DNA of 64,000 nucleotides from Arthrobacter citreus (GTDB taxonomy: Bacteria; Bacillota; Bacilli; Bacillales; Bacillaceae_G). A model generated the notes under the pieces. The model saw nothing but the letters and a program-made list of their open reading frames with translations. It was not told the origin of the DNA and ran no database searches. Position numbers and translations under genes: made by a program. Positions within the stretch are counted from its first letter, which is position 1; the number at the start of each line of letters is the position of its first letter. Positions 1-64,000 of this stretch are shown piece after piece. The stretch is from contig CP053688.1 of the NCBI GenBank assembly GCA_013200995.1, positions 4,092,001-4,156,000 of the forward strand, in the 5' to 3' direction.

Positions 1-43
1 TCAATTATTAGTTTTTTGAGCAATACAAGATTTAAACTTAACT
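1..43 (+). other. rRNA operon leader (3' end only)
   Basis: A/T-rich leader immediately before the 16S gene. The rRNA promoters must lie upstream of the window. It has only weak complementarity to the sequence after the 16S gene (around 1640-1655), where the 16S processing stem would be expected. Confidence 0.6.
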
Positions 44-4683
<4,640 letters not shown>

Positions 4684-4695
4684 AACAAGTTTGAT

Positions 4696-4714
4696 AATGA
4701 CATTATCTAGTTTT
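4696..4714 (+). repeat. 23S processing stalk, right arm
   Basis: Perfect 19-base partner of the arm at 1688-1706. It lies in the 23S-5S spacer (4684-4740), which carries no tRNA. Confidence 0.85.
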
Positions 4715-4740
4715 GAGGGTACGAAGTACAACTCTATAAA

Positions 4741-4856
4741 TCAGGTGATTATGGCAAAGAGGTCACACCCGTTCCCATACCGAACACGGCAGTTAAGCTC
4801 TTTTGCGTCGATGGTAGTTGGGGGTTTCCCCCTGTGAGAGTAGAACGTCGCCTGGT
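4741..4856 (+). rRNA. rrf: 5S ribosomal RNA
   Basis: About 116 nt. It contains the conserved aagaggtcacacccgttccc and cgaacacggcagttaagctc segments, and the two ends (caggtgat/gtcgcctg) pair to close helix I. It sits 57 bp after the 23S gene and directly before a terminator, so it closes the rrn operon. Confidence 0.96.
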
Positions 4857-4862
4857 AACCAA

Positions 4863-4896
4863 AGCATCAGCTATTTAGCTGGTGCTTTTTTTATTT
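4863..4896 (+). terminator. rrn operon terminator
   Basis: Arms agcatcagct and agctggtgct (10 bp, one G-U) close on a short attt loop and are followed by a T run (tttttttattt). A classic intrinsic terminator 6 bp after 5S. Confidence 0.93.
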
Positions 4897-5018
4897 AGGT
4901 TCTTTTACAATATACTCCTTATGCAATAAGACAAAAGTTTAGTGTGATAATGTTTATCTAGGGATTGTTTATATTTGATAAAATATATAATGAACTTTCA
5001 ATAAGCGAGGGAAAAGAA

Positions 5019-5576
5019 ATGTTAATACATAAAATAGATCAAGAAATTTCGTTAAGAATGTTGAATATTGATGATGCAGAAGAATTTTTCAATTTAACAA
5101 TTAATTCAAAGCCTTATTTAAAAGAATGGCTTGGTTGGTTAGACTATGTTGAGTGTATAGAAGATACTGCTCAAAACATTACTGCAAGACTTAAAGCATT
5201 TGCTGAAAATGGTGGTTATCCAAGATCATTCGCTATTATTTATAAAGATCATATAGCTGGCACAATCGGTTTTAATGACATAAATAAGACTAATAAAATT
5301 GGTACAATTGGTTATTGGTTAGGTGAAAACTTCCAAGGTAAAGGTATTATGTCAAAGGCATTTAAATCATTAATTGACTATGGATTTAAAGATCTTGCTC
5401 TAAATAAAATAGAAGTTAGTGTCGCTGTTGGAAATAAAAAAAGTAGAGCACTTCCTGAACGATTTGGATTCGTTGTAGAAGGGGAAATTAGACAAGCAGA
5501 GTGGTTGTATGATCATTATGTAGACCATGTTATTTATGGACTTCTATCTAACGAGTGGAAGAAATTATGTAACTAA
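5019..5576 (+). CDS. GNAT N-acetyltransferase, RimL-like
   Basis: A 185-residue Gcn5-related N-acetyltransferase that would move an acetyl group from acetyl-CoA to an amino group; the acceptor is not evident. The core reads as GNAT: the IGYWLGENFQGKGIM segment (residues 97-111) carries the Q-x-x-G-x-G/A acetyl-CoA loop (QGKGIM), and NKKSRALPERFGF (139-151) matches the N-x-x-S...GF end of the fold. Length and pattern fit the RimJ/RimL (YdaF/YjcK) group that acetylates ribosomal proteins or small molecules. I chose the ATG at 5019 because gaggg lies 8 bp before it; a TTG 18 codons upstream has no ribosome site. The gene stands alone between the rRNA terminator and a decayed gene, and its A/T-rich codon use is like the rest of the region. 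Confidence 0.85.
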   Translation: MLIHKIDQEISLRMLNIDDAEEFFNLTINSKPYLKEWLGWLDYVECIEDTAQNITARLKAFAENGGYPRSFAIIYKDHIAGTIGFNDINKTNKIGTIGYWLGENFQGKGIMSKAFKSLIDYGFKDLALNKIEVSVAVGNKKSRALPERFGFVVEGEIRQAEWLYDHYVDHVIYGLLSNEWKKLCN

Positions 5577-6083
5577 CGGCTAGTTTTACATCAAATGGAT
5601 GTTATTACATAAGGTTGACAGACAATAAAATGAAGAGAAATACAAACATACGTGCATACCTCAGTCTATTTTCCATTTGAAATTGCGAGAGAACGACTTG
5701 GCGTACAACCGACGAGCATATATCGATAGGGTCAGAAAGGGAGATATGCAGTAAACAAAGAGACAAGTTGGGAATTATGAAACTGTTATCACCCTCTAGT
5801 AGAATTAATCATCGTCTGGTCAATTTCTTACGATGAAAATCTTGCTAACGATGAATTTTCTCCATACTTGATCAAATAACTCCATTTGTTCCTCAACCAT
5901 CAAATTATGTTGTACCTTCCAAAACAAAAAGTTTAGAACCATTTTAAGCATGCTTTTTTTCCATGTACAAGGAAAGTTTCTATTTTATCTGTTAAAAATT
6001 CAAAAAGTAAACAATAATATTAATTCTGGGCAAACACCCTTATGAGTAAATCTACATAATTTAGATTGAATGGAGGGAATAAG
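5577..6083. other. Intergenic stretch with gene debris
   Basis: About 500 bp without an intact gene. It contains the DUF4279 remnant described at 5630-5780. The rest (5781-6083) is A/T-rich and holds only short frames; one minus-strand frame of roughly 50 codons ends near 5836, but I recognise nothing in it. A ribosome site for the next gene (tggaggga) lies at 6070-6077. Confidence 0.6.
5630..5780 (+). pseudogene. Remnant of a DUF4279 gene
   Basis: The frame from the ATG at 5630 starts like a small cytosolic protein (MKRNTNIRAYLSLFS) and then stops. A second frame picks up at once with FPFEIARERLGVQPTSIYR, hits a stop, and goes on with KGRYAVNKETSWEL. In DUF4279 proteins these pieces form one run: a beta strand with the pattern F-S-I-x-G, then P-x-E-I-x-x-x-L-G-I-x-P-T-x-x-Y-R-x-G-D, then ET-SW-x-L. 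Here the G-D linker parts are missing, a frameshift lies near 5680 and a stop near 5722. I therefore read a decayed, deleted copy. The function of DUF4279 is unknown. The identification rests on pattern memory, not on a search. Confidence 0.5.
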
Positions 6084-7181
6084 ATGAGAGGAAAAATACT
6101 CAATTATTATGCAGGGGGTAATACTGCAAAAGGGTTTTATAATCTCTATGACTCAGCTTTAGAGGATTTAGATAGACTGTTTATTTTAAAAGGTGGTCCT
6201 GGAACTGGGAAATCAACATTAATGAAAACCATTGGTGAAAAGATTGTAAATAAGGGGATCGATATTGAATATTTACATTGTTCTTCAGATACAAATTCAA
6301 TTGATGGTTTAATTATCCCGAAATTTCAAGTAGGTATAGTGGATGGAACAGCACCCCATGTAATTGAGCCTAAAGCTCCAGGGGTTATTGAGGAATATGT
6401 GAACTTAGGTGTCGCTTGGGATTCTAAGAAATTATCTTTACACAAGGAAGCGATACTTTCATTAAATAGTGAGATTTCTAAAAAGTTTCAAACGGCGTAT
6501 GATACGTTTGCTGCGTCTTTAAAGGCGCATGATGGGATTGAAGAAGTATATATTGCAAATATGGACTTTAAAGAAGCGAATAAACTAACTGATGAACTAA
6601 TTGCGCTTTTCTATGGTAATGACAGCAACACTGAAAAAGATTCAAAAGTAAAACATAGATTTTTAGGTGCAGCAACACCAAGTGGTGCAGTTGATTATGT
6701 TCAAAATTTAACGGAAGAAATTGAAAAACGTTATTTTATAAAAGGAAGAGCTGGTTCAGGAAAATCGACGATGTTAAAAAAAATAGCAGCTGCAGGTGAA
6801 AAAAGAGGCTTTGATGTAGAGATTTATCATTGTGGATTTGATCCAAATAGTCTTGATATGGTAATAATCCCGGAAAAAGGCATTGCGATTTTTGATAGTA
6901 CAGCACCACATGAATATTTTCCAGATCGTGAATCAGATGAAATTATTGATATGTATGAAAGATGTATTACACCAGGAACAGATGAGAAATACGCTCAAGA
7001 AATTGAAAGAACGACAAAGTCATATAAAGACAAAATGAAGGAAGCCATTTCTTATTTGGCGGAAGTTAAAGTGCTAAGAGATGAATTAGAGGCGATTTAT
7101 ATAGGGGCTATGGATTTTTCTATAGTTGATAAGATTCAATCTGAAATACTAGAAGAAATTGAAAGTATCATTAATAAATAA
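6084..7181 (+). CDS. Tandem P-loop ATPase, PRK06851-like
   Basis: A 365-residue cytosolic protein made of two similar halves. Each half opens with a Walker A loop (GGPGTGKST at 37-45 and GRAGSGKST at 221-229). After it comes the same marker set: a YLHC/YHCGFD segment, an LDxVIIP-like segment, and a (V/F)DGTAPH or (F)DSTAPH segment where a Walker B-like strand would sit. Each half closes with an IYIANMDF or IYIGAMDF motif. This is the pattern of a conserved Firmicute ATPase family (PRK06851) of unknown role. I chose the ATG at 6084 because tggaggga precedes it; a TTG six codons upstream overlaps that ribosome site. It stands alone with its own terminator and is probably a domain duplication; no substrate can be inferred. 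Confidence 0.8.
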   Translation: MRGKILNYYAGGNTAKGFYNLYDSALEDLDRLFILKGGPGTGKSTLMKTIGEKIVNKGIDIEYLHCSSDTNSIDGLIIPKFQVGIVDGTAPHVIEPKAPGVIEEYVNLGVAWDSKKLSLHKEAILSLNSEISKKFQTAYDTFAASLKAHDGIEEVYIANMDFKEANKLTDELIALFYGNDSNTEKDSKVKHRFLGAATPSGAVDYVQNLTEEIEKRYFIKGRAGSGKSTMLKKIAAAGEKRGFDVEIYHCGFDPNSLDMVIIPEKGIAIFDSTAPHEYFPDRESDEIIDMYERCITPGTDEKYAQEIERTTKSYKDKMKEAISYLAEVKVLRDELEAIYIGAMDFSIVDKIQSEILEEIESIINK

Positions 7182-7193
7182 AATAATACTAAT

Positions 7194-7223
7194 AAAGGTG
7201 TGGCCATTTTGGTACGCCTTTTT
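7194..7223 (+). terminator. Terminator of the tandem ATPase gene
   Basis: aaaggtgtggcca pairs with tggtacgccttt (one bulged g, two G-U pairs) and is followed by a T run. It lies 12 bp after the stop codon. Confidence 0.8.
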
Positions 7224-7525
7224 GTGATTCATTAATTCCGCACTACACGGCTAGCTAAAGTGCGGTATTTCATATAAAATCTCTGAAGTTTTAACAAAAG
7301 ATCGGCTTTTTCGACAAAATAATTGGTTCTTCACGAAAAGTCAATAATTGAAATAGTGATTTTTCCATTCTATTATAGGGATAGATAGCATTAATTCTTT
7401 AGTGAAATAAAGCAGTTGAAGCGCGCTATTTTTATCAATTCATCCGATTTAGTAGTACAAATAAGAAATATACAGACATTTGTAATTTAATCCAAATAGT
7501 CTTCATAGAATAGAAAAAACAGTGT
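7224..7525. other. Intergenic stretch upstream of the purine control region
   Basis: About 300 bp with no gene. A small perfect hairpin (ccgcact/agtgcgg, 7238-7265) lies just after the ATPase terminator and has no T run. The rest is A/T-rich with no frame I can support. Confidence 0.5.
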
Positions 7526-7571
7526 AAAACACGAACATTAAAATATTTTTTAATAAAAACATTCATATTTT
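7526..7571 (+). promoter_or_regulatory. Probable PurR box pair
   Basis: Two inverted copies of a PurBox-like word: aaaacacgaacatt at 7526-7539, and on the other strand aaaatatgaatgtttt at 7556-7571. Their centres are about 30 bp apart, the two-box spacing that B. subtilis PurR uses on pur operons. The first box has the CGAAC core; the second has the weaker TGAAT form. They end just before the -35 site. Binding is inferred. Confidence 0.6.
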
Positions 7572-7572
7572 A

Positions 7573-7601
7573 TTGAAAAAAGAGTTATAAATTGATACTA
7601 T
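7573..7601 (+). promoter_or_regulatory. Sigma-A promoter of the pur operon
   Basis: TTGAAA at 7573-7578 and TACTAT at 7596-7601 with a 17-bp spacer. It lies directly after the PurBox pair and some 20 bp before the riboswitch aptamer, so transcription would start around 7608. Confidence 0.75.
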
Positions 7602-7621
7602 AGAGATAGGAAATTTAGCAA

Positions 7622-7693
7622 ACCTCATATAAGTTTGGGAATATGGCCCAAAAGTTTCTACCTAGTAACCTTAAATTACTGGACTATGAGGGG
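7622..7693 (+). promoter_or_regulatory. Purine riboswitch aptamer, guanine class
   Basis: All the conserved pieces are present: P1 cctcata (7623-7629) with tatgagg (7685-7691), the P2 arm and loop gggaatatggccc, the junction agtttctacc, the P3 arms agtaa/ttact, and J3/1 gactatgag. The ligand-reading base (position 74 of the xpt aptamer) is the C at 7684, which pairs with guanine or hypoxanthine; an adenine switch has U there. The control is therefore feedback by the pathway's own product class. Confidence 0.95.
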
Positions 7694-7725
7694 AAGTTAA
7701 TCACACGTGTACGTTAGACTAGTAT

Positions 7726-7785
7726 ACGCCTAAGTAGATTATCTTTCTCACCATAGAGGGGATAATTCTATTTAGGCGTTTTTTG
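7726..7785 (+). terminator. Riboswitch-controlled terminator
   Basis: acgcctaagtaga plus ttatc pairs with gataa plus the complementary ctatttaggcgt side, giving an 18-bp stem with one bulge and one G-U, followed by ttttttgtt. A competing 7-bp stem (cgtgtac at 7706-7712 with gtatacg at 7722-7728) overlaps the foot of the terminator and may take part in the switch. Ligand binding would favour termination before purE. Confidence 0.88.
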
Positions 7786-7838
7786 TTAGAAATTTATATA
7801 AAAAATAAAAATAGCGAATAAACTTGGGGGAAAAGCAG

Positions 7839-8324
7839 ATGAAACCGGTAATTGGTGTCATTATGGGGAGTACAAGTGATTGGGAAACAATGCAACATGC
7901 TTGTGATGTGTTAGAAGAGTTAAATGTTAGCTATGAGAAACGAGTTGTTTCAGCACATCGTACACCAGATTTAATGTTTGAGTATGCAGAATCAGCTAGA
8001 GAACGTGGTATTAAGGTAATCATAGCAGGAGCTGGTGGAGCTGCTCACTTACCAGGAATGGTAGCAGCAAAGACAACACTTCCAGTAATTGGTGTACCAG
8101 TACAATCAAAAGCTTTAAATGGATTAGATTCATTATTATCAATTGTACAAATGCCAGGTGGAGTACCTGTTGCCACTGTAGCAATTGGTAAAGCTGGAGC
8201 AACAAATGCAGGCTTACTTGCAGCACAAATATTAAGCATCCAAGATCAAGAAGTTTATAAAGCGTTAGAAACGCGTCGCGAAAACACTACAAAACAAGTT
8301 TTAGAAAGTAGTGAATCATTATGA
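7839..8324 (+). CDS. purE: N5-CAIR mutase
   Basis: PurE moves the carboxyl group of N5-carboxyaminoimidazole ribonucleotide to carbon 4, giving CAIR, in de novo purine synthesis. The 161-residue protein is the usual class I size. It has GSTSDWETM at 10-18, SAHRTPD around 38-44 with the catalytic-site His40, and the glycine-rich [12 protein letters not shown] nucleotide loop. I chose the ATG at 7839, with ttggggga as ribosome site; a TTG start at 7824 would lie inside that site. It is the first gene of the pur operon and its stop overlaps the start of purK (ATGA). PurE and PurK act in sequence, so coupled translation makes sense. Confidence 0.97.
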
Positions 8325-9469
8325 ATAGCAAAGTTATCTTACCAGGGCAAACAATCGGCATTATTGGTGGAGGCCAACTTGGAAGAATGATGGCGCTTTC
8401 AGCAAAAGAAATGGGTTATAAAATTGCAGTTTTAGACCCGACTCCAAACTCGCCTTGTGGGCAAGTATCTGATATAGAGATTACAGCTGAGTATTCTAAT
8501 ATAGAAGCAATAAAACAGCTTGCGAATGTAAGTGATGTTATAACATATGAATTTGAAAATATTGATGTAAAAGCACTTGAGTATTTAGATGAACACTCAT
8601 ATTTACCTCAAGGTAGTGAGTTATTAAAGCTTACAAGAAATCGATTAACAGAAAAAACGGCGATTCAAAATTTAGGCATAAAGGTTGCACCATTTCGTCT
8701 AGTAGAAAACGAGGAGCAATTTACTGAAGCAGTCAATGCAATCGGATTACCAGCAGTTTTGAAAACAACAACTGGCGGTTATGATGGAAAAGGGCAGGTT
8801 GTTTTAAGATCTGAAGAAGACTTTGTTGATGGGTTAGAACTTGTTAAAAAACAACAATGTATTCTTGAAGGTTGGATTCCTTTTGAAAAAGAATTGTCAA
8901 TTATTGTCGCAAGAAATAGTAATGGAGAGGTAAGTACGTTCCCAATAGCAGAGAATGTACACATTAATCAAATCCTCCATACTTCATCTGTACCAGCAAA
9001 TACTTCAAAATTAGTAATCAAAACAGCTGAAAACTATGCTGAAAAGATTGCGAGTTCATTTCATCTTGTAGGTGTTTTAGCAATTGAGCTATTTGTAACG
9101 AAAGATGAGCAGGTTTACATTAATGAATTAGCTCCACGTCCACATAATACAGGACATTATACGATGGAAGCAGTAGAAACTTCACAGTTTAAGCAGCATA
9201 TTCGAGCAGTATGTAATTTACCATTGGGCAATACAGTATTACTGAAACCAGTCGTAATGGTAAATATATTAGGTGAACATGTTGAAGAAGTCTTGAATGT
9301 AATGCAAAATGATAGTACATTAAATGTCCATCTTTATGGTAAAGAAGAAAGCAAAAAAGGCCGTAAAATGGGACATATTAATATAATGGCAGCATCAACA
9401 GAAGCAGCGATGCAAAAAGTAAATGAGTTAGGGATTTGGCAACAAAGCCCGATGGAGGTAAAAATATGA
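8321..9469 (+). CDS. purK: N5-CAIR synthetase
   Basis: PurK uses ATP and bicarbonate to carboxylate aminoimidazole ribonucleotide to N5-CAIR, the substrate of PurE. The 382-residue protein is an ATP-grasp enzyme. [11 protein letters not shown] at 13-23 is the N-terminal nucleotide-like loop, [11 protein letters not shown] (about 149-159) is the ATP-grasp glycine loop, and [14 protein letters not shown] (about 268-281) is the family signature near the metal site. The ATG lies inside the purE stop (ATGA), and the purK stop overlaps the purB start in the same way. Confidence 0.97.
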
Positions 9470-10761
9470 TTGAACGTTATTCACGCCCAGAAATGGCAAC
9501 AATTTGGACAGAAGAAAACAAATTTAAAGCTTGGTTAGAAGTTGAAATCTTAGCATGTGAAGCATGGGCTGAATTAGGAGATATTCCTAAAGAAGACGTA
9601 AAAGTGTTACGTGAAAAAGCTTCTTTCGATATAAACAGAATTTATGAAATTGAACAAGAAACACGCCACGACGTAGTTGCATTTACTCGTGCAGTTTCTG
9701 AAACATTAGGCGACGAACGTAAATGGGTACATTATGGTTTAACATCGACTGACGTAGTAGATACAGCACTTTCTTACTTACTACGCCAAGCAAATGCTAT
9801 CCTATTAAATGATTTAGAGAATTTTATTGGAATCCTTGAAACAAAAGCAAAAGAACATAAATACACAGTTATGATGGGCCGTACTCACGGTGTACATGCA
9901 GAACCAACTACTTTTGGATTAAAGCTTGCATTATGGACTGAAGAAATGAAACGCAACTTAGAGCGCTTTAAGAACGCAATCGAAACAGTTCGAGTTGGTA
10001 AAATCTCAGGCGCTGTTGGAACATTTGCAAATACTCCTCCTTTTGTTGAAGAATATGTTTGTGAAAAATTAGGAATTCAAGCGGCACCAATTTCAACTCA
10101 AACATTACAACGTGATCGTCACGCACATTACATGGCAACATTATCTTTAATTGCAACATCAATTGAAAAGTTTGCAACTGAAGTTCGTGGATTACAAAAA
10201 AGTGAAACGCGTGAAGTTGAAGAATTCTTTGCAAAAGGTCAAAAAGGTTCTTCTGCAATGCCACATAAACGTAATCCAATTGGATCTGAAAATATGACAG
10301 GTTTAGCTCGTGTAATTAGAGGTCATATGGTTACAGCTTATGAAAATGTATCACTTTGGCATGAAAGAGATATCTCACATTCATCTGCAGAAAGAATCAT
10401 TTTACCAGATGCAACAATACTTTTAAATTACATGTTAAATCGTTTTGGAAATATCGTTAAAAACCTTACAGTATTCCCTGAGAATATGAAACGTAATATG
10501 GATCGTACTTACGGATTAATTTATTCTCAACGTGTACTACTAGCTTTAATTGAAAAAGGTATGTCACGTGAAGAGGCATATGATACAGTTCAACCAAAAA
10601 CGATGGAAGCATGGGAAACTCAAGTACAGTTTAAAGAGCTTGTAGAATCTGAAGGGAAAATTACTTCATTATTATCTCAAGAAGAGATTGATGATTGCTT
10701 CGACTATAATTACCACTTAAGTCAAGTTGATACAATTTTTGAACGCTTAGGATTAAATTAA
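9466..10761 (+). CDS. purB: Adenylosuccinate lyase
   Basis: PurB releases fumarate twice in the pathway: from SAICAR to AICAR, and from adenylosuccinate to AMP. The 431-residue protein belongs to the fumarase/aspartase superfamily. His141 lies in [10 protein letters not shown], the general-acid site known in B. subtilis PurB, and the flexible signature loop [11 protein letters not shown] is at 261-271 with the catalytic serine. The ATG at 9466 has ggaggt seven bases before it; a longer frame starting at 9436 would run through the end of purK and is not needed. A 14-bp hairpin follows before purC. Confidence 0.97.
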
Positions 10762-10768
10762 TAAATAA

Positions 10769-10812
10769 ATTGTTTGGCTAAGTTTAGAGAAAAAGATTCT
10801 TAGCCAAACAAT
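10769..10812 (+). other. Intra-operon hairpin between purB and purC
   Basis: attgtttggctaag (10769-10782) is the exact reverse complement of cttagccaaacaat (10799-10812), a 14-bp stem with a 16-base loop. No T run follows, so it is not a good terminator. It is better read as an RNA processing or stability element, or a partial attenuator, at the largest gap in the first half of the operon. Confidence 0.7.
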
Positions 10813-10878
10813 TCAAATAAAAGATAAAGCAAAAATTCTATTGGGTGTTTAAATGAGGATATGGGAGGCATTGTTAGC

Positions 10879-11601
10879 ATGGTGGAGCAAGTAATGTTGT
10901 ATGAGGGAAAAGCAAAAAGGATTTTCTCTACTGAGAATCCTGAAATTGTAAGAGTTGAGTACAAAAATTCAGCAACTGCATTTAACGGTGAAAAGAAAGC
11001 AGAAATTGCCGGTAAAGGCCGTTTGAATAATGCGATTACTAGTTTACTATTTTCAAAGTTATTGGAAGCAGGGATTGCATCTCATTTCGTTGAAAAAACA
11101 TCAGAACTTGAACAACTTGTAAAACGAGTAACAATTGTACCAATTGAAGTAGTTGTTAGAAATATTGTTGCTGGTAGCTTATCGAAGCGTATGGGATTAG
11201 ATGAAGGTGTTAAATTAGAAAAGCCAATCATCGAATTTTACTACAAACGTGACGATTTAGGTGATCCGATTATTAATGAAGATCATATTGCTGCACTTAA
11301 ACTAGCAACAACTGAAGATCTTGAAACAATTAGAGATATTGCTTTCCGTGTTAACAATGTACTAGTAGAACTATTTAATGAATGCAATGTTCGATTAGTC
11401 GATTTTAAATTAGAATTTGGCAAATTAAATGATGGAACAATTTTGTTAGCAGATGAAATTTCACCAGATACTTGCCGATTATGGGATAAAGATACAAACG
11501 CAAAATTTGATAAAGATGTATTCCGTAGAGATTTAGGTAACTTAACAGATGGATACGAAGAAATTTTAAAACGCTTAGGGGGATTATCATGTTCAAAGTA
11601 A
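10879..11601 (+). CDS. purC: SAICAR synthetase
   Basis: PurC joins aspartate to CAIR with ATP to give SAICAR. The 240-residue protein is the usual bacterial size. YEGKAKRIF at 8-16 is the N-terminal ATP loop, and ADEISPDTCRLWD (about 194-206) is the signature with metal-binding acids. I chose the ATG at 10879, with gggagg ten bases before it; a start at 10861 would place that ribosome site within the gene. The gene overlaps purS by 13 bp. Confidence 0.96.
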   Translation: MVEQVMLYEGKAKRIFSTENPEIVRVEYKNSATAFNGEKKAEIAGKGRLNNAITSLLFSKLLEAGIASHFVEKTSELEQLVKRVTIVPIEVVVRNIVAGSLSKRMGLDEGVKLEKPIIEFYYKRDDLGDPIINEDHIAALKLATTEDLETIRDIAFRVNNVLVELFNECNVRLVDFKLEFGKLNDGTILLADEISPDTCRLWDKDTNAKFDKDVFRRDLGNLTDGYEEILKRLGGLSCSK

Positions 11602-11843
11602 GAGTATTCGTTACATTAAGAGAAAGTGTTTTAGATCCACAAGGAATTGCAGTAAAAAACGCACTTCATAGCATGAATTTTAGCGAAGTTGAAGATGTTC
11701 GTATCGGTAAATATATGGAATTATTAATTGATAAAAATGTTGCAGATTTAGATACAACTGTTAAAGAAATGTGTGAAAAATTATTAGCAAACATCGTAAT
11801 TGAAGATTACCGTTATGAGGTAGAGGAGGTAGTCGCACAGTGA
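11589..11843 (+). CDS. purS: FGAM synthase, PurS subunit
   Basis: PurS (84 residues) is the small, non-catalytic subunit of the Gram-positive formylglycinamidine ribonucleotide synthase. It bridges the PurQ glutaminase and the small-type PurL, and supports ammonia channelling. It opens with the beta strand [19 protein letters not shown] typical of the family. The start lies inside the end of purC, and its stop overlaps the GTG of purQ, so all three FGAM synthase subunits are translationally linked. Confidence 0.95.
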
Positions 11844-12523
11844 AGTTTGCAGTAATTGTGTTCCCGGGCTCAAATTGTGATGTTGATATGTATCATGCAA
11901 TCAAAGATGAGTTAGGCGAAGAAGTAGAATACGTATGGCATGATTTAACGAATTTAGATGAATTTGATGGTATTTTATTACCAGGTGGTTTCTCATATGG
12001 TGATTACTTACGCTCTGGTGCAATTGCAGGATTTGCAAACGTGATGGATGCTGTAAAGAAAGCTGCTGCTGAAGGTAAACCAGTATTTGGCGTATGTAAT
12101 GGATTCCAAATTCTAACTGAAGCAGGACTACTACCAGGTACTCTTAGACGTAATGAGAAATTAAAGTTTATGTGTAAACAAGTTGAGTTAGTTGTTGAAA
12201 ACAATGAATCAATGTTTACAACTGGATATGAAAAAGGTCAAGTAATTACAGTGCCAATTGCACATGGTGAAGGAAATTACTATTGTGATCAAGAAACTTA
12301 TGAATCTCTTAAAGCTAATAATCAGATTATTTTCCGTTATCAAAATAATCCGAACGGTAGCTTAGATGATATTGCTGGAATCGTGAATGAAAAAGGAAAT
12401 GTATTAGGAATGATGCCACACCCTGAGCGTGCAGTTGATGCATTATTAGGATCAGCAGACGGACTTCAACTATTTCGTTCGATTGTAAGAAACTGGAGGG
12501 AAAATCATGTCGTTACTTCTTGA
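11840..12523 (+). CDS. purQ: FGAM synthase, PurQ glutaminase subunit
   Basis: PurQ hydrolyses glutamine and passes ammonia to PurL. This 227-residue class I glutamine amidotransferase has its nucleophile Cys86 in [11 protein letters not shown], an oxyanion-side loop [15 protein letters not shown] (47-61), and a His-x-Glu pair in MPHPERA near the C-terminus. The start is GTG (GTGA overlap with purS). It overlaps purL by 17 bp, again keeping the subunits in step. Confidence 0.97.
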
Positions 12524-14726
12524 GCCAAATCCAATTCAAATTGAAAATGATAGAATTTATACTACTATGGGCTTAACTGATGAAGAGTTTCAATTAGTTA
12601 AATCAATTATTGGTCGCAATCCGAACTATACAGAGCTTGGATTATTCTCAGTAATGTGGTCAGAGCATTGTAGTTATAAAAACTCAAAACCTTTATTACG
12701 TAAATTCCCAATCAGTGGTGAGCACGTTTTACAAGGACCAGGTGAAGGAGCGGGGATTGTTGATATTGGCGATGAGCAAGCTGTAGTTTTTAAAATCGAG
12801 AGCCATAATCACCCTTCTGCAATTGAACCATACCAAGGTGCTGCAACTGGTGTAGGTGGAATCATTCGTGATGTATTTTCAATGGGAGCACGCCCTGTAG
12901 CTCTTCTAAACTCTTTACGATTCGGTGAATTAGAAACGCCTAGAGTTAAATATTTATTTGAAGAAGTTGTTGCAGGTATTGCTGGATATGGAAACTGTAT
13001 TGGTATTCCAACAGTAGGTGGCGAAATAAACTTCGATCCATGTTATGAAGGCAATCCTTTAGTAAATGCTATGTGCGTTGGATTAATCAACCATAAAGAC
13101 ATTAAAAAAGGTCAAGCACACGGTGCTGGAAACACAGTTATGTACGTAGGTGCTTCAACTGGTCGCGATGGCATTCATGGTGCAACATTTGCTTCTGAAG
13201 AATTATCTGATGCTTCAGATGAGAAACGTCCAGCTGTTCAAGTTGGCGATCCATTTATGGAGAAGTTATTACTTGAAGCATGTTTAGAAGTTGTTCAAAA
13301 TGACGCTCTTGTTGGAATTCAAGATATGGGTGCAGCTGGATTAACATCTTCATCTGCTGAGATGGCTTCAAAAGCAGGAATGGGAATTGAGATGAATCTT
13401 GACTTAGTTCCACAACGTGAAGCTGGTATGACAGCATACGAAATGATGTTATCAGAATCTCAAGAACGTATGTTATTAGTAGTAGAAAAAGGTAGAGAGC
13501 AAGAGATCGTAGACTTATTTGAAAAGTATGATTTACATGCTGTATCTGTAGGAGTTGTTACAGATGATAAGATGCTTCGCTTACTTCATAAAGGAGAAGT
13601 TGTAGCTAATTTACCTGTAGATGCTCTTGCTGAAGAAGCGCCGGTATATCATAAACCATCTACTGAACCTGCATACTATGGCGAGTTCCAAGCGATGGAA
13701 AACTATATTCCTGAAATTAATGACTCAAAAGAAACGTTAAAACAATTACTATCTCAACCTACAATTGCAAGTAAAGAGTGGGTTTACGGTCAGTATGATT
13801 ATATGGTTCGTACAAACACAGTAGTTGCTCCTGGTTCGGATGCTGCAGTTATTAGAATTCGCGATACAAAGAAAGCTCTAGCGATGACAACTGACTGTAA
13901 TGCACGCTACTTATATCTAGATCCAGAAGTTGGCGGAAAAATTGCAGTAGCTGAAGCTGCACGTAATGTAATTTGTTCTGGTGCAAGACCACTTGCTATT
14001 ACAGATTGCTTAAACTTCGGAAATCCTGAAAAACCTGAGATTTTCTGGCAGTTAGAAAAAGCAACTGACGGTATGAGTGAGGCATGTAATGTTCTAAGTA
14101 CGCCTGTAATCGGTGGGAACGTATCATTATATAACGAAACAAATGGTGAAGCTGTTTACCCAACTCCTGTAGTTGGTATGGTAGGTCTAATTGAAGACGT
14201 TGAGCATATCACAACTCAAAACTTCAAAACTGCTGGCGATTTAATTTATGTAATCGGCGCGGCAGAAGCTGAGTTTGGTGGAAGTGAGCTTCAAAAATTA
14301 TTAAATGGCAAAATCTTTGGTAAAGCACCAAGTATTGATTTAGCGATTGAATCTAGTCGTCAAGAGCAAATTCTTGCTGCAATTCAAGCTGGTGTAGTTG
14401 CTTCAGCACATGATTTATCTGAAGGTGGTTTAGCAGTTGCGATTGCAGAAAGCACATTTGGTCAATCAGAAGTTGGTGCAACGATTACAATCGAAGGAAA
14501 TGAAGTTGTATCACTATTTAGTGAAACTCAATCACGTTTCTTACTTTCAGTTAAACCTGAGCACAAAGAACAATTCGAAGCATTAGTGGATGCTAAGTTA
14601 ATCGGTACAGTTACAGAAGAAACATCAGTAACAGTTCGTAATGAAAAGAATGAAACAGTTCTTCATGCTTCAGTTGAGGAACTGAAACAAGCTTGGAAAG
14701 AGGCGATCCCATGCTTGCTGAAATAA
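12507..14726 (+). CDS. purL: FGAM synthase, PurL catalytic subunit
   Basis: PurL converts FGAR, ATP and ammonia to FGAM. At 739 residues it is the small form found in Gram-positives, lacking the fused glutaminase of E. coli PurL, which fits the separate purQ and purS beside it. Markers include [13 protein letters not shown] near residue 50, [13 protein letters not shown] near 95 and GGEINFDP around 170, all from the two-fold AIRS-like ATP folds; the second half has TTDCNARY and GGNVSLYN. ggaggg lies 6-7 bp before the ATG, within the end of purQ. The 3' end overlaps purF. Confidence 0.97.
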
Positions 14727-16123
14727 AAGGATTAAACGAAGAGTGTGGAATATTTGGAATTTGGGGGCATATTGATGCTGCCCAAATCTCCTACTATGGT
14801 CTTCATAGCTTGCAACATAGAGGTCAAGAAGGTGCAGGAATTGTTGTAACTGATGGGAATAAGCTTGAAGGTGCAAAAGGACTTGGATTAATCACAGAAG
14901 TTTTCAGTAAAGGTCAATTAAACGATTTACACGGAAAAGCTGCTATTGGTCATGTTCGTTATGCAACTGCAGGTGGAGGGGGCTACGAAAATGTTCAGCC
15001 TCTATTATTCCAATCGCATACTGGAAGCATAGCTCTTGCTCATAATGGTAACTTAGTAAATGCTTCAAGATTACGTAAAGATTTAGAAATGCAAGGAAGC
15101 ATTTTCCAAACAACATCTGATACTGAAGTACTTGCTCATTTAATTAAACGTAATGGTTCGGCTCCATTAAAAGACAGCATTAAAGCATCTTTAAATATGA
15201 TTAAGGGAGCATTTGCTTACTTAGTTTTAACACAGGATGCAATGTATGTTGCACTAGATCCAAACGGCTTTAGACCATTAGCATTAGCTAAACTAGGCGA
15301 TGCTTACGTTGTAGCTTCTGAGACATGTGCATTTGATGTAGTTGGAGCGAAATATATTCGTGACGTTAATCCAGGAGAGTTATTAATTATCTCTGATAAT
15401 GGAATTGAGACTGATCAGTTTACTTCATCAGTTAATCATTCGATTTGTAGTATGGAGTATATTTACTTCTCTCGTCCAGATAGCAATATTGATAATATCA
15501 ATGTTCATGCTGCACGTAAAAGCATGGGCCGCGTTTTAGCAAAAGAAGCTCCAGTAGAAGCAGACGTTGTAATTGGTGTACCTGATTCAAGTATTTCAGC
15601 AGCGGTTGGTTACGCTGAAGAGTCTGGCATTCCTTATGAGCTTGGATTAATTAAAAACCGTTATGTAGCTCGTACATTTATCCAACCTTCTCAAGAGCTT
15701 CGTGAACAAGGAGTTAAAATGAAACTCTCACCAGTTCGTTCAATTGTTGAAGGAAAACGTGTAGTAATGGTAGATGATTCAATTGTTCGTGGTACGACAA
15801 GCCGACGAATTGTACAAATGTTGCGTGATGCAGGAGCACTTGAAGTTCACGTTCGGATCGGTGCACCACCATTGAAAAACCCTTGTTATTACGGAATTGA
15901 TACTTCTACTAGAGAAGAGTTAATTGCTGCAACTAATACAATAGAAGAAATATGCCAAGAAATTGGTGCAGATACATTAGAATTTATTAGTCTAGAAGGA
16001 TTACTAAATGCTATTGGTAGAAATCATGAAGGTCCAAATAGAGGACAATGTACTGCTTGCTTTACAGGGCGTTATCCAACAGTAATCTATGATGAAAATG
16101 AATTAGTACATTCTCAGAATTAA
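14711..16123 (+). CDS. purF: Glutamine PRPP amidotransferase
   Basis: PurF makes the first committed step, turning PRPP and glutamine into phosphoribosylamine. The 470-residue protein starts with an 11-residue propeptide ([11 protein letters not shown]) before Cys12, the glutaminase nucleophile exposed by self-cleavage, exactly as in B. subtilis PurF. The PRPP loop is [14 protein letters not shown] at 351-364. Four cysteines at about 246, 392, 447 and 450 match the ligands of the oxygen-sensitive [4Fe-4S] cluster of the Bacillus enzyme. I chose the ATG at 14711, preceded by agagg; the upstream TTG at 14693 would destroy the propeptide spacing. Confidence 0.97.
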
Positions 16124-16134
16124 TATACAAAAAT

Positions 16135-16168
16135 AGAGGCGGGTGATTACAGTCGCCGCCTCTTTTGA
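16135..16168 (+). terminator. Weak hairpin between purF and purM
   Basis: agaggcgg pairs with ccgcctct across a 13-base loop, followed by only four T residues. It resembles an intrinsic terminator with a poor tail, so partial termination or mRNA stabilisation is more likely than a full stop, because purM continues in the same direction 40 bp later. Confidence 0.6.
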
Positions 16169-16207
16169 TTTGAATTATTCATATGGAACGGAAGGGGAAA
16201 TCATCAC

Positions 16208-17245
16208 ATGGCGAATGCATATAAACAAGCTGGAGTAGATATCGAAGCTGGCTATGAAGCAGTGAACAGAATGAAAAAACACGTTCAAAAAACAATGCGT
16301 CAAGAAGTTCTTGGTGGATTAGGAGGATTTGGAGGAATGTTTGATCTTTCTAAATTCAACTATAAAGAACCAGTTCTTGTATCAGGGACAGATGGAGTAG
16401 GAACAAAATTAAAATTAGCTTTCCAAATGGACCGTCACGATACGATTGGCATTGATGCAGTCGCGATGTGTGTGAATGATATTGTGGTTCAAGGAGCGGA
16501 GCCTTTATTTTTCCTAGATTATTTAGCAGTTGGTAAAGCTGTACCTGAACGAATTGAGCATATTGTTAAAGGTGTATCAGACGGTTGTATTCAAGCAGGT
16601 TGCTCTTTAATTGGAGGAGAAACAGCAGAAATGCCTGGTTTCTATCCAGAAGACGAATATGATATTGCTGGTTTTGCAGTAGGGATCGCTGACAAGTCAA
16701 AGCTTGTAACAGGATTAAGCATTAAAGAAGGAGATTTCTTATTAGGAATCTCATCAAATGGTATTCATAGTAATGGATATTCTCTAGTACGTAAGGTTTT
16801 ATTAGAAAAAGGCGGCTTAGCACTTGATCAACACATTGATCAATTAGGTCATACATTAGGCGAAGAATTGCTACGCCCAACAAAAATTTATGTAAAACCG
16901 ATCTTAAACGTTCTTAAAAAGACTGAAGTAAAAGGTATGGCACATATTACTGGTGGCGGATTTATTGAAAATATCCCTAGAATGTTACCAGAAGGAATCG
17001 GTGCTGAAATAGATTATGGTTCATGGCCAATCCAACCAATCTTTGATTTATTAGAAGAGATTGGTGAATTGAAACGTGAAGAAATGTTTAATATTTTCAA
17101 TATGGGTATCGGTATGGTTTTAGCTGTTAGCGAAGAAAACCTACATGAGATTATTAATCTATTAGAAGAAGACGGAGAAAAAGTATTCATTATTGGTAGA
17201 ACGACGTCAGGTGAAGGTGTTACCTTTGGTGGAGGTTCTCTGTAA
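16208..17245 (+). CDS. purM: AIR synthetase
   Basis: PurM closes the imidazole ring of FGAM with ATP to give aminoimidazole ribonucleotide, which then goes to PurK. The 345-residue protein has the AIRS-family ATP site [12 protein letters not shown] (about 60-71), the loop [17 protein letters not shown], and [15 protein letters not shown] in the C-terminal half. gaaggggaaa lies before the ATG. The last base of its stop is the first base of the purN start (TAATG). Confidence 0.97.
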
Positions 17246-17808
17246 TGAAGAAGATTGCCGTATTTGCTTCAGGGAATGGCAGTAATTTTCAAGCAATTCT
17301 TGATGCAACTGTAAGCGGGGAATTGAATGCTGAAGTGAAATTACTTGTTTGCGATCGTCAAAATGCATATTGTATCGAACGAGCAAAACAAGCAAATATT
17401 CCTTCGTTTAACTTTACAGCGAAAGATTATGAATCAAAGGAGCAATATGAAGGTGAGATTATTGCCCATCTTAAAGAGTTAAATGTCGAATTTATCGTGT
17501 TAGCTGGCTATATGAGACTGATTGGGTCGACAATTTTAGACTCATTTCCTGGGAAAATCGTAAATATTCATCCTTCATTTCTACCATTATTTCCTGGAAA
17601 AGACGCAATCGGTCAAGCTCTCCTAGCTGGTGTCGAATCGACTGGTGTAACGGTTCATTATGTCGATGAAGGTATGGATACCGGGCCAATTATAGCGCAA
17701 GAGGAAATTCTTATTGAAAAGGGAGACTCTAAAGAGTCTCTTGAACAGAAGGTCCATAATGTCGAGCACGTTTTATATGTAAAAACATTAAATAAATTAT
17801 TTAGTTAA
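17245..17808 (+). CDS. purN: GAR formyltransferase
   Basis: PurN moves the formyl group of 10-formyl-tetrahydrofolate to GAR. The 187-residue protein has the N-terminal GAR-phosphate loop (FASGNGSNFQAIL), the catalytic Asn/His pair in NIHPSFLPLFPG and the Asp in DEGMDTGPII. It is translationally coupled to purM by a one-base overlap. No alternative formate-dependent purT is seen in the window. Confidence 0.96.
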   Translation: MKKIAVFASGNGSNFQAILDATVSGELNAEVKLLVCDRQNAYCIERAKQANIPSFNFTAKDYESKEQYEGEIIAHLKELNVEFIVLAGYMRLIGSTILDSFPGKIVNIHPSFLPLFPGKDAIGQALLAGVESTGVTVHYVDEGMDTGPIIAQEEILIEKGDSKESLEQKVHNVEHVLYVKTLNKLFS

Positions 17809-17858
17809 CTAGATTAAGATAAAGAGCATGAAATCGATTAGATAGGGGTATGTAGATC

Positions 17859-19394
17859 ATGAAAAAACGAGCTTTAGTTAGCGTTTCAGATAAACAAGGG
17901 ATTATTGAATTTGTAAGTGGATTAATTAAACATGACTTTGAAGTTATTTCAACAGGTGGAACGTTTAATTTATTAAAAGATGCTGGATTAAATGTAATTG
18001 GTATTTCAGAAGTTACTAACTTTCCAGAAATTATGGATGGTCGTGTAAAAACATTACATCCTTCAATTCATGGTGGGTTACTTGGTGTTCGTTCAAACGA
18101 AGAACATATGCGTCAAATGAATGAACTAGGTATTCAACCAATTGATTTAGTTTGTGTAAACTTATACCCATTTAAAGAAACAATCATGAAGCCTGATGTT
18201 ACATTTGAAGATGCGATTGAAAATATCGATATCGGTGGTCCTACAATGCTTCGTTCAGCAGCTAAAAATCATGAGTTTGTATCTGTAGTAGTAGACCCGA
18301 CAGATTATGAAGTAGTTTTAGCTGAGTTAGCTGATAATAATACAGTTTCTATTGAAACGAATCGCAGATTAGCTGCTAAAGTTTTCCGTCACACTGCAGC
18401 TTATGACTCATTAATTTCTAATTATTTAACAGAGCAAGTAGGGGAAGAAAATCCTGAAAGCTATACAGTTACTTATGAATCAAAACAATCTTTACGCTAT
18501 GGTGAAAATCCTCACCAAAAAGCTACATTCTATCGTTCACCTATGCCAACAGCTTCATCAATTGCTTATGCTGAACAATTACATGGTAAAGAGCTTTCTT
18601 ATAATAATATTAACGATGCAAATGAAGCATTAAATATCGTACGTGAGTTTTCAAATCCTGCAGTTGTTGCTGTTAAACATATGAACCCTTGCGGAGTTGG
18701 TGAAGGAACTACAGTTGAAGAAGCTTATGATCGTGCTTATACTGCAGATCCAGTTTCTATATTTGGTGGAATTATCGCAACAAACCGTGAAGTTGATGCT
18801 GCTACAGCTAAGAAAATGCATGAACTATTCCTAGAAATTATTATTGCTCCTTCATTTAGTGAAGAGGCGATTGAAATTCTAACTAGCAAAAAGAATTTAC
18901 GTTTATTAACAGTAGACTTAGATACTAAACCAACATTTGCACCTAAATTAACAACAGTACATGGTGGTTTATTACGTCAAGATATGGATACATTTGGTTT
19001 AGATGAGGCAACTATTACAATCCCTACAAAACGTCAACCAACTGAAGAAGAGTGGGAGAATTTAAAATTAGGATGGAAAGTTGTAAAGCATGTTAAATCA
19101 AATGCGATTGTTTTAGCAAAAGACCATATGACAGTTGGAGTTGGCGCAGGTCAAATGAACCGTGTTGGGGCTGCTAAAATTGCAATTGAGCAAGCTGGTG
19201 AAAAATCAAATGGTGCTGCATTAGCTTCAGATGCATTTTTCCCAATGAATGATACTGTAGAAGCAGCGGCTAAAGCTGGAATTACAGCAATTATTCAACC
19301 AGGTGGATCGATCAAGGACGAAGATTCAATTAAAAAAGCTGATGAATATGGAATTGCAATGGTCTTTACAGGGGTTCGTCACTTTAAACATTAA
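17859..19394 (+). CDS. purH: AICAR formyltransferase / IMP cyclohydrolase
   Basis: PurH does the last two steps to IMP. The 511-residue protein has an N-terminal cyclohydrolase domain (about 1-195; STGGTFNLL at 31-39 and [15 protein letters not shown] near 61-75) and a C-terminal AICAR transformylase domain, in which KHMNPCGVG (about 267-275) carries the catalytic Lys-His. A 50-bp gap with taggggt separates it from purN; purD follows 19 bp later. Confidence 0.97.
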
Positions 19395-19401
19395 GAAATA
19401 A

Positions 19402-20679
<1,278 letters not shown>

Positions 20680-20683
20680 TTAG

Positions 20684-20713
20684 AAAGGGTCGTCAGTTTT
20701 GACGACTCTTTTT
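20684..20713 (+). terminator. pur operon terminator
   Basis: aaagggtcgtca pairs with tgacgactcttt (12 bp, one G-U) around a short T loop, followed by ttttt, five bases after the purD stop. Confidence 0.93.
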
Positions 20714-20955
20714 GACTGCCCACCAAGTGGTCACTTTTTTTGCGGAAATGCGAACAAGTTGTGTCTTTTGTTTGTAAAGTTGTGAACTTGGTTCATAAAG
20801 CAGTGATTTTCGTGCATAAGTTTGGTTGGAGCCGATTATTGTACAATCTACATCCTAAATTCAATATCGATAACTACAAATACTTTCTTATCTGATCAAT
20901 CTAGTGCTTACTTTGCTAGTAATTTGGACAAACACAATAGCAATTCAAGAAAACA
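20714..20955. other. Intergenic stretch after the pur operon
   Basis: No gene. It holds an imperfect inverted repeat: gaacaagtt at 20752-20760 faces aacttggttc near 20785-20794, with one extra base. Both halves are flanked by a gttgtg word. I see no promoter I would defend. Confidence 0.4.
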
Positions 20956-20995
20956 AAAAACCCGCTAGGAATGTTACCTTTCCTCGCGGATTTTT
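20956..20995. terminator. Converging terminator (both strands)
   Basis: aaacccgctaggaa faces tttcctcgcggattt with two mismatches; A runs precede and T runs follow the stem, so it can work in either direction. It lies between the end of the pur operon and the end of the minus-strand DUF2892 gene and probably serves the latter. Confidence 0.65.
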
Positions 20996-21086
20996 ACAAA
21001 TTTTGAGATAACCTATTTTTTTTCTAAAATAAGAACTAATGTTCTGTTTTGTCTATACAATCAACCATAGATTTGATAAACTACTT

Positions 21087-21344
21087 TTATGAAGGTTGAA
21101 TGCAGTCTTCGAATGAATCTTCCTCGTCGTGTTTTTCTGCCATAATCATACATTTTTTGCCGAGTGCAGTCATTGGGCAAAAACGTAAAATTCCTTCAGC
21201 AACTTTCATGGCACCAACTATTATCAAAATGATGACAGAATTACTACATCTTCTGCGTGTGAGCTTTGCTGTGCCATAAGCTAAAATTGTTAGGCCAGCA
21301 GTTATACGTATGAGTGCGTTTATAGTGCTAATATTTGGTCTCAA
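21087..21344 (-). CDS. DUF2892 small membrane protein
   Basis: An 85-residue protein with two hydrophobic segments (about 12-24 and 35-47) and the family end pattern ILRFCPMTALGK, which fits the DUF2892 / YgaP-like inner-membrane group. DUF2892 segments also occur fused to rhodanese domains in sulfur-handling proteins; here the protein stands alone. The C-terminal tail is acidic and carries a Cys (EDSFEDCIQPS). The start is TTG: on the minus strand aggggag lies seven bases before it and no ATG or GTG is available, so the ribosome site decides it. The role is unknown. Confidence 0.75.
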   Translation of the reverse strand: MRPNISTINALIRITAGLTILAYGTAKLTRRRCSNSVIILIIVGAMKVAEGILRFCPMTALGKKCMIMAEKHDEEDSFEDCIQPS

Positions 21345-21566
21345 CAGTAACTCCCCTTATAATAAGTATCAGTGACTAAATCACTCTTTACCATTTTTCC
21401 CTTAAAATGTTGCAATATCATAGGAAACAATTAGCAGTAATGACTTATGTTGGGGATGAAGGGTTACTTTTCCTTTTTAATAAGATACAATACATTTATA
21501 TTTTTGATAAAAATTAATTTATATATAGAGCTAAACTTAGGTTAAAAAACAATTCCGGAGGACAAA

Positions 21567-22265
21567 ATGTACGATTATTCACAATGGAATCACATATTTA
21601 AATTAGATCCAAATAAAGGCATCTCAGACGACGACTTAGAAAAGATTTGTGAGTCAGGAACGGATGCAATATTAGTTGGAGGTACTGACGACGTAACGTT
21701 AGATGATACATTATCATTATTAGTCAGAATTAGACGTTATGCGGTGCCTTGTATTTTAGAAGTTTCAAATCTTGAGGCAGTCACGCCAGGTTATGATTTT
21801 TACTTTATCCCGACTGTTTTGAATAGTAATGACCCGAAATGGATTGTTGGGATGCATCAACAAGCAATGAAAGAATTTGCTCATTTAGTTCATGCCGAAG
21901 AACTTGTGATGGAAGGTTATTGTATTTTAAATGAAGACTGTAAGGCCGCTAAGCTTACAAGTGCAGTGACGGATTTATCGGTAGAAGATGTTGTGGCATA
22001 TGCAGAAGTTTCTGAGCAATTATTAAAATTACCAATATTTTATTTAGAATATAGTGGGACTTACGGTTCTGTAGAGGTTGTAAAAGAAGTATCAAACGTA
22101 TTAAATAATACGAAACTATTCTACGGTGGAGGAATTTCTTCAACCGAGCAAGCGACAGAGATGAAACAATACGCAGATACAATTGTTGTTGGGAACATTA
22201 TATATGAAAACTTACAAGAGGCTTTATTAACTGTAAAAGCTGCGAAAGAAGGAGCGACAAAGTAA
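21567..22265 (+). CDS. pcrB: Heptaprenylglyceryl phosphate synthase
   Basis: PcrB transfers a heptaprenyl chain to sn-glycerol-1-phosphate, making an archaeal-type ether lipid precursor in bacilli. The 232-residue protein is a TIM barrel of the GGGP-synthase family. [12 protein letters not shown] near residues 32-43, YLEYSGTYG near 159-167 and [12 protein letters not shown] near 183-194 are the glycerol-phosphate and prenyl pocket segments. ccggagga precedes the ATG. Its stop overlaps the pcrA start by one base. The pcrB-pcrA-ligA order is conserved in bacilli although the functions seem unrelated. Confidence 0.95.
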
Positions 22266-24442
22266 TGAAAACAGCAGAAGAATTATTGCAAGGCTTAAAT
22301 CCAATGCAAAAAGAGGCCGTAAAGACGGTGGATGGTCCTTTATTAATTATGGCCGGTGCAGGCTCAGGTAAAACGCGAGTACTAACGCATCGTATTGCAT
22401 ATTTGCTAGGTGAAAAAGGCGTCGCTCCTTGGAATATACTAGCAATTACATTTACGAACAAAGCAGCAAGAGAGATGCAAGAGCGTGTATTTAACCTAGT
22501 TGGAAAAAACGCAGAAGACATTTGGATTTCAACATTCCACTCAATGTGTGTACGAATTCTACGTCGAGATATTGATCGAATCGGTTTTAATAGAAGCTTT
22601 TCGATTTTAGACACAACAGACCAATTAACAGTAATAAAAAACATTCTTAAAGAGAAGAACTTAGATTCAAAGAAATTTGAACCTCGTAGCATTTTAGGCT
22701 CCATAAGCAGTGCGAAAAATGAATTACAAACAGCTGCTGAGTATTCAAAAAATGCTTTTACTCCTTTTGAAAAAATCGTTGGAGAAATTTATACATCTTA
22801 TCAAGATCGACTACGAAAAAATCATTCGTTAGACTTCGATGACTTAATTATGATGACAATTAATTTATTTGAACGAGTTCCTGAAGTATTGCAATATTAT
22901 CAAAGAAAGTTTCAATATATCCATGTGGATGAGTATCAAGATACAAACCATGCTCAATATAAAATTGTAAAAATGCTTGCTGAGCAATTTAAAAATATAT
23001 GTGTAGTTGGTGATTCAGACCAATCTATTTATCGTTGGCGTGGGGCGGATATTTCTAATATCCTTTCATTCGAAAAGGATTACGAAAAAGCGCAAGTCAT
23101 TCTTTTAGAACAAAATTATCGTTCGACTCAAACGATTCTTGATGCAGCGAACGCGGTTATTACGAATAACTCAAATCGTAAAGCGAAAAAACTTTGGACA
23201 GAAAATGGACAAGGAAATCCAATTCATTATTTTAGAGCTGCCTCTGAACAAGATGAAGGATATTTCGTAGCCGGGAAACTAGCACAATGGAAAAAAGAAG
23301 GAATTCAACAATATAGTGATTGTGCAATTCTTTATCGCACGAATGCTCAATCACGTGCAATGGAGGAAGTTTTAGTTAAATCTAATATTCCTTACAAAAT
23401 GGTCGGCGGAGTTAAGTTCTATGATCGTAAAGAGATTAAGGATATACTTGCTTACTTAAGATTCATTGCAAATCCAAATGATGAGATTAGTTTTTCCCGA
23501 GTTATTAATGTGCCAAAACGCGGTGTAGGTGCGGCATCTGTTGATAAAATTATTAACTATAGCATCATGAATGACTTATCTTTATCTGATACTTTAGAGC
23601 AAATCGATTTCGTTGGTTTAAGTGGTAAAATTACGAAAGCTACTGGAGATTTCCACACGATGACGAAAAACTGGCAACAAATGCTAGATTATTTATCAGT
23701 AACAGAACTAGTTGAAGAAGTTCTTGATAAAACTGGCTATATCCAAATGTTAAAAGATGAAAATACAATAGAATCTGCTTCAAGAATTGAAAATATTGAA
23801 GAGTTTTTAACAGTTACAAATGCTTTTGAAGAAAGCAGTGAAGATAAAAGTCTTGTTTCATTCTTAACTGATTTAGCGCTTGTTTCAGATATTGATCAAG
23901 CCGATAAGGATGAGTCGCAAGCCGACGAAGTTATACTAATGACACTTCATTCAGCTAAGGGATTAGAGTTCCCAGTAGTCTTTTTAATAGGTCTGGAAGA
24001 AGGGATTTTCCCACATAGCCGTTCTTTAATGGATGAAGAAGAGATGGAAGAAGAAAGAAGATTAGCGTACGTAGGTATAACACGTGCGGAAAAGAATTTA
24101 TATATTACAAATGCACAAACACGTACACTTTATGGTCGCACTAGTGTAAACCAAGAATCTCGTTTTATTAATGAAATACCTGAAGAATTATTAGATCGTG
24201 CAAATAAGAAGGTTGTTAATGAAAGACGAGCTGTTTCAAGACCTGCAGTAGCAATGAAAACAACTGGTGGCGAGTCACTAGGTTGGAGAGTTGGAGATAA
24301 AGCTTCTCATGGTAAATGGGGAATTGGTACAGTTGTAAGTGTAAAAGGAGAAGGCGAAGCAATGGAATTGGATATTGCTTTCCCAAGCCCAGTTGGTATA
24401 AAGCGTTTATTAGCAAAATTTGCTCCAATTACGAAAGCATAG
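22265..24442 (+). CDS. pcrA: ATP-dependent DNA helicase
   Basis: PcrA is the essential 3'-5' helicase of superfamily 1A in Gram-positives; it unwinds DNA in repair and plasmid replication and clears stalled complexes. The 725-residue protein shows the whole motif set: Walker [15 protein letters not shown] (31-44), motif Ia [10 protein letters not shown], motif [13 protein letters not shown], motif [17 protein letters not shown], motif [10 protein letters not shown], motif [11 protein letters not shown] and motif [17 protein letters not shown] basic C-terminal region ends in a Tudor-like segment ([15 protein letters not shown]). It is coupled to pcrB by TAATG and followed 15 bp later by ligA. 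Confidence 0.98.
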
Positions 24443-24454
24443 AAGGGATGGTAG

Positions 24455-26458
<2,004 letters not shown>

Positions 26459-26530
26459 ACCTTTCAATCAACTAGAGAGCGGACAGTTAAGATTAGTTCG
26501 TTCACTTATTAAATAGAAGGTGTGAGTTAG

Positions 26531-27733
26531 ATGAAGAAACGTATAGGAATGCTCCTATGTTGTTTTACGCTCATCTTATCTGGCTGTTCATTAACGATCA
26601 AGAATGAAGATAAGGTTGTACAAGAAAACAATAATAAAAAAGGGGAAGATGCGATTATACCCCGATATTCAATTTCAAATGATTACTACAAGACAATACT
26701 TCCGTTTAAACCTAGTACAACAAGAGGTGCTGTCGTTGCAAATATCGATAATAGATTAGATATTAATGAATTTGAATTAGGTTTAATGCGACTTGTACAA
26801 GAGCAGTATTCAACAAAAGATTACTTGTATCAAGAAGGTCAATTATTAAGTAAAGAAACAGTGGTATCTTGGTTGAATAGGAAGTATACTCCTGCTCAAT
26901 TTAAAGAAAAGCAAAATGCACTTAAAGCTGCAAATTTAAACCCAAAATCGATTACGAATGACGGATTGAATCCGATTCAAAACGATTCTAAAAATTTAAG
27001 TGCAGATCAAAAAGCTCAGCAATCTCCAATCTATTTAAATCATATTTTAGAGCAGGATTATCTAAAAAAAGATGGAAAAGAAGTTAAAGTTGAAGGAATA
27101 GCAATTGGTTTAGCGATGAACTCTGTCTATTACTATCAAGAAGAGCATGGCTACCCAAGAGAACTTAAAATTTCACAAGAAGATATGTTAAAGCAAGGAA
27201 AAGCAATCGCTCAAGAAATTTTAACTCGAGTTCGCAAAATGGATGCATTTAAAAATATTCCAATTACATTTGCTATTTACCGCCAGCAAAGTCAATCTTC
27301 CGTTGTACCAGGGAATTACGTTGCAATGACTTCAGTCTCAGGAAATGACTTCTCGATTAGCAATTGGGATAAAATTAATGAAAAATATTATTTATTCCCA
27401 TCAGCTGCTGCAACTGCAGATTATCGTGATGATGCAATGAAAATGGTCAACTTTAAATCAGATATAGAAAATTATTTTCCAAATTATACGGGTGTAGTAG
27501 GCACTGGATTTTATAAGGATAATGAATTAATACAACTAAAAATTGATATACCTATGCAATTCTATGGTAAGGCAGAAGTCATAGCTTTTACACAATATGT
27601 AGCAGGACTTATGATGGACCATTTCCCTTCATACTTAAAGGTTGAGACGAATATATTCTCATCTAATGGACAGGAAGCTCTCATTGTAAAAGATGTAGAT
27701 GCGAAGGAACCTAGTGTGCATATTTATGATTAA
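26531..27733 (+). CDS. camS: CamS-family lipoprotein
   Basis: A 400-residue lipoprotein (YerH/CamS). The signal peptide ends in a lipobox LSGC with the lipidated Cys19, so the mature protein sits on the outer face of the membrane. In enterococci and staphylococci the cut signal peptide of this family yields sex-pheromone peptides; the equivalent stretch here is TLILSG. The mature part (LQEGQLLSKETVVSWLNRK and a C-terminal VVGTGFYKDNELIQLKIDIP region) fits the CamS domain, whose cellular role is unknown. It follows ligA, as in other bacilli, and has its own terminator. Confidence 0.92.
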   Translation: MKKRIGMLLCCFTLILSGCSLTIKNEDKVVQENNNKKGEDAIIPRYSISNDYYKTILPFKPSTTRGAVVANIDNRLDINEFELGLMRLVQEQYSTKDYLYQEGQLLSKETVVSWLNRKYTPAQFKEKQNALKAANLNPKSITNDGLNPIQNDSKNLSADQKAQQSPIYLNHILEQDYLKKDGKEVKVEGIAIGLAMNSVYYYQEEHGYPRELKISQEDMLKQGKAIAQEILTRVRKMDAFKNIPITFAIYRQQSQSSVVPGNYVAMTSVSGNDFSISNWDKINEKYYLFPSAAATADYRDDAMKMVNFKSDIENYFPNYTGVVGTGFYKDNELIQLKIDIPMQFYGKAEVIAFTQYVAGLMMDHFPSYLKVETNIFSSNGQEALIVKDVDAKEPSVHIYD

Positions 27734-27760
27734 AGGAAGAGAACTACTCTTCCTTTTTTT
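27732..27760 (+). terminator. camS terminator
   Basis: aaaggaagag pairs with ctcttccttt around aacta and runs into a seven-T tail. It starts within the stop codon of camS and ends the pcrB-pcrA-ligA-camS unit. Confidence 0.93.
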
Positions 27761-27778
27761 CTATTTATGGGAAGAATC

Positions 27779-27791
27779 TGTAAGCGTTTCA
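27779..27791 (+). promoter_or_regulatory. cre-like site upstream of the rocA promoter
   Basis: tgtaagcgtttca is close to the CcpA consensus TGTAANCGNTNWCA but one base short in the right half. It lies just before the -35 element. It may be an imperfect catabolite control site. Confidence 0.35.
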
Positions 27792-27794
27792 TGT

Positions 27795-27823
27795 TTGAAG
27801 AATATATAGGAATAATGTATTAT
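27795..27823 (+). promoter_or_regulatory. Probable sigma-A promoter of rocA
   Basis: TTGAAG at 27795-27800 and TATTAT at 27818-27823 with a 17-bp spacer. B. subtilis rocA depends on SigL and RocR. I see no TGGCAC-N5-TTGC-type -24/-12 element here, so control may differ. Confidence 0.6.
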
Positions 27824-27883
27824 GTAATTGTGAGTTTTTTATTCAGTAGTTATTCTACTAGCAATTGACTGAAAAATTTGATA

Positions 27884-27897
27884 TAAAAACGTTTACA
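27884..27897 (+). promoter_or_regulatory. cre-like site in the rocA leader
   Basis: taaaaacgtttaca matches the CcpA site TGWAANCGNTNWCA at all but its second base. It lies in the leader, about 60 bp downstream of the promoter and 38 bp before the ATG, a position where CcpA could act as a roadblock. Confidence 0.5.
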
Positions 27898-27934
27898 GTT
27901 ATTGCTATTTTTAATTTAAAGGGGGATTTATTCA

Positions 27935-29482
27935 ATGGTTATACCTTACAAACATGAGCCATTTACTAATTTTGGCCTAGAGGAAAATCAAGAACAATAC
28001 AAACAAGGATTAGCAACAGTTTCATCTTACTTAGGTGAAAAATATCCGCTAATCATTGGTGGAGAGCGTATCTTTACAGAAGAACAAATCGTATCTGTAA
28101 ATCCTTCAAATCATAAAGAAGTAATCGGTTCTGTATCTAAAGCAAGCCGCGACCTAGCTGAAAAAGCTATGCAAATTGCTGATACAACATTTAATACATG
28201 GAAAAAAGTTAAACCTGAAGTTCGTGCTGACATTTTATTCCGTGCGGCTGCAATTATTCGCCGTCGTAAACACGAATTCTCAGCTTTATTAACAAAAGAA
28301 GCTGGTAAGCCTTGGAACGAAGCAGATGCTGATACAGCTGAAGCGATCGATTTCTTAGAATTCTACGCTCGTCAAATGTTACAATTAAAAGACGGAATTC
28401 CTGTTGAAAGCCGTCCTGGTGAATATAACCGTTTCAACTACATTCCATTAGGAGTTGGTGTTGTAATCTCTCCTTGGAACTTCCCGTTTGCAATCATGGC
28501 TGGAACAACTGTAGCTGCTGTAGTAACAGGTAACACTGTTCTATTAAAACCAGCAAGTACAACTCCAGTAGTTGCTTACAAATTCTTAGAAGTATTAGAA
28601 GAAGCTGGATTACCAGCAGGCGTTGTAAACTTCGTACCAGGAAGTGGTGCTGAAGTTGGTGACTATTTAGTAGATCACCCACGTACTCGTTTCATCAGCT
28701 TCACTGGTTCTAAAGAAGTTGGTATCCGTATTTATGAGCGTGCTGCAAAAGTTAACCCAGGTCAAATCTGGTTAAAACGTGTTATCGCTGAAATGGGCGG
28801 AAAAGATACAATGGTAGTTGATAAAGAAGCTGATTTAGAATTAGCTGCTAAATCAATCGTTTCATCTGCATTCGGTTTCTCTGGTCAAAAATGTTCAGCT
28901 TGTTCTCGTGCAGTAATTCACCAAGATGTGTATGATCAAGTTCTTGCTCGTGCAATCGAATTAACAAACGAATTAACACTTGGAAACCCAGAAGATCGTA
29001 CAAATTACATGGGTCCAGTTAATGACCAAGCTGCTTTCAACAAAGTAATGAGCTACGTACAAATCGGACGTGAAGAAGGCCGTGTAGTAACAGGTGGAGA
29101 AGGAGACGATTCTACTGGTTGGTTCATCAAACCAACAATCGTTGCTGACGTTGCTGAAGATGCACGTTTAATGAAAGAAGAAATCTTTGGACCAGTTGTA
29201 GCATTCTGTAAAGCTAACGACTTTGATCACGCTTTAGAAATTGCTAACAACACAGAATACGGTTTAACAGGTGCTGTTATTTCTAACAACCGTGCAAACA
29301 TCGAAAAAGCACGCGAAGATTTCCACGCTGGTAACTTATACTTCAACCGTGGATGTACAGGTGCGATCGTTGGTTACCAACCATTTGGTGGATTCAACAT
29401 GTCAGGTACTGACTCTAAAGCAGGCGGACCAGACTACTTAGTTCTTCACATGCAAGGTAAAACAACTTCAGAAATGCTTTAA
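27935..29482 (+). CDS. rocA: 1-pyrroline-5-carboxylate dehydrogenase
   Basis: This 515-residue aldehyde dehydrogenase oxidises 1-pyrroline-5-carboxylate (glutamate semialdehyde) to glutamate with NAD, the last step of proline and arginine breakdown. The catalytic Cys320 lies in [10 protein letters not shown], Glu286 in [10 protein letters not shown] and the oxyanion Asn182 in PWNFPFAI, the positions known for Bacillus RocA/PruA. The ending [19 protein letters not shown] is also typical. Codon use is clearly more biased than in its neighbours (many CGT, GGT, AAC and TTC codons), suggesting high expression. Strong site aaaggggga before the ATG. It is monocistronic, with no proline dehydrogenase, arginase or RocR next to it. 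Confidence 0.95.
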
Positions 29483-29523
29483 TAGATAAGATTAAGCTTG
29501 TTTTATAGACATGCTTTATTAGA

Positions 29524-29565
29524 AGAAACCCACAAGGAAATTAATTTTCTTTGTGGGTTTCTTTA
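29524..29565 (+). terminator. rocA terminator
   Basis: A 16-bp stem: agaaacccacaaggaa (29524-29539) pairs with ttctttgtgggtttct (29547-29562), with one G-U, followed by a short T tail. Confidence 0.92.
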
Positions 29566-29883
29566 TGTTCTTTTTATATCAGTCATTAATCAAAAAACTT
29601 AGGTTAAATAATTCTTGTCCATAGTATGTTTAAATATGGAATATTTTTCAAAACATTCTGTTGTTCAGTAGTAAATATAATCAAGCCATTAGTATAATGG
29701 GTGAAAGGAATTTAATAAAAGTAAGATTAGAGGACTTTGAATAGGAATCCTAAAAATGAATTCTTTAAATTCTACGACTTTATTATGTTAATTTTAATTT
29801 TTTAGACTTATAATTACGCGATCATTATTTTTTTAATAATTAAATGTGAAGTGATTCACATATAAGTTTTTTTATAAAATGGG
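29566..29883. other. A/T-rich intergenic stretch, no gene seen
   Basis: About 320 bp without a supported gene. The longest obvious small frame is 15 codons (near 29698) and lacks a ribosome site. See the orphan hairpin that follows at 29884. Confidence 0.4.
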
Positions 29884-29940
29884 AGAAGGGCGTAAAACTT
29901 AATTTCCAACTAAGCCCTTCTTCTTATTATTATGCTATAA
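29884..29940 (+). terminator. Orphan terminator-like hairpin
   Basis: agaagggc (29884-29891) pairs with gcccttct (29924-29931) around a long loop that holds a second short ctta/taag pairing; a pyrimidine-rich tail (tcttattatt) follows. rocA already has its own terminator 320 bp earlier, so this one either ends an unseen short RNA or is the leader structure of the deaminase gene that starts at 29980. Confidence 0.4.
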
Positions 29941-29979
29941 TTTTAAATAGACTTTTAGTGAACAGAGAGAAGGGATACC

Positions 29980-30504
29980 ATGCAAATTTTACAGAAAATT
30001 ATTCAATTAGTAGATTCAATTCCTTTAGGGAGTCGAGATGATTGGGACTCTTATTTTTTAGGACAAGCATTTATAACTTCTCTTCGTTCAACTTGTGGAA
30101 GTAGAAGAGTCGGAGCAGTTATTGTAAGTGATAATAGAATCATTGCTTCTGGGTATAATGGATATCCAAAGGGAGCTAAGCATTGCATTGATGGTGGATG
30201 CCCACGCTTTGCTGCTCGTCAAGAAGGTATATTAGATAGTGGTAAATACTCAGATGATTATCCATGTGATGCTTTCCATGCTGAAGAAAACGCAATTTAT
30301 CAATTAGTACAATCGGGAATTCAAAAAACGAAAGGTGACAATTGGACGATTTATTGTACAACTGCGCCGTGTAGGGCTTGCGCGAAAATGATCAATGGAG
30401 CGGGTATTACTAGGGTTGTTTATAATGTAGGTTATCCGGATGATTATTCGATTGAGTATTTTAAAAAATATGGAGTTGAATTAACAAGAATTCCTACTGA
30501 ATAA
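29980..30504 (+). CDS. dCMP/cytidine deaminase family protein
   Basis: A 174-residue zinc-dependent deaminase of the deoxycytidylate deaminase group. The catalytic site is complete: His100-Ala-Glu102 (FHAEENAIY) and Cys131-x-x-Cys134 (TTAPCRACAKM). The N-terminal SLRSTCGSRRVGAVIVSDN and SGYNGYPKGAKHC segments are the family's substrate side. Extra cysteines at 69, 74 and 96 may form the second zinc site known in phage-type dCMP deaminases. The likely reaction is dCMP to dUMP for thymidylate synthesis, but ComEB-like relatives and other cytosine deaminases share these motifs, so the substrate is inferred. agagagaaggga precedes the ATG. The gene stands alone. Confidence 0.8.
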   Translation: MQILQKIIQLVDSIPLGSRDDWDSYFLGQAFITSLRSTCGSRRVGAVIVSDNRIIASGYNGYPKGAKHCIDGGCPRFAARQEGILDSGKYSDDYPCDAFHAEENAIYQLVQSGIQKTKGDNWTIYCTTAPCRACAKMINGAGITRVVYNVGYPDDYSIEYFKKYGVELTRIPTE

Positions 30505-30837
30505 TAGAAGATTCAATTTTAAACAAACGTTTGATTTATTTTATATTGAAATGGTTAGTATGATTTAATAGTTTCAGTGTATAAAAATATTTGATTTCAG
30601 ACTGATTGAAGATGTTTGTCTTTCGAAATAGAGTGTCGGACGGGGAGCAGAGTGATTTTAGAGGTATTGAACATTGCTTATTCCGGCGAAACTAAGGAGA
30701 AAGCGAGCGTTTTTTTGCGAGTCTGAAATTTTTTTAATTATTTTAGTTGGATTTAAGTGGAATGTTGCCCGACACATGGGAAATTTGGTATTATCAGTAT
30801 ATTGTATGTTGTGCGAATAATATGGAGGTGCATATAA
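30505..30837. other. Intergenic stretch before gatC
   Basis: About 330 bp without a gene. It contains the 136-bp inverted-repeat element at 30594-30729. A second long-range pairing, gtgtcgg (30633-30639) with ccgacac (30769-30775), starts inside that element and ends outside it. A good ribosome site (tggaggtg) serves gatC. Confidence 0.6.
30594..30729 (+). repeat. 136-bp element with 10-bp terminal inverted repeats
   Basis: atttcagact at 30594-30603 is the exact reverse complement of agtctgaaat at 30720-30729. The right arm is followed by seven T residues. The inside is richer in G and C than its flanks (for example tcggacggggagcag). It could be a non-autonomous mobile element (MITE-like), or a structured RNA ending in a long-loop terminator. 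No second copy is apparent in this window. Confidence 0.45.
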
Positions 30838-31128
30838 ATGTCAAAAATTACAATGGAGCAAGTTAAGCACGTTGCTCATTTAGCGCGTTTAGCGGTGACA
30901 GAGGAAGAAGCAGAGAAGTTTTCAAAACAGCTTGGGGCAATTTTAGATTTTGCTGAGCAGTTAGGTGAACTTGATACAACAAATGTGAAACCAACTACAC
31001 ATGTTCTAAAAATGCGTAATGTATTACGTAAAGATGAGCCAAGTACAGGTTTACCAATTGAAGAGGTATTGAAAAATGCACCAGACCACAAAGATGGACA
31101 AGTTAAAGTTCCGTCAATATTGGATTAA
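30838..31128 (+). CDS. gatC: Asp/Glu-tRNA amidotransferase subunit C
   Basis: GatC (96 residues) is the small subunit that wraps around GatA and stabilises the GatA-GatB contact in the tRNA-dependent amidotransferase, which makes Gln-tRNA(Gln), and in some species Asn-tRNA(Asn), from the mischarged forms. It has the family opening [20 protein letters not shown] and the central [15 protein letters not shown]. The ATG is preceded by tggaggtg. gatA follows after 14 bp and gatB after that, the normal operon. Confidence 0.96.
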
Positions 31129-31142
31129 GGGGGGAAATTAGA

Positions 31143-32597
31143 ATGTCATTATTTGAATATACAGTTTCAGAATTACATAGCAAATTAAAAACAAAAGAGA
31201 TTAAAGTAGAAGAATTAGTAAATGAATCTTATGAGCGAATCTCTGCAGTAGATGGCGAAGTAAAATCATTTTTAACATTAAATGAAGAACAAGCGCGTCT
31301 TCAGGCGAAAGCTCATGATGAAAAACCTTGGGATGAGTCTCGTGGAATTCTTGCTGGTATGCCTATTGGTGTAAAAGATAATATTGTTACGAAAGGTCTT
31401 CGTACTACTTGTGCGAGTAAAATCCTTGAGAACTTCAATCCAATTTATGATGCGGCAGTTGTAACGAAATTAGCAAAAGCTGAAAGCATCACAATCGGAA
31501 AATTAAATATGGATGAATTTGCAATGGGTTCATCAAATGAAAATTCTGCATTCGGTGGCACTCGTAACCCTTGGAATACGGATTATGTTCCAGGAGGAAG
31601 TAGTGGTGGTTCTGCAGCTTCAGTTGCTGCTGGAGAAGTATTATTCTCTTTAGGTTCTGATACAGGTGGTTCAATTCGTCAACCAGCTTCATTCTGTGGT
31701 GTTGTTGGTTTAAAACCTACATATGGTCGTGTATCTCGTTCTGGATTAGTAGCATTTGCTTCTTCATTAGATCAAATTGGACCAATCACTAGAAACGTAG
31801 AAGATAATGCTTTATTATTACAAGCTATTTCTGGACTAGATGCAAGTGACTCAACTTCAGCAAATGTAGAGGTTCCTTCATTTGTTCAAAGCTTAACAGG
31901 TGATGTAAAAGGTCTTCGAATTGCTGTACCTAAAGAATATTTAGGTGAAGGAGTAGGAGAAGAAGCTCGTGCATCTGTAATGGCTGCTTTAAACCTATTA
32001 GAAAGCTTAGGCGCAACTTGGGAAGAGGTTTCATTACCACATTCTAAATATGCATTAGCTACATATTACTTAATTTCTTCATCAGAAGCATCTGCTAACT
32101 TAGCTCGTTTTGACGGTATTCGTTACGGTCACCGTGCAGCGGATGTAGAGAACTTAATTGATCTTTATAAGAAAACAAGAGCTGAAGGCTTTGGTGATGA
32201 AGTGAAACGTCGTATCATGTTAGGTACTTATGCATTAAGTTCTGGTTACTATGATGCTTATTATAAAAAAGCTCAACAAGTACGTACATTAATCAAAGAA
32301 GATTTCGAGAAAGTATTTGAAAACTATGATGTTATTATTGGCCCAACTACGCCAACTCCTGCATTTAAAGTAGGCGAAAAAGTAAGTGATCCAATGACAA
32401 TGTACGCAAATGATATTTTAACAATTCCGATTAACTTAGCTGGTGTTCCTGCTATTTCTGTTCCTTGTGGTTTCCATAATGGTTTACCATTAGGATTACA
32501 AATTATCGGTAAACATTTTGATGAGTCTACGATTTACAAAGTTGCTCATGCATATGAGCAAGCAACAGACTTTACAAAACAAAGACCACAACTATAA
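31143..32597 (+). CDS. gatA: Asp/Glu-tRNA amidotransferase subunit A
   Basis: GatA is the glutaminase subunit, an amidase-signature enzyme. The 484-residue protein shows the catalytic Lys78 (IGVKDN), Ser153 ([10 protein letters not shown]) and nucleophile Ser177 ([10 protein letters not shown]), the Lys-cisSer-Ser triad of the family. Ammonia released here is passed through a tunnel to GatB. aggggggaa precedes the ATG. Confidence 0.97.
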
Positions 32598-32612
32598 GGA
32601 GGCGCGGGAAAG

Positions 32613-34043
32613 ATGAATTTTGAAACGATAATCGGTTTAGAAGTGCACGTAGAATTAAAAACAAAATCAAAAATCTTCTCACCAAGCCCTAATGCGTTTG
32701 GTGCAGATCCAAATACAAACACTGGTGTAATCGACTTAGGATACCCTGGTGTGTTACCAGTATTAAATGAAGAAGCAGTTAACTTTGGGATGAGAGCTGC
32801 AATGGCATTAAATTGTGAAATTGCAACAGAAACAAAGTTTGATCGTAAAAACTATTTCTATCCTGATAACCCAAAGGCATATCAAATTTCTCAATTTGAT
32901 AAACCAATTGGTGAGAACGGATGGATTGAAATTGAAGTAGATGGTAAAAAGAAACGTATCGGTATTACTCGTGTTCATTTAGAAGAGGATGCTGGAAAAT
33001 TAAATCACACGGATGAAGGTTACTCTTTAGTAGACTTTAACCGTCAAGGTACACCACTAATTGAAATCGTTTCTGAGCCGGACATGCGTACACCAGAAGA
33101 GGCATATGCTTATCTTGAAAAATTAAAAGCAATAATTCAATTCTCTGGAGTTTCTGATGTAAAGATGGAAGAAGGTTCATTACGTTGTGACGCGAACATT
33201 TCATTACGTCCATTTGGTCAAGAAGAATTCGGTACAAAAGCTGAATTAAAGAACTTAAACTCATTTGCTTTCGTTCAAAAAGGATTAGAGCATGAGCAAG
33301 TTCGTCAAGAGAAAGTGTTATTATCTGGTGGTGTAATCCAACAAGAAACTCGTCGTTACGATGAAGCTACAAAAACGACAATCCTAATGCGTATAAAAGA
33401 AGGATCGGACGATTACCGTTACTTCCCAGAACCTGACTTAGTTGAGTTATACATTGATGATGAGTGGAAAGAACGTGTTCGCAATAGCATTCCAGAGCTT
33501 CCAGATGCTCGTAAAAAACGTTATGTAGAACAATTAGGTTTACCTGAATATGATGCGATGGTATTAACTTTAACAAAAGAAATGTCTGATTTCTTCGATG
33601 CAACTGTAACGAATGGTGCAGATGCAAAATTAGCATCAAACTGGTTAATGGGTGAAGTTTCAGCATATTTAAATAAATCTCAAAAAGATTTCCATGAAGT
33701 AGCTTTAACACCTGAAAACTTAGCTAGCATGCTTAAATTAATTACAGACGGCACAATCTCGTCTAAAATTGCGAAAAAGGTATTCACTGAGTTAATCGAA
33801 AACGGTGGAGATGCAAATGAAATTGTAAAAGCTAAAGGCTTAGTACAATTATCTGATGAAGGCGCTCTTCGTACAATCGTTATTGAAACACTTGATGCGA
33901 ACCCACAATCAATTGAAGACTTTAAAAATGGTAAGGACCGAGCTATTGGCTTCCTTGTTGGTCAAATGATGAAAGCGACTAAAGGTCAAGCGAACCCGCC
34001 ATTATTAAATAAGATCTTAATGGAAGAAATTCAAAAAAGATAA
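32613..34043 (+). CDS. gatB: Asp/Glu-tRNA amidotransferase subunit B
   Basis: GatB binds the mischarged tRNA, phosphorylates the side-chain carboxyl with ATP and amidates it with ammonia from GatA. The 476-residue protein opens with the GatB signature ([10 protein letters not shown] at 8-17), has [18 protein letters not shown] (about 83-100) and the metal/ATP region LEEDAGK, and ends with the YqeY-like helical domain ([17 protein letters not shown]). ggaggcgcggg precedes the ATG. Last gene of the gat operon, with a strong terminator. Confidence 0.97.
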
Positions 34044-34052
34044 GACTCTATA

Positions 34053-34089
34053 AAAAAACTACGGGCTATAAGCAGCTCGTAGTTTTTTT
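34053..34089 (+). terminator. gatCAB terminator
   Basis: aaaaaactacggg pairs with ctcgtagtttttt (13 bp, one G-U), followed by more T residues. The A-rich left arm lets it also end the minus-strand gene that stops at 34098. Confidence 0.92.
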
Positions 34090-34097
34090 GTAGTTCA

Positions 34098-34565
34098 TTA
34101 AAATGACTCGATTAAATGATTGGCTTGTTGGTGCATGCAAGTGGAGATCCACTTTACTGTTGGGTCATTATATAATCCAGTTAAATGGATTAATAAAGCA
34201 AAGCAAGCTGCACCTAATAAATTTCCTATGTAAGTCGTAAGCCATATAAGAATCACTTCTGGCCATTTTATTTTTCCTTTAATGGCAGTATAGGCAAAAT
34301 AAAATATGTTTCCTAAGAATAGGTCAGCTCCACCGTAGGCAATGAGGAGAATGGCTACAGCAAATGTTATGGCAGCCAAAGGGTATGCAAATGGTGAGTG
34401 GTCGGCATTAAATAAATGGCCAGATTTAAATGCTACGATAATGCCGAATCCTATGAACATACTAGCCATTGTTGATCTAAATAAAAAACGAAAAATGCTT
34501 TCACGGTAAACCTTTAACTTCTTTAGTGCTAAATACTCCACGTTCAGTAATGGTTTGTTTTCCAT
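34098..34565 (-). pseudogene. Truncated formate/nitrite transporter family gene
   Basis: The 155-residue product matches only the N-terminal part of a formate/nitrite channel (FNT), a membrane protein usually of about 250-280 residues with six helices. Seen are helix 1 (RSTMASMFIGFGIIVAF), helix 2 (FAVAILLIAYGGADLFLGN, with the family ADLFTGN-like loop) and helix 3 (LIWLTTYIGNLLGAACF). The frame then ends in ISTCMHQQANHLIESF where the FLRGILCNWLV segment should follow. Only some 50 bp remain before the end of gatB, so the C-terminal half is deleted, not frameshifted. I chose the ATG at 34565 (aagga upstream); an earlier start has no support. FNT channels need the full fold, so it is probably non-functional. 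Confidence 0.72.
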
Positions 34566-34825
34566 ATTATCAATCCTTAATTCTACTTTAATGTATTTAT
34601 TATCAATATGTACTATAATGATTAAGTTGTTCAAAAAGAATGGAAAATATAGCAAAGAATTGAATGTAATATAAATTTAATATAATAACGTAAGTGCAAT
34701 ATGTGTTTGAACCTGCTTTATAAAGGGAAAAATAGATAAGTAAAATGGAAAAAGTTTACTACAAAATCTTTTTAGGGTAGGATAGAAAGTAGAGAACTTA
34801 AATAAATTAAGTAGGATGGTTAACG

Positions 34826-35707
34826 ATGAAGCGTGCTAGAATTATCTATAACCCTACTTCAGGTCGTGAAGTTTTTAAGAAAAAGCTTCCTGATGTTTTG
34901 CAATTGTTTGAGCAAGCTGGATTTGAAACCTCTTGCCATGCAACAACTGGTGCAGGTGATGCGACAATCGCAGCAAGAGAAGCATGTGAACGTAAATTTG
35001 ATTTAGTTGTAGCTTGCGGTGGAGATGGAACACTAAATGAAGTCATTAGTGGTTTAGCAGAACAAGAGTATCGACCAAAGTTAGGATTAATCCCAGTTGG
35101 GACAACAAATGATTTTGCTAGAGCAATTGGCGTCAATGTTTCAATTATGGAAGCAGCTGAAGTCATAACAAACGGGCAAACTGTTCCACTAGATATTGGA
35201 AGAGTTGCTGGAAAATATTTTGTAAATATTTTAGCTGCCGGTAAAATTACAGAATTAACATATGAAGTACCTAGCAAACTAAAAACAATGTTAGGACAAC
35301 TAGCATATTATTTAAAAGGTATTGAAATGTTACCGAGAGTTAAGCCCACTCATTTAAAAATTGAGTATGATGGAAAAGTTTTCGACGATGAAGCATTTTT
35401 GTTCTTATTATCGAATACAAATTCAGTTGGTGGATTTGAGAAAATTGCACCAGAGGCAAGTATTAATGATGGCCAATTTGATTTATTGGTCTTAAAGAAA
35501 TCAAATATAGCCGAAATTATAAGAGTATGTGCTCAGCTATTAAAGGGTCAGCATGTACAAAATGAACACGTTCTTTATACTAGAGCAAGTCATTTGAAGA
35601 TTATGTCTGATGAAAAGCTACTATTAAATATTGATGGTGAATATGGTGGAGAAACTCCATGTACAGTAGATATGCTTTACAATCATCTAGAAATCTATGT
35701 ACCATAA
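34826..35707 (+). CDS. dgkB: Diacylglycerol kinase (soluble type)
   Basis: DgkB phosphorylates diacylglycerol to phosphatidic acid, recycling the lipid released when lipoteichoic acid is made. The 293-residue protein has the catalytic domain of eukaryote-like lipid kinases: YNPTSGRE (8-15), the ATP motif GGDGTLNEV (65-73), and PVGTTNDFARAIG (90-102). Metal-site acids follow in the C-terminal half. It is the YerQ position of the B. subtilis map, directly before rlmCD, which also supports the call. A short hairpin terminator follows. Confidence 0.94.
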   Translation: MKRARIIYNPTSGREVFKKKLPDVLQLFEQAGFETSCHATTGAGDATIAAREACERKFDLVVACGGDGTLNEVISGLAEQEYRPKLGLIPVGTTNDFARAIGVNVSIMEAAEVITNGQTVPLDIGRVAGKYFVNILAAGKITELTYEVPSKLKTMLGQLAYYLKGIEMLPRVKPTHLKIEYDGKVFDDEAFLFLLSNTNSVGGFEKIAPEASINDGQFDLLVLKKSNIAEIIRVCAQLLKGQHVQNEHVLYTRASHLKIMSDEKLLLNIDGEYGGETPCTVDMLYNHLEIYVP

Positions 35708-35739
35708 TAAGTGAAATAGTAGTAAATACTAGTAAAAAG

Positions 35740-35770
35740 TAACCACGGTAGTTAACGTGGTTATTTATTT
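35740..35770 (+). terminator. dgkB terminator
   Basis: taaccacg (35740-35747) pairs with cgtggtta (35756-35763), then tttatttt. Modest stem, but placed between two genes with a 110-bp gap. Confidence 0.75.
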
Positions 35771-35818
35771 TGTATAATAAATAAATGGTTATAAAAGCTT
35801 GAAAGGTAGGTAAAGGAC

Positions 35819-37198
35819 TTGTCGAAAAGAGTGTTACCTGTAGAAAAAAATCAATTTATAGATGTTGAATTTATCGATTTAACTCATGAAGGACATGGTG
35901 TAGCAAAGGTAGATGGATATCCAATATTTGTACCAAACGCGCTACCAGGAGAAAAAGCACAAATTAAAGTGCTAAAAACAAGTAAAGGCTTTGGATTCGG
36001 TAAAGTAACCGAATTCCAACTGGAAAGTGATGTTCGAGTTGAACCAATTTGTTCAATCTATCACCAATGCGGGGGCTGTCAAACTCAACATATGAGCTAT
36101 GAAGGCCAGCTTGCAGCGAAACATAAACAAGTAGTAGAAGTAGTAAAACGAATTGGTAAACTTGACGATGTCGTAATTCATCCAGTTCTAGGAATGGAAA
36201 ATCCATGGAGCTATCGAAATAAAGCACAGGTTCCGGTAGGGGAACTAGAAGGCGGTCTAGTAGTAGGCTTCTATCAAAAAAGAAGTCATGAAATCATTCC
36301 AATGAATGAATGCCACATTCAAGGTAAAGAAAATGACGAAATGATTCAAGGCGTTAAAGATATATGCGATGAATTAAAAATTGAGCCTTACGACGAAATC
36401 AACCATAAAGGTCAATTACGTCACATAATGGCACGTTATGGATACTACACAAATCAATCGATGCTTGTTCTTGTTACAAAGAAAGCTAACTTTCCTAAAA
36501 AAGATGAAATAGTAGCTAGAATCGTTGAGAAATTTCCAACCATTACAAGCATTATTCAAAGCGTAAATAATGAAAAAACAAATGTGATTCTTGGAAATCA
36601 AACGTTTGTTTTATATGGAAGTGAAACAATTAAAGATAAAATCGGCGACATTACTTTTGAAATTTCAGCTCGATCATTCTATCAAGTAAACCCGACGCAA
36701 ACGAAAGTCTTATATGATAAAACGCTTGAGTATGCAAATCTTAATGGAGATGAAACTGTTATCGACGCATATTGCGGAATCGGATCAATCTCTTTATTCT
36801 TAGCTCAAAAAGCTAAAAAGGTATATGGAGTAGAAATTGTACCAGAAGCAATTGAAGATGCGAAGCGCAATGCAATGATTAATGAGATGACAAATGTTGA
36901 ATTTGAAGTTGGTAAAGCAGAAGAAGTGATACCAAATTGGTATAAGCAAGGTATCTCAGCGGAAGTACTTGTAGTAGACCCTCCAAGAAAGGGCTGTGAC
37001 GAGGCTCTGCTGAATACGATCATTGATATGAAACCAAGCAAAGTAGTGTACGTATCATGTAACCCAGCAACTCTAGCAAGAGATTTACGTGTGCTTGAAG
37101 ATGGTGGTTATAAGACGTTAGAAATACAACCTGTTGATATGTTTCCGCATACTAGTCATGTGGAGTGTGTGGCTGAACTTATTTTAAAAACAAATTAA
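35819..37198 (+). CDS. rlmCD: 23S rRNA m5U747/m5U1939 methyltransferase
   Basis: RlmCD (YefA) methylates two uridines of 23S rRNA using S-adenosylmethionine. The 459-residue protein has an N-terminal TRAM domain (about 8-68) and iron-sulfur ligands Cys78, Cys84, Cys87 and Cys165. The SAM-binding region [14 protein letters not shown] comes next, followed by DPPRKGC and the catalytic Cys414 in [11 protein letters not shown]. The start is TTG at 35819, supported by aaaggtagg eight bases upstream; no ATG is nearby. It is a lone gene with a very strong terminator. Confidence 0.93.
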
Positions 37199-37251
37199 TA
37201 GAAGTAAAAAGGCAACGTTCCTATTTTGGTACGTTGCCTTTTTACTTCTAT
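37198..37251. terminator. Strong bidirectional terminator after rlmCD
   Basis: A perfect 21-bp inverted repeat. The left arm at 37198-37218 contains aaaaaggcaacgt; the right arm at 37231-37251 contains acgttgccttttt. The loop is 12 bases. T residues lie inside the right arm, and A residues inside the left arm let it also act on the opposite strand. Confidence 0.93.
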
Positions 37252-37416
37252 AAATGGGTTTGCAAACTTGTACTATATATTAATACTCCACTAATTCGAA
37301 TATAAAAATTATCCCTTTAGGTAAGCTACTCCTAATACCAATAACTCTCTATCTACACGCGTTAGAAATGTTTTCCCAAAACAAATCCTTGAGTATGGTT
37401 TTAGAACGGGAATTAG

Positions 37417-37450
37417 AAAGGGAGATACCATTAAGAGTATCTCCCTTTAT
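37417..37450 (-). terminator. Terminator of the Bpr-like protease gene
   Basis: aaagggagatac (37417-37428) pairs with gtatctcccttt (37437-37448), a perfect 12-bp stem 22 bp after the protease stop on the minus strand. The T tail is short (tttctaatt). Confidence 0.75.
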
Positions 37451-37471
37451 TACATTTAAATATTTATATCG

Positions 37472-40400
37472 TTACTTAAACGTAATCGATCGCTTTACAG
37501 AATTACTTTTGTTCCCTGCATGATCGATTGCATGGAGTACATATTCATTTTTTCCTTTTGATGGCTTCGGAAGTTTTGCGACAAATGTTCCATTGCTTGA
37601 GACTTTAACCTTCGCCACTTCTTTTGTACCTTTTTTTACGATAATCGTTGCTCCTGCTTCAGCCGTACCTTTAATTTCGAATTTTCCTTTAGCAAAAAAG
37701 CTCGTAATTTTTGGTGCGTTTGGAGCTGTTCGGTCTAATACAGTAGTAGTCGATGCTTTACTTTGATTTCCTGCTGCATCGCTAGCGTACACTGATAGGA
37801 CTGTACCTGCTTTTTGTCGGCTAAATTTGATACTATATGAACCTTTTGAGTTCGCTTTTCCAGTTGCGATGACTTTGTTTTTGATACTCACAATAACTTT
37901 CGAATTCGCTTCTGCTGTACCTGCAATGACAGTATCATTGTCATCAACAGCCTTAATTTTTGGTGCACTTGGAGCTGTTTGATCTAATCCAACGTTTTTA
38001 ATCGAAGTTGTAACATTACCTGCTTTATCAGTTGCGATTGTTTCAATCGCATTTTCACCTTTTACTAATAAGATTGGTAATGTGAATGATCCAGCACTAT
38101 CAACTTTTGCTTTCGTACCGTTAATCATAACTGAATCAAAGTTTTCATCAGTGGCAGTTCCTTTCACAATAACAACGTCCTTATTTGTCTCATTTCCGTT
38201 TGTTGGCGCTGTAATTGTGAGTTGAGGTTTGATCTCATCCAGAACTACTTTAACAGGATTTGAAGGTTCCGTCATTCCCGTTTCAGTTGAGGCTGTTGCT
38301 GTAATCACATTATTTCCTTTAGACATTAAAACATCTGCTTTAAACTTACCATCTTCATTAGATGTAGTGGTTACTATATCGCTTCCATCTCTAAAAATGT
38401 GTACTTTTGTTAGCGGAGTCGTTTCCCCTGCAACAGATACAGTTTTTTCATTTGTATAGGATTCGTTAGCTGGCAGTGTGATTAATGGCTGAGTAACTTC
38501 ATAGCTGACACGGGCTCTAATCATGTAATTCCCTTCAGTAGTTGGCGTTTGAGACCAAATACCTTCTTTACTCTGCCAGCTTCGGTATGATTTGTCACCA
38601 TTATCATCTCTTCCAATACCTGGTACAGAAGGATATCTACCTTCCTGTACGTAAACAATATAGAAATCGTCTTCAACAACAATACCTTCAGCTGATAAAT
38701 CTACTGACATATATTGTCCATTTCGGACAGCCGTTGCATTGATTGGTCCAGCTAGTTTCTTGCCAGGAGCACCATAATTACCATTTGCATCATAAACTTC
38801 AACCTTGAAATCTGTTCCTCCTGGAGTCGGCCAGCTGCTACCATAGAAGGCGAATAAGCCTTCAGTTACTAGCGCACGTTTTTTCCCTTTAGGAAGAGAC
38901 ATTTTTACTGCAAATTTGTTCCCACTATTATTTAGTGCAGTACCACTTTCGATAGATCCATCATCATAACCAATTTCGTCTTTCTGACCAATGAAAGGTT
39001 TTAGTTTAGGATTTTGTTCTGTCGTTTTTCCTCCTGAAATGGTAATCGTCATGTCTTGATTGTAAAAATTATTCGGTGCTGAAACATGCATTGTGTAAGT
39101 TCCTTCATATGCAGTAATCGTAAATTGTCCATTTTCGTCTGTTAAGACTGGTTTGATTGCTGCATCTTCCATTAACATTAACCTTGCATTTTGAATTGGT
39201 TTACCTGTAACGTTGTTAACTACCTTACCAGTAACCGTACCCTTTGGAATTGGTTTTAAAGTAAAGTCTTCTTTCGTTACATTTTTATCTGCAATATTAA
39301 CTGTATGGTTAGCTGACTGGAATCCATATGCCTCAGCCTTTAACGTAAATGTTCCATTTTCCTGGCTTAGCATGTAGCTACCATCCGCTGGATTCGTATT
39401 GACAGAGCGTCCGGTTTCAAGAACACTAACTCGTGCTTGAATTGGAATTACTGATGATCCAGATCCAGCAGATCCAGCAGTATTAGTTTGATTTCCAGTT
39501 TGGATATCGTTCGAATCAACCAACATATTCTGAAGCGAATTCGAATCATTTAGAGCTGTATTTGTAATCGAAACATCGTCTATATGCCATCCTTGATTTT
39601 GGTAGGTATCATTAGATTTTACATTAAAGATTACGTAGATTTTTTTACCAGCATATTTTGATAAATCAATTTTTCCGTCCTGCCAAGTACTAGGTGTATT
39701 TTCAAACTGGGCGATTTGATCCCAATTCTTTTTATCAGTCGATACGTAAATATAGCCAAAATCTGTTTTATACTCAAATGAGTACCAATGCTTGAAGTTT
39801 AAAAAAGTTTGACCTCCTTCTGGAACATTAATCGGAGGCATTGCCAATGACATATCCGCGTTTGGAGAATAGGCACCTGACAAGCTTGTGCCATACATTT
39901 TGTTTTTAAATATATCAGCACCTGGCTTTGTTGGGGCGCTTTTCATAAACAGTCCATATTCCCAACTGTTATTTTTTCCATAGCTGTACCAGCCAATTGG
40001 AGTCGATTCGAAGTCTTGTGTGTATCCTACGGAAGCTCCTGAAACGATTTTTAATGAATAGTTGTCACTTGTCGTTTCATTACCACTAAAATCTACTATT
40101 CTCCATCTATAAGAAATCCCAGGTTGTGCAACCTGATCACCAGTAATAGTTGCACGGTAAGTCCCATCAAGGTAATTACCAGAAGTACGGGTCGCAGCAA
40201 TAGATTGCCATTCTTGATCTTGACCAGTACGATATTGTAGCTCCACTTTTTTGACGCTGACATTATCTTTAGCATTGATTTCAAGTGGTAAAGCTAAACC
40301 TTCGTATGCTTCTGTAGGGACAGTATGCTGGAATGTTGGAGCAATAGCATCATTTTCTTCTCCAAGTACTTGTCCTGTGACAGCTCCAAAACCATTTGTA

Positions 40401-41914
40401 ATGGAGGATACTGCTTTAAATACGTTTAGTAGACCATAACCATACCCGCTATTTGGCACTTCAGTATACTTGCTATCTGTAAGCGGCTTTGCAGTTTTCA
40501 TTAAAATTTGTTCCACGTCATCTACAGTTAAAGAAGCGTTTGCCTGTAGAAGTAATGCAGCAGCGCCAGCTACTGCCGGTGCAGCCATTGAGGTTCCGCT
40601 CATTGCTCCGTATGTACTCCCTGGTACCGTAGAAAGAACATTAACACCTGGTGCAGAAATATTTGGCTTAATTTCATCATATGGAGCTGGGCCTCTTGAC
40701 GAAAAGTCGGCTAATTTTTCATCAATATCTAACGCTCCAACTGTAAATGATTCAGGGTAGTTTCCAGGTGCAGCTGCAGTTCCAGTACCTGGACCGGAAT
40801 TTCCTGCAGAGAACACTGGGAGAATACCGGCTTCACGCCAATTCTGAACCATTAAACGGTACCACTCATTTAATCCAGGTCCGCCGCCCCATGAATTATT
40901 AACGATATCTGGTGCCTTTTCTGGATGTGGATTTCCTTCTTTATCTTTTGGAGCAAGAATCCATTCTCCAGCTTGAAGTAAGTCAGCATCTGTAGCTCCT
41001 AATGCTGTAAAGGCTTTAACTGCAATCCACTTAGCACCTGGAGCAACACCAACCTTTTTGTCAGCAGTACCTCCAACCATGGTACCCATTGTATGTGTAC
41101 CATGAACTCCGTCGTCGTAAGGAACATCTTGACCAGCAGTAGCATCAAACCAGTTAAACTCATTATTCGGCTGATCCGGATGTGTAGGGTCATAACCACG
41201 ATACTTTTCCTTTAGCGCAGGATGATCCCACTGAACACCTGTATCAATATTAGCAACAACAACACCAGTACCGTCAATTCCCTTATCCCAAGTTTGAGGT
41301 GCACCGATTTTATCAATATTCCACTCAATATTGGTAGCATCTTCTGTATTATTAATTTTTGCAGATGTCTTTGTAGTTTCCTGTACGGGTTCAATTTGAT
41401 GTCTAATTTCATTCGGAAGAATCTTTTCTACTTCACCAAATTGAGCAAGCTCATTCATTACCTCTTCCGTTCCCGTAACAGCCATAGCGTTTACGATATA
41501 GAAAGATTCATAATCTTTAACACTTCCATCTTTTTTCTTTTTCCCTAAAAATTCTTGTATATTATGTTGTGTTTCTGATGATTTTGATTTTAATGAAGAT
41601 ACGACTGTTGAGCGGACTGCTAGCTCGCTCCTTGTTTCAGAAAGCTTTTGATCTTCAGCTTTTTCAGCCGCAACAGCTGCAATAGTAGGAGTATTAACCT
41701 GATCTCTAAACTTAACTAGAAACGTTACATATTTTTGATCGTCAAATTGATTAAGAAGTCTCTCACTAACCTTGTCTGTTCCTATAACATTGGAACTGTA
41801 CACATTCAAATTTGATTGTGCGTAAGAAACAGCTGAAAAATTGGATGGTACAAATAGCGTCATACTAAGTGATGCAATAGCCAACCTAGTTCTAAAACTT
41901 TTCTTTCTCCTCAT
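37472..41914 (-). CDS. bpr: Bacillopeptidase F-like secreted subtilase
   Basis: A 1480-residue exported serine protease resembling B. subtilis Bpr (1433 residues) along most of its length. In order: signal peptide (1 to about 32), I9-type propeptide (about 60-175), and an S8 domain (about 213-495) with Asp224 (ANIDTGVQ), His271 (DGVHGTH), Asn372 (SAGNSGP) and Ser442 (SGTSMAAP). Next come a beta-sandwich with an MAM/immune-inhibitor-A look (about 630-790), two carboxypeptidase-regulatory-like repeats (about 850-990), another sandwich region, and a run of Big-type repeats to the end. No LPxTG or wall anchor. I chose the ATG at 41914: aaggaga lies nine bases upstream, while the TTG three codons earlier abuts it. 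Many Bpr proteins are cut again at the C-terminus after export. Confidence 0.9.
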   Translation of the reverse strand: MRRKKSFRTRLAIASLSMTLFVPSNFSAVSYAQSNLNVYSSNVIGTDKVSERLLNQFDDQKYVTFLVKFRDQVNTPTIAAVAAEKAEDQKLSETRSELAVRSTVVSSLKSKSSETQHNIQEFLGKKKKDGSVKDYESFYIVNAMAVTGTEEVMNELAQFGEVEKILPNEIRHQIEPVQETTKTSAKINNTEDATNIEWNIDKIGAPQTWDKGIDGTGVVVANIDTGVQWDHPALKEKYRGYDPTHPDQPNNEFNWFDATAGQDVPYDDGVHGTHTMGTMVGGTADKKVGVAPGAKWIAVKAFTALGATDADLLQAGEWILAPKDKEGNPHPEKAPDIVNNSWGGGPGLNEWYRLMVQNWREAGILPVFSAGNSGPGTGTAAAPGNYPESFTVGALDIDEKLADFSSRGPAPYDEIKPNISAPGVNVLSTVPGSTYGAMSGTSMAAPAVAGAAALLLQANASLTVDDVEQILMKTAKPLTDSKYTEVPNSGYGYGLLNVFKAVSSITNGFGAVTGQVLGEENDAIAPTFQHTVPTEAYEGLALPLEINAKDNVSVKKVELQYRTGQDQEWQSIAATRTSGNYLDGTYRATITGDQVAQPGISYRWRIVDFSGNETTSDNYSLKIVSGASVGYTQDFESTPIGWYSYGKNNSWEYGLFMKSAPTKPGADIFKNKMYGTSLSGAYSPNADMSLAMPPINVPEGGQTFLNFKHWYSFEYKTDFGYIYVSTDKKNWDQIAQFENTPSTWQDGKIDLSKYAGKKIYVIFNVKSNDTYQNQGWHIDDVSITNTALNDSNSLQNMLVDSNDIQTGNQTNTAGSAGSGSSVIPIQARVSVLETGRSVNTNPADGSYMLSQENGTFTLKAEAYGFQSANHTVNIADKNVTKEDFTLKPIPKGTVTGKVVNNVTGKPIQNARLMLMEDAAIKPVLTDENGQFTITAYEGTYTMHVSAPNNFYNQDMTITISGGKTTEQNPKLKPFIGQKDEIGYDDGSIESGTALNNSGNKFAVKMSLPKGKKRALVTEGLFAFYGSSWPTPGGTDFKVEVYDANGNYGAPGKKLAGPINATAVRNGQYMSVDLSAEGIVVEDDFYIVYVQEGRYPSVPGIGRDDNGDKSYRSWQSKEGIWSQTPTTEGNYMIRARVSYEVTQPLITLPANESYTNEKTVSVAGETTPLTKVHIFRDGSDIVTTTSNEDGKFKADVLMSKGNNVITATASTETGMTEPSNPVKVVLDEIKPQLTITAPTNGNETNKDVVIVKGTATDENFDSVMINGTKAKVDSAGSFTLPILLVKGENAIETIATDKAGNVTTSIKNVGLDQTAPSAPKIKAVDDNDTVIAGTAEANSKVIVSIKNKVIATGKANSKGSYSIKFSRQKAGTVLSVYASDAAGNQSKASTTTVLDRTAPNAPKITSFFAKGKFEIKGTAEAGATIIVKKGTKEVAKVKVSSNGTFVAKLPKPSKGKNEYVLHAIDHAGNKSNSVKRSITFK

Positions 41915-42522
41915 CCTACTCAATCTCCTTATTATGTTTAGATTTGTCTAGACTTCAAGCACTCCCCAGTGAAAAAATGGATTTGCTAAAAGCCAAAATT
42001 GCGTTATTCTTTCCTCCTTTCTTTCAATAAAAAGTAAAATACAATTTTAATAATAGGTGAAGTTTATGTATTTTTAATGTTTTGAAAATTATGTCAATTT
42101 TAATTTTTCTTATATATTTTTAATGCGAGATATTATTACTCTGATTTAGAAAACAACGAGTAGATGGGGATCTGTTATAAATCTAGTAGATTTACTAGAC
42201 TTAAATTATTTAGGAAACCTTTAGTGAAAAGAAGGTATCAGTAACAGATTCGGAGTAATTTTTAAGTAGTTTAATAGAGAAGATCATGTTGAGGAATAAA
42301 TTGAAATACTCACTTTTAATAAGTTGTTTTTTTCCGTTTTATAAAGAAAATATCGTCCTAGAAAAAGAGGTAAGTATAATTTACAATGAATACAACTATA
42401 CGTTAACAACAGTATGAAGATTAATAATGAACGGTTGAAAAATGATCTGCAAAGTCGAAGGTATTCGCAGATTGCCTTAATAAAAAGATTTCTGGAATCA
42501 ATATATTAAATTAAAGGAAAGG
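41915..42522. other. Divergent intergenic stretch, bpr and sugar cluster
   Basis: About 600 bp of A/T-rich DNA that must hold the promoters of both directions; I cannot fix either with confidence. It contains a Shine-Dalgarno-like word far upstream of bpr (see 42013-42021). A small hairpin, atctgc/gcagat at 42445-42472, lies 50 bp before the kinase gene. Confidence 0.5.
42013..42021 (-). promoter_or_regulatory. STAB-SD-like sequence in the bpr leader
   Basis: On the minus strand this reads gaaaggagg, a perfect Shine-Dalgarno word about 100 bases before the bpr start and with no start codon at the right distance. The same word far upstream of cry3A stabilises its mRNA by binding ribosomes without translation. 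A similar role here is inferred. Confidence 0.45.
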
Positions 42523-43458
42523 ATGGATCAACAACTAATGAATAATAGATTAATAGTTGGTATGGACGGCGGAGGAACGAAGACGAGAGTAATGGTAAAA
42601 GAAAGTCTAGATGGAGAAACGCTTTTTGACCAAAATTTTGGGATGTCAAATTATAATAACATTGGCGTAGAAGGGCTTAAACCAGTTTTTAGTGAAATAT
42701 ACGAAGCACTATTTGCTTGTTTTGGAGAGCGTTTACAAAATGCCATTCTTGTACTAGGTTCTGCAGGAGTAGACCGACCGAAGGATATTGATATTTACTT
42801 GAATGCGTTAAAAGAAAGTGGTTTTACATGTCAGCTAGAAGTTGTAAATGATGCAGAGATTGCTCTTGTTGGTGGTAATGGAGATCGAAAAGATGCTTTA
42901 ATGATTGCTGGTACAGGTTCGATTGTTATGGGAGTTGACGCAAAAGGAAATACGATTCGCTCAGGTGGCTGGGGTGGCTTAATTAGTGATGAAGGTGGAG
43001 GCTTTCAAATTGGTTTACATGCGATTTCAGCTGTTATGCAAGAGTACGACAAAGTGATTTCCCCAACTTCGTTTACTGATAAATTACTTGGTCATTTTCA
43101 GCTGAATTCTCCAGAAGATTTTATGGATTTATTATATTTGGAGGATACAATACCGGTTGATAAGATAGCTTCGTGTACACCAATTATTTTAGAAGCATGG
43201 GTAAATGGAGACGAGGCAGCTTGTACGATTGTTGAAGGGGAGCTTAATAAGTTAGTGCGATTAGTTGTAGGAATCAGTCGTCAAATGGAATCAGAGAATT
43301 TCCGTCTTTCTGTTGCGGGTAGTTTACTAACTAAGTCGTCTGAATATTTCGATACGTTGAAGAATAAGTTAAGTATCACTTTACCGCAAGTAGAGCTTTC
43401 TGCACCACTTTATGATCCGGTTTTGGGTGCCATTATTATTGGTGAGAAATACAAGTAA
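42523..43458 (+). CDS. BadF-family amino-sugar kinase (GlcNAc/MurNAc)
   Basis: A 311-residue ASKHA-fold kinase of the BadF/BadG/BcrA family, the group of N-acetylglucosamine kinases and of the Clostridium MurK, which phosphorylates both GlcNAc and MurNAc. VGMDGGGTKTRV (12-23) is the phosphate-1 loop, LGSAGVDRP follows, and AGTGSIVMG plus GGWGGLISDEGGGFQIG (about 147-163) form the second phosphate and sugar sites. The last helix (LYDPVLGAIIIG) is typical. It leads a tight four-gene set (gaps of 22-30 bp), so its product probably meets the amino-sugar enzymes encoded next. The start at 42523 has aaagga close before it; the ATG at 42538 is an alternative. Whether GlcNAc or MurNAc is the substrate cannot be read. 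Confidence 0.82.
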   Translation: MDQQLMNNRLIVGMDGGGTKTRVMVKESLDGETLFDQNFGMSNYNNIGVEGLKPVFSEIYEALFACFGERLQNAILVLGSAGVDRPKDIDIYLNALKESGFTCQLEVVNDAEIALVGGNGDRKDALMIAGTGSIVMGVDAKGNTIRSGGWGGLISDEGGGFQIGLHAISAVMQEYDKVISPTSFTDKLLGHFQLNSPEDFMDLLYLEDTIPVDKIASCTPIILEAWVNGDEAACTIVEGELNKLVRLVVGISRQMESENFRLSVAGSLLTKSSEYFDTLKNKLSITLPQVELSAPLYDPVLGAIIIGEKYK

Positions 43459-43488
43459 AGATAAAAATAAAAATATAAGGAATGGCGA

Positions 43489-44622
43489 ATGATGATGCGT
43501 GAAATAGGAATTAGTGTTTATCCCAACTTTTATCCGTTAGAGCAAATCAAAGATTATTTAAAGAAGGCTAGCTCGCTAGGCTTTAAAAAGGTATTTGTTT
43601 CATTGATTTTAAATAATCATGGGTTTGAAGGTGCGCAAAATGTAAATGCAGACACTTGGAATGAACTACTGAATTACTGCAAAGAGCTGAATATGACTGT
43701 TTCAGCTGATATGAATGATGAAGTCTTCAATGAGCTAGGCTGCACTTTAACGGATCTTTCATCGCTACAAAAGATGGGAATTACGAGACTTCGTATTGAT
43801 GGAGGGTTTAAGAGTGAAGAGGTTGCAATTCTTTCAAAAAATCAGCAGGGAATTCAAATAGAAGTTAATGCTTCAATGTCTTCTTCTGATAATAATGATG
43901 GAAACGCCTTGCGAGAGTGTCGCGAGTTTTTAGAGATAATCGAAAGAGAAGGAAACATTGGACAACTAACGGCTTGTCATAACTTTTTTCCTTTGCCAGA
44001 CACAGCGCTGTCTCTTGAGGACATTCGTTCAATTAACAACTTATTTGCATTATTTGATGTGCCTGTTGGAGGGTTTATTGCATCGCAGCTTTCACCTAAA
44101 GATTTACATCATTTAGGTCACGGGGTTTGTACGATTGAAAAGCACCGTTTTTTACCTAGTCATATTGCTATGTTAGAGCTATTCGCAAATGGGTTTAATG
44201 ATGTGTTGATTGGCGATTCGTTTGCAGATCTTTCAGAGCTTATGGAAATGGCAAGATGCTATAAACAAGATTATATAGAAATTCCAGTCGTATTTAATCC
44301 GTATGTTCTGGAGCAAACGAAAGTTAAAATTTTGGAAAAAGTACTTGTTTCAAGAGTCGATCAACCTGCAAATCTCATTCGGGCGACTGATACAAGGGGA
44401 ATCGAAGTGCCTCATTGCTATTGTGCTCCTAGAAGAAAGTATTCGGTTTCAGTTTTAAATAATCGAAGTGCGCAATATGAAGGAGAAGTACAAATTTCAC
44501 TAAAAGATTTGGGGCAATCTGTTGAGCATAATGTGATTGGTTTTGTTCATCCTTTTGCATATGACCTATTACCTTATCTGTTGGCAGGTAAAAATAAATT
44601 TCGATTAGTAGAGTATAAGTAA
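43489..44622 (+). CDS. mupG: MupG-like 6-phospho-N-acetylmuramidase (DUF871)
   Basis: A 377-residue cytosolic protein of the DUF871 family. Its studied member, MupG of Staphylococcus aureus, splits MurNAc-6-phosphate-GlcNAc imported by a PTS during peptidoglycan turnover. The N-terminal part is a TIM-barrel (EIGISVYPNFYPLEQIKDYL; then a strand VFVSLIL; TRLRIDGGF near 106-114; EVNASMS; LTACHNFFPLP near 167-177, a family signature). The C-terminal part is a smaller beta domain (IEVPHCYCAPRRKYSVSVLNN). Three ATGs stand in a row at 43489, 43492 and 43495; the first is best spaced from aagga. Its presence is the main evidence that this cluster handles wall-derived disaccharides. Confidence 0.85.
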   Translation: MMMREIGISVYPNFYPLEQIKDYLKKASSLGFKKVFVSLILNNHGFEGAQNVNADTWNELLNYCKELNMTVSADMNDEVFNELGCTLTDLSSLQKMGITRLRIDGGFKSEEVAILSKNQQGIQIEVNASMSSSDNNDGNALRECREFLEIIEREGNIGQLTACHNFFPLPDTALSLEDIRSINNLFALFDVPVGGFIASQLSPKDLHHLGHGVCTIEKHRFLPSHIAMLELFANGFNDVLIGDSFADLSELMEMARCYKQDYIEIPVVFNPYVLEQTKVKILEKVLVSRVDQPANLIRATDTRGIEVPHCYCAPRRKYSVSVLNNRSAQYEGEVQISLKDLGQSVEHNVIGFVHPFAYDLLPYLLAGKNKFRLVEYK

Positions 44623-44647
44623 AAATCAGTATAGTCGAGGTATTAAA

Positions 44648-46015
44648 ATGGTAAAAAGTGCAGTTATTCTTGCAGCAGGAAAAGGGAGTAAAATGTTTCC
44701 CTTCAACACGGTTCGCTCTAAAACAGTCATAAAAATCGCTGGAAAACCATTAATACGTTATAACATTGAATCTATTTTAGATTTGGGAATAGAAGAAATC
44801 GTAGTTGTTGTTAATGAAGAGTATCAAAGAGAAATTGAAAATGTTTTATCAGATATAAAGAATGTTAAATTTGTGGTCGACCAAACAAATTTAGGAAGCG
44901 CGGAAAGTTTAGTAAAGGGAATTGAGAAACTTTCTACGAACGAAGAATTTTTAGTTCTATACGGAGATACAATCATTGAACAAGAGGATTTAATGAGACT
45001 AGTTAGTTCGAAAAAACCTGCTGTTTTGTTGAAAAAATTAGAAGAGACATCGAGAAATTGGATTGGTGCAAGCCTGGAAAATGGATTTGTTCAGTCGATT
45101 GGTGCTCACTATCGTGGCGACAGCATTACCCATCAATTCGCGGGATTTCGTTTTGACGAAGTTATTTTAGATGAAATCAAAAGAACGCCAGACTATTTTC
45201 CAAATGTAAAAGTAGGCGTAGGTGCTCCAAAAGAACGCTATATTGAAGCTGCTCTTCTGAAATGGATAGAGAAAACAAAATTACAGGCGATTGAATGTAG
45301 TGGCCATTTCTTTGATATTGATAAACCGTGGCATATGTTAGAAGCAAATGAGTTCATGGTGAATTATTTATGTAATGCACTTCAAGAAAACGAGCTAGCA
45401 GAAGGTGCGACGATTTCAAAACAAGCAACCATTCATGGTTATGTAAAGTTGGGTAAGAATTCATCGATTGGTGATCGAGTTGTTATTCACGGTAACTTAA
45501 TTGTAGGTGACAATACAATCATTGATAACGGAGCGATTTTTAATGGCAATGCGGTAATTGGTGAACAAACAGTTATTCGTAATTACTGTATCATTTATGA
45601 TGGTGTTTCAATTGGATCATATTGTATTTTCGATCATTGCGCAGAATTCCTCGGTGGGATGGTAATGGATAAAGTTTATCTATATCACTATGGAGAGTTT
45701 TATGGTGCAATTGGCAGTCATACGGATATCGGGGCTGCAACGGTTTGCGGAACATTACGCTTTGATGACGGAGAAACTGAGCATGTTGTGGGTGGGCGGA
45801 AGGAAGTACCTTTACATTTTTCAAATGCTGCTTATCTTGGTGATTATTGCAGAACTGGCGTTAATACGATTATTATGCCAGGCTGTAAAATTGGTGCTTA
45901 TAGCGTGCTTGGTGCGGGTGCAATTATCGATAAAGATATCGAACAAAACAGTCTTGTTTTTGTAAAGCAAGACCTGGTCATCAAAAAGTGGAATGAAAAG
46001 AAGTACGGCTGGTAA
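44648..46015 (+). CDS. Sugar-1-phosphate nucleotidyltransferase with beta-helix
   Basis: A 455-residue two-domain protein. The N-terminal domain (about 1-235) is a Rossmann-like nucleotidyltransferase: LAAGKGSKMFPFNTVRSK (8-25) is the pyrophosphorylase signature, with Lys where Arg is usual, and LVLYGDT holds the metal Asp. The C-terminal domain (about 255-450) is a left-handed beta-helix of hexapeptide repeats (isoleucine/valine every six residues) ending in an acyltransferase-like stretch. The layout is that of GlmU and of archaeal ST0452-type enzymes, which make UDP-GlcNAc from glucosamine-1-phosphate or GlcNAc-1-phosphate. A housekeeping glmU should exist elsewhere, so this copy is probably dedicated to salvage. 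Sugar specificity is unknown. Confidence 0.78.
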   Translation: MVKSAVILAAGKGSKMFPFNTVRSKTVIKIAGKPLIRYNIESILDLGIEEIVVVVNEEYQREIENVLSDIKNVKFVVDQTNLGSAESLVKGIEKLSTNEEFLVLYGDTIIEQEDLMRLVSSKKPAVLLKKLEETSRNWIGASLENGFVQSIGAHYRGDSITHQFAGFRFDEVILDEIKRTPDYFPNVKVGVGAPKERYIEAALLKWIEKTKLQAIECSGHFFDIDKPWHMLEANEFMVNYLCNALQENELAEGATISKQATIHGYVKLGKNSSIGDRVVIHGNLIVGDNTIIDNGAIFNGNAVIGEQTVIRNYCIIYDGVSIGSYCIFDHCAEFLGGMVMDKVYLYHYGEFYGAIGSHTDIGAATVCGTLRFDDGETEHVVGGRKEVPLHFSNAAYLGDYCRTGVNTIIMPGCKIGAYSVLGAGAIIDKDIEQNSLVFVKQDLVIKKWNEKKYGW

Positions 46016-46037
46016 AATTAATAGAAGAAGGTATAGA

Positions 46038-46757
46038 ATGATGGAAAATTATTATAAATATGTGACGGCAAATCTCGAAAAGCTATATACGACACAAATT
46101 CAAAAAATGGATGAAGCTGCAACATGTATTTTTGAAGCGATTCAAAACGGAGGGCGTTTCCTTGTTACTGGTTCGGGTCACTCACATATGTTTGCAGAAG
46201 AATTTTATGTAAGAGCAGGTGGATTTGCCAAAGTTTCTCCTATTTTACCAAACGAATTCTTTTTACATGATCATCCTTTAAAAAGTACTGTGATTGAACG
46301 TGTAGAAGCTTATGCAAAAGTAATTTTTGATTTATACAAAATTACCTCAAAGGACGTACTTGTCATTGCTTCAAACTCGGGAAGAAATGGAATGACAGTG
46401 GAACTTGCAAAAATGGCACAGGAATGTGGTGCAAAGGTTATTTCGTTTACAAATCCTGATCATCCGAAAGACTCAAAATCAAGACATAGTAGTGGGAAGT
46501 ACCTTTGTGACTTTAGTGATATAGTCGTTAATAATTGTACTGGCCCTGGAGATGCTGCTTTTTATGTAGAAGAAGCAAAAACAGGAATGGGAGCAACTTC
46601 AACAATAGCAGGAGCATTTGTAGCTCAGACGATGTCCATAATGCTTGCAAAAAAATATCATCAAGCTGGACTTGTACCGCCAGTATTTAAGAGCTCTAAT
46701 GTTGATGGTGGAGATGAATGGAATAAAGAGCTGTTTGCAAAGTACTATGGAGTGTAA
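46038..46757 (+). CDS. SIS-domain sugar-phosphate protein
   Basis: A 239-residue protein with one SIS (sugar isomerase) domain. FLVTGSGHSHMFAEEF (41-56) and VLVIASNSGRNGMTVELA (about 109-126) are the phosphate-binding Ser/Thr loops. It is close in size and pattern to the uncharacterised PRK02947 group, and shorter than MurQ (about 300), the MurNAc-6-phosphate lactyl etherase that also has a SIS fold. I would not call it MurQ. In this context an aldose-ketose isomerase or etherase acting on an amino-sugar phosphate is likely. The ATG at 46038 or 46041 follows agaagg; an upstream frame runs into the preceding gene and is ignored. Confidence 0.75.
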   Translation: MMENYYKYVTANLEKLYTTQIQKMDEAATCIFEAIQNGGRFLVTGSGHSHMFAEEFYVRAGGFAKVSPILPNEFFLHDHPLKSTVIERVEAYAKVIFDLYKITSKDVLVIASNSGRNGMTVELAKMAQECGAKVISFTNPDHPKDSKSRHSSGKYLCDFSDIVVNNCTGPGDAAFYVEEAKTGMGATSTIAGAFVAQTMSIMLAKKYHQAGLVPPVFKSSNVDGGDEWNKELFAKYYGV

Positions 46758-47246
46758 TGTTAAGAGCTAAGTCTTAATGTAATTTACATTTTGTATCCAA
46801 AAATAAAATGAAATGAATTCGATTAGCTTGTTTAAAATCATATCGATCATCTATTGCGTTTCCGATTTATGGAGCGCTTTTTTTTATGCACATAGGTTTA
46901 AAGGAGGAGTATCGTATTACGGAATTTCTAATACGTCGTTAAGTAATACTTAAAACAATTAAATAGTGAATCCCTTTATCCAAGCGCTTTTATAAGTAAT
47001 ATGCATTTTATTTGTATACAAAATTAATTAAACTGATTGGCGTTAGTAAAAAGTACCTCTATTTACCCGTAGGTCTATAGTCGTATTATAGCAAAGACGG
47101 TACATATGTCACTTTGAACATATGAACTAGACGTATTTATATTTAAATTGCGAACTATTTTGGAAAAATTCAAACTGTTAAATAGATTTGATGAAACGTA
47201 AACTAAAATTACTAGATTAGCAGGATCTAGGGTGGTGAGGTAATGT
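46758..47246. other. Intergenic stretch between the two sugar blocks
   Basis: About 490 bp with no gene but several symmetric words: ttaaga/tcttaa near 46760-46777, a core aagcgctt (46982-46989, CcpA-like centre), the perfect palindrome tttgtatacaaa (47011-47022), and an inverted repeat catatgt/acatatg (47103-47124). It probably holds the promoter of the regulator and operator sites for more than one protein. Confidence 0.55.
47011..47022. promoter_or_regulatory. Candidate operator palindrome
   Basis: tttgtatacaaa is a perfect 12-bp palindrome about 225 bp before the regulator start. Sugar-responsive GntR-family operators of bacilli (gluconate, trehalose) contain related ttgtatacaa words. 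No GntR regulator is encoded in the window, so the binder would be encoded elsewhere, or this is a chance palindrome. Confidence 0.4.
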
Positions 47247-49187
47247 ATGCGAAGAGATTTAATATTGCAATATTTGTATCAAAAAGGAAAGTCACTTTCG
47301 TCACAGGAACTTGAATCAGAATTTGCAATTTCAAATCGGACTTTACGAAACGAGTTGAAAGAATTAAATGTAATCGGAGAAAAGTCTGGATTTGTGATTC
47401 AAAAAAAACGCGGTGAAGGCTATTTACTTCATGTAGAAAACCAAGATCTGGTACAAAACTATATGAAAGAAATCGACGGTGCACTTGCTCCTGACTTACC
47501 TCGTGTTCGTGTGAACAATATTATTATGCTTCTGCTTCAAACGACAGAATTTCAAACGATTGATCTGTTTGCTGATAGTCTAATGATCAGTAGATCCACA
47601 GTTTTTAGCGACATGATTGAAGTTGAAAAGCAAGTCAGAATTTTTGATTTAAAAGTAGAAACAAAATCGCGCTATGGTGTTCGTCTATTAGGTGACGAAA
47701 CAAATTTTAGAAGAGCATTTTCTTACTTCTTAAGTCAAAAGGAAACAGGGCTTTTAAAGAAATCAAATTATCAAACTTTTGAGAAGGCGTTTCCTTTTGA
47801 GGAAATTCGGGCTGTCTTGAATGAAGAAGTTCAAAATAACCAATTGAAAATAAGTTATTTTGCACTTGAAAACATTTTAGTTCATATCCAAGTACTTTCG
47901 TTTCGAGTAACTCAACACAACTTTATTTTGCCTAATCAAGAGAAGAAGTTAGATTTATCTCTAATCAAGCCATCGTTTATGAATATTGCTAAAAGAATTT
48001 GTGAGATTCTTTCTGAGCTTTACCACGTCGTACTACCACAGAGTGAGATTATTTACTTAGCTGCTCACATAAGTGGTAAATCGAGTGTAGATGAAATTGA
48101 GGAAGAAGAAAAGAATGACTTAAAACAAAAACTAATGAGTTGTTTGGAAAAATTGGATCAAACATTCTTTACGCAGTTTTCAGGTGATCAGCAGCTTTTG
48201 AATACGCTTATCATGCATATGTATCCGTTGTTAAGAAGGTTATATTTCAATTTAAAGCTTACAAATCCATTGATAAATGATGTATACAGCAGGTATTCCG
48301 ATGTGTTCATGATTGCTTTAAATTTTTCTGAAATGATAAAGGAAATATGGGGATTTGAACTTTCCAGCGATGAAATGGGCTATATAACAATGCATCTAGC
48401 AGCCCATGTGGAAAGAGAGAAACAAAAACAATTAAGTTCCTATAAGAAAATTTTACTTTCGTACGGATTAGGTGCAGGCTCAGCGGACTTAATGAAAATG
48501 AAACTAGAGTCACTATTTCAAGGAGCGAGTATTGATGTTGTTGTGTATAGCGAGCTCCAATCAGTGAATCTAGAAAACTATGATTTATTAGTATCATCGA
48601 CTGCAATACCTTTTGATCATATTTCAATTCCGTATATTCAAGTAGCACCAATCCTAACAGAAACGGATGTCCAGAGAATCCGACGCAAGCTTACAAGGTA
48701 TCCAGCTAATAAAGTTAAAGAAGATGTACCAACACTCTTATCACTATTTCATACAGATTTGTTTTCGATTGAAGAAAGTAAAGAGTCATTCGACTACAAA
48801 GCTTTTATAAAAGAAAAGGCAAATAGAGTTGTTGAACTAGGGTATGCATCACCTGACTACCCTGATTTAGTAGTCGACCGAGAAGAAAAAATATCAACGA
48901 TCCTGCAAAACGGAATTGCCGCACCACACGCTTTAAAAATGGTTGCGATTCAAGACTCAATCAGTGTCGTGATATTTAAAAATCCGCCGACAATTGTCGG
49001 AAAAGTCGTACAAATTCTATTTTTAATAAACCTACGCGCTGGAGACTTATTTTTACACAAAGAGTTAAGTCGATTATTTTTACATTTGATGGATCATCCT
49101 GAGGCGAAGCAGAGAGTATTAAAGTCAAATAATTTCAACGATTTTCAGTACGAAATTTCAAAAATTTTATTTCAGTATGGTTCCTAA
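47247..49187 (+). CDS. LicR-like PTS-controlled transcription activator
   Basis: A 646-residue DNA-binding regulator of the LicR/MtlR layout: N-terminal helix-turn-helix units (about 1-140; SSQELESEFAISNRTLRNELK is one), two PRD domains with their phosphorylatable histidines (LVHIQVLSF and YLAAHISG; IMHMYPLL and YITMHLAAH), an EIIB-like domain (about 400-490), and a fructose-type EIIA domain (about 500-640) with the conserved His in IAAPHALKM. In the EIIB-like domain the usual Cys of the VCSSGIG-type loop is missing; the equivalent segment reads LLSYGLGAG, with Ser405 at that place. The ATG at 47247 is preceded by ggtgagg. It lies just upstream of the secreted protein and PTS genes and probably activates them. 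Confidence 0.86.
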   Translation: MRRDLILQYLYQKGKSLSSQELESEFAISNRTLRNELKELNVIGEKSGFVIQKKRGEGYLLHVENQDLVQNYMKEIDGALAPDLPRVRVNNIIMLLLQTTEFQTIDLFADSLMISRSTVFSDMIEVEKQVRIFDLKVETKSRYGVRLLGDETNFRRAFSYFLSQKETGLLKKSNYQTFEKAFPFEEIRAVLNEEVQNNQLKISYFALENILVHIQVLSFRVTQHNFILPNQEKKLDLSLIKPSFMNIAKRICEILSELYHVVLPQSEIIYLAAHISGKSSVDEIEEEEKNDLKQKLMSCLEKLDQTFFTQFSGDQQLLNTLIMHMYPLLRRLYFNLKLTNPLINDVYSRYSDVFMIALNFSEMIKEIWGFELSSDEMGYITMHLAAHVEREKQKQLSSYKKILLSYGLGAGSADLMKMKLESLFQGASIDVVVYSELQSVNLENYDLLVSSTAIPFDHISIPYIQVAPILTETDVQRIRRKLTRYPANKVKEDVPTLLSLFHTDLFSIEESKESFDYKAFIKEKANRVVELGYASPDYPDLVVDREEKISTILQNGIAAPHALKMVAIQDSISVVIFKNPPTIVGKVVQILFLINLRAGDLFLHKELSRLFLHLMDHPEAKQRVLKSNNFNDFQYEISKILFQYGS

Positions 49188-49311
49188 TGATAAGGAATGC
49201 ACTGAAATAAGTGGGGGAACGTTCGGTCTGTCAGTATTTTTAAATAGAGAGATAAGATTTTAGAAGACAATATAGTAATCAAAAAAAGATAAATTATTTG
49301 GAGGAAGATAA

Positions 49312-52300
49312 ATGAAAAGAAATAAATGGCTTTTTGGTAGAGCTCTTCCAGCTTCAGTATTAGCAGCATCAATGTTTACATCACCTATTAATGGTGTTAT
49401 TGCAAAAGCTGCACCGGCTATTGCAACTCAATCAGTAGCGCCAACTTCAACTGGCACTAAGATTTTTATGAATACTACACAAATCACTCATGCGAAACCA
49501 AGTGGTTTAGATACAACTAAACCAGTAAAATGGACAACTTCTGATCCTTATGTTGCATATGTCGATACAATCGGTAATGCAAAGGGAGATTTTAGCGGGA
49601 AAATTCTAGGAGTATCTGGTGGTTCAGCAATTATCACTGGTACTGGAGTAGATGGAAGTGGTAATCCTGCAACAGTGAACATTACGGTTTCGGTAATTGA
49701 GACACAATCACATACTAATCTAGAAAAGCTTGTTTACTACTACAAAGCGGGCGACGCAAATATTCCAGCTGCTCTTGCTTCTACAAGTTTGAAGACAAGT
49801 CACATTCCAACTGCACCATCTGGAACTAAATTCCCTTCTAAAAGCTATGTTGGCTATGTTAATGGGGAAAATGGTGTGAAATGGTTAATTTCAAAAGATA
49901 TTTTAATTAGGTCTAACGGTAATGTTAACTTTGGTGATGAAAAAGATCATCCAATAACGACTGGTATTGTATCAGATGCAATTACATTATATGACCCGAA
50001 CTTAGCACCGGCTGATCAAATTCAATATTTGCAAGGTGGAAGATATATTCCGCAAACTGGTGAAAATTCAGGATCTGGAATTGATAAAAACGGTAATCCA
50101 ACTCAATTTAACGCTAAAGAGGTCATTACGAACATTATGCCTGATGGTAATAATGGACTTTGGATTTTAGGTGCAAAAGGAAATGCTACTCATATTGTAA
50201 GAAAGCAAATGTCACTAATGGGTAAATCATTAGTTCAGGAAGAAATTTCTAGAAACTATGCAGACCGATTTGGATTCCAATCTGGATCTATGAGCTTTTC
50301 TGACCAAAATAATATGATTAAAGCACTTATGACTGCCGATAAAGATGCGATAACTTCAGTTTCTGATACAGATAATGATGGATTATGGACTACAATGTAC
50401 GCTTCAGGTGAAATTTGGAGATACAACTACATGAAAGAAAACTTTGGTGAAAAAGATGCTAGAACAATCGACGCAAAAGCTTCTGCTGTTCGTGCTGTTG
50501 AAGCGATCGTAACACTAGGTTATGTTTCTGGAATGCAGTTAAAAGTACCTTCAAAAGACAATGTAAATGACGTTGTATATATCGTTAACTCACTTGGTGG
50601 AAAAGTAACGACGATTGATGAAGGCAAGGCTTGGCTTGCAACAAATGAAGGAAAACCTGTTTTCGTTGATCAAGATGGAAATTATACATTAACTGATACA
50701 GGAAAACCTGCTTCTGCTGGTTTCTTTGCAAGATCATTCAAAGTAGAAGGTAGTAATAATGGTTCTACAACTACAGAAAGTAAGTCATGGGATCAAGCTT
50801 GGTTACAAAAAAGCGCTGGAACTACTACAGATGTAGATGGAAAAGAAGTTAAATATTCTGTCCCAGGTAAAATCAATGGGGGAACTGCAGGCATTAAAGC
50901 ATATGACACTGTTGCAGTACCATCACGTTTAACAAATATTGTAAGAGATCAAAACCCTGGTCTAGATGATGCTACAAAAGCATTAGACTCAGATAAAGTC
51001 TATTACAAAGCAACAACGTCTACAGATGAATTAGTAGGTCATTACTTCACATTAGATCTTGCTTATAACACATTTAAAGATAGCGATCCTGAGTTAGCGG
51101 CTCTTGTGAAAAATGATTTAATTAACCATACAAATGCGATGGTTTTAAACAACTATTACCAAGTAAGTGTGACTGGAGAAAACCCAATTGAATCTCGTTT
51201 TAATGGAGTTGCTCCTGGAAATGGATTAAATGCTCCTTCAGCTCCGACTAAATGGGCAAATTTAAATCCGGAATTCCTTGATGGTGTATCAAATGCTTGG
51301 GGTAGAAATGATTATGAAGATGGTCCATTAAATGCAACATTAGCATTACAAATGCTTGTAGCTGCAAGAGATATGGGTAGCTATACGCCTGAAGAAAAAG
51401 CTGCACTTGAAAACCAAGGCGTTGCAGTAATTGCTCCACTTGATTTTGCAAACGAATACAAAGTGATGAATGGTGTGAAAGCGTCTACAAAGTCAGAACA
51501 CAATGATTACAAAACAAGATATCCAAAGTCATATAACTCAACTTCACTAATGGATATGTCATTGCAATACCACTCTAGATACTTTGGTATTTCGGCTCAT
51601 AACGGAGATGATATCGGTGTAAGTGGTGTTTCTTACGAAGCATACATGAACTATTCTGATGAAGAAGAAGCAGCGTTATCATACTACACGTTATCTCACC
51701 ATGCTGAAAAATCAACTTCTCAAGGTATCTTACAAGGCATGAACCAATGGTGGTTTAACGAAAAAAGAGAGAAAAATCCATTTATGTCAACTTTCTACGC
51801 AGCTTCTTTAGGTGCAATGAAAGATAAAGGATTTAGTATCGCAAACTCAACTGTTGACCTTGCAGGTTCAACATGGCAAATGACGCGTATTCCAAACAAC
51901 TTCGTAAACTGGGATGTTCTTTCTGCCAATAGAAATGACGTAACGCATGTTACGCCAGATTTAATGGTTGACCAACTTATTCCACGTGATGAAGTAATGA
52001 TGTCTAAATACAATACAAACATTTTCGGAACGATGGATCGAAGAACAATTGATTCAGGTAACAGCACATCAATGGAATCTTCAACTGTAACATCTATGCC
52101 TTATTGGTTAACGCAAAACCCTGAGGATGCTGCTTATGTAGACGATTTAGGTTCAAAAGTTACAGCACCTGTAAATAACGGTACAGAAAGCTTAGACTAC
52201 CCAACTAACGTAGCAGCTATGAATCCTAACGCTAAATATAATGAGGATACACATACATTCACAATTAATGTAGGTGAATCTGTTAAGTTGGATGCTAAAG

Positions 52301-53610
52301 CGACAGGCTATACTAAAAACGTAGCATGGCTAACGAATGCTTGGGATCTAGCAGGATATAGCAATGGAACACCATCGCAAATCAATGCTGATTCAAATGT
52401 TTCTTCAGTAATCGACTTAAGAAATTTAGCGGCTTACGATGAAGTAGGAAATGTAGATGCTACTGGAATTAGTGTTGATGGAGAGCATTATGGTGCATAC
52501 GCAACTGCTTTAAAACCAGGTACAGTGACTGTTACTGGCTATACGATTGATGGGTTCTTTAGAACACCTAAAAAAGTAACGTACACAATTAAAGTTGTTG
52601 ATCCAATGACATCAGGAGAAAAAATTGCTCCAGCTGAACTTGATAAAAATTCTTTCGCATATCCAACTTGGTTAAAAAATGCAATGGCTGAATCAGGATT
52701 AAATGAAGAAGGAAATAAATATGTAGAAGTTAGTTACGAGTCATCTTCACCAGACGACGTTACTATCGATAAAGATGGAAAAGTTACGTACAAAACAGAC
52801 AAGCCAGCTAATATCACTGCAACAGTAGTATATTCTGGTATGACATTAGATGGTGATCCTGCTTTTGCAAATGATAGCCATGTGATGACTTACGAACGCA
52901 CAGTATCTAAAAATGCAAAACAGACAGTTGCATTTGATTCTCAAGGTGGATCTTCAGTAGATTCACAGATTGTTAGTTACAATGAATCGATTACATCTCC
53001 AAAACCAACAAAAACAGGCTATACATTCGTTGGCTGGTATAAAGATTTAGCAGGTACACAAGCATGGAACTTTGCAACTGATCAAGTAACAGCATCTACT
53101 ACCCTTTATGCTAAGTGGAGTATTAACAAATACACAGCTTCATTTAATAGTAATGGTGGATCTGCAGTTACTGCTAAAACAGTAAACTATAATTCTGTTG
53201 TAACAAAACCAGCTAATCCAACAAGAAAAGGATTTGTCTTCGCTGGATGGTACAAAGATGCTGCACTTAAAACAGCATGGAACTTTACGACTGATCAAGT
53301 AACAGCAAATACAACACTTTACGCAAAATGGACTGTTGCTACGCCGACAGGTTTAAAAGCAGCAAAAGCAAGTACAACTTCAGTTAAAGTAAACTGGGCT
53401 TCAGTAAGCGGTGTTTCTGGATATGAAATTGTTCGCGCAACGAAGAGTGACTTCTCTGATAAAGTGACAAAAACAACTACTTCAGGAACATATACTGCAA
53501 CAGGACTAGTTAAAGGTAAAACTTATTACTTTAAAGTTCGTGCTTATACTCTAGTTGGTAAAGTGAAGGTTTACGGAAATTACTCAACAGTTGTTAAATA
53601 CAAGCTATAA
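49312..53610 (+). CDS. Large secreted protein, putative glycan-active
   Basis: A 1432-residue exported protein of unclear function. Signal peptide about 1-32 (ends near IAKAAPA), then a Big-like beta domain (about 45-130). A large core (about 130-950) is mostly helical in look, with conserved-looking blocks: DTDNDGLWTTMYASGEIWRY, ASAGFFARSF, YYKATTSTDELVGHYFTLDL, GPLNATLALQMLVAARD, and MNQWWFNEKREKNPF. This series recalls (alpha/alpha)-toroid proteins found in secreted carbohydrate-active enzymes, though I cannot name a family. After a second Big-like stretch come two InlB-type (Listeria-Bacteroides) repeats (about 1202-1270 and 1271-1340) and a C-terminal FN3-like domain (1341-1432). No LPxTG motif. 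It sits between a PTS regulator and the PTS genes, so it probably acts on the polymer whose products the PTS imports. Confidence 0.7.
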   Translation: MKRNKWLFGRALPASVLAASMFTSPINGVIAKAAPAIATQSVAPTSTGTKIFMNTTQITHAKPSGLDTTKPVKWTTSDPYVAYVDTIGNAKGDFSGKILGVSGGSAIITGTGVDGSGNPATVNITVSVIETQSHTNLEKLVYYYKAGDANIPAALASTSLKTSHIPTAPSGTKFPSKSYVGYVNGENGVKWLISKDILIRSNGNVNFGDEKDHPITTGIVSDAITLYDPNLAPADQIQYLQGGRYIPQTGENSGSGIDKNGNPTQFNAKEVITNIMPDGNNGLWILGAKGNATHIVRKQMSLMGKSLVQEEISRNYADRFGFQSGSMSFSDQNNMIKALMTADKDAITSVSDTDNDGLWTTMYASGEIWRYNYMKENFGEKDARTIDAKASAVRAVEAIVTLGYVSGMQLKVPSKDNVNDVVYIVNSLGGKVTTIDEGKAWLATNEGKPVFVDQDGNYTLTDTGKPASAGFFARSFKVEGSNNGSTTTESKSWDQAWLQKSAGTTTDVDGKEVKYSVPGKINGGTAGIKAYDTVAVPSRLTNIVRDQNPGLDDATKALDSDKVYYKATTSTDELVGHYFTLDLAYNTFKDSDPELAALVKNDLINHTNAMVLNNYYQVSVTGENPIESRFNGVAPGNGLNAPSAPTKWANLNPEFLDGVSNAWGRNDYEDGPLNATLALQMLVAARDMGSYTPEEKAALENQGVAVIAPLDFANEYKVMNGVKASTKSEHNDYKTRYPKSYNSTSLMDMSLQYHSRYFGISAHNGDDIGVSGVSYEAYMNYSDEEEAALSYYTLSHHAEKSTSQGILQGMNQWWFNEKREKNPFMSTFYAASLGAMKDKGFSIANSTVDLAGSTWQMTRIPNNFVNWDVLSANRNDVTHVTPDLMVDQLIPRDEVMMSKYNTNIFGTMDRRTIDSGNSTSMESSTVTSMPYWLTQNPEDAAYVDDLGSKVTAPVNNGTESLDYPTNVAAMNPNAKYNEDTHTFTINVGESVKLDAKATGYTKNVAWLTNAWDLAGYSNGTPSQINADSNVSSVIDLRNLAAYDEVGNVDATGISVDGEHYGAYATALKPGTVTVTGYTIDGFFRTPKKVTYTIKVVDPMTSGEKIAPAELDKNSFAYPTWLKNAMAESGLNEEGNKYVEVSYESSSPDDVTIDKDGKVTYKTDKPANITATVVYSGMTLDGDPAFANDSHVMTYERTVSKNAKQTVAFDSQGGSSVDSQIVSYNESITSPKPTKTGYTFVGWYKDLAGTQAWNFATDQVTASTTLYAKWSINKYTASFNSNGGSAVTAKTVNYNSVVTKPANPTRKGFVFAGWYKDAALKTAWNFTTDQVTANTTLYAKWTVATPTGLKAAKASTTSVKVNWASVSGVSGYEIVRATKSDFSDKVTKTTTSGTYTATGLVKGKTYYFKVRAYTLVGKVKVYGNYSTVVKYKL

Positions 53611-53648
53611 ATTGAAAGTAAAAAGCTAATTATTATTGAATAAATTCC

Positions 53649-53693
53649 AAGGATCTTAGTAGAAAAGGAATTTCCTAATTTGCTAAGATCCTT
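53649..53693 (+). other. Hairpin between the secreted protein and EIIC
   Basis: aaggatcttag (53649-53659) pairs perfectly with ctaagatcctt (53683-53693), and aggaa/ttcct pairs inside. It has no T tail and lies just before the EIIC ribosome site (agagaggtga), so it looks like an mRNA processing or stability element rather than a terminator. Confidence 0.65.
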
Positions 53694-53715
53694 AATCCTC
53701 AGAGAGGTGAGAAAA

Positions 53716-55020
53716 ATGAAAAGTAATTTTTTTGAAAGAAAATTCTTACCGATTGCTTCTAAAATAGGCAATCAAAGACACTTACTAGCTTTACGTGACG
53801 GTATTATGTTTGCTATGCCACTAATGATTATTGGTTCGTTTTTCATTATCGTAGCTTGGCTAGAAGCAGATTGGTATCAAAACTTTATGGCAAAAGTATT
53901 TGGTGAAAATTGGAATGCTTTCGGAGACATCGTATATAACGGTTCAATGGGGATTATCGCCTTAGTAGCAGTATTTGGTGTTGCATACTCGTTAGCTAGT
54001 AGCTATAAGGTCGATAAAAAGAATATAGACGGAGTTCCAGCTGGGGTTTTAGCGTTAGCAAGTTATTTAATTGTTAACATTATGAGCACTTTTAAAGATG
54101 GTAAGGAAACCGTATCGGCTTGGTCACCTGATCTTTTTGGTGCACAATACTTGTTCGTTGGATTAATCATTGCAATTATTACTGCTGAAATTTATCGCTA
54201 CTTCTTACAAAAGAAGATCATTATTACATTACCAGACACGGTACCGCCATCGGTTTCTCGTTCATTTACAGCCCTAATTCCTGGTTTCGTGATTATCCTT
54301 TTCTTCTTACTAGTTAGATATGGATTTAGTCATACAGGTTGGGGAGATTTTGCAACTTTTGTTCATAAAGTTGTGACACGACCATTTACGATTTTAGGTT
54401 CAACTTATATTGGTACGCTTGTTGCGTGTTTAATGGAACATATTTTATGGAGCTTTGGTATCCACGGTTCATCAATCATTACATCGGTTATGGAACCAAT
54501 TTGGATACAAAATGCTGACGCTAACTTAGCAGCAGTAAAAGCTGGTAAAGCACTACCACATATCATTACGTATACATTCTATGAAAATGGAATCTGGATG
54601 GGTGGATCAGGTGCTACTTTACCGGTAGCAATCTATATGACGTTTTTAGCGAAGTCAAAACTACTTAAGAAGGTAGGACGTCTAGCAATTGGACCTTCGA
54701 TATTTAACGTTAATGAACCAATTATGTTTGGTGTTCCAATCGTTTTAAATCCATTTTTAATCGTTCCTTATATTCTTGCACCAGTAGCAGTGTTAACGGT
54801 TACGTATTTTGGTACAGTGATGGGGATTTTCCCTCATACAACAGGAACAATTATTCCTTGGACAACCCCGTACTTCATAAGCGGATATCTTATGACGGGT
54901 GGAAAAATTATGGGTGTAGTTATGCAATTAGTCGCTTTTGCGGTGGCATCATGTATTTGGTTCCCATTCATACGATTGTGGGATAAGAAAAATTTAGAAT
55001 TGGAGAAAGCTAAAAATTAA
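53716..55020 (+). CDS. PTS EIIC, lactose/cellobiose family
   Basis: A 434-residue membrane permease (EIIC) of the lactose-cellobiose-chitobiose class. It has about ten hydrophobic segments (for example GIMFAMPLMIIGSFFIIVAW near 30-50) and the family site HGSSIITSVMEP around 255, followed by the FNVNEPIMFGVPIVLNP loop (about 335-351), which carries the substrate-binding Glu. The ATG at 53716 follows agagaggtga; the TTG 12 codons earlier overlaps the hairpin arm and is unlikely. It would import and phosphorylate a beta-linked disaccharide together with the EIIB and EIIA genes nearby. Confidence 0.92.
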   Translation: MKSNFFERKFLPIASKIGNQRHLLALRDGIMFAMPLMIIGSFFIIVAWLEADWYQNFMAKVFGENWNAFGDIVYNGSMGIIALVAVFGVAYSLASSYKVDKKNIDGVPAGVLALASYLIVNIMSTFKDGKETVSAWSPDLFGAQYLFVGLIIAIITAEIYRYFLQKKIIITLPDTVPPSVSRSFTALIPGFVIILFFLLVRYGFSHTGWGDFATFVHKVVTRPFTILGSTYIGTLVACLMEHILWSFGIHGSSIITSVMEPIWIQNADANLAAVKAGKALPHIITYTFYENGIWMGGSGATLPVAIYMTFLAKSKLLKKVGRLAIGPSIFNVNEPIMFGVPIVLNPFLIVPYILAPVAVLTVTYFGTVMGIFPHTTGTIIPWTTPYFISGYLMTGGKIMGVVMQLVAFAVASCIWFPFIRLWDKKNLELEKAKN

Positions 55021-55026
55021 TTTTAA

Positions 55027-55094
55027 ACCGATCTCCTTTCGGGCGTCGGTGTCATCCTGTTCATGAATGGCACCCAAATCATTTCGATGATTTG
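55027..55094 (+). other. Three tandem hairpins after EIIC
   Basis: Three stems in a row: accga/tcggt (55027-55050), ggtgtcat/atggcacc (55048-55074), and caaatcat/atgatttg with a ttcg tetraloop (55075-55094). The first two share three bases, so they may be alternatives. No T run follows. They separate the EIIC reading frame from the RDD gene and may set their relative mRNA levels. Confidence 0.6.
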
Positions 55095-55139
55095 ATAGGT
55101 CTTTAAAAAACGGATTATTGATTAGAAGGGACTACAATT

Positions 55140-55655
55140 ATGGAAAATCGACAAAAAATTATTACTTCGTTTCGATTAAAAAGAATCGGTGCCTTTATCA
55201 TTGATGCAATAATTGTTTCAATTATCTTGTCAATTGTATATCGCATAACAGGACTGCCAAACTTTCCAGGCGTTCTAGGAAATATGATTGAACTTCAGAA
55301 ATCAGCAGCTAGTCAAGATGCAGCTGTAAAGGTAATGGCTCTTTTTAATGAAGCATTTCTCCAATCACTTATAATCTATTTTTGTTATGACGTAATAACA
55401 ACTTTATTATTAAGAGGATCAACAATTGGAAAGTTGATCTTCCGATTAAAGTTAACACGTATTAATAACAAAAAAGGAAAACTACCTTATATATTACTAG
55501 TGATTGTTAGAAGTTTCTTTAAATTTTTGACGATGTTCATTTTTCAAGGTTTCCCATTCTTTTTATCCGTTATTAGCATGTTTGCTAATAAAAAATCTTT
55601 AGCCGTACACGATCGAATCGGACGCTTTGTCGTTATCAATAAAAACGAATTATAA
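55140..55655 (+). CDS. RDD family membrane protein
   Basis: A 171-residue membrane protein with three to four hydrophobic segments. It starts with an FRLKRIGAFIIDAIIVSIIL helix bearing the Arg and Asp that name the RDD family (R14/R15 region and D22), then a second helix near 75-92 (FLQSLIIYFCYDVITTLLL), the GSTIGKLIFRLKLTRI loop, and a C-terminal VHDRIGRFVVI. RDD proteins are small membrane proteins of mostly unknown role; some are linked to transport. Placement between EIIC and EIIB of a PTS is unusual. The ATG at 55140 is preceded by agaaggga. Confidence 0.82.
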   Translation: MENRQKIITSFRLKRIGAFIIDAIIVSIILSIVYRITGLPNFPGVLGNMIELQKSAASQDAAVKVMALFNEAFLQSLIIYFCYDVITTLLLRGSTIGKLIFRLKLTRINNKKGKLPYILLVIVRSFFKFLTMFIFQGFPFFLSVISMFANKKSLAVHDRIGRFVVINKNEL

Positions 55656-55683
55656 AAACTTACAAAAGAAAGAGGAAATTATC

Positions 55684-55992
55684 ATGAATATCTTACTTTG
55701 CTGTGCTGCTGGAATGTCAACTAGTCTAATCGTTTCAAAAATGGAAAAAGTTGCTGAATCAAACGGAATTACAGCACGTATATGGGCAGTTTCTGAATCA
55801 GTTGTTCGTTCAGAAATCGATGAGGCTGATGTGTTATTACTAGGACCACAAGTACGATTCCTTTTAGAAGAAATGGAAGAAATCTGCGGAGAGAAAAATA
55901 TTCCGGTTGAAGTAATTAATATGATGAATTATGGCATGTGTGATGGTGAAGCAATCTTAGAACAAGCCATCGAATTAATTAAAAACAAGTAG
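55684..55992 (+). CDS. PTS EIIB, lactose/cellobiose family
   Basis: A 102-residue soluble EIIB protein. NILLCCAAGMSTSLIVSKME (2-21) is the phosphocysteine loop of the lactose/cellobiose class; Cys7 in CAAGMSTS is the phosphorylated residue. LLLGPQVRFLLEEM and the C-terminal helix follow the LicB/CelA pattern. I chose the ATG at 55684 (agaggaaa upstream); a longer frame starting at 55627 lies inside the RDD gene. It passes phosphate from EIIA to the sugar in EIIC. Confidence 0.94.
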   Translation: MNILLCCAAGMSTSLIVSKMEKVAESNGITARIWAVSESVVRSEIDEADVLLLGPQVRFLLEEMEEICGEKNIPVEVINMMNYGMCDGEAILEQAIELIKNK

Positions 55993-56107
55993 TCTTAATT
56001 ATTGAGAAGTGACTCTTCTTCTCTTTATTCAAGCAATTTACGATGATTGCCTTAAACGAGAGGTATACAATAAAAAATTTTAATAAAAAAGAGAGGAGGT
56101 CATTTTT

Positions 56108-56419
56108 ATGATTAAAAATGAAACGGAAATTTTCACACTGATCCTACATGGTGGTAACGGTCGAAGTGCAGCAATGGAAGCTATTAAAGCAGCAAAGAAA
56201 AAAGACTTCGTATTAGCACGTAAGAAATTGCAAGAAGCGGGTGATGCTTTAAATGAAGCACATCATATTCAAACGACCCTTATTCAATCTGAGATTGGTG
56301 GTACTCCAACGGAGATTTCACTTTTAATGATTCACGCACAAGATCACTTAATGAATGCAATGACCGTAAAAGACATGGCAAAAGAATTCGTTGACTTGTA
56401 TGAAGGGGGGGGGAAGTAA
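56108..56419 (+). CDS. PTS EIIA, lactose/cellobiose family
   Basis: A 103-residue helical EIIA protein that takes phosphate from HPr on a histidine, probably His76 in [29 protein letters not shown] (12-30) and the heptad-like helices fit the trimeric LicA/CelC family. agaggagg precedes the ATG. The final codons are glycines encoded by a run of nine G residues (56405-56413) that also forms part of the ribosome site of the next gene; the stop overlaps the next start (TAATG). Confidence 0.94.
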
Positions 56420-57735
56420 TGTCTAAGAAACTTAAAATCGTTACAATAGGTGGGGGTTCAAGCTATACGCCAGAATTGGTTGAAGGCATTATTAACCGTT
56501 ATGAACAAATACCAGTATCAGAGCTTTGGCTTGTTGACGTAGAGGAAGGTCGTGAAAAATTAGAAACAGTTGGTGCTTTAGCAAAACGCATGGTCAAAAA
56601 GGCCGGAGTTCCAATGGAAGTTCATCTTTCTTATAATCGTCGTGAGGCTTTGAAAGATGCTGATTTTGTTACAACACAGCTTCGCGTTGGACAACTAGCT
56701 GCTCGTGCTCTCGATGAAAGAATTCCGCTTAAACATGGTGTAATTGGTCAAGAGACAAATGGGGCAGGCGGATTGTTTAAAGCACTACGTACAATTCCAG
56801 TTATTTTAGATATTTGTAATGAAGTTGAAGAGCTATGCCCGAATGCTTGGATACTAAACTTTACAAACCCTGCAGGCATGGTGACTGAGGCGGCATTAAG
56901 ATATTCAAATATTAAAAGATTTATAGGACTTTGTAATATACCGATCGGAATGGAAATGGGTATTGCAAAACTTTTAAACGTAGATCACTCACGCGTACGA
57001 ATTGATTTTGCAGGTCTAAATCATATGGTATTTGGAGTAGAGGTTTATTTAGACGGAGTTAGTGTAAAAGAGCAAGTACTTGAAATGATTATGGACCCGG
57101 CTAATGCAAGCTTTGTAAAAAATATAGATGCAGAAGAGTGGGCACCTGAATTCCTTAAAGCAATTAATGTCATTCCTTGTTCATACCATCACTACTACTA
57201 CAAAACATCTGAGATGCTAGAAAGAGCATTAAAAGACTTTGAGTCGAACGAAACACGCGCAGAAGTCGTGCAAAAAATTGAAGCATCTCTTTTTGAAAAG
57301 TACAAAGATGAAGCGCTAGATGTAAAACCACCGGAGTTAGAAGAACGTGGTGGAGCTTACTATTCTGATGCGGCATGCCGATTAATCTCATCGATTTATA
57401 ATGATACAAGAGATATTCAACCATTGAATACGGTGAATAAAGGAGCAATTTCAGGCTTACCATATGATAGTGCTGTAGAAGTAAGTTGTGTGATCACGAA
57501 AGATGGACCGGTTCCATTAACAATGGGAGAATTACCAGTTCCTGTTCGAGGCTTAATTCAAACGATTAAATCATTTGAACAAACGTCAATTGAGGCTGCT
57601 ATAGAAGGTAATCGTGAAAAAGCAATTCTTGCTTTAACGATTAATCCACTTGTAGCGAATGATAAACTTGCTGTAGCAATAGTAGATGAGATGCTTGAAG
57701 CACATAAACAATATTTACCTAAGTTCTTTAAATAA
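56419..57735 (+). CDS. GH4 6-phospho-beta-glucosidase-like
   Basis: A 438-residue glycoside hydrolase of family 4, which splits 6-phosphorylated glycosides by an NAD- and Mn-dependent redox mechanism. VTIGGGSSYTPELVEG (8-23) is the NAD-binding loop, GQETNGAGGLFKALR (about 112-126) shapes the sugar site, NFTNPAG (about 149-155) follows, and LCNIPIG (about 173-179) holds the metal-binding Cys of the CN-x-P motif, with a metal His in GLNHMVFG (about 201-208). It matches the LicH/CelF branch. It would cut the disaccharide phosphate imported by the adjacent PTS. Last gene of block B. Confidence 0.93.
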   Translation: MSKKLKIVTIGGGSSYTPELVEGIINRYEQIPVSELWLVDVEEGREKLETVGALAKRMVKKAGVPMEVHLSYNRREALKDADFVTTQLRVGQLAARALDERIPLKHGVIGQETNGAGGLFKALRTIPVILDICNEVEELCPNAWILNFTNPAGMVTEAALRYSNIKRFIGLCNIPIGMEMGIAKLLNVDHSRVRIDFAGLNHMVFGVEVYLDGVSVKEQVLEMIMDPANASFVKNIDAEEWAPEFLKAINVIPCSYHHYYYKTSEMLERALKDFESNETRAEVVQKIEASLFEKYKDEALDVKPPELEERGGAYYSDAACRLISSIYNDTRDIQPLNTVNKGAISGLPYDSAVEVSCVITKDGPVPLTMGELPVPVRGLIQTIKSFEQTSIEAAIEGNREKAILALTINPLVANDKLAVAIVDEMLEAHKQYLPKFFK

Positions 57736-57747
57736 AACAATTTTCTT

Positions 57748-57783
57748 AAGGTGGCGACCATCATGTGGTGCTGCCTTTTTTAT
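57748..57783 (+). terminator. Terminator of the PTS-GH4 block
   Basis: aaggtggcgacca pairs with tggtgctgcctt (several G-U pairs, one bulge), followed by tttttta. It lies 12 bp after the GH4 stop. Confidence 0.8.
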
Positions 57784-58341
57784 TTATTTTAAAGATATTT
57801 GTAAGTCAAGAGCCTACTTAATACTTATTTTATTTGGGATTTTAACACTTTAATTTACTACAGAAGTCTTACAGTGGTCTTTTTTATTTTTAATAAATAC
57901 GTGAATATATATCTAGTAAAACAAATACATATAGAACTTTAAATCTAAAAAAATAAACTAAAAACGCTAATATAATACAAAATTTTACATTTTTTTATTA
58001 AAAATACAAAAATGTTTTAAAAATTTTAAAAATATTAAGAATTATATAAAGGAATTTTGGCACAAAAAAAGAATTATTTAATTTAGCTATTATTCCTTAA
58101 AAACTTTATTAAATAATTATTAAAAAAGTATAGGTATTAATAGGATTAGTATAGATGAAGGGAGATATTAAGGGGTTATCTGGAAAAAATGTTAGAGGTA
58201 ATTTGGCATGTTCTTGATTGAGAAACGATTTGATGAATCTGTCGATATTCCTCGAATGACCGTACTAAACAGGGGAAGTTTTTGTACTTATCTATTTTAT
58301 TATTCATTTAAAAAATTATATTTTTTGAGAGGAAATGGGAA
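57784..58341. other. Long A/T-rich leader of the second protease
   Basis: About 560 bp, very A/T-rich in its first 300 bp. One small frame, 58208-58345 (45 codons), is preceded by gaggt at a good distance, and its stop overlaps the protease start (ATGA); see that entry. I see no promoter I would defend. Confidence 0.45.
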
Positions 58342-58345
58342 ATGA
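58208..58345 (+). CDS. Possible 45-residue leader ORF
   Basis: A frame from the ATG at 58208 to a stop overlapping the protease ATG (aaATGA). A gaggt site lies about eight bases before it, and the product is lysine/arginine- and aromatic-rich (for example CTYLFYYSFKKLYFLRG). I recognise no family. It may be a translated leader coupled to the protease, or a chance frame in A/T-rich DNA. Confidence 0.2.
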   Translation: MFLIEKRFDESVDIPRMTVLNRGSFCTYLFYYSFKKLYFLRGNGK

Positions 58346-61300
58346 CTAACAAAAAGAATCGTAAAGTTACTACATATGCTCTGGCATCTGCTCTTGCTCT
58401 TTCTAATTTAGCTTTTGTTGCACCAACATCAGCTGCTTCTTACCGCCCGGGTGATTTGCAGTCAAAATTAGATCAACTTAGACAATTAGATTCAAAGAAT
58501 CTTAATACAAAGAATAATAGTAACTTAGCAGAAACTGCTGATCGTGCTAATTTAAAAGCTTCAGATAAAGTGCGCGTTATCGTTGAAGTTGATGGACAAT
58601 CTCCAGTTGAATATGCAACTCAACAAGGTAAATTATTTAAAGACTTATCTGCAAGTCAAAAATCTAGTCTTTATGCTACAGTAGAAAGCCAACAAAACTC
58701 AGTTAAATCAAAGTTACAATCAAAAGGAATTAGCATTAGCTATAAGAAACAATTCTCAACTGCATTTAACGGTTTCAGTGGTGTAGTTGAATACGGTGAT
58801 GTAGCAAAAATTGAAGCTACTTCAGGTGTAAAAAATGTTTATTTAGCGAACGAATACAATCGTCCAACTGCTGAGCCTTCTACGCCAGATATGACGAAGA
58901 GCCATCAATTTATCCAGTCTAAGGAAACTTGGAAAGACACTGGATATGACGGTAAAGGGATGGTTATCTCAATTATCGATACAGGTATTGACCCTACTCA
59001 CCGCGATTTTAAATTAACTGATCCTTCAAAAGAGGACTTAACGAGTGACTCAGTAGCTCAGCTTGTAAAAGATAAAGGACTTCCAGGTAAATTCTACACT
59101 GACAAAGTTCCTTATGGTTATAACTATTATGACCAAAACAGCATTGTAACAGACCTTGGACCAGGGGCTTCAATGCACGGTATGCACGTAGCAGGTATTA
59201 CAGCTGCTAACGGTGACGAAGCGAACGGTGGTATTAAAGGGGTTGCACCGGAAGCGCAAGTTCTTGCGATGAAGGTATTCAGTAATGACCCAAGTTACCC
59301 ATCTACATGGTCAGATATTTATCTTGCGGCAATTGACGATTCTATTAAACTAGGTGCTGATGTATTAAACATGAGTCTTGGTTCAGTAGCATCTTCTTAT
59401 GAGCCAAATAGTGCAGAAGATCTTGCGATTACTCGTGCAGTTGACAACGGTATTGTATGTGCTGTTTCTTCTGGTAACTCAAATCATATTGGTTACGGAT
59501 GGGATAATCCATTATCACAAAACCCTGATATCGGAGTAACAGGCGCGCCTGGTCTTAACAAAGATACAATTTCAGTAGCTGCTTCTGGAAATGAAGCTTA
59601 TCTATATGAAAATGCGATCACTGTTGATGGAAATAATAGTTTAAGTGTCTTAGGAAAAGGTATTGATGGTTGGAAAGATCTATCAGATAAATTTGGTGGA
59701 AATATTCCAGTTGTAAACCTAGGTAAAAACGGTGATGGAAGCTACAAATTAGGCGGACCAGATGATTATAAAGGTGTAGATGTTAAAGGGAAAATCGTAT
59801 TAGTGGCGCGTGGTTCATATACTTTTGCAGATAAGACGAAGTATGCTGCTCAAGCGGGTGCTGCTGGTATTATCGTATGGAATGCGACAAACGGAGTTCA
59901 ATACGCTGACCAAGGCGGTTGGGATGTTCCAATCATGCTTGTTAACTCTTATGCAGATGGAGTAGCATTAGCGAACGCAATTAATGGTTCAGGAACAATC
60001 CATGTTAACCAAACAGCTAAAAATGAAAGTCCTGAAATGGGCCGTATGACAAGCTTTACTTCATGGGGAGTTACGCCAAGCCTAGAGTTAAAGCCTGAGA
60101 TCACTGCTCCAGGTGGAAATATTTACTCAACTGTTAATAACAACCAATATGAAGTTATGAGTGGTACTTCAATGGCAGCTCCACACGTAGCTGGTGGTTC
60201 TGCATTAGTACAAGAGTACTTAAAAAATGATAAACGCTTTAGCTCTTTAAGCGTTAGCGAGCGTACTCATTTAGCAAAAGTATTATTAATGAATACTGCA
60301 AAAGTTATTAATGATTTAGGTGGTCAACCGTTCTCTCCACGCCGTCAAGGTGCTGGTATGATGCAAATCGAAAATGCTGTTAAAACACCAGTTTACTTCT
60401 ATAATAAGTCAACAGGTGAAGCTAAGTACGAATTGAAAGATTTCCAATCTAAACAAGTTTCAATGACGTTCACTGCTAAAAATATTTCTGATAAAGATGC
60501 ATTCTATAAAGTAGATACTACTGCACTAACAGATGCATTCGATCAAGTTACTGGCGTTGATCGTAATAAACTTCAAACAGGTAAATTGGATGGTGCTAAA
60601 ATCGATGCACCTGATACAGTTATGGTACCTGCAGGGAAATCAGTTGATTTCACTGTAAAAGTTGATTTAACAAATGCAAAAATTCCAGGATTCGATAAGG
60701 ATGGAAAACCAGCTTTTGAAGATCTTAAAGAGAATATTTTTGTTGAAGGTTCAGTAAATCTTATCGGTACTGTTGGAAATCCAAACTTAACGGCTCCATA
60801 CGTAGGCTTCTACGGTAAGTGGGATAAACTGCCAATCGTTGATGGAACGAAAGATCTTGGTGAAACACGTTATTTCGATTTACAAAAGCTTTATGGCAAA
60901 GGCGCACATGATATGACAATTGATGGAGACAACTACTTCTGGGCTTCAGTTCCTGGAAAGAACTTCTATGCTGTATCACCAAACGGAGATGGCTACGCTG
61001 ATGATATTAATGCACTTCCATCATTCTTAAGAAATGCTTCAGAAGTACAATATAACATCCTTGACAATAGCGGCAAATTCCTTCGTCGTTTATCTGCTCA
61101 ATCAGATGTTACTAAAAATGCTTATGATAATGGCAAAGGCCAAATTCTTAAGGATAGTTCATCAACAATTTGGGACGGTAAAGTAAACGGTCAAGTAGTT
61201 CCTGACGGTTTATACAAATATGAGATTAAATCTGTAATTGGTTATAAAGATGCAGAGTGGCAATCTAAGACAATTCCTGTTTACGTTGATACTCATGCAC

Positions 61301-63156
61301 CAAGTATTAAAGCAACTTACGATCCAGATAAAAAAGTTGTAACTTGGGAAGGTTCAGATGATGGAACTGGCGTACAAGCTTACACTATCTGGGTAAATGG
61401 TACAAAAGTTGGCACAACTGACAGTACAAAATCTTCATTTGACTTATCTACAGCTCCTGATAAAGCAGTAGTTGAAGTAGTTGCTATGGACTACGCAGGT
61501 AATGCAGCAGAAGATACTGCGGCAATTGGTGACGTAGATCTTCCTTTAGTGTACATTACTGACGGTACATCAGATGGTGCAGGTGGTTATGTTCCAAATT
61601 CTCCAGAACCATGGGGAGCATATAGTGACAATAAAGTACCAGTTAAAGGTTTCGTAACCGATGAAATTGGTATTAAAGCAGTTAAAGTTAATGGAAAAGA
61701 AGTACCAGTTACTTATGATCCGAAGACTGATCACTACAACTATTCAACAACTGTAACGTTTGACCAAGATGGTCCTTACACTGTACAAGTTGAAGCAACA
61801 GACTTTGCGAATAAGAGCTTCTCAGTTGCTCGTCACGTTTATATTGATACACACGCAGCACAAATTACTACAGATGCGCCTGCTCGCGTAGATAAAAACG
61901 TAGATCAAGTGTCATTCAATGTAAACTTAAAAGATAACTATAGCTACTTAAACTTCTACGTTGGTGAAAACCACGAATTTGAAATACCATTAATTAGCCC
62001 AGTGGATGTTGTTAAACCACTAAACAAAGATTATAAAGTAACTGTTCCTTTAAAAGAGGGAGAAAACAAAATTACGTTAAGAGCGACTGACCTTTCTGGT
62101 AATGAGACAGTGAAGGAAGTAGTAATTAATCGTGCCGATGCTCCAAAAACAACTGGTTGGGTAGTTAATGACGATAATAAAGTTTACTACTACGACGAAG
62201 ATGGTAAAATGCACAAAGGCTTCTTAGAGCTAAAACAAACTGAAGAGGATTACACTTGGGTGTCTACTTATTACTTTGACCCATCAACTGGTGTAATGAA
62301 AACAGGTTGGTTAGATTTAAATGGAAAACGCTATTACTTTGACCAAGGTGGTTCAATGGCAACAGACATCACGTTTGTTCCAGAAAACAACACGTACTTC
62401 TACTTTGATTCTAAAGGTGTAGCGCAATCTGGTATCTTCAACTTATACGGTGATAAAGCATACTTTGATGCAAAATCAGGTTTATTACGCAAAGCTTGGA
62501 AACAAGTTGGTTCTAAAATGGTTTATGCAGACAAAGATGGTACTTTACACATTGGTTGGTTAAACAACAGTGGCAAGTGGTACTATTTTAATAAAGATGG
62601 CTACATGCAAACTGGTTGGTTAAACGATGGTAAGGACACTTACTATTTAAATAGTAAAGGTGAAAAAGTTACTGGCTGGAATGTAATCTCAGGAAAAACT
62701 TACTACTTCAATTCAACTGGTGTGAAAGCAAAAGCTGGTTGGTTATCAGTAAGTGGCAAGAAGTATTACTTAAACAGTGACGGTTCAAGATTTAGCAATG
62801 GCTGGAAATCAATTAGTGGCAAATACTACTACTTCGATAAATCTGGCGTAATGAAAACAGGCTGGTTAACAGTAAGTGGTAAGAAATATCACTTAAACAG
62901 CGATGGTTCAAGATTCAGCAATGGCTGGAAATCAATTAGTGGCAAATACTACTACTTCGATAAAAACGGTGTAGTGAAAACTGGTTGGTTAACAGTAAGT
63001 GGTAAAAAATACTACTTAAACAGCGATGGATCAAGATTTAACAATGGCTGGAAAAAAATAAGTGGTAAATATTATTACTTCAACAAATCAGGCGTAATGG
63101 CTGTAAATACTAAAGTTGGTAAATATAAAGTTGGAAAAGACGGAGCTAGAAAATAA
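58342..63156 (+). CDS. Giant PA-domain subtilase with wall-binding repeats
   Basis: A 1604-residue exported S8 protease. Signal peptide about 1-32 (ends APTSAA), I9 propeptide (about 75-170), and a catalytic domain with Asp213 (SIIDTGIDP), His279 (SMHGMHVAG; Met where most subtilases have Thr), Asn379 (SSGNSNH) and Ser610 (SGTSMAAP). A PA insert (about 455-560) splits the domain, as in lactocepins and C5a peptidases. Then come an Fn3-like domain (about 665-800), further beta domains (NGDGYADD near 882), Big-like repeats (to about 1270), and a C-terminal array of GW...GKxYYxxxxG repeats (about 1275-1604) like choline/glucan-binding repeats, suggesting attachment to the cell surface or a glucan. 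tgagaggaaatggga precedes the ATG. No other gene shares its transcript downstream. Confidence 0.9.
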   Translation: MTNKKNRKVTTYALASALALSNLAFVAPTSAASYRPGDLQSKLDQLRQLDSKNLNTKNNSNLAETADRANLKASDKVRVIVEVDGQSPVEYATQQGKLFKDLSASQKSSLYATVESQQNSVKSKLQSKGISISYKKQFSTAFNGFSGVVEYGDVAKIEATSGVKNVYLANEYNRPTAEPSTPDMTKSHQFIQSKETWKDTGYDGKGMVISIIDTGIDPTHRDFKLTDPSKEDLTSDSVAQLVKDKGLPGKFYTDKVPYGYNYYDQNSIVTDLGPGASMHGMHVAGITAANGDEANGGIKGVAPEAQVLAMKVFSNDPSYPSTWSDIYLAAIDDSIKLGADVLNMSLGSVASSYEPNSAEDLAITRAVDNGIVCAVSSGNSNHIGYGWDNPLSQNPDIGVTGAPGLNKDTISVAASGNEAYLYENAITVDGNNSLSVLGKGIDGWKDLSDKFGGNIPVVNLGKNGDGSYKLGGPDDYKGVDVKGKIVLVARGSYTFADKTKYAAQAGAAGIIVWNATNGVQYADQGGWDVPIMLVNSYADGVALANAINGSGTIHVNQTAKNESPEMGRMTSFTSWGVTPSLELKPEITAPGGNIYSTVNNNQYEVMSGTSMAAPHVAGGSALVQEYLKNDKRFSSLSVSERTHLAKVLLMNTAKVINDLGGQPFSPRRQGAGMMQIENAVKTPVYFYNKSTGEAKYELKDFQSKQVSMTFTAKNISDKDAFYKVDTTALTDAFDQVTGVDRNKLQTGKLDGAKIDAPDTVMVPAGKSVDFTVKVDLTNAKIPGFDKDGKPAFEDLKENIFVEGSVNLIGTVGNPNLTAPYVGFYGKWDKLPIVDGTKDLGETRYFDLQKLYGKGAHDMTIDGDNYFWASVPGKNFYAVSPNGDGYADDINALPSFLRNASEVQYNILDNSGKFLRRLSAQSDVTKNAYDNGKGQILKDSSSTIWDGKVNGQVVPDGLYKYEIKSVIGYKDAEWQSKTIPVYVDTHAPSIKATYDPDKKVVTWEGSDDGTGVQAYTIWVNGTKVGTTDSTKSSFDLSTAPDKAVVEVVAMDYAGNAAEDTAAIGDVDLPLVYITDGTSDGAGGYVPNSPEPWGAYSDNKVPVKGFVTDEIGIKAVKVNGKEVPVTYDPKTDHYNYSTTVTFDQDGPYTVQVEATDFANKSFSVARHVYIDTHAAQITTDAPARVDKNVDQVSFNVNLKDNYSYLNFYVGENHEFEIPLISPVDVVKPLNKDYKVTVPLKEGENKITLRATDLSGNETVKEVVINRADAPKTTGWVVNDDNKVYYYDEDGKMHKGFLELKQTEEDYTWVSTYYFDPSTGVMKTGWLDLNGKRYYFDQGGSMATDITFVPENNTYFYFDSKGVAQSGIFNLYGDKAYFDAKSGLLRKAWKQVGSKMVYADKDGTLHIGWLNNSGKWYYFNKDGYMQTGWLNDGKDTYYLNSKGEKVTGWNVISGKTYYFNSTGVKAKAGWLSVSGKKYYLNSDGSRFSNGWKSISGKYYYFDKSGVMKTGWLTVSGKKYHLNSDGSRFSNGWKSISGKYYYFDKNGVVKTGWLTVSGKKYYLNSDGSRFNNGWKKISGKYYYFNKSGVMAVNTKVGKYKVGKDGARK
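62737..63105 (+). repeat. Three 123-bp tandem repeats in the protease gene
   Basis: Units start at 62737, 62860 and 62983, exactly 123 bp (41 codons) apart, and are nearly identical over long stretches such as aatggctggaaatcaattag. Each codes two wall-binding-type modules. The DNA likeness, beyond what protein conservation needs, points to recent duplication and possible length variation between strains. Confidence 0.9.
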
Positions 63157-63205
63157 GCTTTGACCTTTGAATACTTGCAGTTCTACTAATAATAGATAAT
63201 CCAAG

Positions 63206-63246
63206 AGCATGTATCTGGTACAATACCGGGTGCATGCTTTTTTTAT
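63206..63246 (+). terminator. Terminator of the second protease gene
   Basis: agcatgtatctggt pairs with accgggtgcatgct (14 bp, three G-U pairs) around acaat, then an eight-T run. Confidence 0.9.
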
Positions 63247-63276
63247 TAGAGAGAGAAATAAGTCGTTTGAAGCATA

Positions 63277-63313
63277 GAAAAACCACGAGGGAATTAATCT
63301 CCTCGTGGTTTTC
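63277..63313 (-). terminator. Terminator of the permease gene
   Basis: aaaaccacgagg (63279-63290) pairs with cctcgtggtttt (63301-63312). On the minus strand the stem ends in five T residues, 27 bp after the permease stop. It can also act as a back-up stop for the protease transcript. Confidence 0.85.
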
Positions 63314-63339
63314 ATTCGTTATTAGCTTTTGAAATAACT

Positions 63340-64000
63340 TCAGCTTATTTTAGTTTTATGATCTTGTTGATCATTCCCTAAAACACTTCTCTTCTTACCA
63401 TACAACGCGTAAACAACAAGTCCGATCACCATCCAGACGATAAATCTAATAAATGTAATCTTTGGAAGACTAGCAATTAAATAAGCCGAGAACCCGATAC
63501 CGATTAGTGGGATAATTGGAACTAATGGTGTTTTGAATCCTCTTTTTAAATCAGGACGTTTTACACGTAATACAATAATTGATGAACAAATTAAGATAAA
63601 TGCTGTTAATGTTCCGATATTAACTAATTCAGCTACTTCATTGATTGGAGTAAAGCCTGCAACGAATGCAGTAATTAACCCAATTAGTAAAGTAGGACGA
63701 TAAGGTGTTTTATACTTTGGATGTAATTTTGTAAACCATTTTGGTAATAAACCATCACGGCTCATTGAGAACCAAATTCGTGATCCGGCAAGCATAAATG
63801 AGAACAATACTGATAGAATCCCTGTAATTGCAGCGGCAGAGATAATTAGAGTAATCCATTTCATGCCAATATTACTAAATGCTTTTGCTACAGGTGCTGC
63901 GTTATTAAGTGTTTCATATGGAGCCATTCCTGTAATAATAAGTGACATTGCAACATACAAGCATAAAGCAACACCTAACGATATGATGACTGCTAATGGT
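63340..64000 (-). CDS. Amino acid permease (APC family), partial
   Basis: The C-terminal part of an amino acid permease; the frame is open to the window edge (sense residues before the first listed Met read LGVALCLYVAMSL), so the start lies outside. About six hydrophobic helices remain. ITGMAPYETLNNAAPVAKAF, GSRIWFSMSRDGLLP and HPKYKTPYRP form the signature of the cationic amino acid transporter branch (YfnA-like), followed by four more helices and a short basic tail. The substrate cannot be told. Confidence 0.9.
   Translation of the reverse strand, partial: PLAVIISLGVALCLYVAMSLIITGMAPYETLNNAAPVAKAFSNIGMKWITLIISAAAITGILSVLFSFMLAGSRIWFSMSRDGLLPKWFTKLHPKYKTPYRPTLLIGLITAFVAGFTPINEVAELVNIGTLTAFILICSSIIVLRVKRPDLKRGFKTPLVPIIPLIGIGFSAYLIASLPKITFIRFIVWMVIGLVVYALYGKKRSVLGNDQQDHKTKIS

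What the first reader, a model, noticed from the sequence alone, without database searches (positions are those of the whole stretch)
42523..57735. Candidate extracellular-glycan and wall-sugar salvage island
Eleven plus-strand genes with no unrelated gene between them: amino-sugar kinase, MupG-like muramidase, nucleotidyltransferase-beta-helix, SIS protein, LicR-like regulator, 1432-residue secreted protein, EIIC, RDD protein, EIIB, EIIA and GH4. The MupG, PTS and GH4 parts are each known; this combination with a dedicated nucleotidyltransferase and an unclassified large exported protein is not one I know. One reading: the exported protein cuts a beta-linked polymer, the PTS imports the disaccharide, GH4 or MupG splits it, and the kinase and nucleotidyltransferase return the sugar to UDP-sugar. 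The link between the two blocks is by adjacency only.
Basis: partly seen in the sequence, partly recalled or inferred. Interest (0 to 1): 0.75.

Follow-up and report, generated by a model that had tools for sequence, protein, structure and literature searches.

The report
Amino-sugar uptake island with exported toroid
An 11-gene block in a relative of Bacillus looks like a dedicated machine for taking in and processing a cell-wall- or chitin-like amino sugar, and its unknown exported protein belongs to a family that often lies beside such genes in other bacteria, which makes it a candidate for a new kind of sugar-polymer enzyme.

Summary
Eleven plus-strand genes fill 42523-57735, with the same content and order in 11 further same-genus (Gottfriedia-type) genomes and 4 Neobacillus-type loci. 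The sub-blocks are linked by more than adjacency: in 4 of 4 Neobacillus-type genomes one upstream element precedes both, its only two exact copies there. A distant same-phylum genome keeps NT-SIS-GH4-PTS together. Among 245 Paenibacillus-type family genomes, all 10 with this nucleotidyltransferase (NT) also encode the exported protein's family, 9 of 10 within 10 kb; 8 of 10 have SIS and a GH84 beta-N-acetylglucosaminidase nearby, with ABC importers, not a PTS. So PTS loci carry MupG + GH4, and ABC loci carry GH84 or GH4. This supports a beta-linked amino-sugar substrate. The 1432-residue protein has a predicted (alpha/alpha)6 toroid of no assigned family with invariant acidic residues; it may be a new depolymerase, but no activity is shown. 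The same genome's AnmK-MupG-PTS-GH4-kinase-MurQ operon is the ordinary peptidoglycan-sugar route. New variant of a known kind; interest 0.6.

The parts
42523..43458 (+). BadF/BcrA-type sugar kinase (MurK/NagK-like)
   Evidence: PF01869 90.7 bits; NagK equivalog 84.8, below its cut-off of 370; best solved relative 8zo3, MurNAc/GlcNAc kinase, E 1.6e-45
43489..44622 (+). MupG-like 6-phospho-glycosidase (GH170, DUF871)
   Evidence: MupG_N 190.6 bits, MupG_C 50.5 bits; solved relatives 1x7f, 2p0o; one of 5 paralogues in the genome, the others 28-31% identical
44648..46015 (+). Sugar-1-phosphate nucleotidyltransferase-like protein with left-handed beta-helix (NT)
   Evidence: NTP_transferase + Hexapep; nearest solved 2ggo E 5.6e-29 and 5z09; Lys for Arg in the signature loop
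45993..46757 (+). SIS-domain phosphosugar protein, NagS-like (UPF0309)
   Evidence: PRK02947 268.7 bits > 135; 9eol (NagS, SCO4393) E 1.8e-35 and 3cvj E 1.1e-61; equivalents of H53, S54, R64, E94, S119, S121, D179, N228 kept, S91 is Thr (numbering counted by hand)
46856..46877 (+). Terminator-like hairpin after sub-block A
   Evidence: such sites overall at shuffle level; hairpin seen by eye in 11 of 11 aligned sequences of two groups
47160..47185 (+). 26-bp conserved element 87 bp before the regulator gene; also before the kinase gene in Neobacillus-type loci
   Evidence: 15 of 15 loci before the regulator; second copy before the kinase in 4 of 4 Neobacillus-type loci and 0 of 11 Gottfriedia-type loci incl. 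window; genome-wide exact counts
47247..49187 (+). PRD/Mga/EIIA-type transcriptional regulator
   Evidence: HTH_11, Mga, PRD (2 stretches), PTS_EIIA_2
49312..53610 (+). 1432-aa exported protein: signal-like N-terminus, conserved core to about residue 1200, variable C-terminal InlB-type repeats and fn3
   Evidence: C-terminal repeats absent in some orthologues; signal sequence judged by eye
50059..51987 (+). Stretch modelled alone (residues 250-892), predicted (alpha/alpha)6 toroid with invariant D354, R474, D572, E573, R874, D876
   Evidence: model pLDDT 83.3, pTM 0.87; fold comparison; invariant in 33 of 33 aligned sequences
53680..55020 (+). PTS EIIC, lactose/cellobiose family
   Evidence: TIGR00359 and TIGR00410 457.3 bits, above both cut-offs
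55140..55655 (+). RDD-family membrane protein
   Evidence: PF06271 54.6 bits; in 15 of 15 clusters tested for all 11 genes
55627..55992 (+). PTS EIIB, lactose/cellobiose family
   Evidence: PF02302 84.8 bits
56108..56419 (+). PTS EIIA, lactose/cellobiose family
   Evidence: PF02255 128.2 bits
56419..57735 (+). GH4 6-phospho-beta-glycosidase
   Evidence: PF02056 and PF11975; 5c3m and 1s6y, named 6-phospho-beta-glucosidases, E 5.3e-199 and 1.4e-198

Best explanation
The island is an uptake and processing system for a beta-linked amino-sugar oligosaccharide (GlcNAc-, GlcN- or MurNAc-containing) from an extracellular or wall polymer. Proposed steps: the exported toroid protein cuts or holds the polymer outside (inferred from fold, invariant acidic residues and gene company); EIIABC imports a disaccharide and phosphorylates its non-reducing sugar (family knowledge); MupG and GH4 split 6-phospho-disaccharides inside, probably two different ones (family knowledge); the MurK-like kinase phosphorylates the released free amino sugar (family knowledge); the SIS protein, in the place MurQ takes in the ordinary operon, converts an amino-sugar 6-phosphate (inferred); NT acts on a derived sugar phosphate or senses it (unknown). 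The PRD regulator controls the PTS unit and, in Neobacillus-type relatives, perhaps both units through the shared element (inferred). The toroid, often with kinase, SIS and NT, is a portable set: with the PTS it comes with MupG and GH4, with ABC importers it comes with GH84 or GH4.
For: 11-gene order in 11 of 11 other same-genus loci and 4 Neobacillus-type loci. Element core: exactly 2 exact genome-wide matches, both in the cluster, in 4 of 4 Neobacillus-type genomes (positions). A same-phylum genome has NT-SIS-DUF7916-GH4-IIA-IIB-IIC contiguous (L180). NT and toroid: 7 of 22 congeners of G304 have NT at E below 1e-190, the same 7 have toroid, none of the other 15 has either at those levels; 10 of 245 family genomes have NT, 33 have toroid, all 10 inside the 33 (hypergeometric 5e-10, not corrected for phylogeny). 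Around those 10 NTs: toroid within 10 kb in 9, SIS in 8, GH84 in 8, BadF kinase in 7 (GH84 confirmed by Pfam in the 3 scanned, 319-335 bits). Same-genome paralogous operon AnmK-MupG-IIB-IIC-GH4 (64% identical)-IIA-BadF kinase-MurQ-MurR-like. NagB directly after GH4 in L056 (310.3 > 236.9).
Against: No substrate or activity is shown for any member. EIIC passes the cellobiose equivalog cut-off (457.3 against 434.45) and GH4 is nearest to 6-phospho-beta-glucosidases, which fits plain beta-glucosides. No MurQ, NagA or NagB lies in the block itself. A conserved hairpin separates the sub-blocks, and the shared element is missing before the kinase in Gottfriedia-type loci, the window's included. NT occurs without toroid: none found genome-wide in G704 and G648; it is unlinked in G942. 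Toroid occurs without NT in 23 of 33 genomes, so NT and SIS are not obligatory partners.
Confidence: 0.62

Rival explanations
1. A plain beta-glucoside (cellobiose/lichenan) PTS operon of the lic type beside an unrelated amino-sugar operon; the two are neighbours by chance.
For: EIIC passes the cellobiose equivalog and GH4 is nearest to 6-phospho-beta-glucosidases; a hairpin conserved in 11 of 11 aligned sequences separates the units.
Against: Adjacency kept in two groups with different flanks, shared element in Neobacillus-type genomes, NT-SIS-GH4-PTS contiguous in a distant genome, a 64% identical GH4 inside an AnmK/MurQ operon of the same genome, GH4 or GH84 near the toroid family in ABC-type loci.
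Confidence: 0.12
2. The exported toroid protein is a surface binding or sensing protein, not an enzyme; other secreted enzymes release the oligosaccharide.
Against: 18 positions invariant in 33 sequences down to 23% identity, including D354, D572, E573, R474, R874 and D876, and a fold shared with many GH and PL families, look like a catalytic site.
Confidence: 0.25
3. Kinase and NT regenerate a UDP-amino sugar (salvage into cell-wall precursors), in the way AmgK and MurU do in Pseudomonas (recalled).
For: NT has the NTP_transferase domain and keeps the YGD and DxDKPW motifs; kinase, SIS and NT occur together around 6 of 10 Paenibacillus-type NTs.
Against: Signature Arg replaced by Lys in 26 of 26 readable sequences; MurU 51.9 against 250, GlmU 96.0 against 366.85; the MurK described in PMC10465942 makes the 6-phosphate and no mutase lies in the block.
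Confidence: 0.25

Closest known systems
mupG-murQ-murP-murR operon of Staphylococcus aureus (PMC6262408; abstract and passages seen)
   Same: PTS import of a disaccharide with phosphorylation, then a GH170 6-phospho-glycosidase
   Different: Here no MurQ and no MurR but a PRD regulator, a lactose/cellobiose-type PTS, plus GH4, kinase, NT, NagS-like SIS and an exported toroid protein; an AnmK/MupG/MurQ set is elsewhere in the genome (L045)
chb cluster of Lacticaseibacillus paracasei for N,N'-diacetylchitobiose (PMC12791066; abstract and passages seen)
   Same: Cellobiose-type PTS plus GH170 glycosidase for an amino disaccharide
   Different: No DUF3284 gene among the 11; extra GH4, kinase, SIS, NT and exported protein
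NagS (SCO4393) GlcNAc-6P dehydratase (PMC12680351; abstract and passages seen)
   Same: SIS protein of the same family; 8 of the 9 residues mutated in the paper are kept
   Different: The paper reports homologues of 25.7-35.7% identity (Clostridium, Paenibacillus, Acidothermus) with no or negligible GlcNAc-6P dehydratase activity, so the function of this branch is open
MurK-type amino-sugar kinases (8zo3 by sequence; Tannerella forsythia MurK, PMC10465942, two passages seen)
   Same: BadF-type amino-sugar kinase; 8zo3 match E 1.6e-45
   Different: Substrate here unknown; no MurQ neighbour in the block
ST0452-type dual sugar-1-phosphate nucleotidylyltransferase (2ggo, 5z09; the name ST0452 is recalled)
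   Same: NTase plus left-handed beta-helix architecture
   Different: Lys for Arg in the signature loop; the family's own LRFDD motif and YGW end
Alpha/alpha-toroid glycoside hydrolases and lyases (GH9, GH76, GH105, PL17 and others)
   Same: Predicted fold of residues 250-892
   Different: No sequence-family match in the core and no Foldseek hit at E below 0.001

Membership tests
MupG-type peptidoglycan-sugar salvage operon | GH170 (MupG) gene beside a PTS | tested here: met
   MupG_N/MupG_C; PTS IIC, IIB, IIA in the same block
MupG-type peptidoglycan-sugar salvage operon | MurQ etherase in the operon | tested here: not met
   the SIS protein scores 22.9 against the cut-off of 302 for TIGR00274; a MurQ is in another operon of the genome, L045 (390.4 bits)
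NagS GlcNAc-6P dehydratase | H53, R64, E94 and D179 equivalents, inactive when mutated in NagS | tested here: met
   alignment to 9eol; mutants in PMC12680351 passages
NagS GlcNAc-6P dehydratase | Dehydratase activity on GlcNAc-6P | not testable with these tools
   homologues of 25.7-35.7% identity lacked or nearly lacked it
UDP-sugar pyrophosphorylase (GlmU, MurU) | Equivalog-level match | tested here: not met
   GlmU TIGR01173 96.0 against 366.85, MurU 51.9 against 250, archaeal GlmU-like 184.6 against 292.1
UDP-sugar pyrophosphorylase (GlmU, MurU) | Arg in the signature loop | tested here: not met
   Lys aligned to the Arg of 2ggo; Lys in 26 of 27 loci, the 27th (L205) not readable there; in L180 an Arg stands one position earlier
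Lactose/cellobiose PTS | IIC, IIB and IIA of that family | tested here: met
   TIGR00410 457.3 bits, PF02302, PF02255
GH4 6-phospho-beta-glycosidase | GH4 domains and close match to solved proteins named 6-phospho-beta-glucosidase | tested here: met
   CNIP motif read by eye, its link to beta-specificity is recalled
Known (alpha/alpha)6 GH or PL family (for the toroid) | Sequence-family membership | tested here: not met
   Pfam and NCBIfam name nothing in the core of the window protein at E 0.001, nor in P0032 (NCBIfam); Pfam finds only propeller or unrelated weak matches and one GDPD fusion in the relatives scanned
Known (alpha/alpha)6 GH or PL family (for the toroid) | Specific structural match | tested here: inconclusive
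chb-type chitobiose operon | Growth on or hydrolysis of chitobiose | not testable with these tools
   none

The most novel reading that the evidence does not exclude
The exported toroid protein founds a new family of polysaccharide-cleaving enzymes acting on an extracellular beta-linked amino-sugar polymer, and kinase-SIS-NT is a new conserved processing triad for its product, used with a PTS branch (6-phospho-glycosidases GH170 and GH4) or an ABC branch (GH84 or GH4). The fixed Lys-for-Arg change would make NT either a nucleotidyltransferase of altered specificity or a metabolite sensor.
Probability: 0.35. Interest if true: 0.75.

Novelty: new variant of a known kind. Interest (0 to 1): 0.6.

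Why it matters
It gives an unannotated exported protein family a testable role through its company (GH84, GH4, amino-sugar kinase, NagS-like SIS); it gives NagS-like SIS proteins outside Streptomycetaceae, three of which were shown in print to be no or nearly no GlcNAc-6P dehydratases (PMC12680351), a concrete pathway context; and it shows an importer swap (PTS or ABC) that comes with a swap of the intracellular glycosidase.

Tried and rejected

Literature: among the papers listed by searches (8 to 20 rows each, not all hits) I saw none, by title or start of abstract, on this cluster, the toroid family or the kinase-SIS-NT set; only an open-licence library was searched. The link of the GH4 CNIP/CNVP motif to beta-specificity was not found and is recalled. 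That Lys at the signature Arg position occurs in non-catalytic large subunits of plant ADP-glucose pyrophosphorylase is recalled and untested.

Selection told: of the 23 toroid genomes without NT I examined 11, plus the unlinked toroid of G942, as L206-L217. Of these 12 loci 9 have GH4 (L212, L214 and L216 do not), 10 have ABC sugar-transport matches, 5 a BadF kinase, 12 an SLH-companion match (in L216 in the same ORF as the toroid); none shows a PTS match. Around the 10 NTs, L203 (G834) and L205 (G744) show no kinase in the stretch fetched, G319 shows no SIS or GH84, G942 none of the partners. All 22 genomes also have weak NT-fold matches (best 1e-13 to 1e-18) to other nucleotidyltransferases, which I did not count as NT. 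At phylum level NT is found in 3 of 398 genomes including the window's own, at E 1e-40 or better. That searches drew the same 245 genomes is judged from the handles listed. Group names (Gottfriedia-type, Neobacillus-type, Paenibacillus-type) are inferred from record titles; two of the four Neobacillus-type records are titled Bacillus sp.


Full report
Observation. Eleven plus-strand ORFs lie at 42523-57735 exactly as described. Domain scans give a BadF-type kinase, MupG_N/MupG_C, NTP_transferase plus hexapeptide helix, SIS_2, an HTH/PRD/Mga/EIIA regulator, a 1432-residue protein recognised only in its C-terminal InlB-type repeats and fn3, lactose/cellobiose EIIC, RDD, EIIB and EIIA, and GH4. 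The window is in a 5.47-Mb genome whose nearest named relatives are Gottfriedia and unclassified Bacillus sp..

Conservation. The 11 genes stand in the same order in 11 of 11 further same-genus loci; one of 13 same-genus genomes, the window's included, has no MupG match. The C-terminal repeats are missing in several orthologues; the conserved part is about residues 40-1200.

Link between the two sub-blocks. A terminator-like hairpin follows the SIS gene (46856-46877). Such sites are at shuffle level in the region (7 against 7.8), but this one is seen by eye in 11 of 11 aligned sequences from both groups, so there are probably two transcription units. A 26-bp element stands 84-87 bp before the regulator in 15 of 15 loci; a second copy stands before the kinase gene in 4 of 4 Neobacillus-type loci and in 0 of 11 Gottfriedia-type loci, the window included. 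Its 18-base core has exactly 2 exact matches in each of 4 Neobacillus-type genomes, both in this cluster. In 12 cluster-bearing Gottfriedia-type genomes it has 1 exact match, in the cluster, except G002 with a second elsewhere; G004, without the cluster, has none; the reversed control has no exact match in the 10 genomes. In a distant same-phylum genome (G704, L180) NT, SIS, a DUF7916 protein, GH4, IIA, IIB and IIC are contiguous, with a MurQ-like SIS protein (judged by eye; Pfam gives GKRP_SIS) and a glucosamine-6-phosphate isomerase-family gene nearby; no toroid is found in that genome. The link is therefore more than adjacency.

The portable set. In Paenibacillus-type genomes the exported protein's relatives carry SLH domains or sit beside an SLH companion in the loci examined. 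Among 22 congeners of G304, NT orthologues (E below 1e-190) occur in 7 genomes and toroid matches in the same 7, with no toroid in the other 15. Among 245 family genomes, NT occurs in 10 and toroid in 33, all 10 within the 33 (hypergeometric 5e-10, phylogeny not corrected). Around those 10, toroid is within 10 kb in 9 (G942 is the exception), SIS in 8, GH84 in 8 and a BadF kinase in 7. A common order is kinase, SIS, GH84, solute-binding protein, two permeases, NT, toroid, in several genomes with oxidoreductase and GNAT-like genes in between. GH84 was confirmed by Pfam in the 3 proteins scanned (319-335 bits). G319 instead has a kinase and a GH4 52% identical to the window's. In 12 further toroid loci, 9 have a GH4 49-55% identical to the window's, 10 have ABC sugar-transport matches and 5 a BadF kinase; one (L217) has a glucosamine-6-phosphate isomerase-family gene after GH4. 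Thus the PTS loci carry the 6-phospho-glycosidases MupG and GH4, while the ABC loci carry GH84 or GH4. That a kinase beside GH4 stands in for the PTS phosphorylation is an inference. The GH84 partner is the strongest evidence that the substrate is a beta-linked amino-sugar oligosaccharide.

Same-genome comparison. The genome has five MupG paralogues. One lies in an operon AnmK (588 against 435 bits), MupG, IIB, IIC, GH4 64% identical to the window's, IIA, BadF kinase, MurQ (390.4 against 302) and a MurR/RpiR-type regulator below its cut-offs: the ordinary peptidoglycan-sugar route. The island has a NagS-like SIS protein in place of MurQ, a PRD regulator in place of MurR, and the extra NT and exported protein. 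One Neobacillus-type locus has NagB right after GH4 (310.3 against 236.9).

The nucleotidyltransferase. It keeps the YGD and DxDKPW motifs but has Lys where 2ggo has Arg in the signature loop, in 26 of 26 readable sequences of 27 loci. It is below the cut-offs of the pyrophosphorylase equivalogs shown. Conversion to a UDP-sugar is therefore a guess.

The SIS protein. Against NagS it keeps the equivalents of the four residues whose Ala mutants were inactive (H53, R64, E94, D179) and of S54, S119, S121 and N228; S91 is Thr. The NagS paper reports that homologues at 25.7-35.7% identity, Clostridium and Paenibacillus ones among them, had no or negligible GlcNAc-6P dehydratase activity, so this branch has an open function that the present context helps to frame.

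Verdict. An amino-sugar uptake and processing island, confirmed as a unit in two groups and related to a gene set seen in a third (Paenibacillus-type) and in part in one further genome (G704). Import, phosphorylation and intracellular cleavage rest on family knowledge; the extracellular cut and the steps at SIS and NT are inference.

Noticed in passing
window 37472-41923 (-) and 58342-63156 (+): Two very large exported subtilase-like ORFs flank the island; the second ends in repeated GW..YYF cell-wall-binding-type repeats (by eye).
   Followed up: no
window 1-4000: GC rises to about 0.51 against about 0.36 for most of the window, and spurious antisense ORFs recur in L044; an rRNA operon may lie here (not tested).
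   Followed up: no
window 7824-20679: Looks like a purine biosynthesis operon, judged by eye from ORF starts.
   Followed up: no
L045 (G000:C1:4466000-4484000) 7265-16444: AnmK-MupG-PTS-GH4-kinase-MurQ-MurR-like operon in the same genome, one of five MupG loci.
   Followed up: yes
P0036: A distant toroid relative carries a C-terminal glycerophosphodiester phosphodiesterase domain, which may point to a glycerol-phosphate polymer.
   Followed up: no
L179 (G648) 10012-11406: An NT homologue (42%) stands among genes that match none of the module's partners; no toroid in that genome.
   Followed up: partly
L180 (G704) 11539-12486 and 4286-5278: DUF7916 gene inside the NT-SIS-GH4-PTS cluster; a second ORF with a similar start lies nearby; function unknown.
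   Followed up: no
L186 11949-15560: A second exported toroid-like ORF (1203 aa) beside another exported ORF close to the kinase gene.
   Followed up: no
G308, G309, G310 genome-wide: Matches to the 18-base element with 2 mismatches exceed the reversed control in Neobacillus-type genomes (10-15 against 1-4).
   Followed up: no
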